Origin: Rouxiella silvae
GTDB taxonomy: Bacteria > Pseudomonadota > Gammaproteobacteria > Enterobacterales > Enterobacteriaceae
Reading direction: 5' to 3'
Length of the DNA stretch: 64,000 bases
Assembly: GCF_002093625.1 (NCBI RefSeq)
Contig: NZ_MRWD01000002.1
Coordinates: 62,001-126,000 of the forward strand
The position numbers were made by a program, and so were the translations under genes. Under the pieces are notes generated by a model. It was not told the DNA's origin. It did not search any database and saw nothing but the letters and a program-made list of their open reading frames with translations. This document shows positions 1 through 64,000 of this stretch, piece after piece. Numbering within the stretch: the stretch's first letter is position 1; every line of letters starts with the position of its first letter.

Positions 1-62
1 CGGTGCTGGTGGATCTGCTTTATGCATTAATTGACCCGCGGATAAAGGTGACACAATCATGA
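1..62 (+). CDS. ABC transporter permease, DppB/OppB type (C-terminal fragment)
   Basis: The window opens inside a reading frame (frame from base 3) that ends at the TGA at 60-62. The last 19 residues include D-L-L-Y-A-L-I-D-P-R, the usual C-terminus of DppB/OppB inner-membrane permeases. Its stop overlaps the start of the next permease in an ATGA, so the two are translationally coupled. Only the tail is visible, so substrate cannot be judged. Confidence 0.75.
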   Translation, partial: VLVDLLYALIDPRIKVTQS

Positions 63-976
63 GTGATTCAACAATGTCTGATACCCCGCAACGGGTGCGT
101 GCTCAATCCACCGTCAAACCGGTGCCAGTGAATGCCTTGCGCGCTTTTTGGCAGCGTATGTCGTGGAGATTTCGCCTCTATCTGTTGGCGTTGTTTTGTC
201 TGCTGCTGCTGGCATTACTGGCTCAGGTGATTGCTCCCTTTGACCCTGATGCGCAGTCGTTGTTATCCCGCCTGCGTCCGCCGATGGGCTTTGACCACGC
301 GCTGGCTACACATCCGCTCGGCACCGATGAACTGGGAAGAGACGTGCTGTCGCGTACCTTGTACGGCTTGCAGTTTACTTTACTGATTGCGCTGGTGGGC
401 AGCACGTTAAGTCTGATTGTTGGCGTAGTCTGCGGCGTTATTGCCGGATTTTTTGCCGGACGGACCGGTGTGTTGCTCGTGGCGGCGATGGATTTTCAGA
501 TGGCCGTGCCGTTTACTCTGGTGGCTTTGCTTACCGTTGCGCTATTGGGCAGCAGCCTTCCGGTTATCGTCACGGTGATTGGACTCTCTGGTTGGGAAGT
601 GTATGCCCGAGTTGTCAGAGCGCAGGTACTGATCGTTTGCCGACAGCCTTTTATTGAAGCGGCTCGCGCGGCCGGGGCCTCACCGCTGCGTATTCTGCTG
701 CGCCATGTTCTGCCGAACGTCTCATCACAAATCGTGGTTGTCTGGACCATGACTTTCCCAGCGCTGATTTTACTGGAGTCCTCACTCTCTTTTCTTGGAT
801 TAGGCGTCCAGCCGCCAACGGCAACGCTGGGGTCGATGGTCGGCTTTGGCCGTGATTATCTCGCCTCCAGCCCGTGGATTGCGCTGGTGCCGTCGCTGGT
901 GATTATGGCGCTCTCGCTGCTGGTCTTATTGGTTGGCGAAGGGCTGCGTGACCAAATGGACGTCAGGCTGCGTTAA
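59..976 (+). CDS. ABC transporter permease, DppC/OppC family
   Basis: Inner-membrane permease of a peptide/nickel/opine-type ABC importer, 305 aa. A cytoplasmic N-tail of about 35 residues leads into a first membrane helix (about 40-60), then a periplasmic loop with the H-P-L-G-T-D-E-L-G-R-D motif typical of DppC/OppC. The core carries the EAA-like loop (E-A-A-R-A-A-G-A-S near residue 200), which contacts the ATPase. The ATG overlaps the preceding permease stop. It pairs with that permease and with the binding protein and double ATPase downstream. The substrate is probably a peptide or similar solute, but nothing here decides it. Confidence 0.9.
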   Translation: MSDSTMSDTPQRVRAQSTVKPVPVNALRAFWQRMSWRFRLYLLALFCLLLLALLAQVIAPFDPDAQSLLSRLRPPMGFDHALATHPLGTDELGRDVLSRTLYGLQFTLLIALVGSTLSLIVGVVCGVIAGFFAGRTGVLLVAAMDFQMAVPFTLVALLTVALLGSSLPVIVTVIGLSGWEVYARVVRAQVLIVCRQPFIEAARAAGASPLRILLRHVLPNVSSQIVVVWTMTFPALILLESSLSFLGLGVQPPTATLGSMVGFGRDYLASSPWIALVPSLVIMALSLLVLLVGEGLRDQMDVRLR

Positions 977-1054
977 ATCAGACTTTTTATTCAAATATTG
1001 TAAGGGGCCGTCACGGCTCCTCGGATCACTACATCTCACTATCAGGAAAATATT

Positions 1055-2608
1055 ATGTCCATCAGGCCACTGTTGTTGAGTTTTTCTGCTCTGCTGTTCT
1101 CTTTACCGACCTTTGCTGCACAATTACATGTGGCAACGATGACGCTGCCGCCGTTCCTCGATCCCGGCAAAGACTTTGGCAATACCGGATCGCAGATTTA
1201 CTACAACAGCTTCGATCCGTTGATAGAAAAGGATTACAGCAAATCGACGGCAAGCTTTAAGCCAGGCCTTGCCATCAGTTGGAAAACCATTTCGCCGACG
1301 GTGTATGAAGTCAAAATCCGTCAGGGCGTTAAATTCCAAAACGGCGATCCGATGACGGTAGACGACGTCGTTTTCACCTTCGAACGTATTTTGCAGGACA
1401 TGACGCCAGAATTCGCCGGTATTCATAAGCAGTTTTTCAGTAATTTCAGCAAAGTAGAGGCGATTGATGCTGACACAGTGCGGTTTACGACCTTTAAACC
1501 GGAGCCGCTGTTTGAAACACTGCTCAATACCTCTGAGTCCTCTATTGTGCCAAAAAAATACATCATGGGACTGAGTGGTGACCACAACAAGCTCGAAAGC
1601 AGTGATTTTGACGCCTTCGCGCTTAAGCCGATTGGCACCGGGCCTTATCAAATAACCGACTTCCATCCAGGTCAAAGTTTGACGTGGGTTAAATTTAAGG
1701 GTTTTTACGGCACGCCCGCACCTTACGATAAAATTACCGTGCGCAGTATTCCTGAGACGGCCACTCGCATGGCGGCATTGGCCAATAACGAGGTCGATCT
1801 GGTGACCAACGTGGCCCCCGATCAGTTGGCCGGGATTAGCGCCAATCCAAACCTCAAAACCGTCGGAGCCGTGACACCGCTGTTCCATATCGTTTTCTTT
1901 AATACCCACAATCCGGCATTGAAGGACAAGCGCATCCGCCAAGCGCTGAGTCTGGCAATCGATCGTAACCTGCTCAATGAAGCCTTGTGGCAGGGCAAAG
2001 CGGTGGTGCCTTCCACCCATACTTTCCCGCAGTACGGCCCGCTTTATATGCCTGAGTTGAAAACCTTTGAATACAATCCGGAAAAGGCAAAAGCGTTGCT
2101 GAAAGCTGCGGGTTATAACGGAGAACCTATTCGCTATGATACCGATGCCGCTTATTACACCAATGGTTTATTGGCAGCACAGGCAATCAAAGAGATGTGG
2201 GCGGCGGTAGGTGTCAAAATGAACCTGAATATTACCGAAAAATGGACCGCGGATGACGCCGATATGCAGTCCCGCAACTGGTCAAACCCGATGTATTTTG
2301 CTGACCCTGCCGGTTCATTTGGCATCATGTGGGCGCCACACGGCGCAGGCACCGAATCGACCTGGTCGACCACCCCGGCCTATGACCAGATGTGGGAGCG
2401 CTTCCGTTATTCCACTGACGTCGCAGTGCGTAAACAGGCTTACAAAGAGATGATGGATTACGTCAAAGAAGAGGCACCGTTTATTCCTCTCTACCAGCCT
2501 TACGAGTCTTACGGTATGCGCAAAAATCTCGACTGGAAGCCATTGCCGGGGCACATTCCTTACGTTCTCGACTTCCGCGCTGGCGCATTGCCGTCGCCGT
2601 CGGTCTAA
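1055..2608 (+). CDS. ABC transporter substrate-binding protein, family 5 (DppA/OppA-like)
   Basis: Periplasmic solute-binding protein, 517 aa, with a clear Sec signal peptide (about 21 residues, ending near T-F-A-A). The body is the SBP_bac_5 fold: L-D-P near the mature N-terminus, then K-F-Q-N-G-D-P-M-T-V-D-D-V-V-F-T-F, the family signature for peptide, nickel and opine binders. A 78-nt gap separates it from the permease upstream and 34 nt from the ATPase downstream, so one operon is likely, with the binding protein in third position. No lipobox is present. The ligand is unknown. Confidence 0.9.
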   Translation: MSIRPLLLSFSALLFSLPTFAAQLHVATMTLPPFLDPGKDFGNTGSQIYYNSFDPLIEKDYSKSTASFKPGLAISWKTISPTVYEVKIRQGVKFQNGDPMTVDDVVFTFERILQDMTPEFAGIHKQFFSNFSKVEAIDADTVRFTTFKPEPLFETLLNTSESSIVPKKYIMGLSGDHNKLESSDFDAFALKPIGTGPYQITDFHPGQSLTWVKFKGFYGTPAPYDKITVRSIPETATRMAALANNEVDLVTNVAPDQLAGISANPNLKTVGAVTPLFHIVFFNTHNPALKDKRIRQALSLAIDRNLLNEALWQGKAVVPSTHTFPQYGPLYMPELKTFEYNPEKAKALLKAAGYNGEPIRYDTDAAYYTNGLLAAQAIKEMWAAVGVKMNLNITEKWTADDADMQSRNWSNPMYFADPAGSFGIMWAPHGAGTESTWSTTPAYDQMWERFRYSTDVAVRKQAYKEMMDYVKEEAPFIPLYQPYESYGMRKNLDWKPLPGHIPYVLDFRAGALPSPSV

Positions 2609-2642
2609 CTGTGGCAACACGTGCCCGTATTGAGGTAAGAAA

Positions 2643-4445
2643 ATGAACGATAACGCACTGTTGACGGTAAAGGATCTGCGAGTCAGCTTCTCGGCGAAAC
2701 GCGGCAAAACTGTCGCAGTGAAAGACCTCAGTTTTTCCTTGTCTATCGGGGAATGTGTCGCCCTGGTGGGGGAGTCCGGTTCAGGTAAGTCGGTGACGGC
2801 GATGACTTTGCTCGGCCTGACGCTCTTTAACGGCGGGCAGGTGGAGCAGGGCCAGATTACGTTTCAGCGTCGTGACGGCGTGAGTGTCAGTTTGTTGCAA
2901 CAGTCGGAACGTCAGTGGGAAAATCTGCGGGGTGATCAGATAGCGATGATTTTTCAGGAGCCGATGACCAGCCTGAATCCGCTGTTTACCGTGGGTGAGC
3001 AGATTGCCGAGGTGTTGAGACAACATCGTGGAATAAGCAATAAGCAGGCTAAAGCGCAGGCTATTACACTGTTGGAACGCGTGCGCATCCCGCAGGCTGA
3101 AACGCGCTATGCTCAGTATCCGCACGAAATATCGGGAGGGATGCGTCAACGTGTGGCGATTGCCATGGCGCTGGCCTGTGCCCCTCGGCTGCTGATCGCC
3201 GATGAACCCACAACCGCACTGGATGTGACGGTTCAGGCACAAATTCTTGATCTGATTCAGGATATTGCACGAGAGTCGCAGATGGCGGTGCTGTTTATCA
3301 CGCACGATATGGGCGTAGTCGCGCAGGTGGCCGATCGGGTTATCGTCATGCGTCACGGTGAAAAGGTGGAAGAACAGCCGGTTGCCAGCTTATTTAGCCA
3401 TCCACAGGCGGCCTACACTCGCCAATTGTTGGACGCCGTACCGCGACTGGGCGATATGCGGGGCATGGCCTCACCGCGGGGTTTTGGCGAGTTCGCGCCC
3501 AGCAGCAAGGTCATTCAGTCTTCGCTGCGTCCTTTACTTGATGTCCGTCATTTAAGTGCCCGATTCCCGGTACATAAAGGGCTGCTACAGCGCCACGTTG
3601 CGAACGTTCACGCCGTTGAGGACGTCTCATTTTCCATCTCAGCGGGTGAAACGCTGGCGCTGGTGGGGGAGTCAGGCAGTGGAAAGTCCACCACCGGCCG
3701 AGCCGTTCTACAGTTGATTCAGGCACAAAGCGGCAGCGTGGAGCTGGAAGGACAGGAGTTACGCACGTTGAGCGGAGGCCGTCTGCAGGCGCGTCGCCGT
3801 GATATGCAGATTATTTTTCAGGACCCTTACGCTGCGTTGGATCCCCGCTTGCGAGTTTTCGACCAGTTGGCAGAACCTCTCCGCATCCACGGCATGGTTA
3901 AAGAAAGCGAGCTGCCTGCACGGCTTCATGCCCTTTTGGCGAGGGTTGAACTGCCGGCAGAATTTCTTACCCGCTATCCCCACGAAATGTCGGGGGGCCA
4001 GCGCCAGCGACTGTGTATCGCCCGCGCCCTGACGCTGGCACCCAAAATCATTATTGCCGATGAGCCGGTTTCCGCGCTTGATGTCTCCATTCAGGCCCAA
4101 GTAATTAACCTGATGATAGAGTTACAGCGCGATCTGGGACTTTCTTATCTGTTCATCTCTCATGACATGGCGGTGGTTGAGCGCATTAGCCACCGCGTCG
4201 CGGTGATGTGCCGGGGAAGAATTGTCGAGATAGGTCCGCGCGAGAATATTTTTGCGTCCCCGCAACATCCGTATACTCAGGCATTATTGGCGGCGGTTCC
4301 TGAAGCAGACCCCGCTCGACGGCGAACCGTCTCGCCAAAAGCCACTCAGCTTGCGACGCCGGTCTATCCTAAAAATCACCGACAGGAAGTCTCACATTAT
4401 CGCGAAGTGTCACCGGGACATCGGGTGTTGGTGAATACTTTTTAA
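2643..4445 (+). CDS. Duplicated ABC ATPase (DppD-DppF fusion, GsiA/YejF type)
   Basis: One polypeptide of 600 aa carries two complete nucleotide-binding domains. Each has a Walker A G-E-S-G-S-G-K-S (near residues 43 and 345), an ABC signature (S-G-G-M-R-Q-R in the first half, S-G-G-Q-R-Q-R in the second), a Walker B ending D-E-P and the switch histidine (T-H-D / S-H-D). It energises the importer formed by the genes upstream. Each half ends in the oligopeptide/dipeptide transporter C-terminal extension. A GAGGTAAG ribosome site precedes the ATG. A hairpin at 4454-4476 follows, so this is probably the last gene of the operon. Confidence 0.92.
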   Translation: MNDNALLTVKDLRVSFSAKRGKTVAVKDLSFSLSIGECVALVGESGSGKSVTAMTLLGLTLFNGGQVEQGQITFQRRDGVSVSLLQQSERQWENLRGDQIAMIFQEPMTSLNPLFTVGEQIAEVLRQHRGISNKQAKAQAITLLERVRIPQAETRYAQYPHEISGGMRQRVAIAMALACAPRLLIADEPTTALDVTVQAQILDLIQDIARESQMAVLFITHDMGVVAQVADRVIVMRHGEKVEEQPVASLFSHPQAAYTRQLLDAVPRLGDMRGMASPRGFGEFAPSSKVIQSSLRPLLDVRHLSARFPVHKGLLQRHVANVHAVEDVSFSISAGETLALVGESGSGKSTTGRAVLQLIQAQSGSVELEGQELRTLSGGRLQARRRDMQIIFQDPYAALDPRLRVFDQLAEPLRIHGMVKESELPARLHALLARVELPAEFLTRYPHEMSGGQRQRLCIARALTLAPKIIIADEPVSALDVSIQAQVINLMIELQRDLGLSYLFISHDMAVVERISHRVAVMCRGRIVEIGPRENIFASPQHPYTQALLAAVPEADPARRRTVSPKATQLATPVYPKNHRQEVSHYREVSPGHRVLVNTF

Positions 4446-4453
4446 AGGCAAAA

Positions 4454-4476
4454 ATCCCCTCAGCGCAGGAGGGGAT
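4454..4476 (+). terminator. Hairpin, likely terminator of the ABC operon
   Basis: A perfect 8-bp stem (ATCCCCTC / GAGGGGAT) closes a 7-nt loop 9 nt after the ATPase stop. Only a weak T-run follows, so termination may be partial or factor-assisted. Confidence 0.5.
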
Positions 4477-4515
4477 ACAATTTAGGCTATCAATAAGAGC
4501 ATTCAGTTTGTAATT

Positions 4516-4534
4516 AATTATTATTCTCATTATA
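4516..4534 (+). promoter_or_regulatory. Candidate Fur box upstream of the esterase
   Basis: By eye, 13 of 19 positions match the consensus GATAATGATAATCATTATC. The site lies about 50 nt before the esterase start, a promoter-like position, and the gene belongs to a family that hydrolyses ferric siderophores, so iron repression is plausible. The match is moderate in an AT-rich stretch. Confidence 0.45.
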
Positions 4535-4581
4535 GTTTGCCTTTTCATTTCTATTCGTTAACACAGGAGGTGTTAATTATC

Positions 4582-5571
4582 ATGGTAGATGATACTTCTC
4601 TTAAGAAATTATCGATGAATCACTGGGCCTATTGTTGGAATAATCAACGGAAGGCGATACGCCTGGCCGCATTTATATTCCCCCTCTTTTACGCTGCAAA
4701 CGGTTATTGCAGACCCGATATGACGCCTTTAGGACCCAATATCGCCGATAAAGGGTCTTCTTTTTACCATTTCTCGGTAAGTACCTTCGATTCTGAGGAC
4801 GGTAAAAGGCACTACAAGGTGTGGACCGGTGTACCCAATAAACACCCCCCTGCGTCAGGCTATGCGGTGCTTTATATGCTGGACGGAAACGCGGTTATGG
4901 ATCGGCTTTCTGATGCATTTTTAAATAAACTAACGTTGGAAACGCCACCCGTACTTATTGTCATCGGGTATCAAACCGTTAAACCTTTTGAGCTGACTGC
5001 CAGAACCTATGATTACACTCCGCCGCTAAGAGAAAACGACGGTGAGGTAGGTCATGGAGAAATACAGGGGCGAAAAAGCGGTGGTAGCCCTTACTTCCGT
5101 CGCCTGCTTGAAGAGACCATTGCACCCAAAGCAGAAAAAGGTCTTTCAATCGATGCCCATAAAAGGGCGATATGGGGGCATTCCTATGGCGGGCTGTTTG
5201 TTTTGGACTCTTTTGTAAACTCTACGTTTTTTAACGGCTACTATTCTGCCAGCCCTTCACTGAACAGTGATTATATTGTGTTACTCAGCAGGTTAGAAAA
5301 GATAAATACAGCCCACTTCCCTCATAAGCAGCTCTATTTTATGGAGGGAAGCGCAGCACCCAGAAAAAAAGCTGACGGTGAAGAAGCTTCTGCCGTACTT
5401 AACCAAGTACGCAGCACACTTTCCTCTCTAAACCATGAAGGTCTTGCCGCCACATTTTGGGCTTATCCTGGACTCAGCCACGGTGAAATGTTCAACGTCT
5501 CGTTTCAGCGCGCTTTGTTAACGATGGCGGCGGATAACGTAGAGAAACAACCCCTGCCTCCGCTGCAATAA
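4582..5571 (+). CDS. Alpha/beta-hydrolase esterase, IroE/Fes-like
   Basis: Serine esterase of the putative-esterase family that includes siderophore hydrolases. The ATG at 4582 is chosen because AGGAGG (4566-4571) stands correctly before it; an in-frame ATG at 4537 lacks such a site. An N-terminal hydrophobic segment (about residues 25-45) looks like a signal or membrane anchor, as in periplasmic IroE. The nucleophile elbow is G-H-S-Y-G-G and a late G-L-S-H-G-E supplies the probable catalytic histidine. No siderophore genes adjoin it, but a Fur-like site lies upstream. Trilactone or other siderophore-ester hydrolysis is inferred; a general esterase remains possible. Confidence 0.72.
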   Translation: MVDDTSLKKLSMNHWAYCWNNQRKAIRLAAFIFPLFYAANGYCRPDMTPLGPNIADKGSSFYHFSVSTFDSEDGKRHYKVWTGVPNKHPPASGYAVLYMLDGNAVMDRLSDAFLNKLTLETPPVLIVIGYQTVKPFELTARTYDYTPPLRENDGEVGHGEIQGRKSGGSPYFRRLLEETIAPKAEKGLSIDAHKRAIWGHSYGGLFVLDSFVNSTFFNGYYSASPSLNSDYIVLLSRLEKINTAHFPHKQLYFMEGSAAPRKKADGEEASAVLNQVRSTLSSLNHEGLAATFWAYPGLSHGEMFNVSFQRALLTMAADNVEKQPLPPLQ

Positions 5572-5673
5572 TCACTTACGTTACCTCCCGTTTCCCGCTT
5601 GTTAAAAAAGAGCCGTTAGCATTTAATCAGTTGGGAAAAGTTCAGCCATAAATAATTAAACAGGGAGATTTTG

Positions 5674-6177
5674 ATGAGTTCACTTATTCGTCTGGCCACG
5701 CTGGAAGATGCCAAGGCAATCAGTACGTTGGCAATTACTACCTTCCACATGGCTTGTCCTGCAAGCACGCCTGCGGAAGATATAAAAAGCTATATTGAAA
5801 ATAATCTGCAAGTTGAATGCTTTGAAAATCTTCTTCAGTCATCCCAAAAGAAACTTCACGTTCTGGAATTTGAGGGTCGGATCATTGGTTACAGTATGTT
5901 GAGTCTTGCACCTGAACCGGTTGGGATCCCGAAGGCTGATGGAATAGCAGAGCTTACGCGTTGTTATGTCCTGGCGGAGTTTCATGGTGCAGGGTATGCA
6001 CAAAAGCTGGTCAGCGCTACGCTGCAAAGTATTTCCGGTGGGGTAAGACTGCTGGTGAATGACGAGAACGATCGCGCGATCAAATTTTACACTCGCCAGG
6101 GATTTAGCCCGGTGGGAGAGACGTCTTTCTATGTCGGTCAAGATAAGCATCGCGATTTGGTGATGGTTAATTTCTAG
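5674..6177 (+). CDS. GNAT-family N-acetyltransferase
   Basis: Cytoplasmic GNAT fold, 167 aa, probably moving an acetyl group from acetyl-CoA to an amine on a small molecule or protein. The N-terminal I-R-L-A-T-L-E-D-A-K-A-I is the usual first strand and helix. The acetyl-CoA pyrophosphate loop is a weak A-E-F-H-G-A-G-Y-A (about residues 107-115), followed by the N-D-E-N-D-R-A-I-K-F-Y-T-R-Q-G-F motif near the C-terminus. ATG 5674 is preferred over the TTG just before it because AGGGAG lies 6 nt upstream. The substrate is unknown and the gene seems to stand alone. Confidence 0.85.
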   Translation: MSSLIRLATLEDAKAISTLAITTFHMACPASTPAEDIKSYIENNLQVECFENLLQSSQKKLHVLEFEGRIIGYSMLSLAPEPVGIPKADGIAELTRCYVLAEFHGAGYAQKLVSATLQSISGGVRLLVNDENDRAIKFYTRQGFSPVGETSFYVGQDKHRDLVMVNF

Positions 6178-6194
6178 GCCTTTACGGCCGAAGA

Positions 6195-6782
6195 TTACGG
6201 ATTAATCCACCGGTGGCTGGTGGTTATCCCCTTATCGTTATAGGTCAGTCGTGCTCGGCGGTTGTTCTCTCTTTGCAACTGGTACCAGTCCAGCACGCTG
6301 ACTCGCAGTATTATCACGCCGAAATGGACCTTCCCCTCAGCTTCATCAGTCGATATTAACGACGCCTGCTCATCGGCAGTATCAGCAGGCTGTTCGTTAC
6401 CGGGAGGTCCACCCGCGTAGGTACGGCGCGTATGGGCAGGTATTTTGCTCCATGCGGTTATCGCCACAGGACTTCCAAAACCATGCAGTTCCGCCATTCC
6501 CTGAAGACGCAGCTGCAACCGCGTCTCGCCGCAGTAGCCAAGCGCAGTCACCTGTGAATTAGCAGATATCTCCAGCCATTTTGGACTGCGTACATCGGTA
6601 TGAAACTCCAGCACGCACGTTAATCGGTCAGCGCGTCGTAAAACGACCGTGCGTGCCTGAGGTCTGCCCTCGCCATCGACTGAACAGAGATTCAGGAACC
6701 TAAAACTTGCATTCGGAGTGCGGGTCGCTGTTTCAAGCTTTGCCCAGGCCGACGCATTAATATCCTCTAGTTTTATCAACAT
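6195..6782 (-). CDS. Pyridoxamine 5'-phosphate oxidase-like flavoprotein
   Basis: 195-aa split-barrel FMN-binding protein of the PNPOx-like superfamily. The N-terminal half has the strand pattern R-P-Q-A-R-T-V-V-L-R-R, then F-H-T-D-x-R-S-P-K, where PdxH-type proteins bind the FMN phosphate. The C-terminus (W-Y-Q-L-Q-R-E-N-N-R-R-A-R) resembles the PNPOx dimerisation tail. It is probably a flavin oxidoreductase or stress protein; true PdxH is usually about 218 aa, so I do not call it pdxH. It converges on the acetyltransferase, 17 nt apart. GGGAGC precedes the ATG. Confidence 0.78.
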   Translation of the reverse strand: MLIKLEDINASAWAKLETATRTPNASFRFLNLCSVDGEGRPQARTVVLRRADRLTCVLEFHTDVRSPKWLEISANSQVTALGYCGETRLQLRLQGMAELHGFGSPVAITAWSKIPAHTRRTYAGGPPGNEQPADTADEQASLISTDEAEGKVHFGVIILRVSVLDWYQLQRENNRRARLTYNDKGITTSHRWINP

Positions 6783-7173
6783 AGCGTGCTCCCGTTGTTC
6801 GTGCTTGCAGGGGGATGCAGTTCACTATTATCTCCCTTCTTGCTGATATTTTCCTGTCTATTGTTAAGGCAACATAGGGCAGATGTTGACTGCCTGCAAA
6901 TGCTTTCGAAGCCTCGTATCTCTCAATAGCCCTCCAGAAATTTCTTTTCAGGTATGCCGGTCATCCGCTTAAATCGCCTAAAAAGCGCACTTATTGCTCG
7001 GTGGGAAAATTCAATTGTTAAAATAGTAACATTTCTTGTTGCGGTTTATTCTCAGTAAATTCGCACTTGTTGGGATTAAAAGAGTGCGATTAATGTCACG
7101 TATTTAACATGAATTGGCTGCTATTGTTATTTCTACAACATTTAATGATTTTTAATTTTTCAGGGGAGAAGTG
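6783..7173. other. Intergenic control region of the PNPOx-like gene and deoK
   Basis: A 391-nt gap without a convincing gene between divergent transcripts. The right half is AT-rich and holds a CRP-like site (7085-7100) and several short imperfect dyads (for example GTTA-N6-TAAC near 7017-7030 and a TTGTT/AACAA dyad near 7125-7142) that could be repressor sites. I saw nothing recognisable in the left half. Confidence 0.5.
7085..7100 (+). promoter_or_regulatory. Candidate CRP site for the deo operon
   Basis: TGCGA-N6-TCACG, one mismatch in each half against TGTGA-N6-TCACA, centred about 80 nt before deoK. Catabolite activation of a pentose operon is expected. Confidence 0.5.
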
Positions 7174-8088
7174 ATGGACATTGCCGTCATTGGTTCGAAT
7201 ATGGTCGACCTTATTACTTACACGAATACGATGCCTAAAGCCGGTGAAACCCTAGAGGCACCTGATTTTGCACTCGGCTGCGGCGGCAAGGGAGCTAACC
7301 AGGCCGTAGCTGCCGCCAAACTGGGTGCGAAGGTCATGATGGTGAGCAAAGTGGGGGAAGATATCTTTGCCGAAAATACGGTGAAGAACTTGCAGCAATA
7401 CGGCGTTGATGCTCGACACGTCACCGTTGCGCCTGGTACGTCCAGCGGCGTAGCGCCCATTTTTGTCGATGACCAGTCGCAAAACCGCATTCTGATTATC
7501 AAAGGTGCAAATGCCAAGCTTTCTGCTGCTGATATCGATGCCGCCGCCGAACAGTTAAAAGCCTGTAGCCTGATCGTTTTACAGCTCGAAATACCGCTGC
7601 CAACCGTATATTACGCCATCGATTTTGCTCGCCAACATGGCATCAAAGTGATCCTTAATCCCGCACCCGCTGTTGCAGGTCTGGATATCGACTACGCCTG
7701 CCAGTGCGAATTCTTTATGCCCAACGAAACCGAATTGGAAATTCTCACCGGCTTACCGACCAGCACCGACGAAGAAGTGCTGCGCGCCGGACAAATGCTG
7801 CTGGGACGTGGGCTGAAAAACTTAATCATTACTTTAGGCAATCGCGGTTCCGTATGGATGCAGGGCGATACCGTGCACCGGATTGACCCCACGGTGGTGC
7901 AGGCCGTTGATACCAGCGGTGCCGGCGATGCTTTCATCGGCTGCTTCGCCCACTATTGGGTTCAACATGGCGACATTGCCAAGGCCATGCAGTCTGCATC
8001 CGCCTATGCCGCTTGCAGTGTCACCCAGCGGGGCACCCAGCGCTCCTACCCAGATGCCGAGACTTTTCAGCGTTTTCTCACCGCTTAA
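7174..8088 (+). CDS. deoK: Deoxyribokinase (PfkB/ribokinase family)
   Basis: Phosphorylates 2-deoxy-D-ribose to deoxyribose-5-phosphate, which DeoC aldolase can split. The 304-aa protein has both PfkB signatures: G-G-K-G-A-N-Q-A-V near residue 38 and D-T-S-G-A-G-D-A-F near residue 248, the latter carrying the catalytic Asp. The N-terminus M-D-I-A-V-I-G-S-N-M-V-D-L and the order kinase, FucP-type permease, epimerase-like gene match the Salmonella/pathogenic E. coli deoKPX operon better than rbsK. AGGGGAG precedes ATG 7174, so the GTG just upstream is unlikely. Ribose kinase activity is the alternative. Confidence 0.82.
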   Translation: MDIAVIGSNMVDLITYTNTMPKAGETLEAPDFALGCGGKGANQAVAAAKLGAKVMMVSKVGEDIFAENTVKNLQQYGVDARHVTVAPGTSSGVAPIFVDDQSQNRILIIKGANAKLSAADIDAAAEQLKACSLIVLQLEIPLPTVYYAIDFARQHGIKVILNPAPAVAGLDIDYACQCEFFMPNETELEILTGLPTSTDEEVLRAGQMLLGRGLKNLIITLGNRGSVWMQGDTVHRIDPTVVQAVDTSGAGDAFIGCFAHYWVQHGDIAKAMQSASAYAACSVTQRGTQRSYPDAETFQRFLTA

Positions 8089-8101
8089 TTGAGGATTCAC
8101 C

Positions 8102-9427
8102 ATGCACTCGAACATTATTCAGCAGCCCGACGGATACTTAAATAAAACCCCACTGTTGCAGTTTATTTTGCTGTCATGCCTGTTCCCGCTGTGGGGCTGC
8201 GCCGCCAGTCTAAACGATATTTTGATCACCCAGTTCAAAAGCGTGTTTGAGCTGAGCGACTTCGCCAGTGCGCTGGTACAAAGTGCTTTTTACGGCGGCT
8301 ATTTCCTGATTGCCATTCCCGCGTCTTTGGTTATTCGCAGCAGCAGCTACAAAATAGCCATTTTGCTCGGGCTCGCGCTGTACATCGTCGGGTGCGTACT
8401 GTTTTATCCCGCGTCGCATATGGCCACATACACCATGTTTCTGGCGGCCATTTTTGCCATTGCTATTGGTCTGAGCTTCCTTGAAACGGCAGCGAATACC
8501 TACAGTTCGATGATTGGCCATCGCGACTACGCCACGCTGCGTCTTAATATCAGCCAGACTTTTTATCCGGTTGGCGCGCTGATGGGCATCGTGTTGGGTA
8601 AATACCTGGTATTTCAGGACGGTGAAAGCCTGCATCGCCAAATGGCCGGTCTCAATGCTGACCAACTGCATCAGTTCAAACTGAATATGTTGGAACATAC
8701 GCTGGAGCCTTATAAATATCTGGTGATGGTATTAGTCGTTGTTATGGTGCTGTTCCTGCTAACGCGCTATCCACGCTGCAAGCCTGAAACCGTAGATAAA
8801 AAGCTGCCAAGCCTGAGTGAGACGTTCAGCTATCTGGCGAAAAATCGCCACTTTAAGCGCGGCATTATTACCCAGTTCATTTATGTCGGTATGCAGGTGG
8901 CTGTCTGGTCCTTTACTATCCGCCTGGCGCTAAACTTAGGTGCGGCCAATGAGCGTCACGCCTCCAACTTTATGATTTACAGTTTTATCTGCTTCTTTAT
9001 CGGCAAGTTTGTCGCCAACTTCCTGATGACTCGCTTTCGTGCCGAAAAAGTGCTGATTGCCTACTCCATCGTGGGTGTTGCCACGCTGCTTTATGTGATG
9101 CTGGTCCCGAACTTCACGGCGGTGTATGCGGCAGTGTTCGTCAGCGTGTTGTTCGGACCCTGCTGGGCAACCATTTATGCCGGTACACTTTCTACCGTGG
9201 ACAATAAATATACTGAAGTCGCCGGTGCGTTTATCGTGATGGCCATCGTCGGTGCCGCCTTCATTCCGGCGCTGCAAGGTCTGGTCTCTGACCATACGGG
9301 CTCGATGCAGCTGGCGTTTGGCGTTTCATTGCTGTGCTTTGCCTGGGTTGGTTTTTATTTCTGGGGCGAGCTACGTCATAAAAAGCATCCCACCACCACA
9401 GGACGTTTAGCGGAGAATGCACAATGA
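8102..9427 (+). CDS. deoP: Deoxyribose permease, FucP-family MFS symporter
   Basis: Inner-membrane sugar:proton symporter, 441 aa, about 12 predicted helices. The first helix region L-F-P-L-W-G-C-A-A-S-L-N-D-I-L and the central F-L-E-T-A-A-N-T-Y are FucP-family hallmarks. It starts 13 nt after deoK and its stop overlaps the deoX start (ATGA). By operon position the substrate is deoxyribose; an L-fucose or similar substrate cannot be excluded by family alone. Confidence 0.8.
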   Translation: MHSNIIQQPDGYLNKTPLLQFILLSCLFPLWGCAASLNDILITQFKSVFELSDFASALVQSAFYGGYFLIAIPASLVIRSSSYKIAILLGLALYIVGCVLFYPASHMATYTMFLAAIFAIAIGLSFLETAANTYSSMIGHRDYATLRLNISQTFYPVGALMGIVLGKYLVFQDGESLHRQMAGLNADQLHQFKLNMLEHTLEPYKYLVMVLVVVMVLFLLTRYPRCKPETVDKKLPSLSETFSYLAKNRHFKRGIITQFIYVGMQVAVWSFTIRLALNLGAANERHASNFMIYSFICFFIGKFVANFLMTRFRAEKVLIAYSIVGVATLLYVMLVPNFTAVYAAVFVSVLFGPCWATIYAGTLSTVDNKYTEVAGAFIVMAIVGAAFIPALQGLVSDHTGSMQLAFGVSLLCFAWVGFYFWGELRHKKHPTTTGRLAENAQ

Positions 9428-10443
9428 AAACCACGCTGCCACTGACCTCATCAATGTTTACGGAAACGCCTCGGGTTTTACTCACCCACTCACGGTTCAA
9501 GGTTACGCTGTTCCGCTACGCTTCAGGCATTGAGGCGGTAAGGCTTGAAAATGAGCGCGGGGCGGTTATCGTCCTGCCTTACTATGGCCAAATGATTTGG
9601 GACGCAAGTTTCGACGGGCGCACATTGACGATGGGCAACGGTTTCAAACAGCCGTTGCCCGGCAAGGACATCATCGACACCTATGGCTGCTTTGCCTTCC
9701 ATTCTGGCCTGCTGGCAAACGGTTGCCCTGCACCGGAAGACGACCATCCGCTGCACGGTGAAATGTCGTGTGCCAAAATGGACAGCGCATGGCTAGAGCT
9801 GGACGACGAGAGCCTTACCCTCAGGGGCGAGGTGGAATATATCAAGGGATTTGGCCACCATTATCGTGCTACCCCAGCGGTTACGCTGCTGGCCGAACGT
9901 CCACGGTTGCGGATTTCAATGGCGGTGACCAACCTTGCCGGTAAAAACATGCCGCTGCAGTACATGTGCCACATGAACTATGCCTGGGTAGCGAATGGCG
10001 TTTTCAGCCAAAGCATTCCTGATGACGCTTTTGTGCTTAGAACCTCGATACCTGCTCACGTGCATCCGACGCCGATCTGGCTGGATTACACGCGTCAGTT
10101 GGCGTCTGCACCGTCAAGTTTTGACGGCCTGAACCGACCTGAAATGTGTGACCCAGAAATCGTCTTTTTTGCCGATAATCTGTCGCAGTACGGCGAGAAA
10201 GTCAGCTTCAGTGTGACTTCACCCGAGGGCTACGGATTCAGTACCCAGTTTGATACCCGACAGTTTAGCCACGCCACGCGCTGGATATTGAACAATGCCG
10301 ATCAGCAGGTGGCCGCTTTCGTGCTGCCGGCCACCTGCCGTCCGGAAGGTTTTCTCGCCGCGAAACAGGCCGATACATTGTTAAATCTTGAACCGGGTGA
10401 AACGCGTTGCTTTGAAGTAGAAACCGGAATGATTGAGCCATAA
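9424..10443 (+). CDS. deoX: DeoX-like aldose 1-epimerase family protein (DUF4432)
   Basis: 339-aa cytoplasmic protein, mostly beta, with no signal peptide. It resembles the galactose-mutarotase-like fold; conserved histidines (H-S-G-L near residue 99, P-L-H-G-E near 110, Y-M-C-H-M-N near 180) are placed as in sugar epimerases. Translation is coupled to deoP by ATGA. The third gene of Salmonella deoKPX belongs to this family. Interconverting deoxyribose anomers is an inference from fold and operon. Confidence 0.72.
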   Translation: MKTTLPLTSSMFTETPRVLLTHSRFKVTLFRYASGIEAVRLENERGAVIVLPYYGQMIWDASFDGRTLTMGNGFKQPLPGKDIIDTYGCFAFHSGLLANGCPAPEDDHPLHGEMSCAKMDSAWLELDDESLTLRGEVEYIKGFGHHYRATPAVTLLAERPRLRISMAVTNLAGKNMPLQYMCHMNYAWVANGVFSQSIPDDAFVLRTSIPAHVHPTPIWLDYTRQLASAPSSFDGLNRPEMCDPEIVFFADNLSQYGEKVSFSVTSPEGYGFSTQFDTRQFSHATRWILNNADQQVAAFVLPATCRPEGFLAAKQADTLLNLEPGETRCFEVETGMIEP

Positions 10444-10476
10444 AAGGCGTATAACCCGGCTTGTTGGGGCCGGTAT

Positions 10477-12114
10477 TTATTCCCGCTCTTTGCGCAACCT
10501 TCGCCATAGCGTGGTGCGGCTAATACCTAAATAATCAGCCGTTGCAGAATGATTACCGGAACATTTTTTCAGCGCCTGCTCGGCCGTAAGCAAGGGCGTC
10601 GGCGCTGGTTGTGTTGCAGGCGTGATATCTGCATTTAGCGGTGATTGCGCTAATTCCGGTAATAGCCTCAGCATAAATTCTTTAGTTAATAACCCTTCAG
10701 GTGAGGCGCTGAGAAACAGCGCCACGCGCTCCATGAGATTACGTAATTCGCGGATATTTCCCGGCCAGTGATAATCAAGCAGCAGTTCTCGACAGTGATT
10801 GATGGCGTTAAGCATCTTCTCCTGCACGGGGGCATTGAGGGCCGCCAGCGATTGTTGTAAATACCACTTCGCCAATAGAATGACATCTTCTTGCCGCTCT
10901 CTGAGCGCGGGCAGAGGCAGGCGCAATACGCTGAGGCGATAAAACAGGTCGGAACGAAAGCGCCCCTGTTGCTGCCAGGCATCGAGGTCACAATGCGTGG
11001 CGCTAATGACCCGCACATTAATATTAATCGGCCGCTGACCGCCGACCCGCACGACTCTGCGCTCTTCAAGCACGCGTAATAAACGCGTTTGCATCGCGAG
11101 TGGCATTTCTCCTATCTCGTCAAGAAAAAGCGTACCGCCGTTTGCCGCCTCAAACAGTCCCGGCCTTCCGCCTCGACGAGAGCCGGTGAACGCACCATCC
11201 TCATAGCCAAATAGCTCCGCCTCGAGCAGCGATTCAGTGATAGCCCCGCAGTTAATGGCAATAAAAGGCGCAATTGTCTTCTCCTGACGAGGGTGCCGGA
11301 GGGCGATATATTCACGATGCAGCGCCTGCGCCACCCACTCTTTACCGGTACCGGTTTCACCCTGGATTAGCACGGCAGCGGGGGAGCGGGCGTAGAGCAG
11401 GACTGTTTGGCGAACCTGCTCCATCGCGGGTGATTCACCCTGTAAGTCGCTGATGTTATGGCGCGTGTGCAGTAAATTTGGTGATGCAAAGGCCTGGCTC
11501 TGATGGATCCCCGTACGGGTTGAGCGAGAGAGGTCCAGCGCATCATGGAACGCCTGCCTTACTGAATTGGCGGAATAGACAAACACGCCGATAAGTCCGG
11601 CTTCAGTGGTCAAATCGGTGACCATGCCCTGACCGATTATTACCTCGATACCCTTGGCTTTTAACTCATTAATCTGAGCGCGGGCATCCTCTTCTGTAGC
11701 ATAGCTGCGTTGTTCAATCGGCAAATCGAACACCTGCTGAAATTCAGTCAGCTGAGGTAAGGTGTGCTGGTAAGTAATGATCCCGATTTTCGCACTGATT
11801 TTTCGCGCGTTAGCCAATGCCTGCATCACGTCAAAACCGCTGGCCCTAGCGGTAATCACCGGTACCGAGACGCGACTTTTGAGGTAAGCCCCGTTCGAGC
11901 CGGAGGAAATAATGACGTCACAGTGCTCGGTGGCCAGCTTTTTCCTAATGAACTGGACGGCCTTTTCAAAACCGTAGGGGACCGGTGTGATGATGGCGCT
12001 ATCGTCAAATTCCAGGCTGATATCTCGGAAAAGATCGGCAAGACGAGAGATAGACACCGTCCAAATCACCGGCTTATTACCCGCCTCGGTGTTGTAACGC
12101 GAAGAGTTCGCCAT
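10477..12114 (-). CDS. prpR: Propionate catabolism regulator PrpR (sigma-54 activator)
   Basis: Enhancer-binding activator of prpBCD, sensing 2-methylcitrate in the E. coli/Salmonella system. Order: PrpR_N sensor (about residues 10-190), AAA+ domain with Walker A G-E-T-G-T-G-K-E and Walker [12 protein letters not shown], then a Fis-type HTH at the C-terminus ([11 protein letters not shown]). The sigma-54 contact loop reads G-A-F-T-G-S where GAFTGA is canonical. ATG 12114 is preferred because AAAGGGA precedes it; a GTG six codons upstream contains that site. Divergent from prpB and tail-to-tail with deoX. Confidence 0.93.
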
Positions 12115-12149
12115 CCGTTTCCCTTTATTCACTGTTGTAGTTTCAAGCC

Positions 12150-12219
12150 TGTTTCATCATTGTTTCATTAATCTGCAAATGAAACCTACGTGAACCCTAA
12201 GTGAAACATAGCGTGAAAG
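12150..12219. promoter_or_regulatory. PrpR upstream activator repeats
   Basis: An array of TGTTTCAy-type units: TGTTTCAT at 12150-12157 and 12161-12168, the inverted form ATGAAAC at 12179-12185, GTGAAACA at 12201-12208, and weaker GTGAAC (12190-12195) and GTGAAAG (12213-12219). GTTTCATT (12162-12169) and AATGAAAC (12178-12185) form a perfect dyad. The position, 130-190 nt before the sigma-54 promoter, fits enhancer sites for PrpR. Confidence 0.65.
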
Positions 12220-12273
12220 ACGGCGGACGACAATATCGGCAGGGTAAATATTAATGATGACAGTGATGCTGTT

Positions 12274-12286
12274 TAATTTATTGATA
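12274..12286 (-). promoter_or_regulatory. IHF site between PrpR sites and sigma-54 promoter
   Basis: Read on the minus strand this matches the IHF consensus WATCAANNNNTTR at every defined base. Its location between enhancer repeats and promoter is the classic place for DNA bending in sigma-54 systems. Confidence 0.6.
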
Positions 12287-12336
12287 TTATTGATTAATTT
12301 TATTTGTGTCTGAATTGAGAGCCATGCACCTACCCG

Positions 12337-12353
12337 TTGGCACCCCTCTTGCT
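12337..12353 (+). promoter_or_regulatory. Sigma-54 promoter of prpBCD
   Basis: TTGGCAC-N5-TTGCT with GG (12339-12340) and GC (12351-12352) 10 nt apart, the exact -24/-12 geometry, about 45 nt before prpB and beside a sigma-54 activator gene. Confidence 0.85.
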
Positions 12354-12397
12354 ATGTTTAATGGAGACCTTAATCCTCGATTAACAGGCAGGTAACG

Positions 12398-13288
12398 ATG
12401 AGCTTATATTCCCCTGGTCGCACCTTCCGCGCGGCCCTGACCCAAGAATCCCCTCTACAGATCGTTGGAACCATTAATGCTAACCACGCCTTGCTGGCGA
12501 AACAGGCCGGTTACCAAGCTATTTACCTTTCAGGGGGTGGGGTGGCAGCGGGTTCTCTCGGGCTGCCCGATTTAGGTATTTCTAACCTGGATGACGTGTT
12601 AACAGACGTGCGTCGTATTACCGACGTGTGTGATTTACCGCTGTTGGTTGATGCCGATACCGGTTTCGGCTCTTCGGCGTTTAATATCGCCCGCACCGTG
12701 AGACAGATAAGCAAAGCCGGTGCGGCGGCGCTGCATATTGAAGATCAGGTCGGCGCGAAACGCTGCGGTCATCGCCCAAATAAAGAAATCGTCAGCACGC
12801 AAGAAATGGTCGATCGCATCAAAGCGGCAGTCGATGCGCGTACTGATGAGAATTTCGTCATTATGGCCCGTACCGATGCGCTAGCCGCTGAAGGGCTTGA
12901 TGCAGCACTTGCCCGCGTTCAGGCCTACGTCGAAGCGGGCGCCGATATGGTATTTCCGGAGGCGGTCACCGAGCTGGAGATGTATGCCGTTTTTGCTAAA
13001 ACGTCAGGCGTGCCGATTCTGGCTAATCTGACCGAGTTTGGCGTAACGCCCTTGTTTACGCTGGACGAACTGAAAACCGTCGATGTCGCTATGGCGCTGT
13101 ATCCACTTTCTGCTTTTCGCGCGATGAATAAGGCAGCCGAGCGGCTTTATCGCGGATTGCGGCAGGAAGGCACGCAGAAGCATCTGGTTGATACCATGCA
13201 GACCCGTGCGGAACTGTATCAAAGCATTAACTACTACGATTTTGAACAAAAACTGGATCAACTCTTTGCTCAGAAAGAAAGGAGATAA
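12398..13288 (+). CDS. prpB: 2-methylisocitrate lyase
   Basis: Splits 2-methylisocitrate into pyruvate and succinate, the last step of the methylcitrate cycle. 296 aa of the ICL/PEP mutase superfamily: D-A-D-T-G-F-G near residue 86 for Mg binding, the catalytic-loop motif K-R-C-G-H near 121-125 and M-A-R-T-D-A near 157. Length equals E. coli PrpB. First gene after the sigma-54 promoter; it ends 1 nt before the prpC start, so the two are probably translationally coupled. Confidence 0.95.
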
Positions 13289-13289
13289 A

Positions 13290-14432
13290 GTGACTACGTC
13301 AACCTTCACCCCTAAAAAATCCGTCGCACTGTCGGGCGTGGTGGCGGGTAATACCGCCCTGTGCACCGTAGGTCGCAGCGGTAACGATCTGCACTATCTT
13401 GGCTATGATATTGTCGATTTAGCCCGCTACTGCAAGTTTGAAGAAGTGGCGTATTTGCTGATTTATGGCAAATTGCCCAACGCGGCAGAACTCGCGGCCT
13501 ACATGCATAAGCTCCGCTCGCGCCGCGGTTTGCCTGCGTCGGTTAAAACCGTATTGGAAGCCTTACCCGCTGCCTCGCACCCGATGGACGTGATGCGCAC
13601 TGGCGTGTCTGCGCTGGGCTGTACGCTGCCTGAAAAAGATGACCATTCTTTCGCGGGTGCCTGTGATATCGCCGACAGCCTGCTGGCCGCACTCGGTTCG
13701 ATGCTGCTGTATTGGTACCACTACAGCCATCACGGTAACCGTATTCAGGTCGAAACCGACGATGAATCCATTGGCGGGCATTTCCTGCATTTGCTGCACG
13801 GTGAGGCGCCCGACGAACGGTGGATTAAGGCGATGCACACTTCGCTTATCCTTTATGCCGAGCATGAATTTAACGCATCTACCTTTACTGCGCGGGTTAT
13901 TGCCGGTACCGGATCCGATATTTACTCGGCGATTACCGGCGCTATCGGGGCCTTGCGCGGTAAAAAACACGGCGGTGCCAACGAAGTCGCGCTGGAAATT
14001 CAGCAGCGTTACCTCTCTCCCGATGAAGCTGAAAGCGACATTAAAAACCGACTGGCCAATAAAGAAGTGGTGATTGGCTTCGGGCATCCAGTCTATACCT
14101 TGGCCGACCCGCGCCATAGCGTGATCAAACAGGTTGCCCAAGCGCTTTCACAGCAGGCGGGTGACGGGAAAATCTTTGATATTGCCAGCCGTCTAGAAAC
14201 GGTGATGTGGGATGAGAAAAAGATGTTCCCCAACTTGGACTGGTTCTCTGCCGTGGCTTATCACCAAATGGGCATACCAACCGCGATGTTTACGCCACTT
14301 TTTGTAATGGCCCGCACCAGCGGATGGGCGGCACATATTATCGAACAGCGTAAAGACAATAAAATCATCCGACCGGCGGCGCATTATATCGGTCCCGATG
14401 ATTTGCCTTTTATTCCACTGGATAAACGTTAA
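13290..14432 (+). CDS. prpC: 2-methylcitrate synthase
   Basis: Condenses propionyl-CoA with oxaloacetate. 380 aa of the citrate-synthase superfamily, small (type I) size class; G-F-G-H-P-V-Y (near residue 265) holds a conserved active-site His and [13 protein letters not shown] follows near 318. The GTG at 13290 is chosen because GGAGA at the end of prpB is well spaced and the product then begins [10 protein letters not shown], like family members. An upstream in-frame extension overlaps prpB and is unlikely. Confidence 0.94.
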
Positions 14433-14440
14433 GGAACTTT

Positions 14441-15895
14441 ATGTCTTCTTCACACAACGTGTTGGCCCGACAGCCGTATGACGCCGCGATAGTGGATATT
14501 GTCGATTACGTCATGCAGTATAAAATCAGCTCTCAAAAAGCTTACGAAACCGCACATTATTGCCTGCTTGATACGCTGGGTTGCGGGCTGGAAGCGCTGG
14601 AATATCCGGCGTGTAAAAAGCTGTTGGGGCCGATAGTACCCGGCACAGTGGTGCCGCACGGGGCGAGAGTGCCCGGCACGCAGTTTCAGCTTGACCCGGT
14701 GCAGGCGGCGTTTAATATCGGCACGATGATCCGCTGGCTGGATTTTAATGACACCTGGCTGGCGGCCGAGTGGGGCCATCCTTCCGATAATCTCGGCGGC
14801 GTGTTGGCTACCGCCGACTGGCTTTCACGCACCGCCGTGGCAGCGGGCAAAGCACCGTTAACCCTGCATCACGTATTGACCGGTATGATTAAGGCGCATG
14901 AGATCCAAGGCTGTCTGGCATTGGAAAATGCCTTTAATCGGGTCGGGCTGGACCACGTCCTGCTGGTTAAGGTGGCCTCAACGGCAGTAGTGGCCGAGAT
15001 GCTCGGCTTGGCGCGTGAAGAAATTTTGAGTGCCGTATCCAATGCCTGGATAGACGGGCAATCGCTGCGCACCTATCGCCATGCGCCAAATGCAGGCTCA
15101 CGTAAGTCTTGGGCGGCGGGCGATGCGACTTCACGGGCCGTGCGTTTGGCCCTGATGGCCAAAACCGGTGAGATGGGGTATCCCTCGGCGTTAACCGCCC
15201 AAACTTGGGGCTTCTATGATGTGCTGTTTAACGGCAAACCGTTCCAGTTTCAGCGGCCCTATGGCAGTTATGTGATGGAAAACGTGCTGTTCAAGATCTC
15301 ATTCCCTGCCGAGTTCCATGCTCAGACGGCGGTTGAAGCGGCTATCACGGTGCAAAAAAAATTGCTGCGGGCGGGGAAGGGCGTTGACGACATTAAGGCC
15401 ATCACTATTCGCACCCACCAGGCCTGCATTCGTATTATCGACAAACAGGGGCCATTGAATAATCCGGCCGATCGCGACCACTGTATTCAATATATGGTGG
15501 CCGTTCCGCTGATATTCGGGCGTTTGACCGCCGGAGATTATGAGGACGCTGTTGCCGCTGATTCGCGTATCGACGCGCTGCGGGAAAAAATAACCTGTGT
15601 TGAGGACCTGAGATTGACTCAGGACTACCATGATCCGCAAAAACGGGCGATCGGTAATGGTATTAGTGTCGAATTTAACGACGGTAGCCAACTCGACGAG
15701 GTGCTGGTGGAATATCCGATTGGCCACGCCCGCCGCCGTCAGGAAGGTATTCCGCTGTTGATTGAGAAATTCAAAATTAATTTGGCCCGCCAGTTCCCTG
15801 AAAAACAGCAGCAGCGTATCCTCAACGCCTCGCTGGATCGGGAGAAACTCGAGCAGATGGCGGTGAATGAGTATCTGGATTTGTATGTAATTTAA
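14441..15895 (+). CDS. prpD: 2-methylcitrate dehydratase
   Basis: Dehydrates 2-methylcitrate to 2-methyl-cis-aconitate; 484 aa of the MmgE/PrpD fold, equal in length to E. coli PrpD. Diagnostic stretches are R-W-L-D-F-N-D-T-W near residue 98, G-H-P-S-D-N-L near 113 and [13 protein letters not shown] near 220. It starts 8 nt after prpC. No prpE (propionyl-CoA synthetase) or acnD follows; the next gene, cscR, converges on it 17 nt away. Propionate activation must be encoded elsewhere. Confidence 0.95.
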
Positions 15896-15912
15896 GTTTT
15901 CTGCCTCTTGCT

Positions 15913-16908
15913 TCACATCGATTCGCGTTGAAGCCACGGGCTTTCAACGCGAACGGTTTCACGATGGCGATCGCCGTTAATAATGTGCAGCGCGCTCAGG
16001 CGGCCAATTTCGTAGTGGGGCAATTGCACCGTCGACAGCGGGGGCAAAAACAGGTCGCCAATGCCCACCATATTGTCGTAGCCCAGCACGCCGACGTCCT
16101 GCGGAATGCGCAGACCTTGCGCCAGAAGAATTTGATAGACCATGAAAGCAACGCGATCGTTACCACACACCACGCAATCAAACGTCGGCTTACCCTGTGG
16201 CATGTGCGCTGCCATCATCGCCGGAATATCCCGATAGTGCTCGTCGCCGAAGTCCATATAGCGGTGTAGCAGAGTATCGGGGTCAATACCGGCTTCACGA
16301 CAGGCGCGCGACAGCCCCTTGCGGCGACGAATCGTTGCCAGATGCTGGGCCGGCAGATGCAGACACAATGGTCGGCGATAGCCCGCCTGTAGCAACGCTT
16401 TCACCCCCTCGTACTGACCCTGTTCATCGTCAGGAATATAGCTGGCAACCGGCTCATGCAGGCTTTCACAGTTGGCCAATACGCACGGAAGAGACAGCAG
16501 TTTAGGCGGAACCGGCACCTGTCGCAGCCCCATTGTCGTGTAAATAATGCCGCTTGGCCGATGCGAGAGCAGTAGGTCAACCATGGTTTCAGGACTGTCG
16601 TCGGAGAACATATTGACCACAAAACTGTTCCATCCGTGGGCGCGTGCCGTTTCCTCAATCGACAAAGTGATCTCTACGGAAAAAGGGGTGGTTACCGTAT
16701 CAAGCGCCAGCACGCCGACGGTGTTCGGCGTTGCCCGCGCTCCGCGCACCTTTTTGGCTGACAGGTCTGGCACGTAATTTAATTCACTAATGGCGGCCTG
16801 CACACCGGCAAGCGTGTCAGGTTTAAGCCTTTCTGGGCTGTTCAAGGCGCGCGATACCGTCATTAACGACACGTTCGCCAGCTTTGCCACATCTTTTAAT
16901 GACGCCAT
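15913..16908 (-). CDS. cscR: Sucrose operon repressor CscR (LacI family)
   Basis: 331-aa LacI-type repressor. The product from ATG 16908 begins M-A-S-L-K-D-V-A-K-L-A-N-V-S, an N-terminal HTH almost identical to E. coli CscR, followed by the hinge helix and a periplasmic-binding-like effector domain. T-T-P-F-S-V and R-I-P-Q-D-V-G-V-L-G-Y-D-N also follow CscR. An upstream ATG (16944) would add 12 residues before the HTH and is unlikely. Divergent from cscB-cscA, with two palindromic operators in the shared gap. The expected inducer is sucrose or a product such as fructose. Confidence 0.92.
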   Translation of the reverse strand: MASLKDVAKLANVSLMTVSRALNSPERLKPDTLAGVQAAISELNYVPDLSAKKVRGARATPNTVGVLALDTVTTPFSVEITLSIEETARAHGWNSFVVNMFSDDSPETMVDLLLSHRPSGIIYTTMGLRQVPVPPKLLSLPCVLANCESLHEPVASYIPDDEQGQYEGVKALLQAGYRRPLCLHLPAQHLATIRRRKGLSRACREAGIDPDTLLHRYMDFGDEHYRDIPAMMAAHMPQGKPTFDCVVCGNDRVAFMVYQILLAQGLRIPQDVGVLGYDNMVGIGDLFLPPLSTVQLPHYEIGRLSALHIINGDRHRETVRVESPWLQRESM

Positions 16909-17076
16909 AAGTCTCTGTCCTGATTTGATGAAATCTCGGTCCATGCCTGCGGATCTACAAGGCTATACAACTCCGATTGTGAAGTAAAAGGATGGGCGAT
17001 ATTTTTTGTTCTCCGTAATTCGCGATGCCGCAGGAGAATTGTCATTAAATCATGATCGTGCTCTCATAACTGGTAT

Positions 17077-17088
17077 GTTAACGTTAAC
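17077..17088. promoter_or_regulatory. CscR operator 1
   Basis: Perfect palindrome GTTAACGTTAAC centred on the CpG step typical of LacI-family operators, in the cscR-cscB gap. Confidence 0.72.
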
Positions 17089-17091
17089 TTG

Positions 17092-17107
17092 TGTGATTAA
17101 CATCATA
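17092..17107 (+). promoter_or_regulatory. Candidate CRP site of the csc promoter
   Basis: TGTGA-N6-TCATA, one mismatch from the CRP consensus, lying between the two CscR operators. This gives a compact repressor-CRP-repressor layout. Confidence 0.55.
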
Positions 17108-17140
17108 AGTTCACTTTAAATTGCGTGAGGCGGGTGTGAT

Positions 17141-17152
17141 GTTAACGTTACC
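17141..17152. promoter_or_regulatory. CscR operator 2
   Basis: GTTAACGTTACC, one change from operator 1, centred 64 nt away (about six helical turns) and about 30 nt before the cscB start. Confidence 0.7.
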
Positions 17153-17181
17153 ATTTCATCATCTTCCTCACTGAGACTGCC

Positions 17182-18423
17182 ATGATGAAAAAACATCATT
17201 CTCAAAATTATCCGTTGTTAAGTGCGTTGCTGTTCTTCTTTTTCGTGAGCTGGTCATCGTCCAGTTCTCTGCTTTCCATCTGGCTTCATCAAGAGGTTGG
17301 ATTAAAAGCGATGGATACTGGCGTGATCTTTTCCGTGCTGTCCGTTTCGGCACTTTGTGCACAGGTATGTTACGGCTTTATTCAGGACCGGCTCGGCTTA
17401 CGCAAGAACCTGCTGTGGTACATCACGGGGCTGCTTATTCTTTCCGGCCCAGCGTATGTGATTTTTGGCTATCTTCTCAGTATCAACATTCTGTTGGGCA
17501 GTGTCTTCGGCGGTGTGTTTATCGGCCTGACTTTTAACGGCGGCATTGGCGTTCTTGAGTCTTACACCGAAAGAGTGTCACGTCAGAGCACCTTTGAATT
17601 CGGTAAAGCCCGAATGTGGGGGTCACTCGGTTGGGCCGTGGCGACCTTTTTTGCCGGTCTTCTGTTCAATATCAATCCAAAACTCAACTTTGTGCTCGCG
17701 TCATGTTCGGGGCTGGTGTTTTTTGCCCTGTTGGCGCGGCTTAAAGTGAGTACCCCTGCCAGTTTGGAAAAAGTGGAGCAGGGCGCAGAAAAGGTGACGT
17801 TAGAAGATGCGCTGCGTTTGTTCACGCTGCCGCGCTTCTGGGCGTTAGTATTTTTCGTGGTCGGAACCTGCATTTATGGCGTTTACGATCAGCAGTTTCC
17901 GGTCTATTTCTCTTCGCAGTTTGCGACCCTGCGGGAGGGGAATGCGATGTATGGTTACCTGAACTCTTTCCAGGTATTCCTGGAGGCGGCGGGCATGTTC
18001 TGTGCGCCGTGGCTGGTAAATCGCATTGGCGCTAAAAATGGGCTGATCTTTGCTGGCATGGTGATGGCGTTGCGCATGATGTCGTCAGGGCTGGTAGAAG
18101 GGCCGGTGCTTATTTCCATTACCAAGCTGCTGCACGCGGTCGAACTGCCTATTCTGTTGGTCTCGGTCTTCAAATATAACAGTCTGAACTTCGACAAGCG
18201 GCTCTCCTCCACGCTTTATCTCGTCGGCTTTGCCTGCACCAGCTCCATTATCGCCACCTTTCTTTCGCCACTGGCGGGCTACAGCTATGAAAAATATGGT
18301 TTCGCCCAGTCCTATTTAATCATGGGGCTGATGGTCTTCTGCACCACCTTTATCTCAATTTTTCTTCTCAGCAGTCACAAACTCGCACCCGAAGATGTCA
18401 TGCCCCACCCCTCGTCCGTTTGA
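17182..18423 (+). CDS. cscB: Sucrose permease CscB, LacY-family MFS
   Basis: Proton-coupled oligosaccharide symporter of the inner membrane, 413 aa, about 12 helices. F-V-S-W-S-S near residue 18, G-F-I-Q-D-R-L-G-L-R-K in the loop after helix 2, M-W-G-S-L-G-W-A near 148 and H-A-V-E-L-P-I-L near 318 follow the LacY/CscB/RafB family. Sucrose specificity comes from the setting with cscR and cscA. Two adjacent ATGs (17182, 17185) are possible starts and only a weak ribosome site is seen. The N-terminus is more diverged from E. coli CscB than the rest. Confidence 0.87.
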   Translation: MMKKHHSQNYPLLSALLFFFFVSWSSSSSLLSIWLHQEVGLKAMDTGVIFSVLSVSALCAQVCYGFIQDRLGLRKNLLWYITGLLILSGPAYVIFGYLLSINILLGSVFGGVFIGLTFNGGIGVLESYTERVSRQSTFEFGKARMWGSLGWAVATFFAGLLFNINPKLNFVLASCSGLVFFALLARLKVSTPASLEKVEQGAEKVTLEDALRLFTLPRFWALVFFVVGTCIYGVYDQQFPVYFSSQFATLREGNAMYGYLNSFQVFLEAAGMFCAPWLVNRIGAKNGLIFAGMVMALRMMSSGLVEGPVLISITKLLHAVELPILLVSVFKYNSLNFDKRLSSTLYLVGFACTSSIIATFLSPLAGYSYEKYGFAQSYLIMGLMVFCTTFISIFLLSSHKLAPEDVMPHPSSV

Positions 18424-18444
18424 ATGAATTAAGAGTGAATAATT

Positions 18445-19872
18445 ATGACCTTATTGATTGAAAAAGCTGAACACGCACTGACCGCTAAACGCGACCAGCT
18501 AACGATGCGCTGGTATCCCGATTATCATCTTGCAGCCCGCGCTGGCTGGATGAATGATCCCAACGGGCTGGTATGGTTCGACGGTTGGTATCACGCATTT
18601 TATCAACATCATCCCTATTCCACCGAGTGGGGGCCAATGCACTGGGGACACGCCCGCAGTCGCGACTTGCTGCACTGGGAGCATCTGCCCGTCGCACTCG
18701 CGCCGGAAGGGCCGGAAGATAAAGACGGCTGTTTCTCAGGCTCGGCGGTGGTCAACGGTGAGGAGTTGGCGCTGATTTACACCGGCCACAAGTTTCACGG
18801 CGATAACACCTGCGACGAGAATCTTTACCAGGTGCAATGTCTGGCCACCAGCCGGGACGGCGTTCACTTTACGCGTGAGGGGCAGGTGCTCGATACCCCC
18901 GTGGGACTGCATCACTTCCGTGACCCTAAGGTGTGGCGCGAGAACGGGATGTGGTACATGGTGGTGGGCGCGCGCGTTGAAGATACCGGCATGGTCAGGC
19001 TATACCGTTCAGAGGACCTGCATCACTGGCACGATGAAGGCATTTTGGCTGAGGCGCCGCAGGGCATGGGCTTTATGTGGGAATGCCCGGACTTCTTTAC
19101 GCTACAGGGGAAGCAGGTGCTGATGTTTTCCCCGCAGGGCATCGCGGCGCAGGGCTATGCGAATCGGAATTTATTCCAGAGTGGCTATATTGTCGGTCAC
19201 TGGCAGCCGGGCGAGGCCTTTGTGCAAGAAACTATATTTCACGAGCTTGACCACGGTCACGATTTTTATGCGCCGCAAAGTTTCTTAACGCCGGACGGTC
19301 GTCGCATCGTTATCGGTTGGATGGACATGTGGGAATCTCCCTTGCCCGAGCAGCAAGACGGATGGGCTGGCATGCTTTCGCTCCCTCGTGAGCTGACAGT
19401 AACCGAAGATAACCGCGTGCAAATGCGGCCTGCGAGGGAGGTGGAAGCACTTCGGCAAGACTTTTCCCGCTGGTCGGTCAGTACGCTGCACAATAAAGCG
19501 CTGTGCGTGATGGAGCACTGTGAAACTGCGGAAGTTGTTCTCCACTGGGATCTTGCCGGCAGCGACGCCGAGCAGTATGGCATTGCCTTGCAAGATGGCA
19601 TGCGGCTTTATATCGATAGTCAGTCGCAACGTCTGGTTCTTGAGCGCAATTATCCGCAACTGGGGCTTTGTGGACAACGGAGCGTGCCGCTGCCGCGAAC
19701 GACAGAGCTAAATCTGAGGCTGTTTTTTGACCGCTCTTCGGTTGAAGTCTTCGTTAATGACGGGGAGGCCTGTCTCAGCAGCCGTATTTATCCGCAGCAG
19801 CATCAGTTAATGCTTTTTGCCTGGTCTGGGACCGCGATTATAAAAGAGTGTGGCAGCTGGAATTTAAAATAA
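18445..19872 (+). CDS. cscA: Sucrose hydrolase (invertase), GH32
   Basis: Cytoplasmic beta-fructofuranosidase, 475 aa, no signal peptide; splits sucrose into glucose and fructose. The GH32 catalytic triad is visible: W-M-N-D-P-N-G with nucleophile Asp38, R-D-P with Asp160 stabilising the transition state, and E-C-P-D with acid/base Glu213. The C-terminal beta-sandwich includes F-F-D-R-S-S-V-E-V-F-V-N-D-G. It starts 21 nt after cscB. No fructokinase (cscK) is in the window. Confidence 0.93.
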   Translation: MTLLIEKAEHALTAKRDQLTMRWYPDYHLAARAGWMNDPNGLVWFDGWYHAFYQHHPYSTEWGPMHWGHARSRDLLHWEHLPVALAPEGPEDKDGCFSGSAVVNGEELALIYTGHKFHGDNTCDENLYQVQCLATSRDGVHFTREGQVLDTPVGLHHFRDPKVWRENGMWYMVVGARVEDTGMVRLYRSEDLHHWHDEGILAEAPQGMGFMWECPDFFTLQGKQVLMFSPQGIAAQGYANRNLFQSGYIVGHWQPGEAFVQETIFHELDHGHDFYAPQSFLTPDGRRIVIGWMDMWESPLPEQQDGWAGMLSLPRELTVTEDNRVQMRPAREVEALRQDFSRWSVSTLHNKALCVMEHCETAEVVLHWDLAGSDAEQYGIALQDGMRLYIDSQSQRLVLERNYPQLGLCGQRSVPLPRTTELNLRLFFDRSSVEVFVNDGEACLSSRIYPQQHQLMLFAWSGTAIIKECGSWNLK

Positions 19873-19887
19873 TTATATAAAAGAGCA

Positions 19888-19908
19888 CTGCCCTAAATAT
19901 TGGGGCAG
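19888..19908 (+). terminator. Hairpin between cscA and the porin gene
   Basis: CTGCCC / GGGCAG stem with a 9-nt loop; an outer GCAC (19885-19888) / GTGC (19914-19917) pairing may extend it. It could reduce read-through from cscBA into the porin. There is no long T-run. Confidence 0.4.
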
Positions 19909-19955
19909 GCTTTGTGCACCTTTATTTTCTATATTAACAAGCAAGGATTAATTCG

Positions 19956-21311
19956 ATGAATAAAAAAATCGGACTGATGCTGTGCGTCAGTGTATTCTCT
20001 GGGCCTGCTTATTCACAATCATCTTTAACGGTAGATCAGCGTTTTGCATTACTCGAGCAACGCCTACAGTCCGCCGAAATGCGTGCCGATAAGGCCGAGG
20101 CGGAAATAGTAAAATTAAAACAGCGGCCAATGGCGGTTGAAAATCGCGACGTGGCCGCCAATAAGAGTGAGCACGAGCCGGTGATTAAATTAAATAAAGA
20201 CGCCTCGCTTAAATTTTATGGTGACGTTGAATTTAATCTCGACGGAGCCAGCCGTACAGGAAGTCTGACGTCTTTAAAAACCAGCGCTAATAAAAACTGG
20301 GCACCCGGCAATAAAGAGCGATGGGACATTAATGGCCGGATTTTATTGGGTGTGGAGGGCATGCAAACATCGACCAACGGCCAATATGCCGGTTTCAACG
20401 TACAGCCGCTGGCGGATATGAATGGCAAAATGAACCTCGACGATGCCGCCTTCTTTTTCGGCCAACAGAATGACTGGCAGGTGAAAGTTGGGCGCTTTGA
20501 AGCCTATGATATGTTCCCGCTTAATCAGGATACGTTTGTCGAGTATTCCGGCAATACCGCGAACAATCTTTACAGCGACGGCTACGGTTATATTTACATG
20601 ATGAAAGAGGGGCGTGGGCGCAGCAACAGCGGAGGCAACCTTCAATTAAGCAAAAATGTCGGTCACTGGTATTTTGAAGTCAACAATCTGGTAGAAGATG
20701 GCAGCTCGCTGTATGTCGACCAGCGTTATCACGGAATGGCGTTGGAAAATCAGAAAAATGCCGTGTATGTCCGGCCAGTCATTGCATGGCAGTCTGGTGA
20801 CTATTCCGTTGCGGCGGCGATGGAAAGCAATCTGGTCAATAATGCCTATGGCTATACCGATAATAACGGGAAATGGAACGACCAGTCGGGGCGCACGGGC
20901 TACGGATTAACCATGACGTGGAATACGCTAAAAAATAACCCGCAGGACGGCACCGTCATCAACCTGAATACCGCCATGATGAATGCAAAAAAAGAAAAAG
21001 ACTTCAGTGCCGGAGTTAATGCCCTTTGGCATCGGGTGGAGGTGGGTTACATTTATGCCCATAATAAGATTTCCGAGTTTAATATTTCCGGTATCGATAG
21101 CGAGTGCATTACCGACTGCGCTATTTTGGCACCGGGTAATTATGATATTCATACCCTTCACACCTCCTGGCAATTACCGAACATTATGGATATGCCTAAC
21201 TTCAATATTTATCTCGGGGCCTACACGTCGTGGTTAAATTCCTCTGCAGAAGGTGACTCCAATCACCAACCTCGCTATGGCGCACGCGTGCGGTTTAAAT
21301 ACCTGTTCTGA
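19956..21311 (+). CDS. Carbohydrate porin (ScrY/RafY-like)
   Basis: Outer-membrane beta-barrel for sugar diffusion, 451 aa. A signal peptide (about 20 residues, cleaved near A-Y-S-Q) is followed by a short coiled coil (about residues 25-58, rich in A, E and K, as in ScrY and RafY N-terminal extensions) and then amphipathic strands ending R-V-R-F-K-Y-L-F with C-terminal Phe. Placed 83 nt after cscA, it probably lets sucrose and perhaps its isomers cross the outer membrane. Two close cysteines late in the barrel (E-C-I-T-D-C) suggest a disulfide in a loop. Confidence 0.82.
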   Translation: MNKKIGLMLCVSVFSGPAYSQSSLTVDQRFALLEQRLQSAEMRADKAEAEIVKLKQRPMAVENRDVAANKSEHEPVIKLNKDASLKFYGDVEFNLDGASRTGSLTSLKTSANKNWAPGNKERWDINGRILLGVEGMQTSTNGQYAGFNVQPLADMNGKMNLDDAAFFFGQQNDWQVKVGRFEAYDMFPLNQDTFVEYSGNTANNLYSDGYGYIYMMKEGRGRSNSGGNLQLSKNVGHWYFEVNNLVEDGSSLYVDQRYHGMALENQKNAVYVRPVIAWQSGDYSVAAAMESNLVNNAYGYTDNNGKWNDQSGRTGYGLTMTWNTLKNNPQDGTVINLNTAMMNAKKEKDFSAGVNALWHRVEVGYIYAHNKISEFNISGIDSECITDCAILAPGNYDIHTLHTSWQLPNIMDMPNFNIYLGAYTSWLNSSAEGDSNHQPRYGARVRFKYLF

Positions 21312-21335
21312 CTTACTCACAAACCTTGCCCACGT

Positions 21336-21374
21336 AACCCGAGCGATATAGATAAACTCTATATCGCTCGGGTT
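21336..21374. promoter_or_regulatory. Perfect 17-bp dyad containing a PalR-type operator
   Basis: Arms of 17 nt (21336-21352 and 21358-21374) are perfect complements around a 5-nt centre. The inner part, GATATAGA-N5-TCTATATC (21345-21365), is exactly the dyad found 5 nt upstream of palR at 22667-22687. It may act both as porin terminator and as the PalR site for the EIIB gene. Confidence 0.75.
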
Positions 21375-21375
21375 T

Positions 21376-21412
21376 AAATCAATTTCACATCGCCCGATAT
21401 CGGTTTTATGCT
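21376..21412 (+). promoter_or_regulatory. Predicted PalR-dependent promoter of the EIIB gene
   Basis: AAATCAATTTC (21376-21386) follows the dyad after 10 nt. TTTCAC (21383-21388) and TATGCT (21407-21412) are separated by 18 nt, a possible -35/-10 pair. The same 11-mer and spacing recur before palE. Confidence 0.55.
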
Positions 21413-21448
21413 GCTGCGGAAAATGCAAAGGGGCTTTCAGGAGGCAAC

Positions 21449-21721
21449 ATGGATAAGCAACAGCTGGCGGTGCTAGTGCTAAAGGCAATGGGGGGGGCGG
21501 AAAACCTCGTCAAGATGAGCTACTGTGCCAGTAGAATCAGAGTAAAAATACGCGACACCTCGCGGCTCGATAGGCGAGGACTGGAGTCATTGGATGACAT
21601 TAAGTCAGTGCTGGACGTCGACACGGCGCAGCACTGCACGGAGTATCATCTGGTGGTAGGACCGGGAAATACCCGGTCGCTTTACGAGGCACTGACGGCG
21701 TTAATGCCTAAAAATAGCTAA
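21449..21721 (+). CDS. Stand-alone PTS EIIB domain, glucose/sucrose superfamily
   Basis: A 90-aa protein consisting only of a PTS EIIB domain of the glucose-sucrose type. The phosphorylation-site region M-S-Y-C-A-S-R-I-R-V places the phosphocysteine at Cys26, matching C-A-T-R-L-R of EIIB domains; H-L-V-V-G-P-G near the end matches the last strand. A strong AGGAGG (21439-21444) precedes the ATG, so it is expressed, not a random remnant. No EIIC or EIIA is in the window. It ends tail-to-tail with palR (4-nt overlap). A phospho-relay or regulatory role in sucrose-isomer use is inferred from the shared PalR-type site. Confidence 0.85.
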   Translation: MDKQQLAVLVLKAMGGAENLVKMSYCASRIRVKIRDTSRLDRRGLESLDDIKSVLDVDTAQHCTEYHLVVGPGNTRSLYEALTALMPKNS

Positions 21722-22662
21722 ACCAGCAGGTGGCGGATTGGCTCAAGGTGTTGCTGCATCAACTCCTGCATCTGCACCACGTGCGCTGTGTCCATCTTTT
21801 CACGCATCATATAAAAGCCCACGTTGTAACGCGGGCTTTTTTGCCTGCTTTGCAGCGGCACAATGTTGTAGCGGGCAAAATATTCCGTCATGCATCTTGG
21901 ATAACTGATCATTACCGCGTCGGAGTCGTTAATCATGTCTACCGCCGCCATCATCGAGTTAGTCGACCAGATCACTCGTTCTTCCAGATGCATCAGGTTT
22001 CGCGCCAGCCTTTTGGGCTGCATATCTTCCACTATATGTTGAAAACGTCCTTCGTCCGGCGTCAGTTCTACGCACGGGTAGTCCTGCAGTTCAACGGGTT
22101 CGATAACCTTATTACACAGCGGATGACCACGGCGAACAAATAGACTGTCGGAAACGCTAAACAGCGGCGTAAAGTTGATGCCTGCTTTCGAATTTAGTCC
22201 CTGTATTTCGTGACCTATAAATAAATCGATATCACCGCCCAGCAGCAGATCCATCAGCCGCAGGTGATTTCCCTGATCAACATGGATATTCACGGTGGGG
22301 TGCAACGTTCTGTAGGCGTTAAAACTGTCGCGCACAAACATGTACCACCAGGCGTGCCCAGTCCCCATTCGCAGACTCTGCACCTGACGTGCTTTGATAA
22401 ATGCCAGTTTGGTGAGCGTATTTTCATAAATACGCTGCATCATCTGCGCCTGTTCAAGCAGAAGATCGCCATACTCCGTGGTTTTCACACCTGTCGACGT
22501 CCGCTCCAGCAACTGTACGCCAAGATTCTCTTCCAGCTTCTTCATATTATGCGTAAGTGTCGGCTGGCTAAGGCAAAGTTTGTTTGCAGCATGACTCACA
22601 TTTTTGAACATCGCTACTTCGATAAACTGCCGTAGAATTTTATCCAAGATCACATATTCCAT
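21718..22662 (-). CDS. palR: LysR-type regulator of the pal operon
   Basis: 314-aa LysR regulator: N-terminal winged HTH (about residues 10-65, S-H-A-A-N-K-L-C-L-S-Q-P-T-L-T-H) and a two-lobed effector domain. It is divergent from palE, as palR is in Erwinia rhapontici, and a dyad for its likely binding lies 5 nt before its start, so autoregulation is expected. No convincing ribosome site precedes ATG 22662; a GTG three codons later is an alternative. In E. rhapontici palatinose induces and sucrose represses the operon. Confidence 0.85.
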   Translation of the reverse strand: MEYVILDKILRQFIEVAMFKNVSHAANKLCLSQPTLTHNMKKLEENLGVQLLERTSTGVKTTEYGDLLLEQAQMMQRIYENTLTKLAFIKARQVQSLRMGTGHAWWYMFVRDSFNAYRTLHPTVNIHVDQGNHLRLMDLLLGGDIDLFIGHEIQGLNSKAGINFTPLFSVSDSLFVRRGHPLCNKVIEPVELQDYPCVELTPDEGRFQHIVEDMQPKRLARNLMHLEERVIWSTNSMMAAVDMINDSDAVMISYPRCMTEYFARYNIVPLQSRQKSPRYNVGFYMMREKMDTAHVVQMQELMQQHLEPIRHLLV

Positions 22663-22666
22663 TGGT

Positions 22667-22687
22667 GATATAGAGAATTTCTATATC
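22667..22687. promoter_or_regulatory. PalR operator in the palR-palE gap
   Basis: GATATAGA-N5-TCTATATC, a perfect 8-5-8 dyad with a T-N11-A core as in LysR sites. Identical arms and spacing occur at 21345-21365. Confidence 0.75.
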
Positions 22688-22697
22688 GTAGCGGTGA

Positions 22698-22734
22698 AAA
22701 TCAATTTCCGCCAATGTCTCCGCTTCGCTATTTT
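22698..22734 (+). promoter_or_regulatory. Predicted palE promoter
   Basis: AAATCAATTTC (22698-22708) lies 10 nt after the dyad. TTTCCG (22705-22710) and TATTTT (22729-22734), 18 nt apart, could be the -35 and -10. Every distance equals that in front of the EIIB gene. Confidence 0.55.
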
Positions 22735-22775
22735 TCATGCATGACGGTATTCCCGCCACCATCTGAGAGCAAGCC

Positions 22776-24041
22776 ATGAGAAGAGTGATTCCAGGATTGA
22801 TTGCTGCCGTGTTGGCCCTCACGTCGGGTCTGGCACGGGCTGATACCCTGCGTATGGAGTGCCCACCGAGCAAGGAAGGTCGCCAGTTCTGTAGCTTTAT
22901 CAAGCAGCAGTTCGAAGCGCAAACCGGCCATACTTTGGCCTTTATCAGTCTTCCTCCCGCCTCGAATGAAAAACTTTCTTTATTTCAACAGCTGTTTGCC
23001 GCCAAAGATTCGGGGGCCATTGACTTGTTTCAGGCCGATACCGTGTGGATTGGCGTGTTGGACAAACATCTTCTGGATTTGACCGACAGCGTTGCTGACA
23101 TCCGTAACGACTTTTTCCCCACCTCGTTGCAAAACGACATCGTCAACGGGCGCGTCAAGGCTATCCCTGCCTATATGGACGCCGGTGCGCTTTTTTATCG
23201 AAAAGATTTATTAGAAAAATACGGTGAAAAACCGCCCGTGACCTGGACAGACTTGACCCGTATCGCCACGCGTGTTCAGCAGGGCGAGCGCGAGGCGGGG
23301 CACAAGAATTTTTGGGGACTGGTGTTTCAGGGCAAAGCCTATGAAGGCCTGACCTGTAACGCGCTGGAATGGGTTGAGTCGCAGAAGGGCGGCAGCTTTA
23401 TTGACGCGCAGGGCAATATCACCATCAACAATTCGCGGGCAGCGCAGGCGTTAGATATGGCCGCCGCCTGGGTGGGGAAAATCGTGCCACCTGGCTCATT
23501 GGGCTACATGGAGGAAGAATCCCGCTCGGTGTTCCAGAACGGCGATGCGCTGTTTATGCGCAACTGGCCCTATGCCTACATGCTGGCCGAAGACCGCAGC
23601 AGCGCCATCCGTGGCAAAGTCGGCGTGATGCCTTTACCAAAAAGTGAAGACGGCACGTCTGTCAGCACCATGGGCGGCTGGCACTGGGCCATTAGCGCCT
23701 ATACCAAGAATCCAAAGGCGGCTATCGCCTTGCTCAAAATTGTCAGCAGCGCCGAATCGCAGAAGAAAGCATTGGCCTTGACCGGCTGGGCGCCATCACG
23801 CACCGCGCTGTATGACGACCCCGAGGTATTGGCGCAGGCGCCTTATCTTGCCGATTTCAAAGAAGTCTTTATTCATGCCAAACCTCGTCCAGCCACCCAG
23901 ACCAAGCGTCAATACGCTCAGGTCTCCAAAGCTATTTACAACGCCACGTATAACGTGCTGCGCGGTGACAGCGACGGCGCGACGGCGGTTGCGGAGTTAC
24001 AGCAGCGGCTCGAGAGAATTAAAGCCAGAGGATGGCGCTAA
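22776..24041 (+). CDS. palE: Sugar ABC transporter binding protein, PalE
   Basis: Periplasmic sugar-binding protein, 421 aa, family 1 (MalE-like), with a 22-residue signal peptide ending L-A-R-A. The mature protein has the D-L-F-Q-A-D-T-V-W motif near residue 88 and the Y-M-D-A-G-A-L-F-Y-R-K-D-L-L stretch near 133, as in alpha-glucoside and trehalose binders. First gene of palEFGHKQZ, whose order matches the E. rhapontici palatinose operon. Expected ligands: isomaltulose and trehalulose. Confidence 0.88.
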   Translation: MRRVIPGLIAAVLALTSGLARADTLRMECPPSKEGRQFCSFIKQQFEAQTGHTLAFISLPPASNEKLSLFQQLFAAKDSGAIDLFQADTVWIGVLDKHLLDLTDSVADIRNDFFPTSLQNDIVNGRVKAIPAYMDAGALFYRKDLLEKYGEKPPVTWTDLTRIATRVQQGEREAGHKNFWGLVFQGKAYEGLTCNALEWVESQKGGSFIDAQGNITINNSRAAQALDMAAAWVGKIVPPGSLGYMEEESRSVFQNGDALFMRNWPYAYMLAEDRSSAIRGKVGVMPLPKSEDGTSVSTMGGWHWAISAYTKNPKAAIALLKIVSSAESQKKALALTGWAPSRTALYDDPEVLAQAPYLADFKEVFIHAKPRPATQTKRQYAQVSKAIYNATYNVLRGDSDGATAVAELQQRLERIKARGWR

Positions 24042-24076
24042 GCGCTGCGCCCCATTAACGGTCCGGAGATTGATGC

Positions 24077-25060
24077 ATGAAGCAAGAAACACGCTCTTTA
24101 TCCCTTTCTGACGATAACCTCGGCAGCCGTGCGCAAAAACGCACCAAGCCGAGTTATCAGCTACGCCGCAGTCGTGTTGCCTGGCTATTGGTCGCACCCT
24201 CTGTTCTGTTGCTGGCCGCCGTTGCAGGCTGGCCGCTGTTTCGCACGCTGTTTTACAGCTTTACCGACGCGATGCTGGACGCACCCGAGGACTACCACTT
24301 TGTCGGATTCGCCAACTACTTTGACCTGGCTGAAGGGGGCCATCATTACGGCGTGCTGGCCGACCCACTTTGGTGGCTGGCAGTGGGCAACACGCTGCGC
24401 TTTAGTCTGATATCGGTCTCGCTTGAGCTGGTGTTCGGCATGCTGCTGGCGCTGCTGATGAATCAGAAATTTCGCGGTCAAGGGTTGGTGCGCACCGCCA
24501 TTCTCGTGCCGTGGGCTATCCCGACGATTGTGTCTGCCAGAATGTGGAGCTGGATGTTCCACGACCAGTACGGCGTGGTAAATGACCTGCTGCTCAAAAT
24601 AGGCGTCATCAATACGCCGCTGGCCTGGGTGGCTGATCCTGGGCTTTCAATGTGGGCGGTGATCATCGTTGACGTCTGGAAAACCACCCCGTTTATGGCG
24701 CTGATGCTCTTGGCTGCGCTACAGCTTATCCCGCGCGATTTATACGAAGCGGCAAGAATTGACGGAGCCAATGCCTGGCAACGTTTTCGTCGTATCACTC
24801 TGCCGTTAATCATGCCTGCAATGGTCGTGGCGCTGATTTTCCGCGTCATGGATGCGCTGCGCGTCTTTGACCTGATTTATATCCTGACGTCGAACAGTGA
24901 AGCTACCGTTTCTGTTTCCGGCTATGCGCGAGACTTGCTGGTGAGTTATCAGGAAATGGGCTCCGGTTCCGCCGCATCGGTGCTGGTATTCATGATGGTC
25001 GCAGGTATTGCAGCCTGCTTCCTGATGCTGGGCCGCCGCCGTAATTCAGAGGAAAAATAA
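24077..25060 (+). CDS. palF: Sugar ABC permease, MalF type
   Basis: Inner-membrane permease, 327 aa, with a long cytoplasmic N-tail, about six helices and the EAA loop (Y-E-A-A-R-I-D-G-A-N-A-W-Q-R-F near residue 222). It pairs with PalG. GGAG precedes the start at a suitable distance. Its stop overlaps the palG start (ATGA), so the subunits are coupled. Confidence 0.9.
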   Translation: MKQETRSLSLSDDNLGSRAQKRTKPSYQLRRSRVAWLLVAPSVLLLAAVAGWPLFRTLFYSFTDAMLDAPEDYHFVGFANYFDLAEGGHHYGVLADPLWWLAVGNTLRFSLISVSLELVFGMLLALLMNQKFRGQGLVRTAILVPWAIPTIVSARMWSWMFHDQYGVVNDLLLKIGVINTPLAWVADPGLSMWAVIIVDVWKTTPFMALMLLAALQLIPRDLYEAARIDGANAWQRFRRITLPLIMPAMVVALIFRVMDALRVFDLIYILTSNSEATVSVSGYARDLLVSYQEMGSGSAASVLVFMMVAGIAACFLMLGRRRNSEEK

Positions 25061-25905
25061 TGAGACTGAACCGTCAACAGCAACAGCTTGCCCATCGTTC
25101 ACTCCTGCTAGCAGGAGCCTCGCTGGCCTGTTTGATCTGCCTATTCCCGTTTTATTACGCGATTATCACCTCGCTGCGCTCGGGACAAAACCTGTTCAAC
25201 GTGGTCTGGCTGCCCAATGAATTGAACTGGAGTAACTACGTCACGGCGCTGATGGACAACGGCATCGCCCGTAGCCTGTTCAACTCTGCCGTGGTGGCCA
25301 CGCTGACCGTCGGTCTGTGCCTATTGGTGTCGATCACCGCCGCTTTTGCCTTGTCACGCATTCGCTTTAAAGGCCGAAAATATCTGCTGTTCACCATTCT
25401 TTGCGTGTCGATGTTCCCACAAGTGGCGGTGCTGTCCGGCATGTTTGAACTGGTACGTTTTATGGGGCTTTATGACTCGCTTGGTGCGCTGGTGCTGTCT
25501 TACACCACTTTTTCGCTGCCGTTCACCATCTGGGTCCTGACCACCTTCATGAAGGCAATCCCGAAGGAGCTTGAAGAGGCGGCCATCGTCGACGGCGCAA
25601 GCACCTGGACCATTATCAGCCGCATTTTTGCGCCGATCATGGGGCCGTCGTTGGTAACCACCGGACTGCTGGCGTTTATCGGCGCATGGAATGAATTCAT
25701 GTTCGCCCTGACGTTTGTTATTTCCAGCGATAAACGCACTGTGCCGGTGGCTATCGGCATGCTGCAAGGCTCATCTCAATATGAACTTCCGTGGGGAGCC
25801 ATCATGGCCTCCTCGGTGATTGTCACGCTTCCCATTGTGGCGGTGGTGCTGATTTTCCAGCGACGCATCGTCAGTGGATTAACCAATGGCGCAGTCAAAG
25901 GCTGA
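25060..25905 (+). CDS. palG: Sugar ABC permease, MalG type
   Basis: Inner-membrane permease, 281 aa, six helices, EAA loop E-E-A-A-I-V-D-G-A-S near residue 171. Partner of PalF in the isomaltulose/trehalulose importer. The MalG-type C-terminus V-S-G-L-T-N-G-A-V-K-G is present. Confidence 0.9.
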   Translation: MRLNRQQQQLAHRSLLLAGASLACLICLFPFYYAIITSLRSGQNLFNVVWLPNELNWSNYVTALMDNGIARSLFNSAVVATLTVGLCLLVSITAAFALSRIRFKGRKYLLFTILCVSMFPQVAVLSGMFELVRFMGLYDSLGALVLSYTTFSLPFTIWVLTTFMKAIPKELEEAAIVDGASTWTIISRIFAPIMGPSLVTTGLLAFIGAWNEFMFALTFVISSDKRTVPVAIGMLQGSSQYELPWGAIMASSVIVTLPIVAVVLIFQRRIVSGLTNGAVKG

Positions 25906-25940
25906 TGCCCAGAAAACAACCGTCAGGAGACAGAACCAAT

Positions 25941-27302
25941 ATGGCTACAAAAATCGTATTAGTGGGCGCAGGCAGCGCACAGTTTGGCTACGGCACGCTG
26001 GGTGATATTTTCCAGAGCAAGACACTGTACGGCAGTGAAATCGTGCTGCTGGATATTAATCCCGCTGCGCTGGCGGTCACTGAAAAGACGGCCCGCGATT
26101 TTCTGGCAAAAGAAGACCTGCCGTTTATCATCAGTGCGACCACCGATCGCCGTACCGCTTTACGCGGGGCGGAGTTTGTCATCATTTCGATAGAAGTCGG
26201 GGACCGTTTTGCCCTGTGGGACCTGGACTGGCAAATCCCGCAGCAGTACGGCATTGCGCAGGTTTATGGTGAAAACGGCGGACCAGGGGGGTTATTCCAT
26301 TCACTGCGCATCATTCCGCCTATTCTGGATATCTGTGCCGACGTGGCCGATATTTGCCCTAATGCGTGGGTGTTCAACTATTCAAACCCGATGAGCCGCA
26401 TTTGCACCACCGTGCATCGCCGCTTCCCTGAGCTGAACTTTGTGGGCATGTGCCACGAAATCGCCTCGCTGGAGCGCTACCTGCCAGAAATGCTCGGCAC
26501 CTCATTCGATAACCTGAACCTGCGCGCCGGTGGGCTCAACCACTTTAGCGTACTGCTTGAGGCAAGTTACAAAGACAGTGGTAAAGATGCCTATGCCGAC
26601 GTACGTGCCAAAGCGCCGGATTACTTCTCAACCCTGCCCGGCTACAGCGATATCCTGGCCTACACGCGTATCCACGGCAAACTGGTAGAGACCGAGGGCA
26701 GCACCGAGCGCCACGCGCTGGGCGGCAAAGATAGCCGTTATCCGTGGGCGGACCGCACGCTATTCAAAGAGATCCTCGAAAAATTCCACCATCTGCCGAT
26801 CACCGGCGATAGTCACTTTGGCGAATACATCAGTTGGGCAGGCGAGGTCAGTGACCATCGCGGCATTCTCGACTTCTATACTTTCTATCGCAATTACCTC
26901 GGCGAGGCGCAGCCGAAAATAGAACTTAAGTTGAAAGAGAGAGTGGTGCCGATTATGGAAGGAATATTGACCGATTCAGGTTACGAGGAGTCAGCGGTCA
27001 ATATTCCCAATCGCGGGTTTATCAAGCAGCTGCCAGAGTTTATTGCCGTAGAGGTGCCAGCCATCATTGACCGCAAGGGCGTACACGGCATTAACGTCAC
27101 CGTTCCGGCGGGGATAGGCGGGCTGCTGAGCAATCAGATTGCCATTCATGACTTGACCGCCGAGGCGATCCTTACGGGTTCACGTGACCTGGTTATTCAG
27201 GCGCTGCTGGTGGATTCGGTGAATAACAAATGCCGGGCGATCCCTGAGTTAGTCGATGTGATGATCTCTCGTCAGAGCCCGTGGCTCAATTATCTGAAAT
27301 AG
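25941..27302 (+). CDS. palH: GH4 family NAD-dependent glycosidase
   Basis: 453-aa protein of glycoside hydrolase family 4, which cleaves alpha-glycosides by an NAD+- and divalent-metal-dependent redox-elimination route. Visible are the Rossmann loop V-G-A-G-S-A-Q-F-G at the N-terminus, G-E-N-G-G-P-G-G near residue 111, N-P-M-S with M-C-H-E (metal-binding Cys and His) near 146-172, and G-L-N-H-F near 195. ATG 25941 is chosen by its GGAG site and Rossmann start; an open frame extends upstream into palG. It occupies the palH position. Why the operon needs it beside two GH13 hydrolases is unclear. Confidence 0.85.
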   Translation: MATKIVLVGAGSAQFGYGTLGDIFQSKTLYGSEIVLLDINPAALAVTEKTARDFLAKEDLPFIISATTDRRTALRGAEFVIISIEVGDRFALWDLDWQIPQQYGIAQVYGENGGPGGLFHSLRIIPPILDICADVADICPNAWVFNYSNPMSRICTTVHRRFPELNFVGMCHEIASLERYLPEMLGTSFDNLNLRAGGLNHFSVLLEASYKDSGKDAYADVRAKAPDYFSTLPGYSDILAYTRIHGKLVETEGSTERHALGGKDSRYPWADRTLFKEILEKFHHLPITGDSHFGEYISWAGEVSDHRGILDFYTFYRNYLGEAQPKIELKLKERVVPIMEGILTDSGYEESAVNIPNRGFIKQLPEFIAVEVPAIIDRKGVHGINVTVPAGIGGLLSNQIAIHDLTAEAILTGSRDLVIQALLVDSVNNKCRAIPELVDVMISRQSPWLNYLK

Positions 27303-27365
27303 CAGCAGACTTCACCCATGCCGGCGCACAGCCGGCATGACTTCAACCTGAATTCGGAGAGTGAT

Positions 27366-28475
27366 ATGGCGCAACTGACGCTGGATAACATTCAAAAACG
27401 CTACGGTGCCAAGACGCAGGTGATTAGCTCGCTGGACTTGCAGATTAAAAGCGGGGAGTTTGTGGTGATCGTTGGGCCTTCGGGCTGCGGCAAGTCAACG
27501 CTGCTGCGCATGATTGCCGGGCTTGAAGAGATAAGCGGCGGCGGTATGTATATCGACGGGGACTATGTTAACGACGACAGTCCCGCCGAGCGCGGCATCG
27601 GCATGGTATTTCAGTCCTACGCGCTCTATCCGCACATGAGCGTGTATCAGAACATGGCGTTTGCGCTGGAGTTGGCGCGTCATTCGACGTCGGAGATTGA
27701 CCAGCGGGTGCGAGAATGCGCGCGCATTTTACAGCTGGAACCTTTACTTGAGCGGCGGCCGAAAGACTTGTCCGGCGGTCAGCGTCAGCGTGTGGCGATT
27801 GGTCGCGCCATTGTGCGTGAACCCAGACTGTTCCTTTTTGACGAGCCGCTTTCCAACCTTGACGCCTCACTGCGCGTGCAGATGCGCATGGAGGTCGCGG
27901 CCCTGCATAAGCGTTTGGGCGTCACCATTATTTATGTGACCCACGATCAGGTCGAAGCCATGACGCTGGCCGACCGTATTGTGGTGCTCAATCAGGGAAA
28001 TATCGAACAGGTGGGGACCCCGCTTGAGCTGTATGACCATCCGGCCAATGAGTTCGTTGCCCAGTTTATCGGCTCGCCGAAGATGAATTTGATCCCGGCC
28101 ATTTTGCGCCACTCGGGTGAACAGCAGAGCGTGGTCGAACTGGACAATGGCAAAACGCTGACGTTACCCATCGCGACGCCGGCCACGGCTGAGGGCCGCA
28201 GCGTGAATATCGGCATTCGTCCTGAGCATATTAGAAGTGGCGATAGGGAACAGTGCGAATACCAGGGAGAAGTGATGTTTGTCGAACAAATGGGCAATGA
28301 AACGCTGCTGTATCTGGACAACGGCAACGCAGGCGAACCTTGGGTGGTCAGGCACGCCGAGCGTTCCGCAATTAACGTCGGTGAAACCGTCGGCGTACGC
28401 CTGCCGGTGGAGCGCTGCTACCTGTTCGACAGCAAGGGCTGTGCATTCCAGCGCATTCTGGCAAAAAGACATTAG
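27366..28475 (+). CDS. palK: Sugar ABC ATPase, MalK/UgpC type
   Basis: Energises PalEFG. 369 aa: Walker A G-P-S-G-C-G-K-S-T near residue 38, Q-loop F-Q-S-Y-A-L-Y-P-H-M, signature L-S-G-G-Q-R-Q-R near 135, Walker B L-F-L-F-D-E-P, switch T-H-D, then the TOBE regulatory domain (about 240-369). ATG 27366 follows GGAG at good spacing; the open frame upstream is not convincing. Confidence 0.92.
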   Translation: MAQLTLDNIQKRYGAKTQVISSLDLQIKSGEFVVIVGPSGCGKSTLLRMIAGLEEISGGGMYIDGDYVNDDSPAERGIGMVFQSYALYPHMSVYQNMAFALELARHSTSEIDQRVRECARILQLEPLLERRPKDLSGGQRQRVAIGRAIVREPRLFLFDEPLSNLDASLRVQMRMEVAALHKRLGVTIIYVTHDQVEAMTLADRIVVLNQGNIEQVGTPLELYDHPANEFVAQFIGSPKMNLIPAILRHSGEQQSVVELDNGKTLTLPIATPATAEGRSVNIGIRPEHIRSGDREQCEYQGEVMFVEQMGNETLLYLDNGNAGEPWVVRHAERSAINVGETVGVRLPVERCYLFDSKGCAFQRILAKRH

Positions 28476-28498
28476 TGGGTCTTGGGGAAGATTTAGAG

Positions 28499-30154
28499 AT
28501 GAGTGATACGCACAGTGCACGAGGGTGGAAAGACGCGGTGGTTTATCAGGTTTATCCGCGCAGTTTTATGGACAGCAACGGTGACGGCACCGGCGACCTT
28601 GGCGGTATTATCAGCAAACTGGATTACCTGCAGCAGCTTGGCATCAATCTGCTGTGGTTGTCGCCGGTTTACCGCTCGCCCATGGATGACAACGGCTACG
28701 ACATCTCCGACTACGAGGACATTGCGGAAATCTTTGGCTCAATGGCCGACATGGAGCGTCTTATTACCGAGGCCAAGGCGCGTGATATCCATATTTTGAT
28801 GGACCTGGTCGTCAACCACACCTCCGATGAACATCCCTGGTTTGTCGACGCAATTAGCTCAACAAACAGCACTTACCGTGATTTCTACGTCTGGCGAAAA
28901 CCTGCCACCGACGGCGGCCCGCCCAACAACTTGCGCTCCAACTTTGGAGGCAGCGCCTGGACGTTAGATAAGCCGAGCGGCGAATACTATCTGCATCAGT
29001 TTTCGACCCGCCAGCCGGATCTAAATTGGGATAATCCTCGCGTTCGCGACGAGGTTCACGCCATGATGAATCGCTGGTTGGATAAGGGTATCGGCGGATT
29101 TCGAATGGACGTTATTGACCTGATTGGCAAAGAGGTCGATCAACAAATTATGGCCAACGGGAAAAATCTTCATCTGTATCTTCAACAGATGAACCGAGCA
29201 ACCTTTGGTAAGCGCAACAGTATTACGGTGGGTGAAACGTGGAGCGCCACGCCGGAAGATGCCCTGCTTTACAGCGCCGAGGAGCGCAAAGAGCTGACGA
29301 TGGTCTTTCAGTTTGAGCACATCAAGCTTTTCTGGGACCCGCATCAAGGCAAATGGTGCAACCAACCTTTCGACCTGCTGCGTTTTAAAGCGGTTATAAA
29401 CAAGTGGCAGACGGCACTGGCGCATCGCGGCTGGAATTCGCTGTTTTGGAGCAATCACGATTTGCCGCGCGCAGTTTCCAAGTTTGGTGATGATGGCCAG
29501 TATCGCGTGGTGTCAGCGAAAATGCTCGCCACCGCACTCCACTGCTTAAAGGGGACGCCCTATATATATCAGGGCGAGGAGATTGGCATGACCAACGTGC
29601 ATTTTGCCCATATTGAAGATTATCGCGATATCGAAAGCCTGAATCTTTATCAGGAACGGATTGCCGAAGGGGTAAGCCACGCGCAGATGATAGGCGGCAT
29701 ACACGCCAACGGACGTGACAATGCGCGCACGCCGATGCAGTGGGACAGCAGCGCGAATGCCGGTTTTACCGACGGTCAGCCGTGGATTGCATTGAATCCG
29801 AACTATGAGCAAGTGAACGTGGCGGCGGCGCTTGCCGATCCCAACTCTGTTTTTTATCACTATCAGCAACTGATCGCCTTGCGCAAACAGTTGCCACTTT
29901 TAGTGCACGGCGATTTTCAGCAAGTTTTTGCCGAGCATACGAAAGTGTTTGCCTGGTTGCGCACCCTAGAGAAGCAGACGCTGCTGGTTATCAATAACTT
30001 CACGCGCGAGCATCTTACGCTCGACGTGCCAAAAAATTTGCAGTCGTTGCAGGGCCGCTGTCTTATCAGTAACTGTGCGCCGCGTGAGCAGCTTGACGCA
30101 CAACTGGAACTGCAACCCTATGAATCTTTTGCAATAATTTTTGAGAGGTCATGA
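28499..30154 (+). CDS. palQ: Palatinase-type GH13 alpha-glucosidase (isomaltulose hydrolase)
   Basis: Cytoplasmic GH13 oligo-1,6-glucosidase-type enzyme, 551 aa, no signal peptide. Catalytic residues by motif: nucleophile Asp204 (G-F-R-M-D), acid/base Glu246 (V-G-E-T-W) and Asp321 (N-H-D). Its N-terminus V-Y-Q-V-Y-P-R-S-F-M-D-S-N-G-D-G-T-G-D-L is the isomaltase signature. The segment before N-H-D lacks the R-L-D-R-D motif of sucrose isomerases, so hydrolysis rather than isomerisation is expected. Start ATG 28499 follows GGGGAAG. Its position matches palQ, shown in E. rhapontici to be palatinase. Confidence 0.88.
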   Translation: MSDTHSARGWKDAVVYQVYPRSFMDSNGDGTGDLGGIISKLDYLQQLGINLLWLSPVYRSPMDDNGYDISDYEDIAEIFGSMADMERLITEAKARDIHILMDLVVNHTSDEHPWFVDAISSTNSTYRDFYVWRKPATDGGPPNNLRSNFGGSAWTLDKPSGEYYLHQFSTRQPDLNWDNPRVRDEVHAMMNRWLDKGIGGFRMDVIDLIGKEVDQQIMANGKNLHLYLQQMNRATFGKRNSITVGETWSATPEDALLYSAEERKELTMVFQFEHIKLFWDPHQGKWCNQPFDLLRFKAVINKWQTALAHRGWNSLFWSNHDLPRAVSKFGDDGQYRVVSAKMLATALHCLKGTPYIYQGEEIGMTNVHFAHIEDYRDIESLNLYQERIAEGVSHAQMIGGIHANGRDNARTPMQWDSSANAGFTDGQPWIALNPNYEQVNVAAALADPNSVFYHYQQLIALRKQLPLLVHGDFQQVFAEHTKVFAWLRTLEKQTLLVINNFTREHLTLDVPKNLQSLQGRCLISNCAPREQLDAQLELQPYESFAIIFERS

Positions 30155-31812
30155 TGGCAAACTGGTGGAAAGAGGCTGTGGCGTACCAGATTTACCCGCG
30201 CAGCTTTAAAGACAGCAACGACGACGGCATCGGTGACCTGAATGGCATCACTGACAAGCTCGATTATCTTCAAGACTTGGGGATCACTCTTATTTGGATC
30301 TGCCCGATGTACAAATCGCCCAATGATGATAACGGTTATGACATCAGTGATTATCAGCAAATCATGGCAGAGTTTGGCACAATGGCCGATTTTGACCGCC
30401 TGCTTGAGCAAGTTCATGCACGCGGTATGCGCCTGATTATTGATTTGGTGGTAAACCATACCTCCGACGAACATCCGTGGTTTTTGGAGTCGAGCGCCTC
30501 GCGTAATAATCCAAAGCGCGACTGGTACATCTGGCGCGACGGCAAAAAAGGGGCCGAGCCCAATAACTGGGAAAGTATTTTCAACGGTTCTGCCTGGAAA
30601 TACAGCGCCACCAGCGGGCAGTACTTTCTGCATTTATTCTCAGAAAGACAGCCGGACCTCAACTGGGAGAACCCAGAAGTGCGCGAGGCGGTGTACACGA
30701 TGATGCGCTGGTGGCTCGACAAAGGCATCGACGGTTTCCGCATCGACGCCATCTGCCACATGAAAAAAGAGTCGGCTCTGAGTGATATGCCCAATCCATT
30801 GGGGCTGCCTTTTGTGCCGTCGTTCGAACGCCATTTGAACTATGACGGGCTGCTCGATTACGTCGATGACATGTGCGAGCAAGTGTTCAATCGTTACGAC
30901 ATTGTCACCGTCGGCGAAATGAACGGGGCTTCCGCCGAGCAAGGCGAAGCGTGGGTAGGGGAGCAGCACGGCAGGCTGAACATGATCTTTCAGTTTGAGC
31001 ACGTGAAGTTGTGGCAGGACGGCCAACGCGACAGACCGGATGCCGGGCTCGACCTGATAGGGTTAAAAAATATCTTTACCCGTTGGCAGACCTTGTTGGA
31101 AAACAAAGGCTGGAATGCGCTATACGTCGAGAATCATGACCTGCCTCGCGTGGTATCTGGCTGGGGCGACGTTGAGCATTACCATCACGAAAGTGCAACG
31201 GCCATTGCCGCGATGTATTTCCTGATGAAAGGTACGCCGTTTATTTATCAGGGACAGGAATTGGGCATGACCAACACCCACTTTGCCAGTCTGGATGATT
31301 TTGATGACGTGGCCGCTAAAAAACGCGCGGTTGAAATGCGACGCCAGGGCAGAGACGAAGCGGATATTCTGGCATTTCTAAGCCGCAGCGGGCGCGATAA
31401 CTCACGTACGCCAATGCAGTGGGATGACTGTGCCAACGGCGGTTTTAGTGCGGCAACGCCGTGGTATCCGGCGAACGGAAATTACCGTGAAATCAACGTG
31501 GCGCGTCAACGCGAAGACAGCGGTTCGATACTGAATTTTTATCGTGCACTCATTGCTCTGCGTCAGCAGATGCCAGTGCTTATCGAGGGAAGTTATGCAC
31601 TGCTGCTGCCCACTGACCCGAATATTTATGCCTACACCCGGACGCTGAACGACAGCCAGGCGGTGGTTATCGGTAATTTCAGTCCCCAGGATCAGGACGT
31701 CAATGTGCAACAGTTGGCGCTGGAAGGCTGGCAATTACTGCTGGGTAATTATCACGATGAAGGTGAGTTGCAAAGACTGCGCCCCTATGAAACGCGGATT
31801 TATCAGCGCTAG
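30154..31812 (+). CDS. palZ: GH13 alpha-glucosidase, trehalulose hydrolase type
   Basis: Second cytoplasmic GH13 enzyme, 552 aa from ATG 30154 (GAGAGG 5 nt upstream; ATG 30151 is the alternative and overlaps the palQ stop). Catalytic residues: Asp198 (G-F-R-I-D), Glu255 (V-G-E-M-N), Asp329 (N-H-D). It is clearly a homologue of PalQ, and the pair looks like an old duplication. The R-L-D-R-D isomerase motif is absent. By position it is palZ, named for trehalulose cleavage; the specificity is inferred. Last gene of the operon. Confidence 0.85.
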   Translation: MANWWKEAVAYQIYPRSFKDSNDDGIGDLNGITDKLDYLQDLGITLIWICPMYKSPNDDNGYDISDYQQIMAEFGTMADFDRLLEQVHARGMRLIIDLVVNHTSDEHPWFLESSASRNNPKRDWYIWRDGKKGAEPNNWESIFNGSAWKYSATSGQYFLHLFSERQPDLNWENPEVREAVYTMMRWWLDKGIDGFRIDAICHMKKESALSDMPNPLGLPFVPSFERHLNYDGLLDYVDDMCEQVFNRYDIVTVGEMNGASAEQGEAWVGEQHGRLNMIFQFEHVKLWQDGQRDRPDAGLDLIGLKNIFTRWQTLLENKGWNALYVENHDLPRVVSGWGDVEHYHHESATAIAAMYFLMKGTPFIYQGQELGMTNTHFASLDDFDDVAAKKRAVEMRRQGRDEADILAFLSRSGRDNSRTPMQWDDCANGGFSAATPWYPANGNYREINVARQREDSGSILNFYRALIALRQQMPVLIEGSYALLLPTDPNIYAYTRTLNDSQAVVIGNFSPQDQDVNVQQLALEGWQLLLGNYHDEGELQRLRPYETRIYQR

Positions 31813-31896
31813 ACGACTAAATCCTTTCTGATTGGGGTTTTCCGCAGTGCATCACCGATGCTATTCTCTGTACATATCATTATGTTGGGGGATGGC

Positions 31897-32259
31897 ATGC
31901 TAAAAAAATCATTAATATCAATCATCATCTTATTGGCTTTGCCGTTAACGGCCTCTGCGGCACAGAATTTTCAATGCAGCGTTACGCACAATACAGAAGG
32001 TGATGATGGTACGGTTCATTCAGAGCGGATCAGCGCCAATGGTGAATTGACCGACAGTGGCAGCACGTTCTCGATCAGTCCTGAAGGCAAAGGGATCGTT
32101 ACCAGCCCAGAGCTTAAAACGGTTAAGACGCCCGACGGTGGCAAGATCTTTACCGCTAAAACGATTGATGGAATGGTGTTTGCCAAGTTTGGCGACAGTT
32201 ATGTTATGCGTAATGCCAAAGAAGGTTACGTGTACTCCGACTGCAAGCCCGCCAGTTAG
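31897..32259 (+). CDS. Small secreted protein of unknown function
   Basis: 120 aa from ATG 31897 (G-rich ribosome site just upstream). A clear signal peptide of about 21 residues ends T-A-S-A-A. The mature part is hydrophilic and probably beta-rich, with just two cysteines (F-Q-C-S near its start, S-D-C-K at its end), which could form a disulfide tying the termini. I do not recognise the family. It is a separate unit between palZ and a strong terminator. Confidence 0.7.
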   Translation: MLKKSLISIIILLALPLTASAAQNFQCSVTHNTEGDDGTVHSERISANGELTDSGSTFSISPEGKGIVTSPELKTVKTPDGGKIFTAKTIDGMVFAKFGDSYVMRNAKEGYVYSDCKPAS

Positions 32260-32302
32260 TGCCGTGCTAAAACAGCTGATAAAATCCACTTTAGATAAAA
32301 TG

Positions 32303-32326
32303 AAAAACCCGCACTGGCGGGTTTTT
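32303..32326 (+). terminator. Rho-independent terminator, possibly bidirectional
   Basis: AAAAACCCGC / GCGGGTTTTT, a perfect 10-bp stem with a 4-nt loop and T-run, between the secreted protein and the convergent small gene. The A/T flanks suit both directions. Confidence 0.88.
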
Positions 32327-32357
32327 AAATTCAGTGTGCACGCCTTTCAGGCGGCTG

Positions 32358-32549
32358 TCAGGACGTGAACTTTAACGTCTTCTTGGCATTTTTTGCAGAC
32401 TCAATCGGGTGCTCCGATTTTAGCCATTCATCAAATTTTGTGTAGGATTCCAAAAATTTCACAAAGTAGGTCACCTCAGTCAATTTTTCGGCGTTGCTGT
32501 CCATAAATTTAGAAGCAAGTTTGAAAGCATCTTCATTATCAAACTTCAT
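32358..32549 (-). CDS. Small hypothetical protein
   Basis: 63 aa from ATG 32549, chosen because AGAGGTG stands just upstream; a longer frame upstream (to 32648) looks spurious. Charged, mostly helical, no signal or membrane segment and no cysteine. The family is not recognised. It converges on the secreted protein across the terminator at 32303-32326. Confidence 0.55.
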   Translation of the reverse strand: MKFDNEDAFKLASKFMDSNAEKLTEVTYFVKFLESYTKFDEWLKSEHPIESAKNAKKTLKFTS

Positions 32550-32979
32550 AAATACACCTCTACTAGATTTGAAAGTCCAAAATGCGATCGATTCAGAATC
32601 AGCGCGAATTCTGATTAAGATCAGTGGCCACAAATATATTAGTAACATTATTTAACGCAAAGTTACTTAATTTAAACAGTAACACAGAATATTAACATTT
32701 GTGGAAAATTGCATCCTTTTAGAAACGCCCACAAAAAAATTCACCGTACTGTCTTACACCAGCAATATCCCCTCCCGCAGACCAAAACTTATCCCGTTGC
32801 CCCGATAAATTCATTGACGCTTCAGCGAACGCATTTTAAGCAGAATAAAACACTGTGAGCAGAGGCGCAGTTGTGATTTGGACACCCTTGTCATCATTCA
32901 TGAATCGTGTAATGTTTAATTTCATCAAAAATAAAACACCGGTTTGATAGGTGAACCGATTGATATCAAAGGAATTATT
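32550..32979. other. Intergenic region before the IclR gene
   Basis: A 430-nt AT-rich gap between divergent genes. It must hold both promoters. Interleaved imperfect dyads lie at 32594-32616. The stretch just before the IclR gene (about 32880-32960) is AT-rich and is the likely place for its promoter and operator. No further gene is seen. Confidence 0.4.
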
Positions 32980-33720
32980 ATGAGCGATTTGGGCGTCGCC
33001 AGCGTTGACAGCGCACTACAGCTTTTGAACTTGCTGGCAGACAAACCCGGCGTGGGGCTGAGCGAGATTGCGCGTCTGAGTGGTATCAATAAGTCCCGCG
33101 TTTATCGCCTGCTGTGCACGTTGGAAGCACGTTTTTATGTGCAAAAAAGTGCAGACCCGGTGACCTACCGCCTTGGGCATCAAATTTTGGTGCTTGGTGT
33201 GGGAGCACGCAGTCAAAACCTGCTGCTGCAGGCCGCAGAACCCCTGCTCGACAGGCTGAGTGACAGCCTCAATGAAAATTTGCAGATAAGGCTCTGCGAG
33301 GGCGAGGAAGTGGTGCAGATAGCGGCAAGAACCTCCAGGCAAACCCTTCAGGTGCGAAGCCTGGTAGGCAATCGCCGTCGATTGGGCGAAGGGCCTTCGG
33401 GCAAACTGCTGCTGGCCTATGCTGCACACGACCTACAGGACAAATACCTGCAGCAGTCAGACAATCCCACTCAACTTTCCGCGCAATGGCTGAACATTCG
33501 TCAACAACGGCTGGCGCGATCCGCAGGTGAACTTACTCCCGGGGTTTGGGCGTTTGCCGTGCCTATTTTCGACAGCCAGCGTCGTTGCATTGCTTCGCTG
33601 AGCCTCAGCGCCCCGGTGCAGCGCGCTGAAATTAACGCGGACAATATTATTGCGCAACTCACTCAGGCGGCGGCAGAAATTTCGAGCCAGCTCGGCTGTC
33701 CGTCAAACTCAACATTTTAA
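32980..33720 (+). CDS. IclR-family transcriptional regulator
   Basis: 246 aa: N-terminal winged HTH (S-E-I-A-R-L-S-G-I-N-K-S-R-V-Y-R-L-L near residues 28-45) and the IclR effector domain (about 80-245). ATG 32980 follows AAAGGA with correct spacing. It precedes, in the same direction, a carrier gene (32 nt) and a hydrolase, and probably controls them. Effector unknown. Confidence 0.87.
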   Translation: MSDLGVASVDSALQLLNLLADKPGVGLSEIARLSGINKSRVYRLLCTLEARFYVQKSADPVTYRLGHQILVLGVGARSQNLLLQAAEPLLDRLSDSLNENLQIRLCEGEEVVQIAARTSRQTLQVRSLVGNRRRLGEGPSGKLLLAYAAHDLQDKYLQQSDNPTQLSAQWLNIRQQRLARSAGELTPGVWAFAVPIFDSQRRCIASLSLSAPVQRAEINADNIIAQLTQAAAEISSQLGCPSNSTF

Positions 33721-33752
33721 CGGCTGTTTAATCTCAACCAGAGGGCAACACC

Positions 33753-35168
33753 ATGACGGAATCCGGCTTAAAGACCGGCAAGAGCTTCACTCCTGCAAAG
33801 CAAATGAACCCGACGCTAGTTTTGCTGTTTATTGTCGTGATTGCGGTGGTGATGACCTGGATACTCAGCGCCGGAGAGTTTCAGCATCAGGGGCAAAAAG
33901 TGATCCCTGGCACCTATCAGCAGATTGAAAAACATTTTTCACTGTCGCAGATGATAGGTCTGGGTGAAGCGCCACCGGCGGGCCAGGCTGCACCCGTTGG
34001 CATTATTGACGGCATAATGGCGATACCTGCCGGCATTGTAAAACAGGCTGGGCTTATCGTCATGGTGCTGTTTATCGGCGGTATGTTTGGCGTGCTTAAT
34101 CAGTCTGGGGCCATTGAGTCCTCGCTGGAGCGTTTGCTGGGCGTCACCAAAGGCAATGTTTATTTTTTAGTGCCGACGCTAATGCTAGTTTTTTCAGCAG
34201 GAAGCACGTTTATGGGGCTTGCCAAGGAGTACCTGCTGGTGATCCCATTGGTGGTGGCGCTTATGAATCGTCTTGGCCTGCCGAACATTCTTGGGTTGGC
34301 CGTAGTCGCGATCGCCGTCAAGGTCGGATATTTGGCGTCGGTGACTAATCCTTATGCACTGTCGATTGCCCAACCGCTGGTCGGGGTACAAATTTTCAGC
34401 GGTCTGAGTCTTAGGTTAACCGCCTATGCGCTTTTTATGCTCGTGGGCATCGCGTTTGTGTTGTGGGCGATACGCCGTCACGGCAAGCTTAATCAGGACG
34501 TCGAGGTCAGTTTTTCGGTAAAACCTCTGTCACTGCGCCACAGTCTGATGATGACAGCGCTGCTGGTGGGCATTGCGTTTATGGTATTCGCCGCCAATCA
34601 GTGGCATTGGAAAAACACACAACTTTCAGCTTACTACCTGTTTTTAAGCATGATTTTTGCACTGATGAGCGGAATGGGGGCCAGTGCCTCAGCGGATGCG
34701 TTTGTCAGCGGTATGAAAAAAGTGCTGATTGCCGGTCTGCTGATTGGTCTGGCTACGGCGGTTGAAATCGTGCTGACTCAGGGCCGAGTGATGGACACGA
34801 TGATCAACGCGCTGGTGAAGTTGGTGGGGCAGCACGGTCCCTACATCTCAGCCTACGGCATGTTTATTTGTCAGTTGTTGCTCGACGTTGTTATCCCTTC
34901 GACCTCGGGGCAGGCGGCCGTCACGATGCCTATTCTTGGCCCGCTGGGTCAGCTTACCGGCGTGGCACCGCAGACGACTGTTTTTGCCTTTTTAATGGGC
35001 AACGGGCTAACCAACATGATCACGCCGACCTCCAGCGGGCTGCTTATTTTCTTGGCATCCGCGCAGGTGGGATGGACGCAGTGGGCCAAATTTGTGTTAC
35101 CGCTGTTTCTGATTTTTGCCGCCCTGGCCATTGCGATGCTGACCTTTGCGGTGGCGATTGGCTATTAA
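33753..35168 (+). CDS. DcuC/YfcC-family membrane carrier
   Basis: 471-aa inner-membrane protein of the C4-dicarboxylate anaerobic carrier-like family (YfcC, ArcD, DcuC relatives), with about 12 helices. V-T-N-P-Y near residue 193 and S-T-S-G-Q-A-A-V-T-M-P and T-P-T-S-S-G near 382-428 are paired re-entrant motifs of this family. It lies between an IclR regulator and a CocE-type hydrolase, so it probably imports the hydrolase's substrate, such as a dipeptide or acyl-amino acid, or exports a product. Confidence 0.8.
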   Translation: MTESGLKTGKSFTPAKQMNPTLVLLFIVVIAVVMTWILSAGEFQHQGQKVIPGTYQQIEKHFSLSQMIGLGEAPPAGQAAPVGIIDGIMAIPAGIVKQAGLIVMVLFIGGMFGVLNQSGAIESSLERLLGVTKGNVYFLVPTLMLVFSAGSTFMGLAKEYLLVIPLVVALMNRLGLPNILGLAVVAIAVKVGYLASVTNPYALSIAQPLVGVQIFSGLSLRLTAYALFMLVGIAFVLWAIRRHGKLNQDVEVSFSVKPLSLRHSLMMTALLVGIAFMVFAANQWHWKNTQLSAYYLFLSMIFALMSGMGASASADAFVSGMKKVLIAGLLIGLATAVEIVLTQGRVMDTMINALVKLVGQHGPYISAYGMFICQLLLDVVIPSTSGQAAVTMPILGPLGQLTGVAPQTTVFAFLMGNGLTNMITPTSSGLLIFLASAQVGWTQWAKFVLPLFLIFAALAIAMLTFAVAIGY

Positions 35169-35192
35169 TACCCCTGTTTTTTGGAAGATTTT

Positions 35193-37052
35193 ATGCAAAT
35201 TTTAAGAAAAATGATCCTACTTGAGGATGTGATGGTCTGCCTGCGCGACGGTGTGCGTCTTGCCACCGACGTCTACTTGCCGGAGTCAGCTCCCGACAGT
35301 GTTTTTCCCGTAGTGATTGAGCGTACGCCGTACAACAAGCGCGGCCAGTCTCGCTCCGAGGTTAATTATGACGGGACGATGATTTCTCGTCTTGAGATGG
35401 CTCAGGCTCTGGTTAATCGCGGCTATGCGGTGGTGTTTCAAGACTGTCGCGGCTGCTATGGCTCTGAAGGCGTGTTCACCAAATACACCTCTGAAGGAGT
35501 CGACGGCGTTGACACCCTGAGCTGGATTATTGAACAACCCTGGTGCAACGGCGACATCGGTAGCATGGGCCTTTCCTACGCGGCACATACTCAGTTGGCG
35601 ATGGCCTGCCTTAATCCGCCGGGTCTGAAAACCATGGTGCTCGACTCTGGGGGTTTCCATAATGCGTTTCAGTGCGGCATTCGTCAGGGCGGCGCATTTG
35701 AGCTTAAACAGGCCACGTGGGCCTATAAATGGTCGCAGGAAAGCCCGCTGGCCCAGCAGAACCCAGTAGTGCGGCAGGCACTCAAGGAAGAGGATATTGT
35801 AAGCTGGTTTGCCAACATGCCGTGGTTCCCCGGACATTCCCCGCTGCGCCACGTTCCCGAGTTTGAAAACTACCTTTTTGAGCAGTGGTCGCAGGGTGAA
35901 TTTGGCGAGTATTGGCAACAAAATGGCCTCTACGCCGCAGACAGTTTTGCGCTTATCCCTGATGTGCCGGTGCTGTTTATGTCCAGTTGGTACGACGCTT
36001 ATGTCAGCTCGACGCTCGAAAACTTCGCCGCGTTTTGTGAGAAAAAAACCTCGCCGCAGCGCCTGATCATGGGGCCTTGGCTGCACGGCGATCGTAACGT
36101 TACCTTCAGCGGTAACGCCGAATTTGGCACCGCCGCCGCCTTTGACGGCAACGTGGCTGAAGACTGGCTGACCTGTCGCCTTGACTGGTTCGATCGCTGG
36201 TTGAAAAGCAGCGTGCAAATTGAGCAAGCGGATCATCAGGTGAGCGTATTTGTCATGGGCGGCGGCGGCGGCGCGAAGAACGAGGCAGGGCGTTTGCTGC
36301 ACGGCGGTAAATGGCACAGCGGCGAACAGTGGCCGCTTAAAGGCAGTCGCAAAGTCACCTTCTATTTGCACCACGACGGCCAACTTTCCTCTGTCCCAGG
36401 GCAAACACAGGCTGCACCGCTGCGCTATTTGGCTGATCCGCACAATCCGGTGCCCACCGTCGGCGGTTCTGTTACGTCAGGTATGCCGGTATTTCAGGGC
36501 GGGGCGTTTGACCAGCGCGAGAGTCCCGAATTTTTTGGCACTCGTGGTGATAATTTGCCCCTCAGCGCCCGCGCCGACGTGCTGGTTTTTCAAACGCCGG
36601 AGTTGGAGGAGGACCTGCTGGTCGCGGGCGAGGTGACCATCAAACTGTGGATTTCCAGTACGGCACCTGACACCGACTTTACCGCGAAGCTGGTAGACGT
36701 TTACCCACCGTCCGAAGATTACCCGCAGGGTTATGCGATGAATATTACCGACGGCATTATTCGCTGTCGCTATCGTCACGGCTGGGATCGGGCGCAAATG
36801 CTGACCACCGACGAAATGGTTGAAGTCACCGTGGAGCCTTTTGCCACCTGCAACCTGTTTAAAAAGGGTCACCGTATTCGATTGGATATCGCCAGCAGTA
36901 ACTTTCCGCGTTTCGACAGCAATCCCAACAGCGGTGAGCCACAGGGGCAGGCAAGACTGAAACAGGTGGCGACCAATCAAGTCTTTGTCGATGCCTCGAG
37001 GCCCTCAAGACTCATTCTGAACGTTTTATCTGAAAACGCGTTAATTTCTTGA
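35193..37052 (+). CDS. CocE/NonD-family serine hydrolase (peptidase S15 type)
   Basis: 619 aa from ATG 35193 (GGAAG upstream). N-terminal alpha/beta-hydrolase of the X-Pro dipeptidyl-peptidase/cocaine esterase/glutaryl-acylase family: R-T-P-Y near residue 44, Q-D-C-R-G-C-Y-G-S-E-G near 83 and nucleophile Ser128 in G-S-M-G-L-S-Y-A. The C-terminal part (about 370-619) is the jelly-roll X-Pro_C domain (P-D-T-D-F-T-A-K-L). No signal peptide, so it acts in the cytoplasm on something imported. The ester or amide substrate is unknown. Confidence 0.87.
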   Translation: MQILRKMILLEDVMVCLRDGVRLATDVYLPESAPDSVFPVVIERTPYNKRGQSRSEVNYDGTMISRLEMAQALVNRGYAVVFQDCRGCYGSEGVFTKYTSEGVDGVDTLSWIIEQPWCNGDIGSMGLSYAAHTQLAMACLNPPGLKTMVLDSGGFHNAFQCGIRQGGAFELKQATWAYKWSQESPLAQQNPVVRQALKEEDIVSWFANMPWFPGHSPLRHVPEFENYLFEQWSQGEFGEYWQQNGLYAADSFALIPDVPVLFMSSWYDAYVSSTLENFAAFCEKKTSPQRLIMGPWLHGDRNVTFSGNAEFGTAAAFDGNVAEDWLTCRLDWFDRWLKSSVQIEQADHQVSVFVMGGGGGAKNEAGRLLHGGKWHSGEQWPLKGSRKVTFYLHHDGQLSSVPGQTQAAPLRYLADPHNPVPTVGGSVTSGMPVFQGGAFDQRESPEFFGTRGDNLPLSARADVLVFQTPELEEDLLVAGEVTIKLWISSTAPDTDFTAKLVDVYPPSEDYPQGYAMNITDGIIRCRYRHGWDRAQMLTTDEMVEVTVEPFATCNLFKKGHRIRLDIASSNFPRFDSNPNSGEPQGQARLKQVATNQVFVDASRPSRLILNVLSENALIS

Positions 37053-37113
37053 TAAAACCAGAGGATTCCTTGATAAAAGCGGGGTGATCGGCGGGTTCAA
37101 CTCGGATAAAATA

Positions 37114-38247
37114 ATGCTCTACTATTTATCCGGGTTGAACCAGGCGGTACCGGTTGTGCGTTTAGACAAGAAAATTTCCTCGCTAGATAACCTCATCTAC
37201 TCCAATTATCGCATTACCCACGGGTTGCGAATGGGGCTGGCGTTTGTTCTCACCTTTATGATAGTCCGTCTGACGCATCTTCCCGAGGCGACCTGGCCGT
37301 TAATTACCCTCGTGGTCGTGATGGGCCCGATTTCATTTTGGGGAAACGTGGTACAGCGTGTTTCCGAAAGGATTATCGGCACCGTAGGTGGGTCAATTGC
37401 CGGTATGATTGCGCTGTGGCTGGAGCTGTACTCGTTGCCGGTAATGCTTGCCTGGTGTGGGCTGGTGGTATTCGCCAGTGGTTATCTGGCGCTAGGCAAA
37501 CGCTCTTATGCGGGGCTGCTGCTGGGTGTGACGCTGGCGGTCATAATCGGTGCAGGACCCGGTGAAATGGAAACCGCGCTGTGGCGAAGCGGTGACGTGC
37601 TCATCGGCTCGGTGCTGGCGCTGCTTTTTTCCAGCATTTACCCGCAGCGCGCGTTTATTCATTGGCGCATGCAAATGTCTGACTATCTGATGTCGCTCAA
37701 TAAACTGCACAGCGCTTGGCTTTCGCCCAACATGCTCGAGCGTCCACGTTTACAAAAAAAGCTCAAGCTGGCGATGACGCAGATGATAAAAATGCGCGCA
37801 CTGCACGCGGCATCAAGTAAAGAGTCACGTATTCAGCGCGAAGTGTTTGATGCTACGCAAACACTTTGCCGTAACCTGCTGTGTACGCTAGAGTTATTGG
37901 CTGATGCCTATTGGAGCTCGCGAGAAAGTCATTTTATTATGCTTAACGCCCGCACCCTGCGTCATACGCAACGCTCGATACTTGATTGTCTCGAGAAGCT
38001 CAGCCTTCTACTGCGCAATGGCTCGATTGGCGATGAGCTGACTATCAGTAATCAGTTGACCGAATCTGCACAGGAACTGCAAGACCTGATGCAGTCAATG
38101 AATCGCGGCAAGAACAACGAAGCGCAAATCTACGGCTACGTCTGGCTCAGCATGCAGGTGACCGAACAGCTTAAATCGTTAGGCGATTTAATCACTATGG
38201 CGATGGATAAGCATGAGCCGGTTGTGGTCGCGCAGCCCGAATCCTGA
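37114..38247 (+). CDS. yeeA: YeeA-like FUSC-family inner-membrane protein
   Basis: 377 aa from ATG 37114. An N-terminal block of membrane helices (H-G-L-R-M-G-L-A-F, W-P-L-I-T-L-V-V-V-M-G-P-I-S-F-W-G-N-V) is followed by a helical cytoplasmic domain. It aligns closely with E. coli YeeA along its length and is followed by yeeX, as in E. coli. E. coli YeeA would start near the GTG at 37156, so the first residues are uncertain; a GTG at 37084 would extend it. Function is unproven; FUSC proteins are linked to efflux of aromatic acids or envelope homeostasis. Confidence 0.87.
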   Translation: MLYYLSGLNQAVPVVRLDKKISSLDNLIYSNYRITHGLRMGLAFVLTFMIVRLTHLPEATWPLITLVVVMGPISFWGNVVQRVSERIIGTVGGSIAGMIALWLELYSLPVMLAWCGLVVFASGYLALGKRSYAGLLLGVTLAVIIGAGPGEMETALWRSGDVLIGSVLALLFSSIYPQRAFIHWRMQMSDYLMSLNKLHSAWLSPNMLERPRLQKKLKLAMTQMIKMRALHAASSKESRIQREVFDATQTLCRNLLCTLELLADAYWSSRESHFIMLNARTLRHTQRSILDCLEKLSLLLRNGSIGDELTISNQLTESAQELQDLMQSMNRGKNNEAQIYGYVWLSMQVTEQLKSLGDLITMAMDKHEPVVVAQPES

Positions 38248-38251
38248 TAAT

Positions 38252-38271
38252 CTGTCCGCCATTGCGGGCAG
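38252..38271 (+). terminator. Hairpin between yeeA and yeeX
   Basis: CTGTCCGC / GCGGGCAG stem (one G-T pair), 4-nt loop, no T-run. It may be a weak terminator or an RNA processing signal. Confidence 0.35.
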
Positions 38272-38311
38272 TCAGTAAATGAATCTGTGTAACTTAATCG
38301 AAGGTGTAAAA

Positions 38312-38644
38312 ATGGATAATACTACTAAGCCGAGTTTCCAGGACGTTCTGGAGTTTGTGCGTATTTTTCGTCGTAAAAACAAACTTCAACGTGAAATTGT
38401 CGATAACGAAAAGAAAATCCGCGATAACCAGAAACGTGTATTACTGCTCGACAACCTGAGTGACTACATCAAGCAAGGTATGAGCATCGACGACGTGCAG
38501 GGTATTATTGCCAACATGCGTGGCGACTATGAAGATCGCGTTGATGACTACATCATCAAAAACGCTGACCTGTCGAAAGAACGTCGTGAAATGTCGAAAA
38601 AACTGAAAGCGATGGGCGAAATCAAAGCCAACGAAGTCAAGTAA
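38312..38644 (+). CDS. yeeX: YeeX, UPF0265/DUF496 family protein
   Basis: 110-aa highly charged helical protein, nearly identical in pattern to E. coli YeeX ([44 protein letters not shown]). Coiled-coil potential over much of its length. ATG 38312 gives the family length. Role unknown; conserved beside yeeA. Confidence 0.93.
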
Positions 38645-38657
38645 TCTGCACTACATT

Positions 38658-38686
38658 CCTTCCCCAGCGCTTTATCGCGGGGAAGG
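38658..38686 (+). terminator. Terminator-like hairpin after yeeX
   Basis: CCTTCCCC / GGGGAAGG outer stem and a GCG/CGC inner stem with one bulged A. The T-run is poor; it may serve both yeeX and the convergent AraC gene. Confidence 0.5.
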
Positions 38687-38722
38687 CCTGGTTAATTCCT
38701 CGCCTTAGTTCCTCAAATATCT

Positions 38723-39508
38723 CTAATTTCTTAAATATCTCTGCGGCGTTTCGCCCAACGACTTCTTAAACATCGAAATAAACGCGCTTGGACTTTGATA
38801 ACCGAGCTGCTCGGCTATCTTTATGACGTTTGAACCTTGTGCCAGCTGAGAAACCGCTTCTGCAAGCCGTAGCTGCTGACGCCATTTGGCAAACGTCATG
38901 CCGGTTTGGTCGCGGAACAGGCGCGCCAGAGTGCGGGAACTGGCCCCTACCTGCGTTCCCCACGCTTCGAGCGTAGCGTTATTATCCGGTGCTACCAGCA
39001 TCAGTTCGCAGATGTTGCGCAATCTTCTGTCGGTAGGCAGCGGCAGACTGCACACCGAGCTGGGCGGCGGGTTTTTAAATTCATCGAGCAACAGCGGGGC
39101 GATCAGTGCGAAGCGTGCAGCGTTTGACGGCGTGCACTCTAACGCCTGTTGCAACGATAAAATCAGCTCATGCTGCAATATGCTGACTTTCATGCTGCGG
39201 CAAACTGGGCCGAACTGCCGCGCGGTATGCGGGTCCAGATACAGGCTAAAGGTGTGCGTATGCCCCAACGCATGAAACTCGTGCGCAATGTCTGGCGCAA
39301 TCCAGATAGCGCGATAGGGGCCAAGCGTCCACGACGCTTCCGGCGTTAACACACGCAGCACTCCGGTGGTGCAGTACAACAGCTGGGCCGCTTCGTGCGC
39401 GTGCCAACTTTCGCGCGTATTCGTTGCATAGGGCTGCACCCGCACCCGCATAATCGGGCTGCTGACGGGGTATTCAAGGCCATAGCCTTTTCGCCAGATT
39501 TTGTCCAT
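38723..39508 (-). CDS. AraC-family transcriptional regulator
   Basis: 261 aa: N-terminal cupin sensor (W-H-A-H-E-A-A-Q-L-L-Y near residue 37) and C-terminal double HTH (about 170-261) with the second-helix hallmark I-A-E-Q-L-G-Y-Q-S-P-S-A-F-I-S-M-F-K-K-S-L-G split around it. ATG 39508 is chosen over a TTG three codons upstream; the ribosome site is weak. Divergent from a siderophore receptor and possibly its regulator, although the fold is nearer NimR-type drug regulators than siderophore-sensing AraC members. Confidence 0.82.
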   Translation of the reverse strand: MDKIWRKGYGLEYPVSSPIMRVRVQPYATNTRESWHAHEAAQLLYCTTGVLRVLTPEASWTLGPYRAIWIAPDIAHEFHALGHTHTFSLYLDPHTARQFGPVCRSMKVSILQHELILSLQQALECTPSNAARFALIAPLLLDEFKNPPPSSVCSLPLPTDRRLRNICELMLVAPDNNATLEAWGTQVGASSRTLARLFRDQTGMTFAKWRQQLRLAEAVSQLAQGSNVIKIAEQLGYQSPSAFISMFKKSLGETPQRYLRN

Positions 39509-39617
39509 TTTCAACAATCGCTCGCCAATTAAGGGTTATTTGCCGTTTTTTGTCCGTTTTAAGCTATTTCAACACCTACTGTCGTTTTCCTGCTCGTCGG
39601 CCTCTATTAAATATAAA

Positions 39618-39636
39618 CTTAATGATTATCATTTGT
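39618..39636 (+). promoter_or_regulatory. Candidate Fur box of the siderophore receptor operon
   Basis: About 14 of 19 positions match the Fur consensus, with an intact AATGAT-T-ATCATT core, in the gap between the AraC gene and the receptor, about 50 nt before the receptor start. Confidence 0.65.
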
Positions 39637-39681
39637 ATTCTAATTTTATTGAATCATTTGTCTATTCCGGGGTTTTCGACT

Positions 39682-41823
39682 ATGCAGGGTCATCGTGGGT
39701 TCAGACTTAAGCCTTTAAATGCAATGCTGTCTTTGTTGTTTATTTCTTCAAATTTTGCAGCGCCGAGTGCCCATGCAGTAGCACAAAATGCTTCAGGCGA
39801 TACTATTCAAATCAATGCAACCAATAATGTTGCGCCTGACGATCAAACCAGCGATCTGTACAACTATGTTGCCAAAGACGCGACGGCTGCTACCAAGCTC
39901 GCTATTCCGCTCATGCAAACCACCCAGAGCGTTTCAGTGATTACTCAGGCGCAAATTAATGCGCAGGGAGCCAAAAATGTCTCTCAGGCACTGCGCTACA
40001 ATGCGGGCGTTCTTTCGGAGGTGGGCGGTGCCGATTACCGTTTTGACACCGTCTATATTCGCGGTTTCCAGGCCGATGAGTATCTTGACGGGCTGCGCCT
40101 GCCGACAGTGACCTACTGGGCGCGTCCCAATTTCGATGCCTACATGCTGGACCGTATTGAAGTGCTCAAAGGGCCAAGCTCAGTGCTGTACGGGCAGAGT
40201 AATCCGGGCGGGGTGGTCAATTTAGTCAGTAAGCGACCGACCGCGGATCCAATACACGAGGTTTATGTCACGTTAGGTAATCACAACGACCGTGAAGCGG
40301 GCATCGATCTTTCTGGAGCCTTGGACAATGACGAGCATTGGCTAGGTCGCCTCACCGCCAGCGGCTCTAAAAGTGACACGCAGGTCGATTACACTCAATA
40401 TGAGCACTACGACATTGCGCCCTCTCTGACCTGGAAGCCCAACGACAATACCTCGTTAACGTTCCTCAGCCAGTTCCGTCGCGATCCTGATGCCGGATTC
40501 TTCAACCAACTGCCGGTCGTTGGAACGCTGGTTAGCAGCCCGAATGGCAAAATACCCACCGGTTTCTACGGCGGCCAGCCGGGACTCGACAGCTATACTC
40601 GCAAACAGGCCAGTATCGGCTATCAGTTTGAACATCATTTTGACGATGTCTGGACCGTGCGCCAGAACCTGCGCTATTTGGCTAGCAGCAGTGATTACAC
40701 CATGACGTATCCGTTTGGCAACGTGGCAAACAGTTCCTACGTTGATCGCTACACGTTTCTCGATCAGGAGAGCCTGAAAGCCTTTGATGTGGATACTCAG
40801 GCGCAGGCGAAATTTGATACCGGTCCTGTTAACCACACCCTGCTGTTTGGCGTGGACTATGTGCATGACGACCTGCGTGAAAACAGCGGTTCGGGCGTGG
40901 CGTCACCGATTGATTATCTTAATCCTGACTACAGCGCGCCGGTTGCTCGACCAGACTATACCGCACATCAACGGCTGTTCATGACACAGACCGGTTTTTA
41001 CGCCCAAGATCAAATGAAGTGGCAGAAGTGGATCTTTAACGTTGCCGGTCGTTATGATCAGGCACAAACACGCACCACCACCTACGAAACCGGCAGCCGC
41101 AGGGAGCTTAACAACTACGCCACCACAGGCCGCACCGGTTTGATGTACCAGTTCGACAGCGGTTTTGCGCCTTACGTCAGCTATGCTACCTCGTTTGAAC
41201 CTCTGGTTGGCACGACTTTCGCAGGCAATGCGTTTAAACCGACGAAGGGAAAACAGTCCGAGATTGGGCTTAAATATCAGCCGAAATCTATCGATGCGCT
41301 GTTTACTGCCTCACTGTTTAACCTGACGCAAACCAATGTGGCAACCGCAGATCCGGACCACGTCAACTACACCCTTCAGACCGGTGAAGTGCGATCAAAA
41401 GGTCTGGAGCTGGATGGGAAAGTCAATATTACGCCGGACTGGCTTGTCAGCGCCAACTACGCCTACACCTCCCCGGTCGTTACCTCCTCTAACGACGGTA
41501 ACGAAGGCAAAGTGGCGGTGAGCATTCCGCGCCATACCGGCACGCTGTGGACGCAGTATTCGCTGCATGGCCTGCTTGAAGGCTTAACAGTGGGCGGCGG
41601 GGCGCGCTATGTTGGCACCGCCTATGCTAACAGCGAAAATACGCTGAAAGTACCGGCCGCAACGGTGTATGACGCAATGGCGCGCTATCGCTGGAAAGCC
41701 TGGCAAATCGCGTTCAACGTTCAGAACCTGACGGACAAGGTGTATGTCAACACCTGTCAGGATAACGGCTGTCACTACGGCCTGCGTCGCCAATATCTGA
41801 CTACCCTTAGCTATCAATGGTAA
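39682..41823 (+). CDS. TonB-dependent siderophore receptor, FhuA/FoxA type
   Basis: Outer-membrane ferric-siderophore receptor, 713 aa from ATG 39682, with signal peptide (about 33 residues, ending A-H-A). Plug domain about residues 75-200 (S-V-S-V-I-T-Q-A-Q-I, then V-Y-I-R-G-F-Q, E-V-L-K-G-P-S-S-V-L-Y-G-Q-S-N-P-G-G), then a 22-strand barrel. The C-terminal loop with two cysteines (N-T-C-Q-D-N-G-C) and the last strand ending in Trp follow the FhuA/FoxA group, so hydroxamate siderophores are likely. Upstream in-frame ATGs lie within the Fur region and are not used. FhuD- and FhuB-like genes follow directly. Confidence 0.88.
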   Translation: MQGHRGFRLKPLNAMLSLLFISSNFAAPSAHAVAQNASGDTIQINATNNVAPDDQTSDLYNYVAKDATAATKLAIPLMQTTQSVSVITQAQINAQGAKNVSQALRYNAGVLSEVGGADYRFDTVYIRGFQADEYLDGLRLPTVTYWARPNFDAYMLDRIEVLKGPSSVLYGQSNPGGVVNLVSKRPTADPIHEVYVTLGNHNDREAGIDLSGALDNDEHWLGRLTASGSKSDTQVDYTQYEHYDIAPSLTWKPNDNTSLTFLSQFRRDPDAGFFNQLPVVGTLVSSPNGKIPTGFYGGQPGLDSYTRKQASIGYQFEHHFDDVWTVRQNLRYLASSSDYTMTYPFGNVANSSYVDRYTFLDQESLKAFDVDTQAQAKFDTGPVNHTLLFGVDYVHDDLRENSGSGVASPIDYLNPDYSAPVARPDYTAHQRLFMTQTGFYAQDQMKWQKWIFNVAGRYDQAQTRTTTYETGSRRELNNYATTGRTGLMYQFDSGFAPYVSYATSFEPLVGTTFAGNAFKPTKGKQSEIGLKYQPKSIDALFTASLFNLTQTNVATADPDHVNYTLQTGEVRSKGLELDGKVNITPDWLVSANYAYTSPVVTSSNDGNEGKVAVSIPRHTGTLWTQYSLHGLLEGLTVGGGARYVGTAYANSENTLKVPAATVYDAMARYRWKAWQIAFNVQNLTDKVYVNTCQDNGCHYGLRRQYLTTLSYQW

Positions 41824-41825
41824 GA

Positions 41826-42719
41826 ATGAATCGTCGTCATTTTTTGCACCAGGCCCTGACCCTGAGCGCGGCACTCTCCCTGCGCTCTGGGTGGGCCAGC
41901 GCCGGACAGACCGCCGCACCGCGCTGGATTGTCATGAATTGGGGATTTACTGAAATGGCGCTGTCCCTCGGGATAGTGCCGGTGGGGGTTTCTGCGCCCG
42001 CATGGTATCGGCGGCTCTATGCTGCGCCCGCGTTGCCTGCGCAGGTCACCGATGTCGGGCTGCTTTATCAGCCTAATTTCGAAACCTTGCGCGATTTGCA
42101 CCCTACGCTAATGATTATTACCCCAGCTCACGGCATGGCTCGTGCGCAGCTTGCGACTATTTCACCCCTGCTAACCCTTGACAACAACAGCAAAACGCCG
42201 CTTGTACAGGCGATGAAAAACCTACAGCAAATGGCGGCAGCGCTGGGTCGGCCAGAGCGCAGTCAGCGGCTGATTGACCAGGCCAATGCGCGTTTCGAGC
42301 AGCTCAGCCAGACTGTCGCGCCGTATAAAGACACCGCAGTCTATTTGGTTCACGCCGTTGACGTGCTGCACGTTGCGCTGTTCAGCCACGGCAGTTTGTT
42401 TGACGCTGTGCTACAGCGCCTGGGGTTGAGCAACGCCTGCACCATGAAGGGAGGACCCGAAGGCGCGGTGCTGACCACGCTCGACAAGCTGGCGACCGCC
42501 AAGCCGGGCACCGTGGTGTTGCTGCCGTCCTATCCGCAGGTTGATGACCGCGAGGTGCTCAACTCACGGCTGTGGCAAAGTCTCGGCATGTTGCACGCCA
42601 GCAATATTGTGCACATGCCGACAGGACTCGACCCCTCTGGTGGCGTACAAACCGCTGTACGCTTTGCCGAATTTTTGGTGAAGGGGCTCGTCAAACTGGC
42701 GAAGGAAACACGTAGATGA
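41826..42719 (+). CDS. FhuD-like ferric-siderophore binding protein
   Basis: Periplasmic binding protein of the FhuD/BtuF class, 297 aa. The N-terminus M-N-R-R-H-F-L-H-Q-A-L carries a twin-arginine motif followed by a hydrophobic stretch, suggesting Tat export. The body has the two-lobe fold joined by a long helix (Q-A-M-K-N-L-Q-Q-M near residue 130). It starts 3 nt after the receptor stop and overlaps the permease start by ATGA. Expected to pass a hydroxamate siderophore to the FhuB-like permease. Confidence 0.85.
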   Translation: MNRRHFLHQALTLSAALSLRSGWASAGQTAAPRWIVMNWGFTEMALSLGIVPVGVSAPAWYRRLYAAPALPAQVTDVGLLYQPNFETLRDLHPTLMIITPAHGMARAQLATISPLLTLDNNSKTPLVQAMKNLQQMAAALGRPERSQRLIDQANARFEQLSQTVAPYKDTAVYLVHAVDVLHVALFSHGSLFDAVLQRLGLSNACTMKGGPEGAVLTTLDKLATAKPGTVVLLPSYPQVDDREVLNSRLWQSLGMLHASNIVHMPTGLDPSGGVQTAVRFAEFLVKGLVKLAKETRR

Positions 42720-44713
42720 AAGAGCCAACGGGTTGGATAACGCCTGCGAGTTTATGCGCAGTACTGTATTCGACCGCATTTATTTTATGCCTGCAGCAGC
42801 TTATTGACCTGCTGCCCATCGCACTGTGGCGTGTTGTATTTTTCAATCAGCCACTGTTGGCCAGCGTTCAAGAGGTTATTGTTCACGACATGTGGCTGCC
42901 TCGTCAGCTCATGGCGTTGCTGTGCGGTGTCGTTCTGGCGTTCACCGGCGTGGTGATGCAGCAGGTATTGCGAAATCCGCTGGCGGATCCGATGACGCTG
43001 GGTGTGGCCTCGGGTGCCACGCTGACTCTCACGCTAGCCAGCATTCTTGCCCCAGCCTTGTGGGTGGCTGCCCGAGAGTGGATTGCTCTGGTGGGATCGC
43101 TGGTGGCGATGGCGACGGTATTTATGCTCTCGTCGCGGCAGGCCTTTTCACCACTGGCGCTCATTCTGGCGGGGATGCTGGTCAACCTTTATTGCGGTTC
43201 GGTCACCTTATTATTGTCGGTAATTTATGACCGTTCGCTGGCGGCTATTTATATTTGGGGCGGTGGTTCGCTGGTGCAGCAGAATACCGATGAGCTGCTG
43301 TGGCTGCTGCCGAGGCTGCTGGTGTGCCTCGCTCCTGTCATGTTGCTGCTGCGGCCGCTAAGGCTTATGACCTTAAACGAGCAGGTGACACGATCGCTTG
43401 GCATGTCGCCGGGACGGGTGCGCGGCATCGTGTTGGTGGCGGTATTGGCCATGAGCAGCCTGATTATCAGCAGCGTCGGCGTCATTGGATTTATTGGTTT
43501 GGCTGCGCCACATTTGGCGAGTATGGCGGGGGCGAAAAGCCTGCGCCAGCGTGTAGTTTGGTCACCCGCCCTGGGGGGCGGCCTGCTGTGGCTAACTGAT
43601 CAACTGGTGAGTCGCATGAGTGGCATCAACGGTATGCTGCTGCCGACCGGCATGATGACCGCGCTGGCAGGCGGCCCGCTGTTACTGTTTTTTTTGCCGC
43701 GCGTGCGTAATCTTTCAGTGCAGGTGCTGCGCGAAAAGTCGGGCATGTTACAGCCGGCAACTGGACATCCTCGCTACGGACTGGCGCTGATATTACTGCT
43801 GGCAGGCCTGTTTGTGTCACTGGATTTGGGGCGCAGTTTACAGGGCTGGTACTGGGCAAGTTGGCACCAACTGCTGCCATTATTGCCTTTTCGCCTGCCG
43901 CGCATGATAGCAGCACTGGCAGCCGGTGTGCTGCTTGCCGGAGCAGGAGTGCTTATGCAGCGTTTGACCGCCAATCCGATGGCCAGTCCTGAGTTGCTCG
44001 GGATAGGTGCGGGGGCCTCGCTTGGCGTGACGTTGATGCTGCTGCTCGCGCCGCTCAGCGGGATTTTCGGCATGATGCTCAGCAGCAGTATCGGTGCCTT
44101 TGTGACGTTACTTATCACGCTGTGGATAGGCCGTCAGGGCAGTTTTAATCCGCAGCGAGTAATGCTCAGCGGATTGGCAATTACGGCAATTTTTCAATCG
44201 GTGGCTGGCGTGGTGATGGCCAATAATGGACTGGCAGGCAATATGCTGCGCCAGCTAATGACCGGCTCGACCTATTATGTCAGCACCATTGCTGCCGTTG
44301 CTGCGATGCTGCTTGGCGTGCTGTTGCTGTCGATGACCCCGTTAGTACGGCGTTACTTATTACTGTTGCCGCTGAACGAGGTGGCGTCCTCACTGGGTCT
44401 TGGCGTGTCGAAAGCGCGTATTTTAGTATTGATTCTCGCGGCGGCTATGACCGGCGTTGCCACACTCATCGTTGGGCCGCTGTCTTTTGTTGGTCTGCTG
44501 GGGCCGCATATCGCCCGCCGACTCGGCGGCAGAAAACCGCTGGCTCAGCTGTTACTGGCCGTAGTGATTGCCGCCGTTCTCATGGTGATTGCCGACTGGA
44601 TGGGGCGCAATCTTCTCTATCCTCGGCAAATCCCCGCTGGACTGATGGCGACCCTGCTGGGCGGCCCCTGGCTAGCAGTATTACTGTATCAGAAGCAGCA
44701 TCAAGCTGGCTGA
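42716..44713 (+). CDS. FhuB-like fused siderophore permease
   Basis: 665-aa inner-membrane protein made of two FecCD-type permease halves in tandem (about 1-335 and 345-665), as in FhuB. Each half has the R-x-x-x-A-x-x-x-G-x-x-L-A and N-P-L-A-D-P / N-P-M-A-S-P motifs near its second helix and an I-G-F-I-G-L-A-A-P-H / S-F-V-G-L-L-G-P-H ATPase-contact loop. No FhuC ATPase gene is in the window, so one must be supplied in trans. Its end overlaps the convergent pxpC end by 13 nt. Confidence 0.9.
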   Translation: MKEPTGWITPASLCAVLYSTAFILCLQQLIDLLPIALWRVVFFNQPLLASVQEVIVHDMWLPRQLMALLCGVVLAFTGVVMQQVLRNPLADPMTLGVASGATLTLTLASILAPALWVAAREWIALVGSLVAMATVFMLSSRQAFSPLALILAGMLVNLYCGSVTLLLSVIYDRSLAAIYIWGGGSLVQQNTDELLWLLPRLLVCLAPVMLLLRPLRLMTLNEQVTRSLGMSPGRVRGIVLVAVLAMSSLIISSVGVIGFIGLAAPHLASMAGAKSLRQRVVWSPALGGGLLWLTDQLVSRMSGINGMLLPTGMMTALAGGPLLLFFLPRVRNLSVQVLREKSGMLQPATGHPRYGLALILLLAGLFVSLDLGRSLQGWYWASWHQLLPLLPFRLPRMIAALAAGVLLAGAGVLMQRLTANPMASPELLGIGAGASLGVTLMLLLAPLSGIFGMMLSSSIGAFVTLLITLWIGRQGSFNPQRVMLSGLAITAIFQSVAGVVMANNGLAGNMLRQLMTGSTYYVSTIAAVAAMLLGVLLLSMTPLVRRYLLLLPLNEVASSLGLGVSKARILVLILAAAMTGVATLIVGPLSFVGLLGPHIARRLGGRKPLAQLLLAVVIAAVLMVIADWMGRNLLYPRQIPAGLMATLLGGPWLAVLLYQKQHQAG

Positions 44714-45669
44714 GCAGCCTCACGCAGCGTGTTCAACCAGGCATCAAGCAGTGCCTGGCGACCGGCCCACAGTGATTCGGCTTTCTCCACGCTGACCGTT
44801 TCAAACCGCAGCCTGTCGCCAGGTTTAGCCTGCCCAAGTCGAGCGAGATCCGCACGGATCACAGTGGCAATTTTCGGGTAACCGCCAGTGGTTTGTCGGT
44901 CATTCATGGCAACGATCGGTTGCCCATTGCCGGGGATCTGAATACTGCCACGCGCGATAGCATCGGAAATGATATTAAAACCTTTACTGTGGGCAAGCGG
45001 GTCGCCGGTCAGTCGATATCCCATCCGATCGCTTTGTTCGCTAACACGATACTCATTACTCAGAAATTGACCTAGGGCCTGCGCGTCAAAGTGGTCGTCT
45101 TGCGGACCGGCTATCACGCGGATCGGACGCCGTTCGCGCTGTGGCATCGGGCGCTGTTGGGGTTTACTGCACCGGTCTGGCGTAAATGAAGAGGATAAGT
45201 TTAACGCCAGCCAGTCGCCTTTTTGCAACTGACGGCCGTTGAACCCCCCCAGTCCGGCACGCATCAGGGTGGAGACGCTGCCCATCACCGGTTGAACCTT
45301 AAACCCGCCCGCCACGGCCAAATAGCCTCTGGCGCCGCTCAGTGCGCGCGTTATCCGCAGCGTGCTGCCGGGCAGTAGTGTTAGGCGGTGATAGGGCGCG
45401 ACGGCGATGTCGTCAACGGTAAGCGCCATGTCCCCCGTGACGGCAAAAATGCACGGGCTGGAGCCGATTAGCCGCAGCGTAGCACCCGTCAATGTAAACT
45501 CCAGTGCGCCGGTGTTAGCGTCATTGCCGACCAGCGCATTGGCGATGGCAAAGCTCATCTCGTCCATTGCACCCGAAGGCGGTACGCCGCACGCTTCAAA
45601 GCCAAAACGACCCAAATCCTGCAGGCTGGTAAATAAACCGGGGGATAACACCTCAAAACCGTTGTTCAT
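44701..45669 (-). CDS. pxpC: 5-oxoprolinase subunit PxpC
   Basis: 322 aa of the AHS2/KipA family; together with PxpA and PxpB it forms the bacterial ATP-dependent 5-oxoprolinase that opens pyroglutamate to glutamate. Family marks: Q-D-x-G-R near the N-terminus, G-V-P-x-S-G-A-M-D and R-V-I-A-G-P-Q-D near residue 180. ATG 45669 overlaps the pxpB stop (ATGA), so it is preferred over the ATG four codons upstream. Confidence 0.92.
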   Translation of the reverse strand: MNNGFEVLSPGLFTSLQDLGRFGFEACGVPPSGAMDEMSFAIANALVGNDANTGALEFTLTGATLRLIGSSPCIFAVTGDMALTVDDIAVAPYHRLTLLPGSTLRITRALSGARGYLAVAGGFKVQPVMGSVSTLMRAGLGGFNGRQLQKGDWLALNLSSSFTPDRCSKPQQRPMPQRERRPIRVIAGPQDDHFDAQALGQFLSNEYRVSEQSDRMGYRLTGDPLAHSKGFNIISDAIARGSIQIPGNGQPIVAMNDRQTTGGYPKIATVIRADLARLGQAKPGDRLRFETVSVEKAESLWAGRQALLDAWLNTLREAAQPA

Positions 45670-46382
45670 TGCCACGTCCATTCGGGTAAATAGTCAGTTT
45701 TGGCCTGTAAATGCGTGTACTCCTCAACGCCAATGGCGGTGAAGCAAATGCGGTCACCGGCGCTGAAAAGAAAAGGCTCTGCGCGCTCAGGGGCAAAGCT
45801 GCGCACCGGCGTGCGGCCAATCAGGTGCCAGCCGCTGGGGGCTTCAACGGAGCCGACGGCGGTTTGCATGCCACCAATACTGATGCTTCCGGCCGGAACT
45901 TTAAGCCGCGGTGATTCGCGGCGCGAGGTGTGCAGCAGCGGATCGAGACCGCCGAGGTAGGCAAAGCCAGGCATGAAGCCAATCATGTAAACGCGATACG
46001 AACCCGCCACGTGACGCTCCACCACCTCTTGCGGACTTACCCGGTGCGTTTGCGCAAGCCATTCGAGGTCCACGCCCTGTGCGCCGCCGTAGTTAACCGG
46101 AATAGTCCAGATTTTTACCGGATCTGCTTCGCCATCGGGTTGCGATAGCAGGACGTTGAGGGTTGCAACCAGCGCAGACTGCTGCGTTTTGGTGGAATCG
46201 TATCCCACGGTGAGTGCCCGATAGGTGGGAACCAGCGACGTGACGCCAGCCACAGCGCCTTGACGAACGCGCGATGCCAGCGCAGTCACGCGGGCATTAA
46301 TCACCTCATCAATCACATCACCAAAGTCTACGGTGACCGCCTGATCGGCAATCGGCAGAATTCGCCACGGGATTTCGTTCAC
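45666..46382 (-). CDS. pxpB: 5-oxoprolinase subunit PxpB
   Basis: 238 aa of the AHS1/KipI family. Marks: G-F-M-P-G-F-A-Y-L-G-G-L near residue 135 and the P-A-G-S-I-S-I-G-G-M-Q-T stretch near 163. GTG 46382 is the chosen start because a GGAG/AAAGG site stands just upstream; an ATG at 46442 would add 20 atypical residues and overlap the palindrome at 46436-46447. Coupled to pxpC and divergent from pxpA. Confidence 0.9.
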   Translation of the reverse strand: MNEIPWRILPIADQAVTVDFGDVIDEVINARVTALASRVRQGAVAGVTSLVPTYRALTVGYDSTKTQQSALVATLNVLLSQPDGEADPVKIWTIPVNYGGAQGVDLEWLAQTHRVSPQEVVERHVAGSYRVYMIGFMPGFAYLGGLDPLLHTSRRESPRLKVPAGSISIGGMQTAVGSVEAPSGWHLIGRTPVRSFAPERAEPFLFSAGDRICFTAIGVEEYTHLQAKTDYLPEWTWQ

Positions 46383-46435
46383 TTCGCCTTTCTCCTGTTT
46401 AGTACTTTTTAAAACACTTTTAATATGGAATACTT

Positions 46436-46447
46436 TTGGCATACCAA
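46436..46447. promoter_or_regulatory. Palindrome TTGG-CATA-CCAA in the pxpB-pxpA gap
   Basis: Perfect 4-4-4 dyad between divergent pxpB and pxpA. On the same strand TTTTGGCAT-A-CCAA closely resembles the reverse complement of the site at 48457-48469. Candidate operator for a local regulator, for example the GntR protein encoded at 52686. Confidence 0.5.
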
Positions 46448-46594
46448 TGGTGTGCTGTCAATACATCCACAATGTGGCCGTACTCTTGCATCATCTCATC
46501 AGCCGAGTTTTATCGAACACCTTGCATCGACTACATTTCATCAACTATGACAGGCAAGAACAGTGCCAACACTTTTATCAGCCGGAGAAAGAAA

Positions 46595-47365
46595 ATGTTA
46601 ATCGACCTCAATAGCGATATGGGCGAAAGCTTTGGTGCCTGGAAAATGGGCGAAGACAGTGAAATGCTCGGCATTGTCACGTCCGCCAATATCGCCTGCG
46701 GCTTTCACGCGGGCGATCCTGACGTCATGTTCAACACCCTTGGCGAAGCAAAGGCCAACGGCGTTGGCGCTGGAGCGCACCCAAGTTTTTTAGATATTCA
46801 AGGGTTTGGCCGTCGGCAGATTTTAGGTGAAACGCCCGCACAGATTGAGCGGCAGATTATTTATCAGATTGGTGCCCTGAAAGCCTTGGCTGAAAGTATG
46901 GGCTATCCGCTACAGCATGTGAAAACCCACGGCGCGATGGGCAACATGGCGGCGGAAGACCCTCAGCTTGCCATGGCGGTGGCGCGGGCGATTTATGCCG
47001 TCGACAGGGAGCTGATTATGGTGGTGATGCCCGGCATGGAAACCGAAAAGGCCGCCGAGAAATTGGGGCTAAAAGTCGTGCGCGAGATCTATGCCGATCG
47101 CGCCTACACCGAGAGCGGGGCGCTGGTTTCACGTAAGCTTGCTGGCGCAGTCATCCACGATGCACACCAAGCGGCGGAAAGGGTGATGACAATGCTCGAG
47201 AGCCAAGCAATTATCACCCTTGATGGCAAAAAGTTACCGACGCGCATTGACAGTATTTGTGTGCACGGCGATACCCCCGGCGCGGTAGACATGGCGCGCC
47301 AACTGCGGTCATTGCTGGAAAGTAACGGCCTGACGTTGGCGCCGATGGCGAAGGTTATCGCCTGA
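46595..47365 (+). CDS. pxpA: 5-oxoprolinase subunit PxpA (LamB/YcsF family)
   Basis: 256 aa. N-terminus I-D-L-N-S-D-M-G-E-S-F-G, then A-N-I-A-C-G-F-H-A-G-D-P, V-K-T-H-G-A-M-G-N and the late C-V-H-G-D-T-P are the LamB/YcsF signatures; Asp, His and Lys in these motifs line the active site. GGAG precedes ATG 46595; longer frames upstream are not supported. Transcribed away from pxpBC. Confidence 0.95.
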   Translation: MLIDLNSDMGESFGAWKMGEDSEMLGIVTSANIACGFHAGDPDVMFNTLGEAKANGVGAGAHPSFLDIQGFGRRQILGETPAQIERQIIYQIGALKALAESMGYPLQHVKTHGAMGNMAAEDPQLAMAVARAIYAVDRELIMVVMPGMETEKAAEKLGLKVVREIYADRAYTESGALVSRKLAGAVIHDAHQAAERVMTMLESQAIITLDGKKLPTRIDSICVHGDTPGAVDMARQLRSLLESNGLTLAPMAKVIA

Positions 47366-47370
47366 GCAGG

Positions 47371-48333
47371 CTAGCGCCGCCGCGTTTCCCAAATCTGTGG
47401 ATTAAGCAGCGACAGCGGAGCGCGGTCATTGATGACGTCAAGCACCCCAGCAACCGCGGCACTGGCCATGCGCATCAAGGCCTGTTCCGTTGACGCTGCG
47501 GCATGCGGGGTTAGCACCACGTTGGGCAATTGAGTGAGCGGGCTCGATGCGGACAGGGGTTCAACCGCAAAAACGTCAAGACCGGCACCGGCAATTTCGC
47601 CGTTTTGCAGGGCCGCAATCAGCGCCTCTTCGTCTATTAGCGCGCCGCGACTGGTATTGATCAGATAAGCCGAAGGTTTCATCATGGCAAGCTGTATCGA
47701 ACCAATCATCTTCTGCGTCTCGGGCAGCGAAGGCGCATGCAGAGACACGATATCGCTGGTGGTGAGGAGCATTTCGAGGCTGGCGGCTTTTTCCAGCCCC
47801 AGCGCGGCCAGCTCTTGGGCACTGCTTCGCGACAATACCTGTACTCGCATTCCTAGACTGAGCGCGAGTTTGGCGGTCAGTTGACCAATTGCGCCAAATC
47901 CGACCACCCCTAGCGTCGCGCCGAAAAGCTCCCGTAGGCCACCCTCAAAGCGAAAAGAAAATGCCCCTTTACGCACCGCACTGTCCGCCGCAGGCAGGCG
48001 TTTGGTCAGCGCGAACATCAGGCCTATAGCATGTTCTGCCACCGATCGGTTGTTGGTTCCAGGGGTGTTGAACACCGCAATGCCTAAATCCGTGGCGGCC
48101 GTGAGGTCAATACCGTCGATACCCACGCCGTGAACGCCAATTGCCCGAAGGTTAGGCAGCTGCACCATTCTGGTGCGCGAAAATTGACCACTGCGGTATA
48201 TCGCCGCGACCACATTCTCTGCCACTGCGCTGTTGCAGGCCTCCTCACCAACCCACGGTTCGACGCCATATTCCCTTAGTGTTTGCAAGCCGCTGACGTG
48301 GATCGGCTGGGGGATAAGACAAAGTTTGTTCAT
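47371..48333 (-). CDS. D-isomer-specific 2-hydroxyacid dehydrogenase
   Basis: 320-aa NAD(P)-dependent reductase of the phosphoglycerate-dehydrogenase superfamily. The Rossmann loop G-V-V-G-F-G-A-I-G lies near residue 145; the catalytic set is Arg in N-T-S-R-G-A-L, Glu in the L-D-V-F-A-V-E-P region and His in T-P-H-A-A-A-S. It converges on pxpA (5-nt gap) and is divergent from the DUF1989 operon. A 2-keto/2-hydroxyacid step in the same pathway is plausible. Substrate unknown. Confidence 0.85.
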   Translation of the reverse strand: MNKLCLIPQPIHVSGLQTLREYGVEPWVGEEACNSAVAENVVAAIYRSGQFSRTRMVQLPNLRAIGVHGVGIDGIDLTAATDLGIAVFNTPGTNNRSVAEHAIGLMFALTKRLPAADSAVRKGAFSFRFEGGLRELFGATLGVVGFGAIGQLTAKLALSLGMRVQVLSRSSAQELAALGLEKAASLEMLLTTSDIVSLHAPSLPETQKMIGSIQLAMMKPSAYLINTSRGALIDEEALIAALQNGEIAGAGLDVFAVEPLSASSPLTQLPNVVLTPHAAASTEQALMRMASAAVAGVLDVINDRAPLSLLNPQIWETRRR

Positions 48334-48456
48334 TTTTTCGCTCTTTTCTCAGGAATATTTTTCATTCTTTTTAATGGAGGTTTTTAAATCATTTCGCCTA
48401 AAAAGTGTGCTTGGCATTTTAATTGCATTTCTTGTGTATACCAAAGGAATTCCAAC

Positions 48457-48469
48457 TTTGGATGCCAAA
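48457..48469. promoter_or_regulatory. Palindrome TTTGG-ATG-CCAAA before the DUF1989 gene
   Basis: 5-3-5 perfect dyad in the 174-nt gap between the divergent dehydrogenase and DUF1989 genes, close in sequence to the site at 46436. Suggests co-regulation of both divergent pairs. Confidence 0.5.
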
Positions 48470-48507
48470 AAGTAACAGCACTGTTTTTTTATAGCGAGAG
48501 GAATTGT

Positions 48508-49161
48508 ATGACCGCCATAAACGACTCATCTCTGTCCAATTTTGTATTGGATGCAACACGCGGTACCGCCGTAGCATTACGCAAGGGCCAGGTGTTAAGC
48601 ATTACCAATCTCCAGGGAAATCAAGTTGTTGATGCTTGGGCTGTGATGCAGTCTGACCCTTTTGAATATTCGTCCATGGAACACACACGCTCAGTTAACA
48701 GCAATCTGTTCTATCAGTTGCAGATGCCGGTGGTCAGTGTTTACCGCCGTGCGATGTTTACACTGGTGGGTGACACCACGCCGGGCCGTCACGACACGTT
48801 GCTCTGTCCGTGCAATGCCGCTATCTATCGCGAGTTGGGTTGTACGGAATATCACCGCAGTTGTACCGATAATTTTCACGAGGCCTTAAAAGAGCAGGGC
48901 ATCACGCTGCCCTTTACGCCCGCCTCACTGAATCTGTTTATGAATGTGCCTATTACAGAAGCCGGTGAGCTGGACCGTGTTCCGCCGCGATCGGTAGCCG
49001 GTGATGTTCTGCAACTGCGCGCGGAAGCCGATATCTACGTGGTGCTTTCGGCCTGCCCGCAGGACATCACCCCAATCAATGGCGCACTGCGCCAGCCTGC
49101 CGACATTGGGCTTGGCATCTCTAACGACAATGCGAAAAGCGTGCCGGAGGAGGTCAAATGA
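48508..49161 (+). CDS. DUF1989 protein (urea-carboxylase-associated family)
   Basis: 217 aa of the DUF1989 family, first met as urea-carboxylase-associated proteins; two members are the CgdA/CgdB subunits of carboxyguanidine deiminase. A run of cysteines and histidines (L-C-P-C-N-A, L-G-C-T-E-Y-H-R-S-C, about residues 91-122) is the likely metal/active-site core. No urea or guanidine carboxylase lies nearby, so this member probably acts on another C-N substrate. It overlaps the ABC ATPase start (ATGA) and leads the operon. Confidence 0.85.
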   Translation: MTAINDSSLSNFVLDATRGTAVALRKGQVLSITNLQGNQVVDAWAVMQSDPFEYSSMEHTRSVNSNLFYQLQMPVVSVYRRAMFTLVGDTTPGRHDTLLCPCNAAIYRELGCTEYHRSCTDNFHEALKEQGITLPFTPASLNLFMNVPITEAGELDRVPPRSVAGDVLQLRAEADIYVVLSACPQDITPINGALRQPADIGLGISNDNAKSVPEEVK

Positions 49162-49976
49162 TGGAAACAAATTCCCCGCTGCTGACCATTAAAGAGTTGA
49201 ACAAAAGTTACGGCGACCTGCACGTGCTGAAAAACGTCGCGCTTGACGTACATAAAGGTGAGGTCGTGTCGATTATCGGCGCCAGCGGTTCGGGCAAAAG
49301 CACCTTTTTACGCTGTCTCAATGTAATGGAAATGCCGCAAAGCGGATTTATGAATTTCGACGAGTTCTCCTTTGATTTTCGTGAGGGTGCTCGCGACCAG
49401 CCGACCGTCGAGCAGCTGCGCCTGCTGCGTGCACGCATTGGCATGGTGTTTCAAAGCTATAACCTGTGGCCGCACATGACCGTGTTGGAAAACGTCATTG
49501 AAGCGCCGTTGCGGGTAAAAAAAATGCCGCGCAAGCTGGCGATTGAGCTGGCCGAAAGCCTGCTCAGCCGAGTCGGGCTGTATGAAAAACGCCACCAATA
49601 TCCTGCCAAGCTTTCCGGCGGCCAGCAACAGCGCGTCGCGATTGCCCGCGCGCTGGCGATGAAACCGCAGCTGATGCTGTTTGATGAAGTGACGTCGGCG
49701 CTAGACCCCGAGCTGGTGGGGGAGGTGCTGTCTCTGATGGCTTCCTTGGCCGACGAAGGGATGACCATGCTGTTGGTGACGCACGAGATTGCCTTTGCCC
49801 GCGACGTTTCGTCTCGCGTGGTGTTCTTCGATCAAGGAGTGATGGCCGAAGACGGGCCGCCAAAACAGGTGTTGCACAATCCAGAGAGTCCGCGCCTGCG
49901 GCAGTTTCTTAGCCGCATTTTGCATGAAGACATTTTACACGATGAGAGCAGAAGTCTGCCGGGGAGCCAGCCATGA
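49158..49976 (+). CDS. Polar amino-acid ABC ATPase (HisP/GlnQ type)
   Basis: 272 aa: Walker A G-A-S-G-S-G-K-S near residue 36, Q-loop F-Q-S-Y-N-L-W-P-H, signature L-S-G-G-Q-Q-Q-R near 153, Walker B L-M-L-F-D-E-V-T and switch T-H-E, typical of polar amino-acid importers. Coupled to both neighbours by ATGA overlaps. Works with the permease and with the binding protein at 51740. Confidence 0.92.
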   Translation: MMETNSPLLTIKELNKSYGDLHVLKNVALDVHKGEVVSIIGASGSGKSTFLRCLNVMEMPQSGFMNFDEFSFDFREGARDQPTVEQLRLLRARIGMVFQSYNLWPHMTVLENVIEAPLRVKKMPRKLAIELAESLLSRVGLYEKRHQYPAKLSGGQQQRVAIARALAMKPQLMLFDEVTSALDPELVGEVLSLMASLADEGMTMLLVTHEIAFARDVSSRVVFFDQGVMAEDGPPKQVLHNPESPRLRQFLSRILHEDILHDESRSLPGSQP

Positions 49977-50629
49977 ATCAACTCTGGAGTGACATCAACA
50001 CCTACGGCATGGGGTTTCTGGAAGCGTCCTGGACCGTTTTGCTCATCACGATTTGTACCATCGTGCTGAGTTGGGTATTTGGTTTCATGGCAGTCAGTGC
50101 CAAAACCTCATCGGTGAAGCTGTTTCGCGGTATCGGCCGCTTCTACATTTGGTTTATTCGTGGAACACCGGCGCTGATTCAGGTCTTCGTGGTCTATTTT
50201 GGTTTTCCACAGATTGGCATTCACCTGTCGCCTTTTGTGGCGGGCGTGCTTGCGCTGGCGATGAACAGCGGCGCATACGTGGCCGAAATAATCCGTTCAG
50301 GCCTGAAAGCCATTCCGCGCAGCCAGATGGAGTCCGCTTCGGCGCTGGGCATGAGCAAAGGTGAAATCATGCGCCGCATCGTGCTGCCGCAGGTGTTTCG
50401 CATCGTGCTGCCGCCACTGACCAACGAAGCCATCTCAACGCTGAAAAATACTTCGCTGCTGTCGACCATTACCGTTGTCGATATCACGCTGTACGCACAA
50501 ACCATCATTTCTGCCACCTTCCGCCCGTTCCAGTTTTATATTGCGGCGGCGCTGATTTATCTGCTGCTGACCACGCTGCTTACCGAGCTTTCCGACTGGC
50601 TCGAACGTCGTCAGGCGCGCTTTAGCTGA
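49973..50629 (+). CDS. Polar amino-acid ABC permease (HisM/GlnP type)
   Basis: 218-aa inner-membrane permease, about five helices. F-I-R-G-T-P-A-L-I-Q near residue 60 and the EAA-like loop (S-A-S-A-L-G-M-S-K-G-E near 120) define the His/Glu/Gln/Arg/opine family. Only one permease gene is present, so it may act as a homodimer. Confidence 0.9.
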   Translation: MNQLWSDINTYGMGFLEASWTVLLITICTIVLSWVFGFMAVSAKTSSVKLFRGIGRFYIWFIRGTPALIQVFVVYFGFPQIGIHLSPFVAGVLALAMNSGAYVAEIIRSGLKAIPRSQMESASALGMSKGEIMRRIVLPQVFRIVLPPLTNEAISTLKNTSLLSTITVVDITLYAQTIISATFRPFQFYIAAALIYLLLTTLLTELSDWLERRQARFS

Positions 50630-50646
50630 TTACTACGAGGTTTTTT

Positions 50647-51597
50647 ATGAGCGTTTTACCGACAGATTCACTTGAAACTCCCCGCTTTTGCGGCGTACCG
50701 ACCTTTATGCGCCTGCCGATGGCCAGCGATCTCAGCCAATTGGATGCGGCGATTATCGGACTGCCTTCTGACTCGGGTGCGCCGTTTCGCACCGGCGCAC
50801 GCTTTGGGCCGAATGCAGTGCGCGCGATGTCAATTATGCTGCGCCCGATAAACCCTTATCGTAATGATATCAATGTGTTTGATACGCTGCGCTGTGCCGA
50901 CGCCGGTGATGCAGCCGTCGTTCCAGGCTATGAAGAGGAGTGCCTGGCGCGCATTGAGCAGGCGGTTTATGCATTATCGAGTGCGGGGGTGGTTCCCTGC
51001 GGTATCGGCGGAGACCACTCTATTACCTTGGCCGAGCTGCGCGCCGTAGCCAAGGTGCATGGTCCGCTGGCGCTGGTGCAGTTCGACTCGCACAGCGATA
51101 CCTGGGACAAATATTTTGCCGACAAGCGTTACAGCGCCGGCACGCCGTTTCGCCGCGCGGTAGAAGAGCAGCTGGTTGACCCGTCCTGTTCTATTCAGGT
51201 CGGGCTGCGCGGTTCACTATTTCGTACCTCTGACATTACCCAGTCTATCGACCTCGGTTATGAGGTGTTTACCACCGATCAGATGTTTGAGCTGGGGATA
51301 AAAGAGATGGCGCAGCGCATCGCCGAGCGCACCGCTGGTCGTCCTACCTTTATTACCTTTGATATGGATTTTGTCGATCCCGCCTTTGCGCCCGGTGTGC
51401 AAACCCCTGAGGCTGGTGGCCCCAGCGCGCGTGAAGCGCTGCTGCTGCTGCGCGCCTTGAAAGGCATCAACATGGTGGGCTGTGACGTAACCGAAATCAG
51501 CCCGATGTACGACGGACCAGGGCAAATTACCTCTTTGCTCGGTGCGACGGTAATGGCCGAGCTGTTGGCATTATTGGCCAGTGAACGCGCGGCATAA
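50647..51597 (+). CDS. Ureohydrolase (agmatinase/guanidino-acid hydrolase family)
   Basis: 316 aa of the arginase/agmatinase superfamily, which releases urea from guanidino compounds with two Mn ions. Metal ligands by motif: His124 (G-G-D-H-S), Asp147, His149 and Asp151 (F-D-S-H-S-D, where Ala is usual after the first Asp), Asp239 and Asp241 (F-D-M-D). The C-terminal signature reads A-P-G-V-Q-T-P-E-A-G-G. The N-terminal V-P-T-F-M-R-L-P is closer to guanidinobutyrase/guanidinopropionase than to arginase. It sits inside the amino-acid ABC operon, so its substrate is probably what the importer brings in. Confidence 0.88.
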   Translation: MSVLPTDSLETPRFCGVPTFMRLPMASDLSQLDAAIIGLPSDSGAPFRTGARFGPNAVRAMSIMLRPINPYRNDINVFDTLRCADAGDAAVVPGYEEECLARIEQAVYALSSAGVVPCGIGGDHSITLAELRAVAKVHGPLALVQFDSHSDTWDKYFADKRYSAGTPFRRAVEEQLVDPSCSIQVGLRGSLFRTSDITQSIDLGYEVFTTDQMFELGIKEMAQRIAERTAGRPTFITFDMDFVDPAFAPGVQTPEAGGPSAREALLLLRALKGINMVGCDVTEISPMYDGPGQITSLLGATVMAELLALLASERAA

Positions 51598-51739
51598 GTG
51601 CGTAGTCAGTATAAACGAGTTGTATAAGAAAGGTTTTGGACCGTTTTAGATGCAGTTTTCGACAGGATTTTAACGGTGTTTTTGACACTATTTTCAACAC
51701 AGGCGATCTTCTTCCCATCTATAAATTGAGAGTGACATT

Positions 51740-52543
51740 ATGAAAATTAAGCGTTTTCTTAGCATTGCCACCGTTCTCGCTGCGATGGCTACACCTTGGT
51801 TTGCAACGGCCGCCGACGGTGCCGGAAAATTGGAACTGCTCACTCCGGGCAAGCTGAGCGTGGCGACCGAAGGGACCGATCCTCCGTTCAGCATGCGCGA
51901 CCCTAATGGTCAGCTCGATGGCCTGGAGATCCGGGTCATGAAAGAGGTGGCGCGTCGCCTGCATCTGGAATACACGCCGGTGATTACCAAATGGGACTCG
52001 ATTCTCGTGGGGCTGCAGGCCAACCAGTTTGATATGAGCAGCGCCGCTATGGACATCACGCCTGCGCGTCAGAAGGCAATTGTTTTCTCCGATGGCTGGA
52101 TTGAGTCAGGCGGTCGCATCATCATTCCTTTGAAATCTGATATAAAATCAGCCAAAGATCTACAGGGTAAACGCATTGGTGCACAGGTTTCTTCAACCTA
52201 TGCCCAGTTGGCAGTAGACCACGGCGCAACGCTCAAGAACTATATCGACGTGACAGCGGCGGTGCAGGACTTGGCTAACGGCAACATTGACGGCGTCATC
52301 AACGACTCTATAGGCAATGCCTATCTGATTAAGGATATGCATTTGCCGCTGACGCAAACGCCTGACTACGTTAGCGTTATTCAGAAAGGTTTTGCCTTTA
52401 AAAAGGGCAAACCCAATTTGGTTGCGGCGGTAAACAAGGCGCTGGCGGATATGAAGGCCGATGGCACCTATGCTAAACTCGTCACCCCTATTGTGGGCTT
52501 CGATCCGGCACCTAAAGATCCGGTACGCACGCTTCCTCAGTAA
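51740..52543 (+). CDS. Amino-acid ABC transporter binding protein, family 3
   Basis: 267 aa with a 24-residue signal peptide ending T-A-A. SBP_bac_3 fold: L-S-V-A-T-E-G-T-D-P-P-F near the mature N-terminus, D-G-L-E-I-R-V-M-K-E-V, and F-D-M-S-S-A-A-M-D-I-T-P-A-R. Usual ligand-binding Arg and Asp positions of polar amino-acid binders are present. A 142-nt gap from the ureohydrolase gene may hold its own promoter. Ligand unknown, perhaps a guanidino amino acid. Confidence 0.9.
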   Translation: MKIKRFLSIATVLAAMATPWFATAADGAGKLELLTPGKLSVATEGTDPPFSMRDPNGQLDGLEIRVMKEVARRLHLEYTPVITKWDSILVGLQANQFDMSSAAMDITPARQKAIVFSDGWIESGGRIIIPLKSDIKSAKDLQGKRIGAQVSSTYAQLAVDHGATLKNYIDVTAAVQDLANGNIDGVINDSIGNAYLIKDMHLPLTQTPDYVSVIQKGFAFKKGKPNLVAAVNKALADMKADGTYAKLVTPIVGFDPAPKDPVRTLPQ

Positions 52544-52631
52544 CTGTGTTATCAGCCATGGCGGGACACAGTCTGATGTTCACTCTGAAAGAGTTCATTT
52601 TCAGAGACTTGTCGGGCGCGAGTAAAAGCAT

Positions 52632-52657
52632 GGCAGGCATCCGTGCCTGCCTTTTTT
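52632..52657 (+). terminator. Rho-independent terminator
   Basis: GGCAGGCA / TGCCTGCC perfect 8-bp stem, 4-nt loop, six Ts. Ends the amino-acid transport operon before the GntR gene. A second inverted repeat (52583-52590 / 52599-52606) precedes it. Confidence 0.92.
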
Positions 52658-52685
52658 ATCAGTCTTGTTAATGTGAAATGACACC

Positions 52686-53357
52686 ATGGATTCTATCAAA
52701 AGAGCCTCTGATTTGATTGGTGAGCGTGAGCAGAACCTCAGCACCAAAGCCTACGAAGTGCTGCTGAATATGCTGATTAATCGGGAGTTACCGGTCAATA
52801 CCGTGCTGCAGGAGCGGCGGCTGGCGGAGCTGCTCAATATTTCACGTACGCCGGTGCGCGATGCGCTTAATCGGTTGGAAAACGAAGGGTTTATTATTCG
52901 CACCGGCGGTCGTACACCGGTGGTTAAAGAGTTTTCAATTCGTGAGCTGGTAGAAACGCTGCACGTGCGCCGCACGCTGGAATCGGAAGCGGCCAGTCTG
53001 GCTGCAGGGCGAGTTCCCTCTGCCGAACTGGACGCCATTGAGGCCGGAATTCGTAAGCTGTTGGCCGATAGTACCCCAAGCCCGCAGGAGGATTGGGAGA
53101 TTGACAGTCGCCTGCACAGCGCGCTGGCACACTACAGCGGCAATATGTTGCTGATGCAGTACATTGAAAGCCTGCGTCTTAAAACGCGGATGTTCAACCT
53201 GCGTCAGGTTCCTGAGCGCTTTGTGAGCGGACACCATGAACATCTGGAAATTATCGCCGCCCTGCGCAGCGGTGATGCCGACGGAGCACGCGCTGCGGCG
53301 GCAAAACATATTGATAACGTTCGCGAAAGCATCGTTCGGCGTTTGAGTCAGCTGTAA
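52686..53357 (+). CDS. GntR-family regulator (FadR/FCD subfamily)
   Basis: 223 aa: N-terminal winged HTH (R-R-L-A-E-L-L-N-I-S-R-T-P-V-R-D-A-L-N-R-L near residues 41-61) and an all-helical FCD domain whose histidines (D-S-R-L-H near 140, then a late H-H-E-H) would bind metal and ligand. It lies directly behind the amino-acid transport operon and is its likely regulator. Amino- or carboxylic-acid ligands are usual for this group. Confidence 0.88.
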   Translation: MDSIKRASDLIGEREQNLSTKAYEVLLNMLINRELPVNTVLQERRLAELLNISRTPVRDALNRLENEGFIIRTGGRTPVVKEFSIRELVETLHVRRTLESEAASLAAGRVPSAELDAIEAGIRKLLADSTPSPQEDWEIDSRLHSALAHYSGNMLLMQYIESLRLKTRMFNLRQVPERFVSGHHEHLEIIAALRSGDADGARAAAAKHIDNVRESIVRRLSQL

Positions 53358-53370
53358 ACAGTTGCAGACG

Positions 53371-54330
53371 TTACTGTAGCCGCCGAACCGGTTCACCGGC
53401 GATAAACGCCTGGATATCTTCGATGGCTTCATTAAAGTAAATACGATAGTTATCGTCAGTGACATAGCCCAGATGCGGCGTGGCGAGCACGTTGGGCAGG
53501 TGACGGTAGGGATGATTGTCGGGCAGTGGCTCAAGGTCGAAAACGTCCAGACCGGCGCCGGCAATCTTTTGCTTAGTCAGCGCGTCAAGCAGGGCTGACG
53601 GGTCAACTAGCGCGGCGCGGGACGTGTTAATTAGAAACGCGCCGGGATGCATACAGGCCAGATCGTCGGCGTCGATTATACCGCGACTGCGCTCGCTCAA
53701 TACCAGATGCAACGAAACAAAATCGCTGTTTTTCAATAATGCCTGCTTCGATTCTGCCAAGGTTACCTTCAACTGGGCCGCACGCTCAGCGGTAAGATTC
53801 TGACTCCAGGCAACAACGTTCATGCCAAAAGCCTGACCTATTAAGGCCATTTTCTCGCCAATTTTACCCAGTCCAACCAACCCTAACGTTTTACCGCGCA
53901 GGCCAACGCCGAGCGTACTCTGCCACGGGCCGCTGTTGCGTATTGAGCGGTTTTCAACGGTAAGATGGCGCGCCAACCCCAGAATAAGCGCCCAAGTCAG
54001 CTCCACCGGCGCATCCGAGCCGCTGCCGGTGCCGCAAACGGTAATTCCCTGCGCCGTTGCAGCTGCCAAATCAATCGATGCATTACGCATTCCTGAAGTG
54101 ATCAGCAGCTTGAGTTTCGGCAGTCGCGACAATAGCTGTGCGGTAATTGGCGTACGTTCGCGCATAATCACCATAATATCGGCATCCATCAAGGCCTCAA
54201 CCAAGCGGTCCTGATTCTGAATAGGATTATGTAACGCCACCGTGTCAACCTCTGGTGCCAGCACCGACCAGTCGGCCTGAGACAAAGCGACATTTTGATA
54301 ATCATCGAGAATAACGCAGCGTAAAGTCAT
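53371..54330 (-). CDS. D-2-hydroxyacid dehydrogenase family protein
   Basis: 319 aa from ATG 54330 (AGGGAAAAG upstream). Rossmann loop G-L-V-G-L-G-K-I-G near residue 147; Arg in N-T-S-R-A-A-L, Glu in the D-L-E-P region and His in T-P-H-L-G-Y complete the family catalytic set. It converges on the GntR gene, 13 nt apart. A second such enzyme lies at 47371, so the two frame the ureohydrolase cluster. Substrate unknown. Confidence 0.85.
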   Translation of the reverse strand: MTLRCVILDDYQNVALSQADWSVLAPEVDTVALHNPIQNQDRLVEALMDADIMVIMRERTPITAQLLSRLPKLKLLITSGMRNASIDLAAATAQGITVCGTGSGSDAPVELTWALILGLARHLTVENRSIRNSGPWQSTLGVGLRGKTLGLVGLGKIGEKMALIGQAFGMNVVAWSQNLTAERAAQLKVTLAESKQALLKNSDFVSLHLVLSERSRGIIDADDLACMHPGAFLINTSRAALVDPSALLDALTKQKIAGAGLDVFDLEPLPDNHPYRHLPNVLATPHLGYVTDDNYRIYFNEAIEDIQAFIAGEPVRRLQ

Positions 54331-54548
54331 GATCTTTTCCCTGAGGTTGAGACGAGCGTTCAATAAATTAAAATCCATAAAGTTATAGCAGCGCCCGCGT
54401 GAGTGTGAAAGTCGAGCCGTAGCCAATAATTGTCACATTGTATGACAATGTGCCTTGATAATGGTTTGCATAAAACTATTCTTTACCTAATCTTTAACGT
54501 TATCTTATTGATGTAAGGAATAGATAATCTCACGACACAGGGAATGTT

Positions 54549-55202
54549 ATGCACAGATTGCAAAAAAGACTGCTGCTCTCGGCGGCAGTGTTGGTGCTGG
54601 CCGGTTGCCCCGCACCGCCAGATAATCAAATGTGGAAACGCTCAGGCGCGGATCAGGAGACTATTAATACCGAAATGGCCAACTGTGGCTATCCGCAGAA
54701 TATTGGCGCGCATATTATTAGCCGCAATGATGAAATTCTGCGGTTCCAATGTATGCAGGGAAAGGGCTTTGCTTTCGGCTCGGAGGGCAATCTTTGTCAG
54801 TGGATGGAAGACTATCCGGCCTGTGTGGCTAAAAAACAGGGGCATCCGGTGAGTTTGGCTCAGCTGGGAGGGTTACCGTTCAATGAGGACAGAGGATTTC
54901 ATCCTGCTCCGGCTAACTCCGGGTTGACCGAATATGATTTTGTCACTTGGCGTAAAAAAGGCGCATCGCAGGATTTTAGCCATATCATTGAAAATAAAAG
55001 GCTTGCTTTACCGGTGATGTACCAGTGCGGATATCCCCAACCGTTAGGCAGCAGAGAACAGTCGCCCACTATCTCCGCCGCGGCCAAAACGCAGCAATGT
55101 ATGCAGGAACACGGCTTTGAACCCATTAGCAAAGATAAGATGCTGGTTTGTTGGAATTACCCAAAATTGCCCGCCTGTCACCCATCATTCAGGCCCGTAT
55201 AA
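54549..55202 (+). CDS. Lipoprotein with an internal cysteine-rich duplication
   Basis: 217 aa. Lipoprotein signal with lipobox L-A-G-C (Cys20; Pro at +2, so outer-membrane sorting is likely). The mature part is two homologous halves (about 29-92 and 134-210). Each starts with a Trp-basic stretch (M-W-K-R-S-G-A / T-W-R-K-K-G-A) and has C-G-Y-P-Q, Q-C-M-Q-x-x-G-F and two later cysteines: Cys46/68/83/92 and Cys160/184/201/210. The family is not recognised. It stands alone between divergent and convergent neighbours. Confidence 0.82.
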   Translation: MHRLQKRLLLSAAVLVLAGCPAPPDNQMWKRSGADQETINTEMANCGYPQNIGAHIISRNDEILRFQCMQGKGFAFGSEGNLCQWMEDYPACVAKKQGHPVSLAQLGGLPFNEDRGFHPAPANSGLTEYDFVTWRKKGASQDFSHIIENKRLALPVMYQCGYPQPLGSREQSPTISAAAKTQQCMQEHGFEPISKDKMLVCWNYPKLPACHPSFRPV

Positions 55203-55214
55203 ACGGGCCTGAAT
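55187..55214. terminator. 12-bp inverted repeat at the lipoprotein stop
   Basis: ATTCAGGCCCGT / ACGGGCCTGAAT around a 4-nt loop; the lipoprotein stop codon (55200-55202) lies in the loop. Sits between convergent genes and probably ends both; neither side has a long T-run. Confidence 0.6.
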
Positions 55215-55225
55215 GAGAGTGAGTA

Positions 55226-56296
55226 TTAAGCTTTCGGGAAAATCCACACGTCCTTGGCCGGCAGCGTCAGGCGGCACAGCGCGGCGTCACGCACGTCTGT
55301 GCCATAGGCGCGAATCACAAAGTCATCGGCCTGAGTACGGAACAGATACTCCCAGCGGTCGCCGAGATACATGCTGGTCAGCAGTGCAAGCTGTAGCTGA
55401 TTATCTTCTGGGCCGTCGGCCAACCGCACCCGCTCGACGCGAATAACTGCCGTACCCTCGGCCCCGGCCTGGACGCCTTCGCCAGCCTTACCCCACAGCA
55501 CCCAGTCTTTGCCTTCGATTCGCGCCTGGCCGTCACGCACTTCGGTGACTTTACCGTGCAGGCGGTTGTTGCTGCCCATAAACTCGGCAGTGAACAGGCT
55601 AGTAGGAGAGCCGTACATTGACTGCGGCGTGCCTTCCTGCTCGATTTTGCCGTTGTTAAGCAGCAAAATTCGGTCGGAAATCGCCATCGCCTCATTCTGG
55701 TCATGGGTCACCATCAGTGCCGACAGTCCCAGCTTGATGATTAGCTCGCGCAGGAACACGCGCGCTTCTTCACGCAGCTTGGCATCAAGGTTCGACAGCG
55801 GTTCATCGAGCAGAATAACCGGCGGGTTGTAAACCAGAGCGCGGCCAATCGCCACGCGCTGTTGCTGACCTCCGGACAACTGATGCGGATGGCGTTTGCC
55901 TAAATGCCCCAAACCGAGCTGGTCGAGCACGCTTTGCACGCGTTGATTGGTCTCGCTTGAGGAGGTTTTACGCAATTTCAGCGGATAGGCCACGTTTTCA
56001 AACACAGTTTTGTGCGGCCACAGTGCGTAAGACTGAAATACCAGACCCAGATTGCGCTCCTCGGCTGGAATTTCACTGCGCGCGGTACCGGCATATACCG
56101 TATTCTGACCGATAATAATTTTCCCCTGCGTGGGCTTTTCCAGTCCGGCTACTGCGCGTAATAGCGTCGTTTTGCCACTGCCGGAAGGGCCGAGCAGCGA
56201 GACCACTTCACCGCGCCTCAGCTCCATCGATACCCCTTTAAGCACCGGATTGTCGCCGTAGGTTAAATGCAGGTTTTCTACCTTCATTTCAATCAT
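55226..56296 (-). CDS. ABC ATPase, Fe3+/AfuC-FbpC-like
   Basis: 356 aa. Walker A G-P-S-G-S-G-K-T-T near residue 37, F-Q-S-Y-A-L-W-P-H-K Q-loop, L-S-G-G-Q-Q-Q-R signature, L-L-D-E-P-L-S-N-L-D and T-H-D, followed by a TOBE domain from about 245. ATG 56296 has GGAG upstream and overlaps the permease stop, so it is preferred over the longer frame. Third gene of a binding protein-permease-ATPase operon. Confidence 0.88.
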   Translation of the reverse strand: MIEMKVENLHLTYGDNPVLKGVSMELRRGEVVSLLGPSGSGKTTLLRAVAGLEKPTQGKIIIGQNTVYAGTARSEIPAEERNLGLVFQSYALWPHKTVFENVAYPLKLRKTSSSETNQRVQSVLDQLGLGHLGKRHPHQLSGGQQQRVAIGRALVYNPPVILLDEPLSNLDAKLREEARVFLRELIIKLGLSALMVTHDQNEAMAISDRILLLNNGKIEQEGTPQSMYGSPTSLFTAEFMGSNNRLHGKVTEVRDGQARIEGKDWVLWGKAGEGVQAGAEGTAVIRVERVRLADGPEDNQLQLALLTSMYLGDRWEYLFRTQADDFVIRAYGTDVRDAALCRLTLPAKDVWIFPKA

Positions 56297-58058
56297 GTAA
56301 TTTAACTCCAAAACGTAAGGCAATCCCCAGACCGAGCACCACCAACAAAATATTGATAAACGAAAGTGCCGCGACGATATCAATTGCACCCGCAGCCCAC
56401 AGGGACACCAGCATCGATCCGATGGTTTCCGTACCCGGCGACAGGAGATAAACCCCAGTGGAATATTCGCGCTCGAAAATCAAGAACATCAGTAGCCAGG
56501 AGCCAATTAACCCATAGCGAGAGAGGGGAATAGTCACGTGGCGCGTAATTTGACCGCGCGTTGCACCGGTGCTGCGTGCCGCTTCCTCAAGCTCTGGCGC
56601 CACTTGCAGCAAGGTAGAAGAAATAAGCCGCAGGCCATAGGCCATCCACACCACGGTATACGCCAGCCAGACGCTAAATATGGTGCTGCGCAGGGAACGG
56701 AGCCAGACAATAAAGTGTTCGCGCAGCCAGTCGGCCATCGGCAGCACTGAAAACCAGCCGTCTTTGAGCGATTTGTCGAGCCACATCGGGACGAAAAGGA
56801 ACACCCATAAAAACGCCAGACCGGCCAGCAGCCCCGGCACCGCGCGCGGAACCAGCACACTGTAGTCGAGGAAACGTGTGGAGCTGTCGGGTTTACGGTG
56901 CATGGCGATACCAATAAACAGGTAACACACCACAGCCAGCGCGCCGCCGATCACCCCGATGGCCATTGAGTTGACGATGGCCCGCAGCAGGTTTGGCTGC
57001 TGCCAGATAGTGCGGAAGGTGTTGAGCGACAGCTCGTCCCATAGAGAAACCCCTACGCCCCAGTTAGAGATAAAGGCGCGCAGCACGACGCCAACCAACG
57101 GTACACCGATGGTCACCGTTAACCAAAACACGACCACCGCACCCGCTACCCAGCGCCATTTACCCAATGGCAGGGCGCGTGCCTGCGACGCTTTGCCTTT
57201 CATGGTCACAAAACGGTTAGCCGTGCGCATCAATCTGCGCTGTAGCATCACCAGTGGAATAGTGATGCAAATAAGCACCACCGCCACCGCCGCCATCAGA
57301 TGATACGAAGGTGTGCCGAGCTTATTAGTGAGCTGATACAGATAGGTGGCCAGCACCATGTTGCCTTCCGGGTCGCCCAATACCAGCATCAACCCAAACA
57401 CTTCCAGCCCGAGGAAGAACAGCAGCACGCCCGCATACAGAATGGAAGGGCGCACCATCGGCAGACTGACTGCGGTCATCACCTGAAGAGGAGAAGCACC
57501 GGCAGTTCTCGCTGCCTCTTCCACGTCAGAACCTACGCTGCGCAAGGCTGAAGAGATATAAAGGTAGGCGTGTGGCACGTGGGTTAACCCGGCAATCACG
57601 ACGATGCTGGACATCGAATAGATGTTCCAAGGCACGAAGCCCAGCAGTGATTCGGCCCAAAGCGAGAAGAAGCCTACCGGTCCGGCGGCAACCACGTAAC
57701 CAAAACCTAGCACCATTGGCGAGACGAAAATGGGCACCAGAATCAGCGGTTCGATAAAACGTCGTCCGGGGAGATCGGTTCGGACCATCAGAAATGCCAG
57801 GATCCCGCCCAGCGGTACGGCAATAATCACCAGTCCGAAAGCCAGAATAAATCCACTTTTCAGTGCCTTGTAAAAGTCAGGGTCGGTAAAAATAAAGGCA
57901 AACGACTCCAGACTGAACGCTTTAGAAGGCGAAAAAAACGGTGCGGAAAGGAAACTCTGAATCACGATAAACGACAGCGGGACATAAATAGCCAGCGCCG
58001 TGATTACCACCACAATGCCACGCGGCAAGCTTTGCCACTTCCTGCTAAAACTGCTCAT
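56289..58058 (-). CDS. Fused ABC permease, iron(III)/AfuB-FbpB type
   Basis: 589-aa inner-membrane protein of two permease halves (about 10-290 and 300-589). Each carries an EAA-type loop (E-E-A-A-R-T-A-G-A-S near 183; E-E-A-A-R-S-T-G-A-T near 487). This tandem layout is typical of FbpB/AfuB and phosphonate-type permeases. Belongs with the ATPase and the binding protein around it. Confidence 0.88.
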   Translation of the reverse strand: MSSFSRKWQSLPRGIVVVITALAIYVPLSFIVIQSFLSAPFFSPSKAFSLESFAFIFTDPDFYKALKSGFILAFGLVIIAVPLGGILAFLMVRTDLPGRRFIEPLILVPIFVSPMVLGFGYVVAAGPVGFFSLWAESLLGFVPWNIYSMSSIVVIAGLTHVPHAYLYISSALRSVGSDVEEAARTAGASPLQVMTAVSLPMVRPSILYAGVLLFFLGLEVFGLMLVLGDPEGNMVLATYLYQLTNKLGTPSYHLMAAVAVVLICITIPLVMLQRRLMRTANRFVTMKGKASQARALPLGKWRWVAGAVVVFWLTVTIGVPLVGVVLRAFISNWGVGVSLWDELSLNTFRTIWQQPNLLRAIVNSMAIGVIGGALAVVCYLFIGIAMHRKPDSSTRFLDYSVLVPRAVPGLLAGLAFLWVFLFVPMWLDKSLKDGWFSVLPMADWLREHFIVWLRSLRSTIFSVWLAYTVVWMAYGLRLISSTLLQVAPELEEAARSTGATRGQITRHVTIPLSRYGLIGSWLLMFLIFEREYSTGVYLLSPGTETIGSMLVSLWAAGAIDIVAALSFINILLVVLGLGIALRFGVKLHD

Positions 58059-58096
58059 AACGAACCCTATATCCGCTAGAAAATCAGCCAGTTAAA

Positions 58097-58122
58097 CCCT
58101 TCGCCCAGAAACGGGAGAAGGG
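58097..58122 (-). terminator. Hairpin between binding-protein and permease genes
   Basis: CCCTTC-g-CCC pairs with GGG-a-GAAGGG around a 6-nt loop. In the 84-nt gap it could act as an attenuator or RNA-stabilising stem giving more binding protein than permease. Confidence 0.4.
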
Positions 58123-58142
58123 GAGGACGGGGAGCAAAATCC

Positions 58143-59231
58143 TTATTTCGCCGCAGCTTCACGCCACTGCTTGATGTAGTCCAGGCGTTTTTTCTGCTGC
58201 AAATATTCCAGCAGGCTTTCATCTACCGGAATGGGTTTCAGCGCATTGCCCAGTATTTTAGTCAGGCCCTCGATATCGTTTTTACCTTCGATATCGTTGC
58301 GAATAGAGGGAATATCCGCCTGATTCGCCAAAATGCTCTGGCCTTTTTCCGACAATACGTAGTCCAGCCACAGCTTGGCTGCGTTGCCGTTGGTCGTGTC
58401 TTTGGTGATAAAGCTCACTCGAGACAGCACCAGCGTATAGTCTTTCGGATAGGAAATGCCAAGCGTTGGGTCCGTTTTGGCCCGCGCCTCGGCGTAGGAT
58501 CCGAGGATATTGAAGCCGATGAGGTTCTCACCGGATGAGACCCTTTCCATCATCGTACCCGTGGAGGACTGAACCGTCAGGCCACCTTTAGCAATATCTG
58601 CCAGACGTTTGAAGTACTCAGGATCGGCTTTGAAATCCTGAACCGAGAGCATAAAGCCCAGTCCAGATTTTTCGATATCGTAGGTGGTGACTTTGCGTTT
58701 GAATTTGTCGGTCTGGCTGGCAATCAGTTTTGCCAATGCCGCGTGGGAGTCCGGAACATCGGCGGCTGGGATCAGGCGTTTGTTATAGATAAAGACCACC
58801 GGTTCGTAGGTGGTGCCATAGGCTTTTTCTTTCCACACCGCCCATTTTGGCAGTTGGCTCTGCTCTGGCGACGCGTATTCCTCGGCATAATCGGTGGCAA
58901 GTTTAAGGGCGGTATCCATTGATGAACTCCACACCACATCACCGCTGGTGCCCCCTGCCGCCTGTTCGCTGATGTAGCGGTTATAAAGCTCGGTGCTGTT
59001 CATGTCGTTGTATTCGACTTTAACGCCAGGATAAGTGGCCTCAAAGCCTTGAATCAACGGACCCGCCGCCTTGGTGTCTGTGGTCGAATACACCACCACC
59101 TTGCCCTCTTTTTTGGCCGCATCTACGGTTTTTTGATAATCAGCCGGATACTCTTTTGGAAACTCGGCAAAGGCCGGAGTTGAAACAACAACCGACAAGG
59201 CAACCAGAGATACTTTGAATTTTTTTAACAT
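58143..59231 (-). CDS. ABC substrate-binding protein, AfuA/FbpA-like
   Basis: 362-363 aa from ATG 59231 (AAGGGTT upstream), signal peptide of about 22 residues ending A-F-A-E. The mature part begins like type-2 iron/phosphonate binders (G-K-V-V-V-Y-S-T-T-D near residue 53, S-G-D-V-V-W-S-S-S near 105). Proteins of this family carry Fe3+, hexose phosphates or aminoethylphosphonate. I cannot tell which; the paired-Tyr iron site of FbpA is not clearly visible. Promoter must lie in the gap to its right. Confidence 0.85.
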   Translation of the reverse strand: MLKKFKVSLVALSVVVSTPAFAEFPKEYPADYQKTVDAAKKEGKVVVYSTTDTKAAGPLIQGFEATYPGVKVEYNDMNSTELYNRYISEQAAGGTSGDVVWSSSMDTALKLATDYAEEYASPEQSQLPKWAVWKEKAYGTTYEPVVFIYNKRLIPAADVPDSHAALAKLIASQTDKFKRKVTTYDIEKSGLGFMLSVQDFKADPEYFKRLADIAKGGLTVQSSTGTMMERVSSGENLIGFNILGSYAEARAKTDPTLGISYPKDYTLVLSRVSFITKDTTNGNAAKLWLDYVLSEKGQSILANQADIPSIRNDIEGKNDIEGLTKILGNALKPIPVDESLLEYLQQKKRLDYIKQWREAAAK

Positions 59232-59760
59232 GTATTTTAACCCTTGGTAACATAATGGAAACATTATGTAACTTATAGGGTATCTGATACATGGCGCAAT
59301 GACGCGGCGGCGTTATCTTCTCATTTTGTGAGGTTGGGCGATTTTCTCCAGCAATCAGCGGGTAAACGCCCGCAGTGAAGGTCGCTGGTGTGAGTCGTTA
59401 ATGCTTCGAAGGGCCGCAGACTCTTAGCAGAGAGGGTGGGGGAGCAAAGAGTATTGGATACTCATTTGCCGACATAAAAAGTACGCTATTTTAATGGTTA
59501 AAATTAAAACACATTATTAATAAGCGAATACTGTTATTTTTACTCGATTATTTTTTCGTCGAAACCCCCTTTAAAACCTATTCTTTTATAAGGGTAATAA
59601 AATATTTGTTGGGCCAATATGTTGCCATTTTAGTACAAGGCTATGGGTGCAAGCTTATCGCTAATAAAATGATGACTTAATATATTTTAATATTATGGAT
59701 GATGAAACTCTTTGCCTAAATAGGCGTCTCAACAGCATCATAAATATTCAGAAGAAAATC

Positions 59761-59856
59761 ATGCAACAATCAACAGCAGGAAAGACTTCGGTAGCAGACG
59801 CCATTGGCTTTCAAATTCTGTCTGCTGATACTGACCGCAGCACGGCGGCATCTTGA
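59761..59856 (+). CDS. Possible small peptide, 31 aa
   Basis: ATG to TGA frame of 31 codons ahead of a siderophore-binding protein gene. Only a weak A-rich ribosome site (AGAAG) precedes it. The peptide is polar, Ser/Thr/Ala/Asp rich, with no cysteine and no signal. It may be a leader, a peptide gene, a remnant or chance. Confidence 0.25.
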   Translation: MQQSTAGKTSVADAIGFQILSADTDRSTAAS

Positions 59857-59860
59857 AGGA

Positions 59861-59879
59861 TAACCTGTAACTCATTATC
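59861..59879 (+). promoter_or_regulatory. Weak Fur-like site
   Basis: About 12 of 19 matches; only the right half (CTCATTATC) is convincing. It lies 40 nt before the siderophore-binding protein start. Confidence 0.35.
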
Positions 59880-59919
59880 ATCTTTTCGCTCTGCCATTTA
59901 CTCACTCAAGGAATGCTCC

Positions 59920-61059
59920 ATGTTTGCTGGTTTAGTTGGTTATCTACGCGGATTCATTGCCGCCAGCGTATTATTCATGTCGGCGTTCGCACAGGCCGCC
60001 CCCATTGTTGTTACTGATGTCGCTGGCCGTCAGGTTACGCTGGAGCACCCCGCCCAGCGGGTGATGCTGGCGGATTCGCGGGCCTTGCTGGCACTGAATA
60101 TCATCCATCCTAAAAATCCATTAAAAGATATTGTTGCCTGGGACAACTGGCTGACCAAAAAATCAACCGATATCAAGCAAGCCTACGAAAAAAAATTCCC
60201 TGAAATTAATAAAATACCGACCTTCGATAACCCTTACACCACAGACTTTAGCGTTGAAAATGCAGTCACGGTGAAGCCGGATCTGATTATTTTCGATATC
60301 GGCTTGCTGGGTAAACTGCAGGATAGCGGCACGCTGAGTTTGCTTGAGAAAGTCAAGATCCCCGTGCTGTTCATCGATTTTCGCCAAAAACCACTGGCTA
60401 ATACTGTGCCGAGTATGATGCTGCTGGGTAAAGTGTTTGGCGAAGAGAAAAACGCGCAAAGTTTCATTGATTTTTATCAGCAGAGGCTAGAAACCATCCG
60501 CCAGCGCATCGCCACGCTAAAACCTGAGCAGCGTCCAAGCGTCTTTATCGAACGTCACGCCGGTTTGACGGGGGATGACTGCTGTTCAACGTTTGGCACT
60601 GGCAGCTTTGGTGAGTTTATCAACGTTGCCGGAGGCAATAATATCGGCAGCAAGTTGTTCAACGGCATGATGGGCGGGGACATCAACACCGAGCAGTTGA
60701 TTGCCAGCAACCCTGATTTTTACCTTATGACGGGTGCCGATTGGAAACGGGGCGGCAAATCTTCACTGGCAGTGCCGCTGGGTTACACCACCGATGAGGC
60801 TACCGTGCAGAAAAGCCTGGCCCACCTGACTCAGCGTAAAGAGTTAAGCGTACTCAGCGCGGTGAAAGAAAAGCGTGTATTGGCGCTTTACCACCAGTTC
60901 TACGATATGCCTTTCAACATTATCGCAGTGGAAGAAATTGCCAAGTTTCTGCACCCGGACCTGTTTAAAGACATCGATCCGCTGTCAGACATGAAGATGT
61001 TGCATCAGAAATTTACCTCAATTGACTACAGCGGAGTGTTCTGGGCGATCCCTCAATAG
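59920..61059 (+). CDS. Siderophore ABC transporter binding protein
   Basis: 379 aa, family PF01497-like (FepB/FecB class). Signal peptide of about 27 residues ending A-Q-A-A. The mature start I-V-V-T-D-V-A-G-R-Q-V-T-L-E-H-P-A-Q-R-V is the family hallmark, then K-P-D-L-I-I-F-D near residue 120 and a cysteine pair (D-D-C-C-S) near 222. No permease or ATPase adjoins; a FecA-like receptor follows after 204 nt. Probably passes a siderophore or ferric citrate to a transporter encoded elsewhere. Confidence 0.85.
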   Translation: MFAGLVGYLRGFIAASVLFMSAFAQAAPIVVTDVAGRQVTLEHPAQRVMLADSRALLALNIIHPKNPLKDIVAWDNWLTKKSTDIKQAYEKKFPEINKIPTFDNPYTTDFSVENAVTVKPDLIIFDIGLLGKLQDSGTLSLLEKVKIPVLFIDFRQKPLANTVPSMMLLGKVFGEEKNAQSFIDFYQQRLETIRQRIATLKPEQRPSVFIERHAGLTGDDCCSTFGTGSFGEFINVAGGNNIGSKLFNGMMGGDINTEQLIASNPDFYLMTGADWKRGGKSSLAVPLGYTTDEATVQKSLAHLTQRKELSVLSAVKEKRVLALYHQFYDMPFNIIAVEEIAKFLHPDLFKDIDPLSDMKMLHQKFTSIDYSGVFWAIPQ

Positions 61060-61068
61060 TGCACCCAA

Positions 61069-61098
61069 CAGACAGGGTGGGAGCTTCCACCCTGTCTG
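61069..61098 (+). terminator. 12-bp hairpin after the binding protein
   Basis: CAGACAGGGTGG / CCACCCTGTCTG with a 6-nt loop, 9 nt after the stop. No T-run, yet the stem is strong, so the receptor probably has its own promoter. Confidence 0.65.
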
Positions 61099-61202
61099 AC
61101 AATATTGCCATCGCTTGCCCCACTTGTTTCATTCCATTCATATTTGTCATTTTTTCGTGCTTTTATGCTCACAATATCCTGACTTATGTTTACAGTTGAA
61201 AT

Positions 61203-61221
61203 GGTTATCATTATGATTCCA
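61203..61221 (+). promoter_or_regulatory. Candidate Fur box before the FecA-like receptor
   Basis: The reverse complement matches the Fur consensus at about 13 of 19 positions, with ATCATAATGAT at its core. It lies about 45 nt before the receptor start. Confidence 0.6.
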
Positions 61222-61263
61222 CTTCTCATAATAACTCCTGTTTACTTTCTTTAGGAAATCTTA

Positions 61264-63396
61264 ATGCCTCCGTTTTATCGGGTATCTTTGCTGGCGGCCT
61301 CTGTTGCGCTGGCTCTTCCTGTGCATGCTGAAGACACCAAAACTCAAAATGATAAACCAGGTGATACTATTTCAGTCGTCGGGAACTGGTTGGACAATCC
61401 TGACACCAGCACAGTATTACTCAACCACGCTGGTGCACGTTCCATCGTGACCCAAAAGCAAATTCATGAGCAGGGCGATCAGACCGTTGCGGATACGCTG
61501 CGTGGCGTACCCGGCGTTCAAGTTCGTGACAGCAACGGCACCGGAGGCAGTGATATATCACTCAACGTCGGCGTTCGTGGTTTAACCTCGCGTTTGTCAC
61601 CACGTTCAACAATCCTTATGGACGGCGTTCCATTAGCCGTTGCCCCTTACGGACAGCCTCAGCTATCGATGGCCCCTTTGGGCGTCGGTAACCTGCAATC
61701 GGTTGACGTCATTCGCGGCGGTGGGGCGGTACGTTACGGGCCACAAAACGTGGGGGGTGTGATCAACTTCGTCACCAAAGATATTCCAAAAGATTTTGGA
61801 GGGTCGGTCAGCGCGCAAACGCAGGGTGCCAGTCACGGTGGATTGAAAACGCTTAACAGTTTTTCACTGGGTGGCACGGCGGATAACGGCTTTGGTGCAG
61901 AGATCCTCTATTCTGGCTTGCACGGTCAGGGATATCGCGAAAATAACGACAACACCGATATCGACGATTTTATGCTGAAAACGCGTTATGCGATTACCGA
62001 CCATGACGAGCTGCTGGCCAATTTCCATTACTACGACGCCACGTCGGGAATGCCTGGCGGTTTGTCTGCTAAGCAGTATGCCCAAAACCCTTTCCAGTCG
62101 ACGCGCCCGTGGGACCAATTTGAAGGTCGCCGCAAAGATATGTCGTTTAAATACAAGCATCAGGAAGATGATAAACAGTTTGAGCTGTTGACTTATTTCA
62201 CCGATAGCTTCCGCGGCAGCAGCATCGAATCGGTGGGGACGGGCAAAAACGTCGGACAGAATCGTTTAGCCGCCTATCCGCGTCACTACACGACCTATGC
62301 CATCGAACCTAGCTACTCGCAGCTGTTCCGTTTCTGGGATATGGCGCATGAAGTGACAGTGGGATACCGCTACCTGAATGAAACGATGGATGAAAAAGCT
62401 TTCCAGTCCGGCTGGTATGATCCCGCAACCACTTTTTCGGTTCCAGACTCTGGCGAACGCTATTACCAACATACCTCGGGTGGCACGGCGGCCAATGCGT
62501 TTTACATTGATGATGCAATAAACGTCGGTAACTGGACAATAACGCCAGGTATTCGCTACGAAAGTATCAAAACGCACGTTAACGACTCGTTTGCCAATAT
62601 CAGTCGTGAGAAGCAGTACAGCCAGCCGCTGCCATCGCTCAACGTGATGTATCATTTGACCGATTCGTGGAATCTATTTGCCAACGCCAACACCTCGTTT
62701 GGCAGTATGCAGTATTTCCAGTTGACCAAAGGCGGGAGTGGTAATCAGCCTGCTCCGGGCCTGACGCCGGAAAAAGCGCACACCTATGAAGTCGGTACGC
62801 GCTATGACGATACGATTATTAAAGCCGAGTTGACTGCGTTTTACATCAACTTCGACAATCAGCTGCAGTACATTGATAACACCGTTGGCTGGACTAATCT
62901 CGGTGCCACCAAGCATAAAGGTATTGAGACGGCGTTCAGCTATGACTTAAGCGGTCTGAGTCATAAATTAGACGGCGTGAGCGTCTATACCAGCTACACC
63001 TATACCAAAGCGGAAACCCAGGACGGGGCCTTTGCAGGCAAAGATTTGCCGTTCTATTCTCGTCAGGTGTTCACCGCAGGAACACGTTATGAAACCGGTA
63101 ACTGGGTGTGGAATGTGGACAGCTATGCGCAGTCGAAACAGTCTTCACCGGGCACTGGAACGCAATATATTACTGATGAAAGCGCCGACGGCCAATACGG
63201 TAATATCATGGGTTACATGGTGTGGAACGCCCGTGGTGAATACCATTTTGGCAAGGAATTCTCGAATCTGACGGTTGGCGCAGGTATCAAAAACCTGTTT
63301 GACCAACGCTACTTTACTCGCTCCAACGACAACAACTTCGGCAAGTACGTCGGTGAGCCAAGAACGTTTTATGTTCAAGGGTCTATCGACTTTTAA
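61264..63396 (+). CDS. TonB-dependent receptor, FecA-like without signalling domain
   Basis: 710-aa outer-membrane receptor; signal peptide of about 22 residues ending V-H-A-E. After a short linker the plug starts (G-A-R-S-I-V-T-Q-K-Q-I, then G-V-R-G-L-T-S-R-L-S-P-R-S-T-I-L-M-D-G-V-P near residue 103, V-I-R-G-G-G-A-V-R-Y-G-P-Q-N-V-G-G-V), all FecA-type, followed by the barrel ending in Phe. The roughly 80-residue N-terminal transcription-signalling (STN) domain of true FecA is missing, and no fecIR is nearby, so control is probably by Fur alone. AGGA precedes the ATG. Confidence 0.88.
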   Translation: MPPFYRVSLLAASVALALPVHAEDTKTQNDKPGDTISVVGNWLDNPDTSTVLLNHAGARSIVTQKQIHEQGDQTVADTLRGVPGVQVRDSNGTGGSDISLNVGVRGLTSRLSPRSTILMDGVPLAVAPYGQPQLSMAPLGVGNLQSVDVIRGGGAVRYGPQNVGGVINFVTKDIPKDFGGSVSAQTQGASHGGLKTLNSFSLGGTADNGFGAEILYSGLHGQGYRENNDNTDIDDFMLKTRYAITDHDELLANFHYYDATSGMPGGLSAKQYAQNPFQSTRPWDQFEGRRKDMSFKYKHQEDDKQFELLTYFTDSFRGSSIESVGTGKNVGQNRLAAYPRHYTTYAIEPSYSQLFRFWDMAHEVTVGYRYLNETMDEKAFQSGWYDPATTFSVPDSGERYYQHTSGGTAANAFYIDDAINVGNWTITPGIRYESIKTHVNDSFANISREKQYSQPLPSLNVMYHLTDSWNLFANANTSFGSMQYFQLTKGGSGNQPAPGLTPEKAHTYEVGTRYDDTIIKAELTAFYINFDNQLQYIDNTVGWTNLGATKHKGIETAFSYDLSGLSHKLDGVSVYTSYTYTKAETQDGAFAGKDLPFYSRQVFTAGTRYETGNWVWNVDSYAQSKQSSPGTGTQYITDESADGQYGNIMGYMVWNARGEYHFGKEFSNLTVGAGIKNLFDQRYFTRSNDNNFGKYVGEPRTFYVQGSIDF

Positions 63397-63420
63397 GCGA
63401 GGTCATAAAGCTTAAAAAGG

Positions 63421-63451
63421 CCCGCACGGAGTCAATCCGGCGGGTTTTTTT
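63421..63451 (+). terminator. Rho-independent terminator of the receptor gene
   Basis: CCCGC-a-CGGA pairs with TCCG-GCGGG (one bulged A) over a 5-nt loop, followed by seven Ts. Confidence 0.88.
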
Positions 63452-63459
63452 ACTCAGTA

Positions 63460-64000
63460 CTACAACTTTTCAAAACAGTGTTCAACCACCCAGCTCACCG
63501 GCTTGATTTCTCCCTGAGGGCCAAAAACCAGCGGTCGCTGTGCCAACCTTGCTTGTGTTGTGGTAGCACCCACAAGATGCGGCCTGTCCCAAACGCCCCA
63601 GGTAATGACGGTTGACACTGCCTTGGTGGCGAGGACGGCTTCAAGATAACGTTTGTAGGTTGCCGCGACGATATCGTCACGCGCCGCGACAGAACCGGTG
63701 AGGTGACTGTCATCGACGTCCAGCTCGGTAACATACACCGCCATTCCCAGACGGTGTACGGCAAGAATAAAATTCGTCAGCCCTGGGCCAACGTTGTCTC
63801 CTGCGCGTAAATGAGACTGGATCCCCAGTCCGTGCACGGGCACGCCTCGCTGCTTAAGCCCCTGTAACAGAGCCAATACCGCCGTTCGTCTACCTTCACC
63901 ATAAGGCGTGTCCGTTTCCAGGCCATAGTCGTTATAGCAAAGCACGGCATTGGGGTCAGCTTTGTGCGCGGCGTGAAACGCGATGTCGAGATATTGCGGC
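63460..64000 (-). CDS. Endo-1,4-beta-xylanase, GH10 (N-terminal part beyond the window)
   Basis: Reads from the window edge to a stop at 63460; 180 residues seen, the C-terminal half of a GH10 domain. Visible are A-D-P-N-A-V-L-C-Y-N-D-Y-G-L, Q-S-H-L, the nucleophile Glu in V-Y-V-T-E-L-D-V and the substrate-binding W-G-V-W-D near the end, all GH10 marks. The acid/base Glu lies off the window. An apparent start at 63945 is internal. It would cut plant xylan and suits a plant-associated lifestyle. Confidence 0.88.
   Translation of the reverse strand, partial: PQYLDIAFHAAHKADPNAVLCYNDYGLETDTPYGEGRRTAVLALLQGLKQRGVPVHGLGIQSHLRAGDNVGPGLTNFILAVHRLGMAVYVTELDVDDSHLTGSVAARDDIVAATYKRYLEAVLATKAVSTVITWGVWDRPHLVGATTTQARLAQRPLVFGPQGEIKPVSWVVEHCFEKL

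Follow-up and report, generated by a model that had tools for sequence, protein, structure and literature searches.

The window, a 64-kb stretch of the Rouxiella silvae genome, contains a close-packed group of genes for three Pxp-like subunits, a DUF1989 protein, a polar amino-acid ABC importer, a ureohydrolase, a GntR/FCD regulator, and two D-2-hydroxyacid dehydrogenases. Every gene named here by the first-pass annotation was confirmed at its position by open reading frames and family searches (Table 1). The DUF1989 gene shares 4 bases with abcA, which in turn shares 4 with abcP; a gap of 17 bases precedes the ureohydrolase gene. The hairpin between sbp and gntR is a predicted terminator that would close the DUF1989–sbp operon; terminator-like hairpins in the region are not in excess of those in shuffled sequences (9 versus a mean of 13). 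The pxpB gene probably starts at GTG 46382, which is preceded by AGGAG, rather than at ATG 46442, the start of a longer reading frame that contains an operator-like site.

Table 1. Features of the cluster in window coordinates.
Feature	Coordinates	Strand or location	Basis and remarks
PxpC-like subunit (CT_A_B)	44701..45681	-	Pfam, 323 bits; divergent paralogue
PxpB-like subunit (CT_C_D)	45666..46382	-	Pfam, 228 bits; start revised to a probable GTG at 46382
Operator-like palindrome CTTTTGGCATACCAATGG	46433..46450	pxpB/pxpA divergent region	Matrix score 18.2 bits
PxpA-like subunit (LamB_YcsF)	46595..47365	+	Pfam; ATG 46595 preceded by GGAG
D-2-hydroxyacid dehydrogenase (hdh1)	47371..48333	-	Pfam
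Operator-like palindrome TCTTGTGTATACCAAAGG	48430..48447	hdh1/DUF1989 divergent region	Matrix score 18.0 bits
DUF1989 protein	48508..49161	+	PF09347, 158 bits
Polar amino-acid ABC ATPase (abcA)	49158..49976	+	NCBIfam
Polar amino-acid ABC permease (abcP)	49973..50629	+	Pfam, NCBIfam
Ureohydrolase, guanidino-acid type	50647..51597	+	Pfam; Ala164 at the proton-shuttle His position
Family-3 amino-acid binding protein (SBP_bac_3, sbp)	51740..52543	+	Pfam
Terminator-like hairpin and T-run	52632..52658	+	Between sbp and gntR
GntR/FCD regulator (gntR)	52686..53357	+	Pfam
Gap where relatives hold M20 carbamoylase and class I aminotransferase genes	53358..53370		
Second D-2-hydroxyacid dehydrogenase (hdh2)	53371..54426	-	Pfam

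The three pxp genes had initially been named 5-oxoprolinase. All three subunit families of PxpABC are present and linked, and the window PxpB scores 167.3 bits against TIGR00370 (cut-off 145.55), which would fit an operon for the use of 5-oxoproline (pyroglutamate) in which the remaining genes are hitch-hikers. However, the name is unsupported at the equivalog level for the other two subunits: PxpC reaches 248.9 bits against the NCBIfam equivalog NF045499, which has a cut-off of 500, and PxpA, whose family has three members in this genome, passes two subfamily models and none of the three equivalog models. By contrast, a canonical pxpBCA set is located on contig 85 of the same genome, where PxpC, used as the positive control, scores 562.5 bits against NF045499, PxpA passes two of the three equivalogs, and a pyroglutamyl-peptidase gene adjoins. 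Because of this second set and its neighbour, the window Pxp is unlikely to be the 5-oxoprolinase of the cell, and a 5-oxoproline operon is a very improbable explanation of the cluster. Judged by its sequence, the window Pxp is a divergent paralogue of 5-oxoprolinase.

In an alignment with 3oru and Tdm segments, the DUF1989 protein keeps three zinc-site cysteines and a conserved HD, the reference being the zinc ligands of Tdm as given in PMC12560246. The accessible part of the literature on DUF1989 gives two functions for the family, carboxyguanidine deimination and TMAO demethylation. The family, the zinc-site cysteines, and a nearby ABC importer are shared with the CgdAB carboxyguanidine deiminase/guanidine carboxylase pathway, and PxpBC have domains in common with urea carboxylase; the cluster might thus be a guanidine or urea carboxylase-type system after loss of the carboxylase. 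This reading, already disfavoured, is extremely improbable. Unlike the CgdAB pathway, the cluster has a single DUF1989 gene in a clade of its own, and neither a carboxylase nor an allophanate hydrolase was found among its genes (open reading frames and Pfam), whereas paired DUF1989 genes accompany a long carboxylase gene in a separate operon on contig 61 of the same genome. In the tree, a branch with 96/97 support separates the window protein from this paired, carboxylase-linked type, and its scores against the UAAP2/UAAP1 models fall below the cut-offs for both TIGR03424 (100.9 bits, cut-off 284.7) and TIGR03425 (69.7 bits, cut-off 205.95).

Furthermore, 61 loci were recruited with the DUF1989 protein and divided by the tree into a module clade (n = 42) and others (n = 19). 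The first-pass annotation had made its proposal of a catabolic set (importer, DUF1989, ureohydrolase, and Pxp-type genes) depend on co-conservation in relatives, and the neighbourhood comparison bears it out: pxpA and pxpB each occur in 29 of the 42 module loci and in none of the 19 others, and the M20 carbamoylase in 30 and none, respectively. Of the two dehydrogenases counted in that set, hdh1 belongs to it (33/42 versus 1/19) and hdh2, labelled only in members of the genus, does not. The gene set is kept from gamma- to alphaproteobacteria, its hosts being distantly related plant and soil bacteria, and this co-conservation in a tree-defined clade argues for clustering beyond chance. In 398 Pseudomonadota genomes sampled independently of the cluster, close relatives of the ureohydrolase and of DUF1989 are confined to the same two genomes, its own and G710 (69% and 59% identity, respectively), approximately 1.5 kb apart in both; G710 groups with locus L033 at zero branch length and hence adds no new species.

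The cluster may alternatively represent two neighbouring units, one with Pxp, carbamoylase, and dehydrogenase and the other with importer, DUF1989, and ureohydrolase, that share only a regulator or a regulator class. The genes of the two evolve at different rates, and a Salipiger locus keeps the pxp/M20/dehydrogenase core, with an operator-like site before pxpB and a TRAP importer, whereas neither DUF1989 nor ureohydrolase was found in its 25-kb stretch; for a single regulon, this suggests that the core is a downstream unit. No pxp gene was found in the fetched DNA of nine module loci, five of these pieces being shorter than 12 kb and four, which have a module-type DUF1989 gene, approximately 20 kb each (L014, L026, L042, and L045). 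Nevertheless, at least two pxp genes lie beside DUF1989 in 32 of the 42 module loci despite gene orders that differ across bacterial orders, and an operator-like site is common to both units. Two separate units are considered unlikely.

This site, a palindrome of the TTGGTATACCAA type, lies upstream of both the pxp genes and the DUF1989/importer genes, which points away from the unrelated signals that had been envisaged for pxp and importer. When a scoring matrix built from nine sites of other genera was applied to the window, the pxp site ranked first and the hdh1/DUF1989 site second (Table 1), the maximum in 60 Markov control sequences being 15.2 bits; a third site at 20846 (16.2 bits) is likewise above the controls. 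Sites scoring 12 bits or more number 63 across 46 stretches; 50 of them are located in upstream zones, a category covering 19% of the bases. The GTATAC core occurs in the hdh1/DUF1989 gap of 13 of 16 gammaproteobacterial stretches and not in that of three Erwinia/Pantoea stretches. The bare core is not specific in the window (18 matches versus 16.5 expected), with 17 matches versus 10.8 expected for a shorter form and, genome-wide, 90 matches versus 74 for the reversed pattern. The window GntR/FCD protein is the presumed owner of the site. A sugar PTS operon with an FCD-type GntR of its own is likewise preceded by a tight group of such sites, so the palindrome may be a common feature of this class of regulators. 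A window-type gntR occurs in 19 of the 42 module loci and another GntR in 23, with at least one of these in 37.

The ureohydrolase, which the first-pass annotation allowed could be a plain agmatinase, is probably not one, given that its best solved relatives are 3-guanidinopropionase GpuA (273 bits), guanidinobutyrase GbuA (244 bits), and proclavaminate amidino hydrolase (PAH; 243 bits); it scores 175.5 bits against the agmatinase model TIGR01230, just above the cut-off of 174.3, and 270.2 bits against PRK02190, below the cut-off of 302. These relatives would suit plain guanidino-acid utilisation, in which a GpuA/GbuA-like enzyme yields urea with the other genes in an accessory role, as would the residues retained. 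The binuclear metal ligands (GGDH, DxHxD, and DxD) are kept in the window protein (H124, D147, H149, D151, D239, and D241) and in module members, the C-terminal part of the truncated L030 reading frame being missing from the alignment, and the window protein also keeps the guanidinium-site E283, R66, and Y156. The last matches a GpuA position that we take to be specificity-determining. R66, on the carboxylate side, is kept in all module members covering the position and aligns with GbuA R72, which according to PMC9772407 reaches in from the adjacent subunit to contact the carboxylate of the substrate. However, the proton-shuttle His (His163 in Escherichia coli), present in all 35 outgroup homologues examined, has given way to Ala in each of the 31 module members aligned, HGT becoming SAGT; a disrupted copy in L048 does not reach this site. 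Some activity could remain by analogy with E. coli agmatinase H163F, for which PMC8125230 gives 3–5% residual activity, and the loss could also mean a non-catalytic protein. A dN/dS of approximately 0.02 indicates strong purifying selection. As the catalytic His is gone and the gene was not found in 11 of the 42 module loci, which hold the remaining genes, the ureohydrolase is not the indispensable step. Moreover, the genomic context, unlike that of GpuA, GbuA, and PAH, includes DUF1989 and Pxp, and a simple guanidino acid requires neither of these nor a carbamoylase; plain guanidino-acid utilisation is, on balance, rather unlikely.

In family-3 amino-acid binding proteins, an Arg contacts the carboxylate and an Asp the α-amine of the ligand. 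Both are kept in all 43 aligned importer binding proteins, which have an additional invariant Asp (MDIT) where the reference has Thr. M20 carbamoylase and class I aminotransferase genes lie beside gntR in four of six genomes of the genus and are absent in the window strain and in G003; their best matches elsewhere in the window genome are 33% and 53% identical, respectively. The M20 proteins of relatives exceed the cut-off of 204 bits for the hydantoinase/carbamoylase model TIGR01879 (L008, 274 bits; L021, 236 bits) and match the model of ErtE N-carbamyl-L-glutamate amidohydrolase (NF058540) with 284 bits, below its cut-off of 520. No M20 gene was found in 12 of the 42 module loci, and M20 and ureohydrolase are both missing in four, versus approximately three expected under independence, indicating no mutual compensation. 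One Pseudomonas locus contains an N-formylglutamate-amidohydrolase-family protein.

The favoured interpretation, to which a probability of roughly 0.44 is assigned, is that the cluster forms a single co-regulated catabolic regulon acting on an imported amidine or guanidino amino acid, probably ring-closed or easily cyclised. A guanidino amino acid or its lactam is a plausible substrate class. On the best reading of the sequences, the regulon is previously undescribed and degradation includes a ring-opening step, with a chemistry and an order of steps that we infer as follows. Briefly, the ABC system would take up an α-amino acid with an extra cationic group, and DUF1989, as a zinc iminohydrolase-type enzyme, and the divergent ureohydrolase would hydrolyse the amidine or guanidino carbon; where both nitrogens on this carbon bear substituents, a hydantoin or N-carbamoyl amino acid, and not urea, would be produced. 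The PxpABC paralogue would then open a five-membered lactam or hydantoin-like ring at the expense of ATP, the M20 carbamoylase would release the amino acid, and aminotransferases and the D-2-hydroxyacid dehydrogenase, in some lineages also DapA- or RraA-like aldolases, would feed the carbon skeleton into central metabolism. With neither M20 nor aminotransferase, the window strain may end with the carbamoyl product, recruit unrelated enzymes, or rely on the ureohydrolase route. The scheme has the logic of the creatinine route, in which a deiminase, an ATP-dependent N-methylhydantoinase, and N-carbamoylsarcosine amidohydrolase successively remove the imino group, open the ring, and remove the carbamoyl group, through enzymes presumably of families unrelated to those of the cluster.

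In an improbable extension of this scheme, the regulon would degrade cyclic guanidino amino acids completely, one example being the arginine-derived hydroimidazolones formed by glycation. DUF1989 would hydrolyse the exocyclic C–N bond to yield ornithine and a 5-substituted hydantoin, the Pxp paralogue would have evolved from 5-oxoprolinase into an ATP-dependent hydantoinase, the ureohydrolase lacking the His would split the doubly substituted guanidine left by ring opening into ornithine and an N-carbamoyl amino acid, and the M20 enzyme, transaminases, and aldolases would finish the sugar-derived part. As a catabolic regulon, the cluster supplies the DUF1989 family with a defined, testable gene set, together with a Pxp paralogue whose lactam or hydantoin substrate is perhaps new, and a ureohydrolase subfamily under selection that lacks the presumed proton-shuttle residue. 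Its substrate could be an unrecognised nitrogen source of plant- and soil-associated bacteria.

The gene families that the first-pass annotation had named in the window are all present there, as eleven genes in the ORF list and family searches. Among the genes of the module (pxpC and pxpB, pxpA, the dehydrogenase gene hdh1, the DUF1989 gene, ABC ATPase and permease genes, and the ureohydrolase, binding protein and gntR genes), the DUF1989/ATPase and ATPase/permease pairs overlap by four bases each, the ureohydrolase gene lies 17 bases downstream, and the binding protein gene follows, with a terminator-like hairpin between it and gntR. pxpBC and pxpA form one divergent pair, and hdh1 and the DUF1989 gene another. 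The mechanical ORF list makes pxpB over-long, and a GTG codon preceded by AGGAG is, from the sequence, the likelier start. Nothing foreign stands out in the base composition between 38 and 60 kb, and the best rows of a plasmid near-identity search were only pieces of at most 3% of the query. The transport genes on both flanks look like iron uptake genes outside the module.

Positions of the principal features, with matrix scores for the operator-like sites
Feature	Sequence	Position	Remark
Gene cluster	Window	44701-54426	Eleven genes
pxpB start	Window	46382	GTG; likelier start
hdh1	Window	47371-48333	First D-2-hydroxyacid dehydrogenase
hdh2	Window	53371-54426	Second D-2-hydroxyacid dehydrogenase
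Operator-like site, pxpB/pxpA gap	Window	46433-46450	First, 18.2 bits
Operator-like site, hdh1/DUF1989 gap	Window	48430-48447	Second, 18.0 bits
Further matrix match	Window	20846	Third, 16.2 bits
Further matrix match	Window	57095	Fourth, 14.7 bits
Flank	Window	41817-44713	Peripla_BP_2 binding protein, double FecCD permease
Flank	Window	55226-58058	ABC ATPase, permease
DUF1989 set	Own contig 39 (L068)	8233-12482	Binding protein, DUF1989 pair, permease genes, third DUF1989
DUF1989 operon	Own contig 61 (L069)	3056-10805	ABC system, DUF1989 pair, 1225-aa frame with CT_A_B domain
DUF1989 locus	Ancylobacter (L057)	2999-10570	

A comparative neighbourhood analysis upheld the proposal that these genes are co-conserved. 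Scanning 84,980 genomes, one for each species, with the DUF1989 protein and recruiting loci by peptide patterns of the window's own DUF1989 gave 61 loci; the best hits for the window protein were in Serratia sp. M24T3 and Rouxiella species. In the DUF1989 tree (80 rows), the module group comprises 44 rows, namely the window, 42 of the 61 loci and own_C39_2, a long-branch paralogue from the same genome whose position is unsure; its support is 92/85, too low for the tool's star, and rises to 95/98 for an inner group of 41, and a 96/97 branch splits the module group from CgdAB-like sequences. This clade-based partition replaces a first one, which took some loci by hand. Within the 42 module loci, pxpA was labelled in 29, pxpB in 29, pxpC in 31, hdh1 in 33, an M20 carbamoylase in 30, the ureohydrolase in 31, the binding protein in 36 and at least one GntR in 37, whereas the other 19 loci have no pxpA, pxpB or M20, with pxpC in three, hdh1 in one, the binding protein in ten and ureohydrolases of different, distant families in 11. 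These counts are lower bounds from BLAST labels with filtering (the pxpA of L033, detected earlier, is missing from them), Fisher values are descriptive only, the loci being related, and L101, L103 and L104 appear to be the same genomes as L007, L008 and L009. No pxp gene was found in nine of the 42, of which L011, L018, L036, L038 and L043 are pieces of less than 12 kb and L014, L026, L042 and L045 each span some 20 kb. Gene order varies among Enterobacterales, Pseudomonas, Rhizobiaceae, Rhodobacterales and Xanthobacteraceae, and the linkage has therefore survived rearrangement.

Searches of further genomes returned few close copies. Among 398 Pseudomonadota genomes, the ureohydrolase had matches at E <= 1e-70 in 38 and DUF1989 at E <= 1e-40 in ten, and only the own genome and genome G710 exceeded 45% identity for the ureohydrolase (69% in G710) and 46% for DUF1989. 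The G710 pair is spaced about 1.5 kb apart, like that of the window, and the G710 ureohydrolase lies at zero branch length from that of L033, so that this genome confirms the layout and adds no new species. Six matches were found in 369 genomes of the class, with only the own genome above 47% identity, and seven of 40 relatives had a match (six from the genus, one from the family). These results establish a conserved gene set, for which a common regulator is probable. No description of the cluster was found in the literature searched, which misses most subscription papers.

The relatives carry further genes. Agrobacterium and Shinella plasmids have a D-amino-acid transaminase, pxpABC, GntR, hydroxyacid dehydrogenase and M20 hydrolase genes, together with a second GntR, two M24 proteins, a VOC protein, DUF1989 and ABC genes, and no ureohydrolase was found in these two stretches. 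A Salipiger locus has the same core with SDR, DapA-like and aminotransferase genes and a TRAP importer, and DUF1989 is absent from its 25-kb stretch. P. viridiflava has an additional gene of the N-formylglutamate-amidohydrolase family, and locus L044 an RraA-like aldolase. The M20 carbamoylase and a class I aminotransferase adjoin gntR in four of six genus genomes (L101-L104) and are absent beside gntR in the window and in genome G003 (L100); in the whole own genome, the best matches are 33% and 53% identical, respectively. Relaxed selection on pxp or hdh1 in the strain that lost M20 was not seen in dN/dS, and counts of M20 and ureohydrolase fit independence rather than compensation of one for the other. 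The second dehydrogenase, hdh2, which had been included in the cluster, did not hold as a member, being labelled in genus members only, with the window protein as sole reference. In Candidatus Sodalis endolongispinus (L048), the cluster is decaying: the DUF1989 alignment stops in the C-terminal third, and the ureohydrolase is split over two reading stretches with a stop.

The common regulator is suggested by an operator-like palindrome. GTATAC occurs in the hdh1/DUF1989 gap of 13 of 16 gammaproteobacterial stretches, and a matrix of these 13 sites, including that of the window, ranked the window's pxpB/pxpA site second. A second matrix was built from nine sites of other genera picked with the first, eight before DUF1989, with pxpB as the divergent neighbour in two cases, and one upstream of the L033 binding protein gene; neither matrix contains pxp sites of the window or of other gammaproteobacteria. 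Across the 64-kb window, the second matrix placed the pxpB/pxpA site first; the best score in 60 Markov sequences of window length was 15.2 bits, which the third-ranked window site likewise exceeds. In 46 stretches scored leaving out one locus at a time, 63 sites reached at least 12 bits, 50 of them in zones around ORF starts (from 250 bases upstream to 90 downstream) that make up 19% of bases. Sites precede DUF1989 in 27 of 39 cases, pxpB in 15 of 33, pxpA in 12 of 33 and M24b in 13 of 18, and none at this threshold precedes gntR, ureohydrolase, pxpC or M20 in the 46 stretches. The site common to both sides argues against pxp and the importer answering to unrelated signals. On contig 38, a tight site group lies ahead of a PTS/glycosidase operon that has an FCD-type GntR of its own, and the motif may thus be general to this regulator class; this regulator, together with the lack of a new species in G710, slightly lowers confidence in one regulon and slightly raises that in two functionally separate units with a shared regulator or regulator class. 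The consensus was discarded as a stand-alone marker, its short form alone not being clearly enriched.

The closest solved structures to the window ureohydrolase are GpuA, GbuA and PAH; Y156 of the window protein aligns with a specificity-determining position of GpuA. Module ureohydrolases form one clade (32 rows, support 100/100). An SAGT motif occurs in all 31 aligned module sequences (window and 30 loci, at least 60% identity), in five further genus copies and in one family copy; the disrupted copy of the 31st module locus, L048, does not cover it. The 36 homologues compared were those with a retrieved locus, 34 from two genome searches plus L085 and L080; 35 of 35 non-module members have His at this position, which corresponds to E. 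coli His163, and the 36th, L111, is a module member with SAGT. This His/Ala count leaves out L061 and the two-ureohydrolase loci (20 rows), whose motifs differ. According to an excerpt of PMC8125230, E. coli agmatinase H163F keeps 3-5% activity and Deinococcus has Asn at the His163 position. An Arg equivalent to GbuA R72, whose role is treated in an excerpt of PMC9772407, is present in every module member covering the position. Trp at SDTW was rejected as a subfamily mark, occurring also in outgroup members. Within the genus, dN/dS is about 0.02 for the ureohydrolase, similar to the binding protein and permease, and 0.05-0.13 for pxpB, pxpC, hdh1 and M20, all rough values at a dS of about 0.6-2.7 (once beyond calculation), except 0.14-0.51 between window and G003; judged by these rates, the window-type ureohydrolase is under selection, whatever its role. 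Ten loci of Bradyrhizobium, Microvirga and others (L047, L049-L054, L056, L062, L064) combine two different ureohydrolase genes with an ABC importer and DUF1989; one partner is without the His-bearing motif, reminiscent of heteromeric metformin hydrolases.

In the importer, 43 aligned binding proteins keep the Arg and the Asp with which amino-acid binders contact the carboxylate and the amine, respectively. They also have a further, invariant Asp in place of the reference's Thr, and the pattern is identical in loci with and without ureohydrolase. The genome encodes three members of the PxpA family and five CT_A_B proteins, two in long carboxylase-size frames. The contig-85 Pxp set adjoins a pyroglutamyl-peptidase gene; its PxpC scores 562.5 against an equivalog cut-off of 500, and its PxpA exceeds the cut-offs of two equivalogs. 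Among the window proteins, PxpB passes its model, and PxpC and PxpA reach no equivalog cut-off. The third PxpA-family gene, on contig 108, is next to an SDR gene, and nearby ORFs look like genes for a LysR-type regulator and for an amino-acid ABC permease. Elsewhere in the genome, the third DUF1989 of L068 is 46% identical to that of the window, and no carboxylase or ureohydrolase was read among the ORFs listed in that 20-kb stretch; the long frame of L069 is of the urea/guanidine carboxylase type. Ancylobacter loci L057 and L058 have DUF1989 with an amino-acid ABC system, a luciferase-like monooxygenase and a 641-aa protein with no Pfam match at 1e-8.

Ureohydrolases hydrolyse guanidine carbons, PxpABC opens lactams with ATP, M20 enzymes of the relatives' carbamoylase family remove N-carbamoyl groups, and the creatinine route passes through N-methylhydantoin. 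DUF1989 proteins, in the excerpts seen of these sources, produce allophanate from carboxyguanidine in the guanidine carboxylase pathway (PMC12186494), are linked as a family to the carboxyguanidine step (PMC11271267), and include Tdm, which acts on TMAO with a Cys3 zinc site (PMC12560246). From these family activities, we infer a module chemistry in which DUF1989 and the ureohydrolase would act on the guanidine carbon, Pxp would open a ring with ATP, and M20 would remove a carbamoyl group. Canavanine, creatinine, modified histidines and ectoine-like compounds were considered as candidate substrates. By analogy, the favoured substrate is a guanidino amino acid that is cyclic or substituted, because the proposed order of activities mirrors the creatinine route, although the module proteins are unrelated to it.
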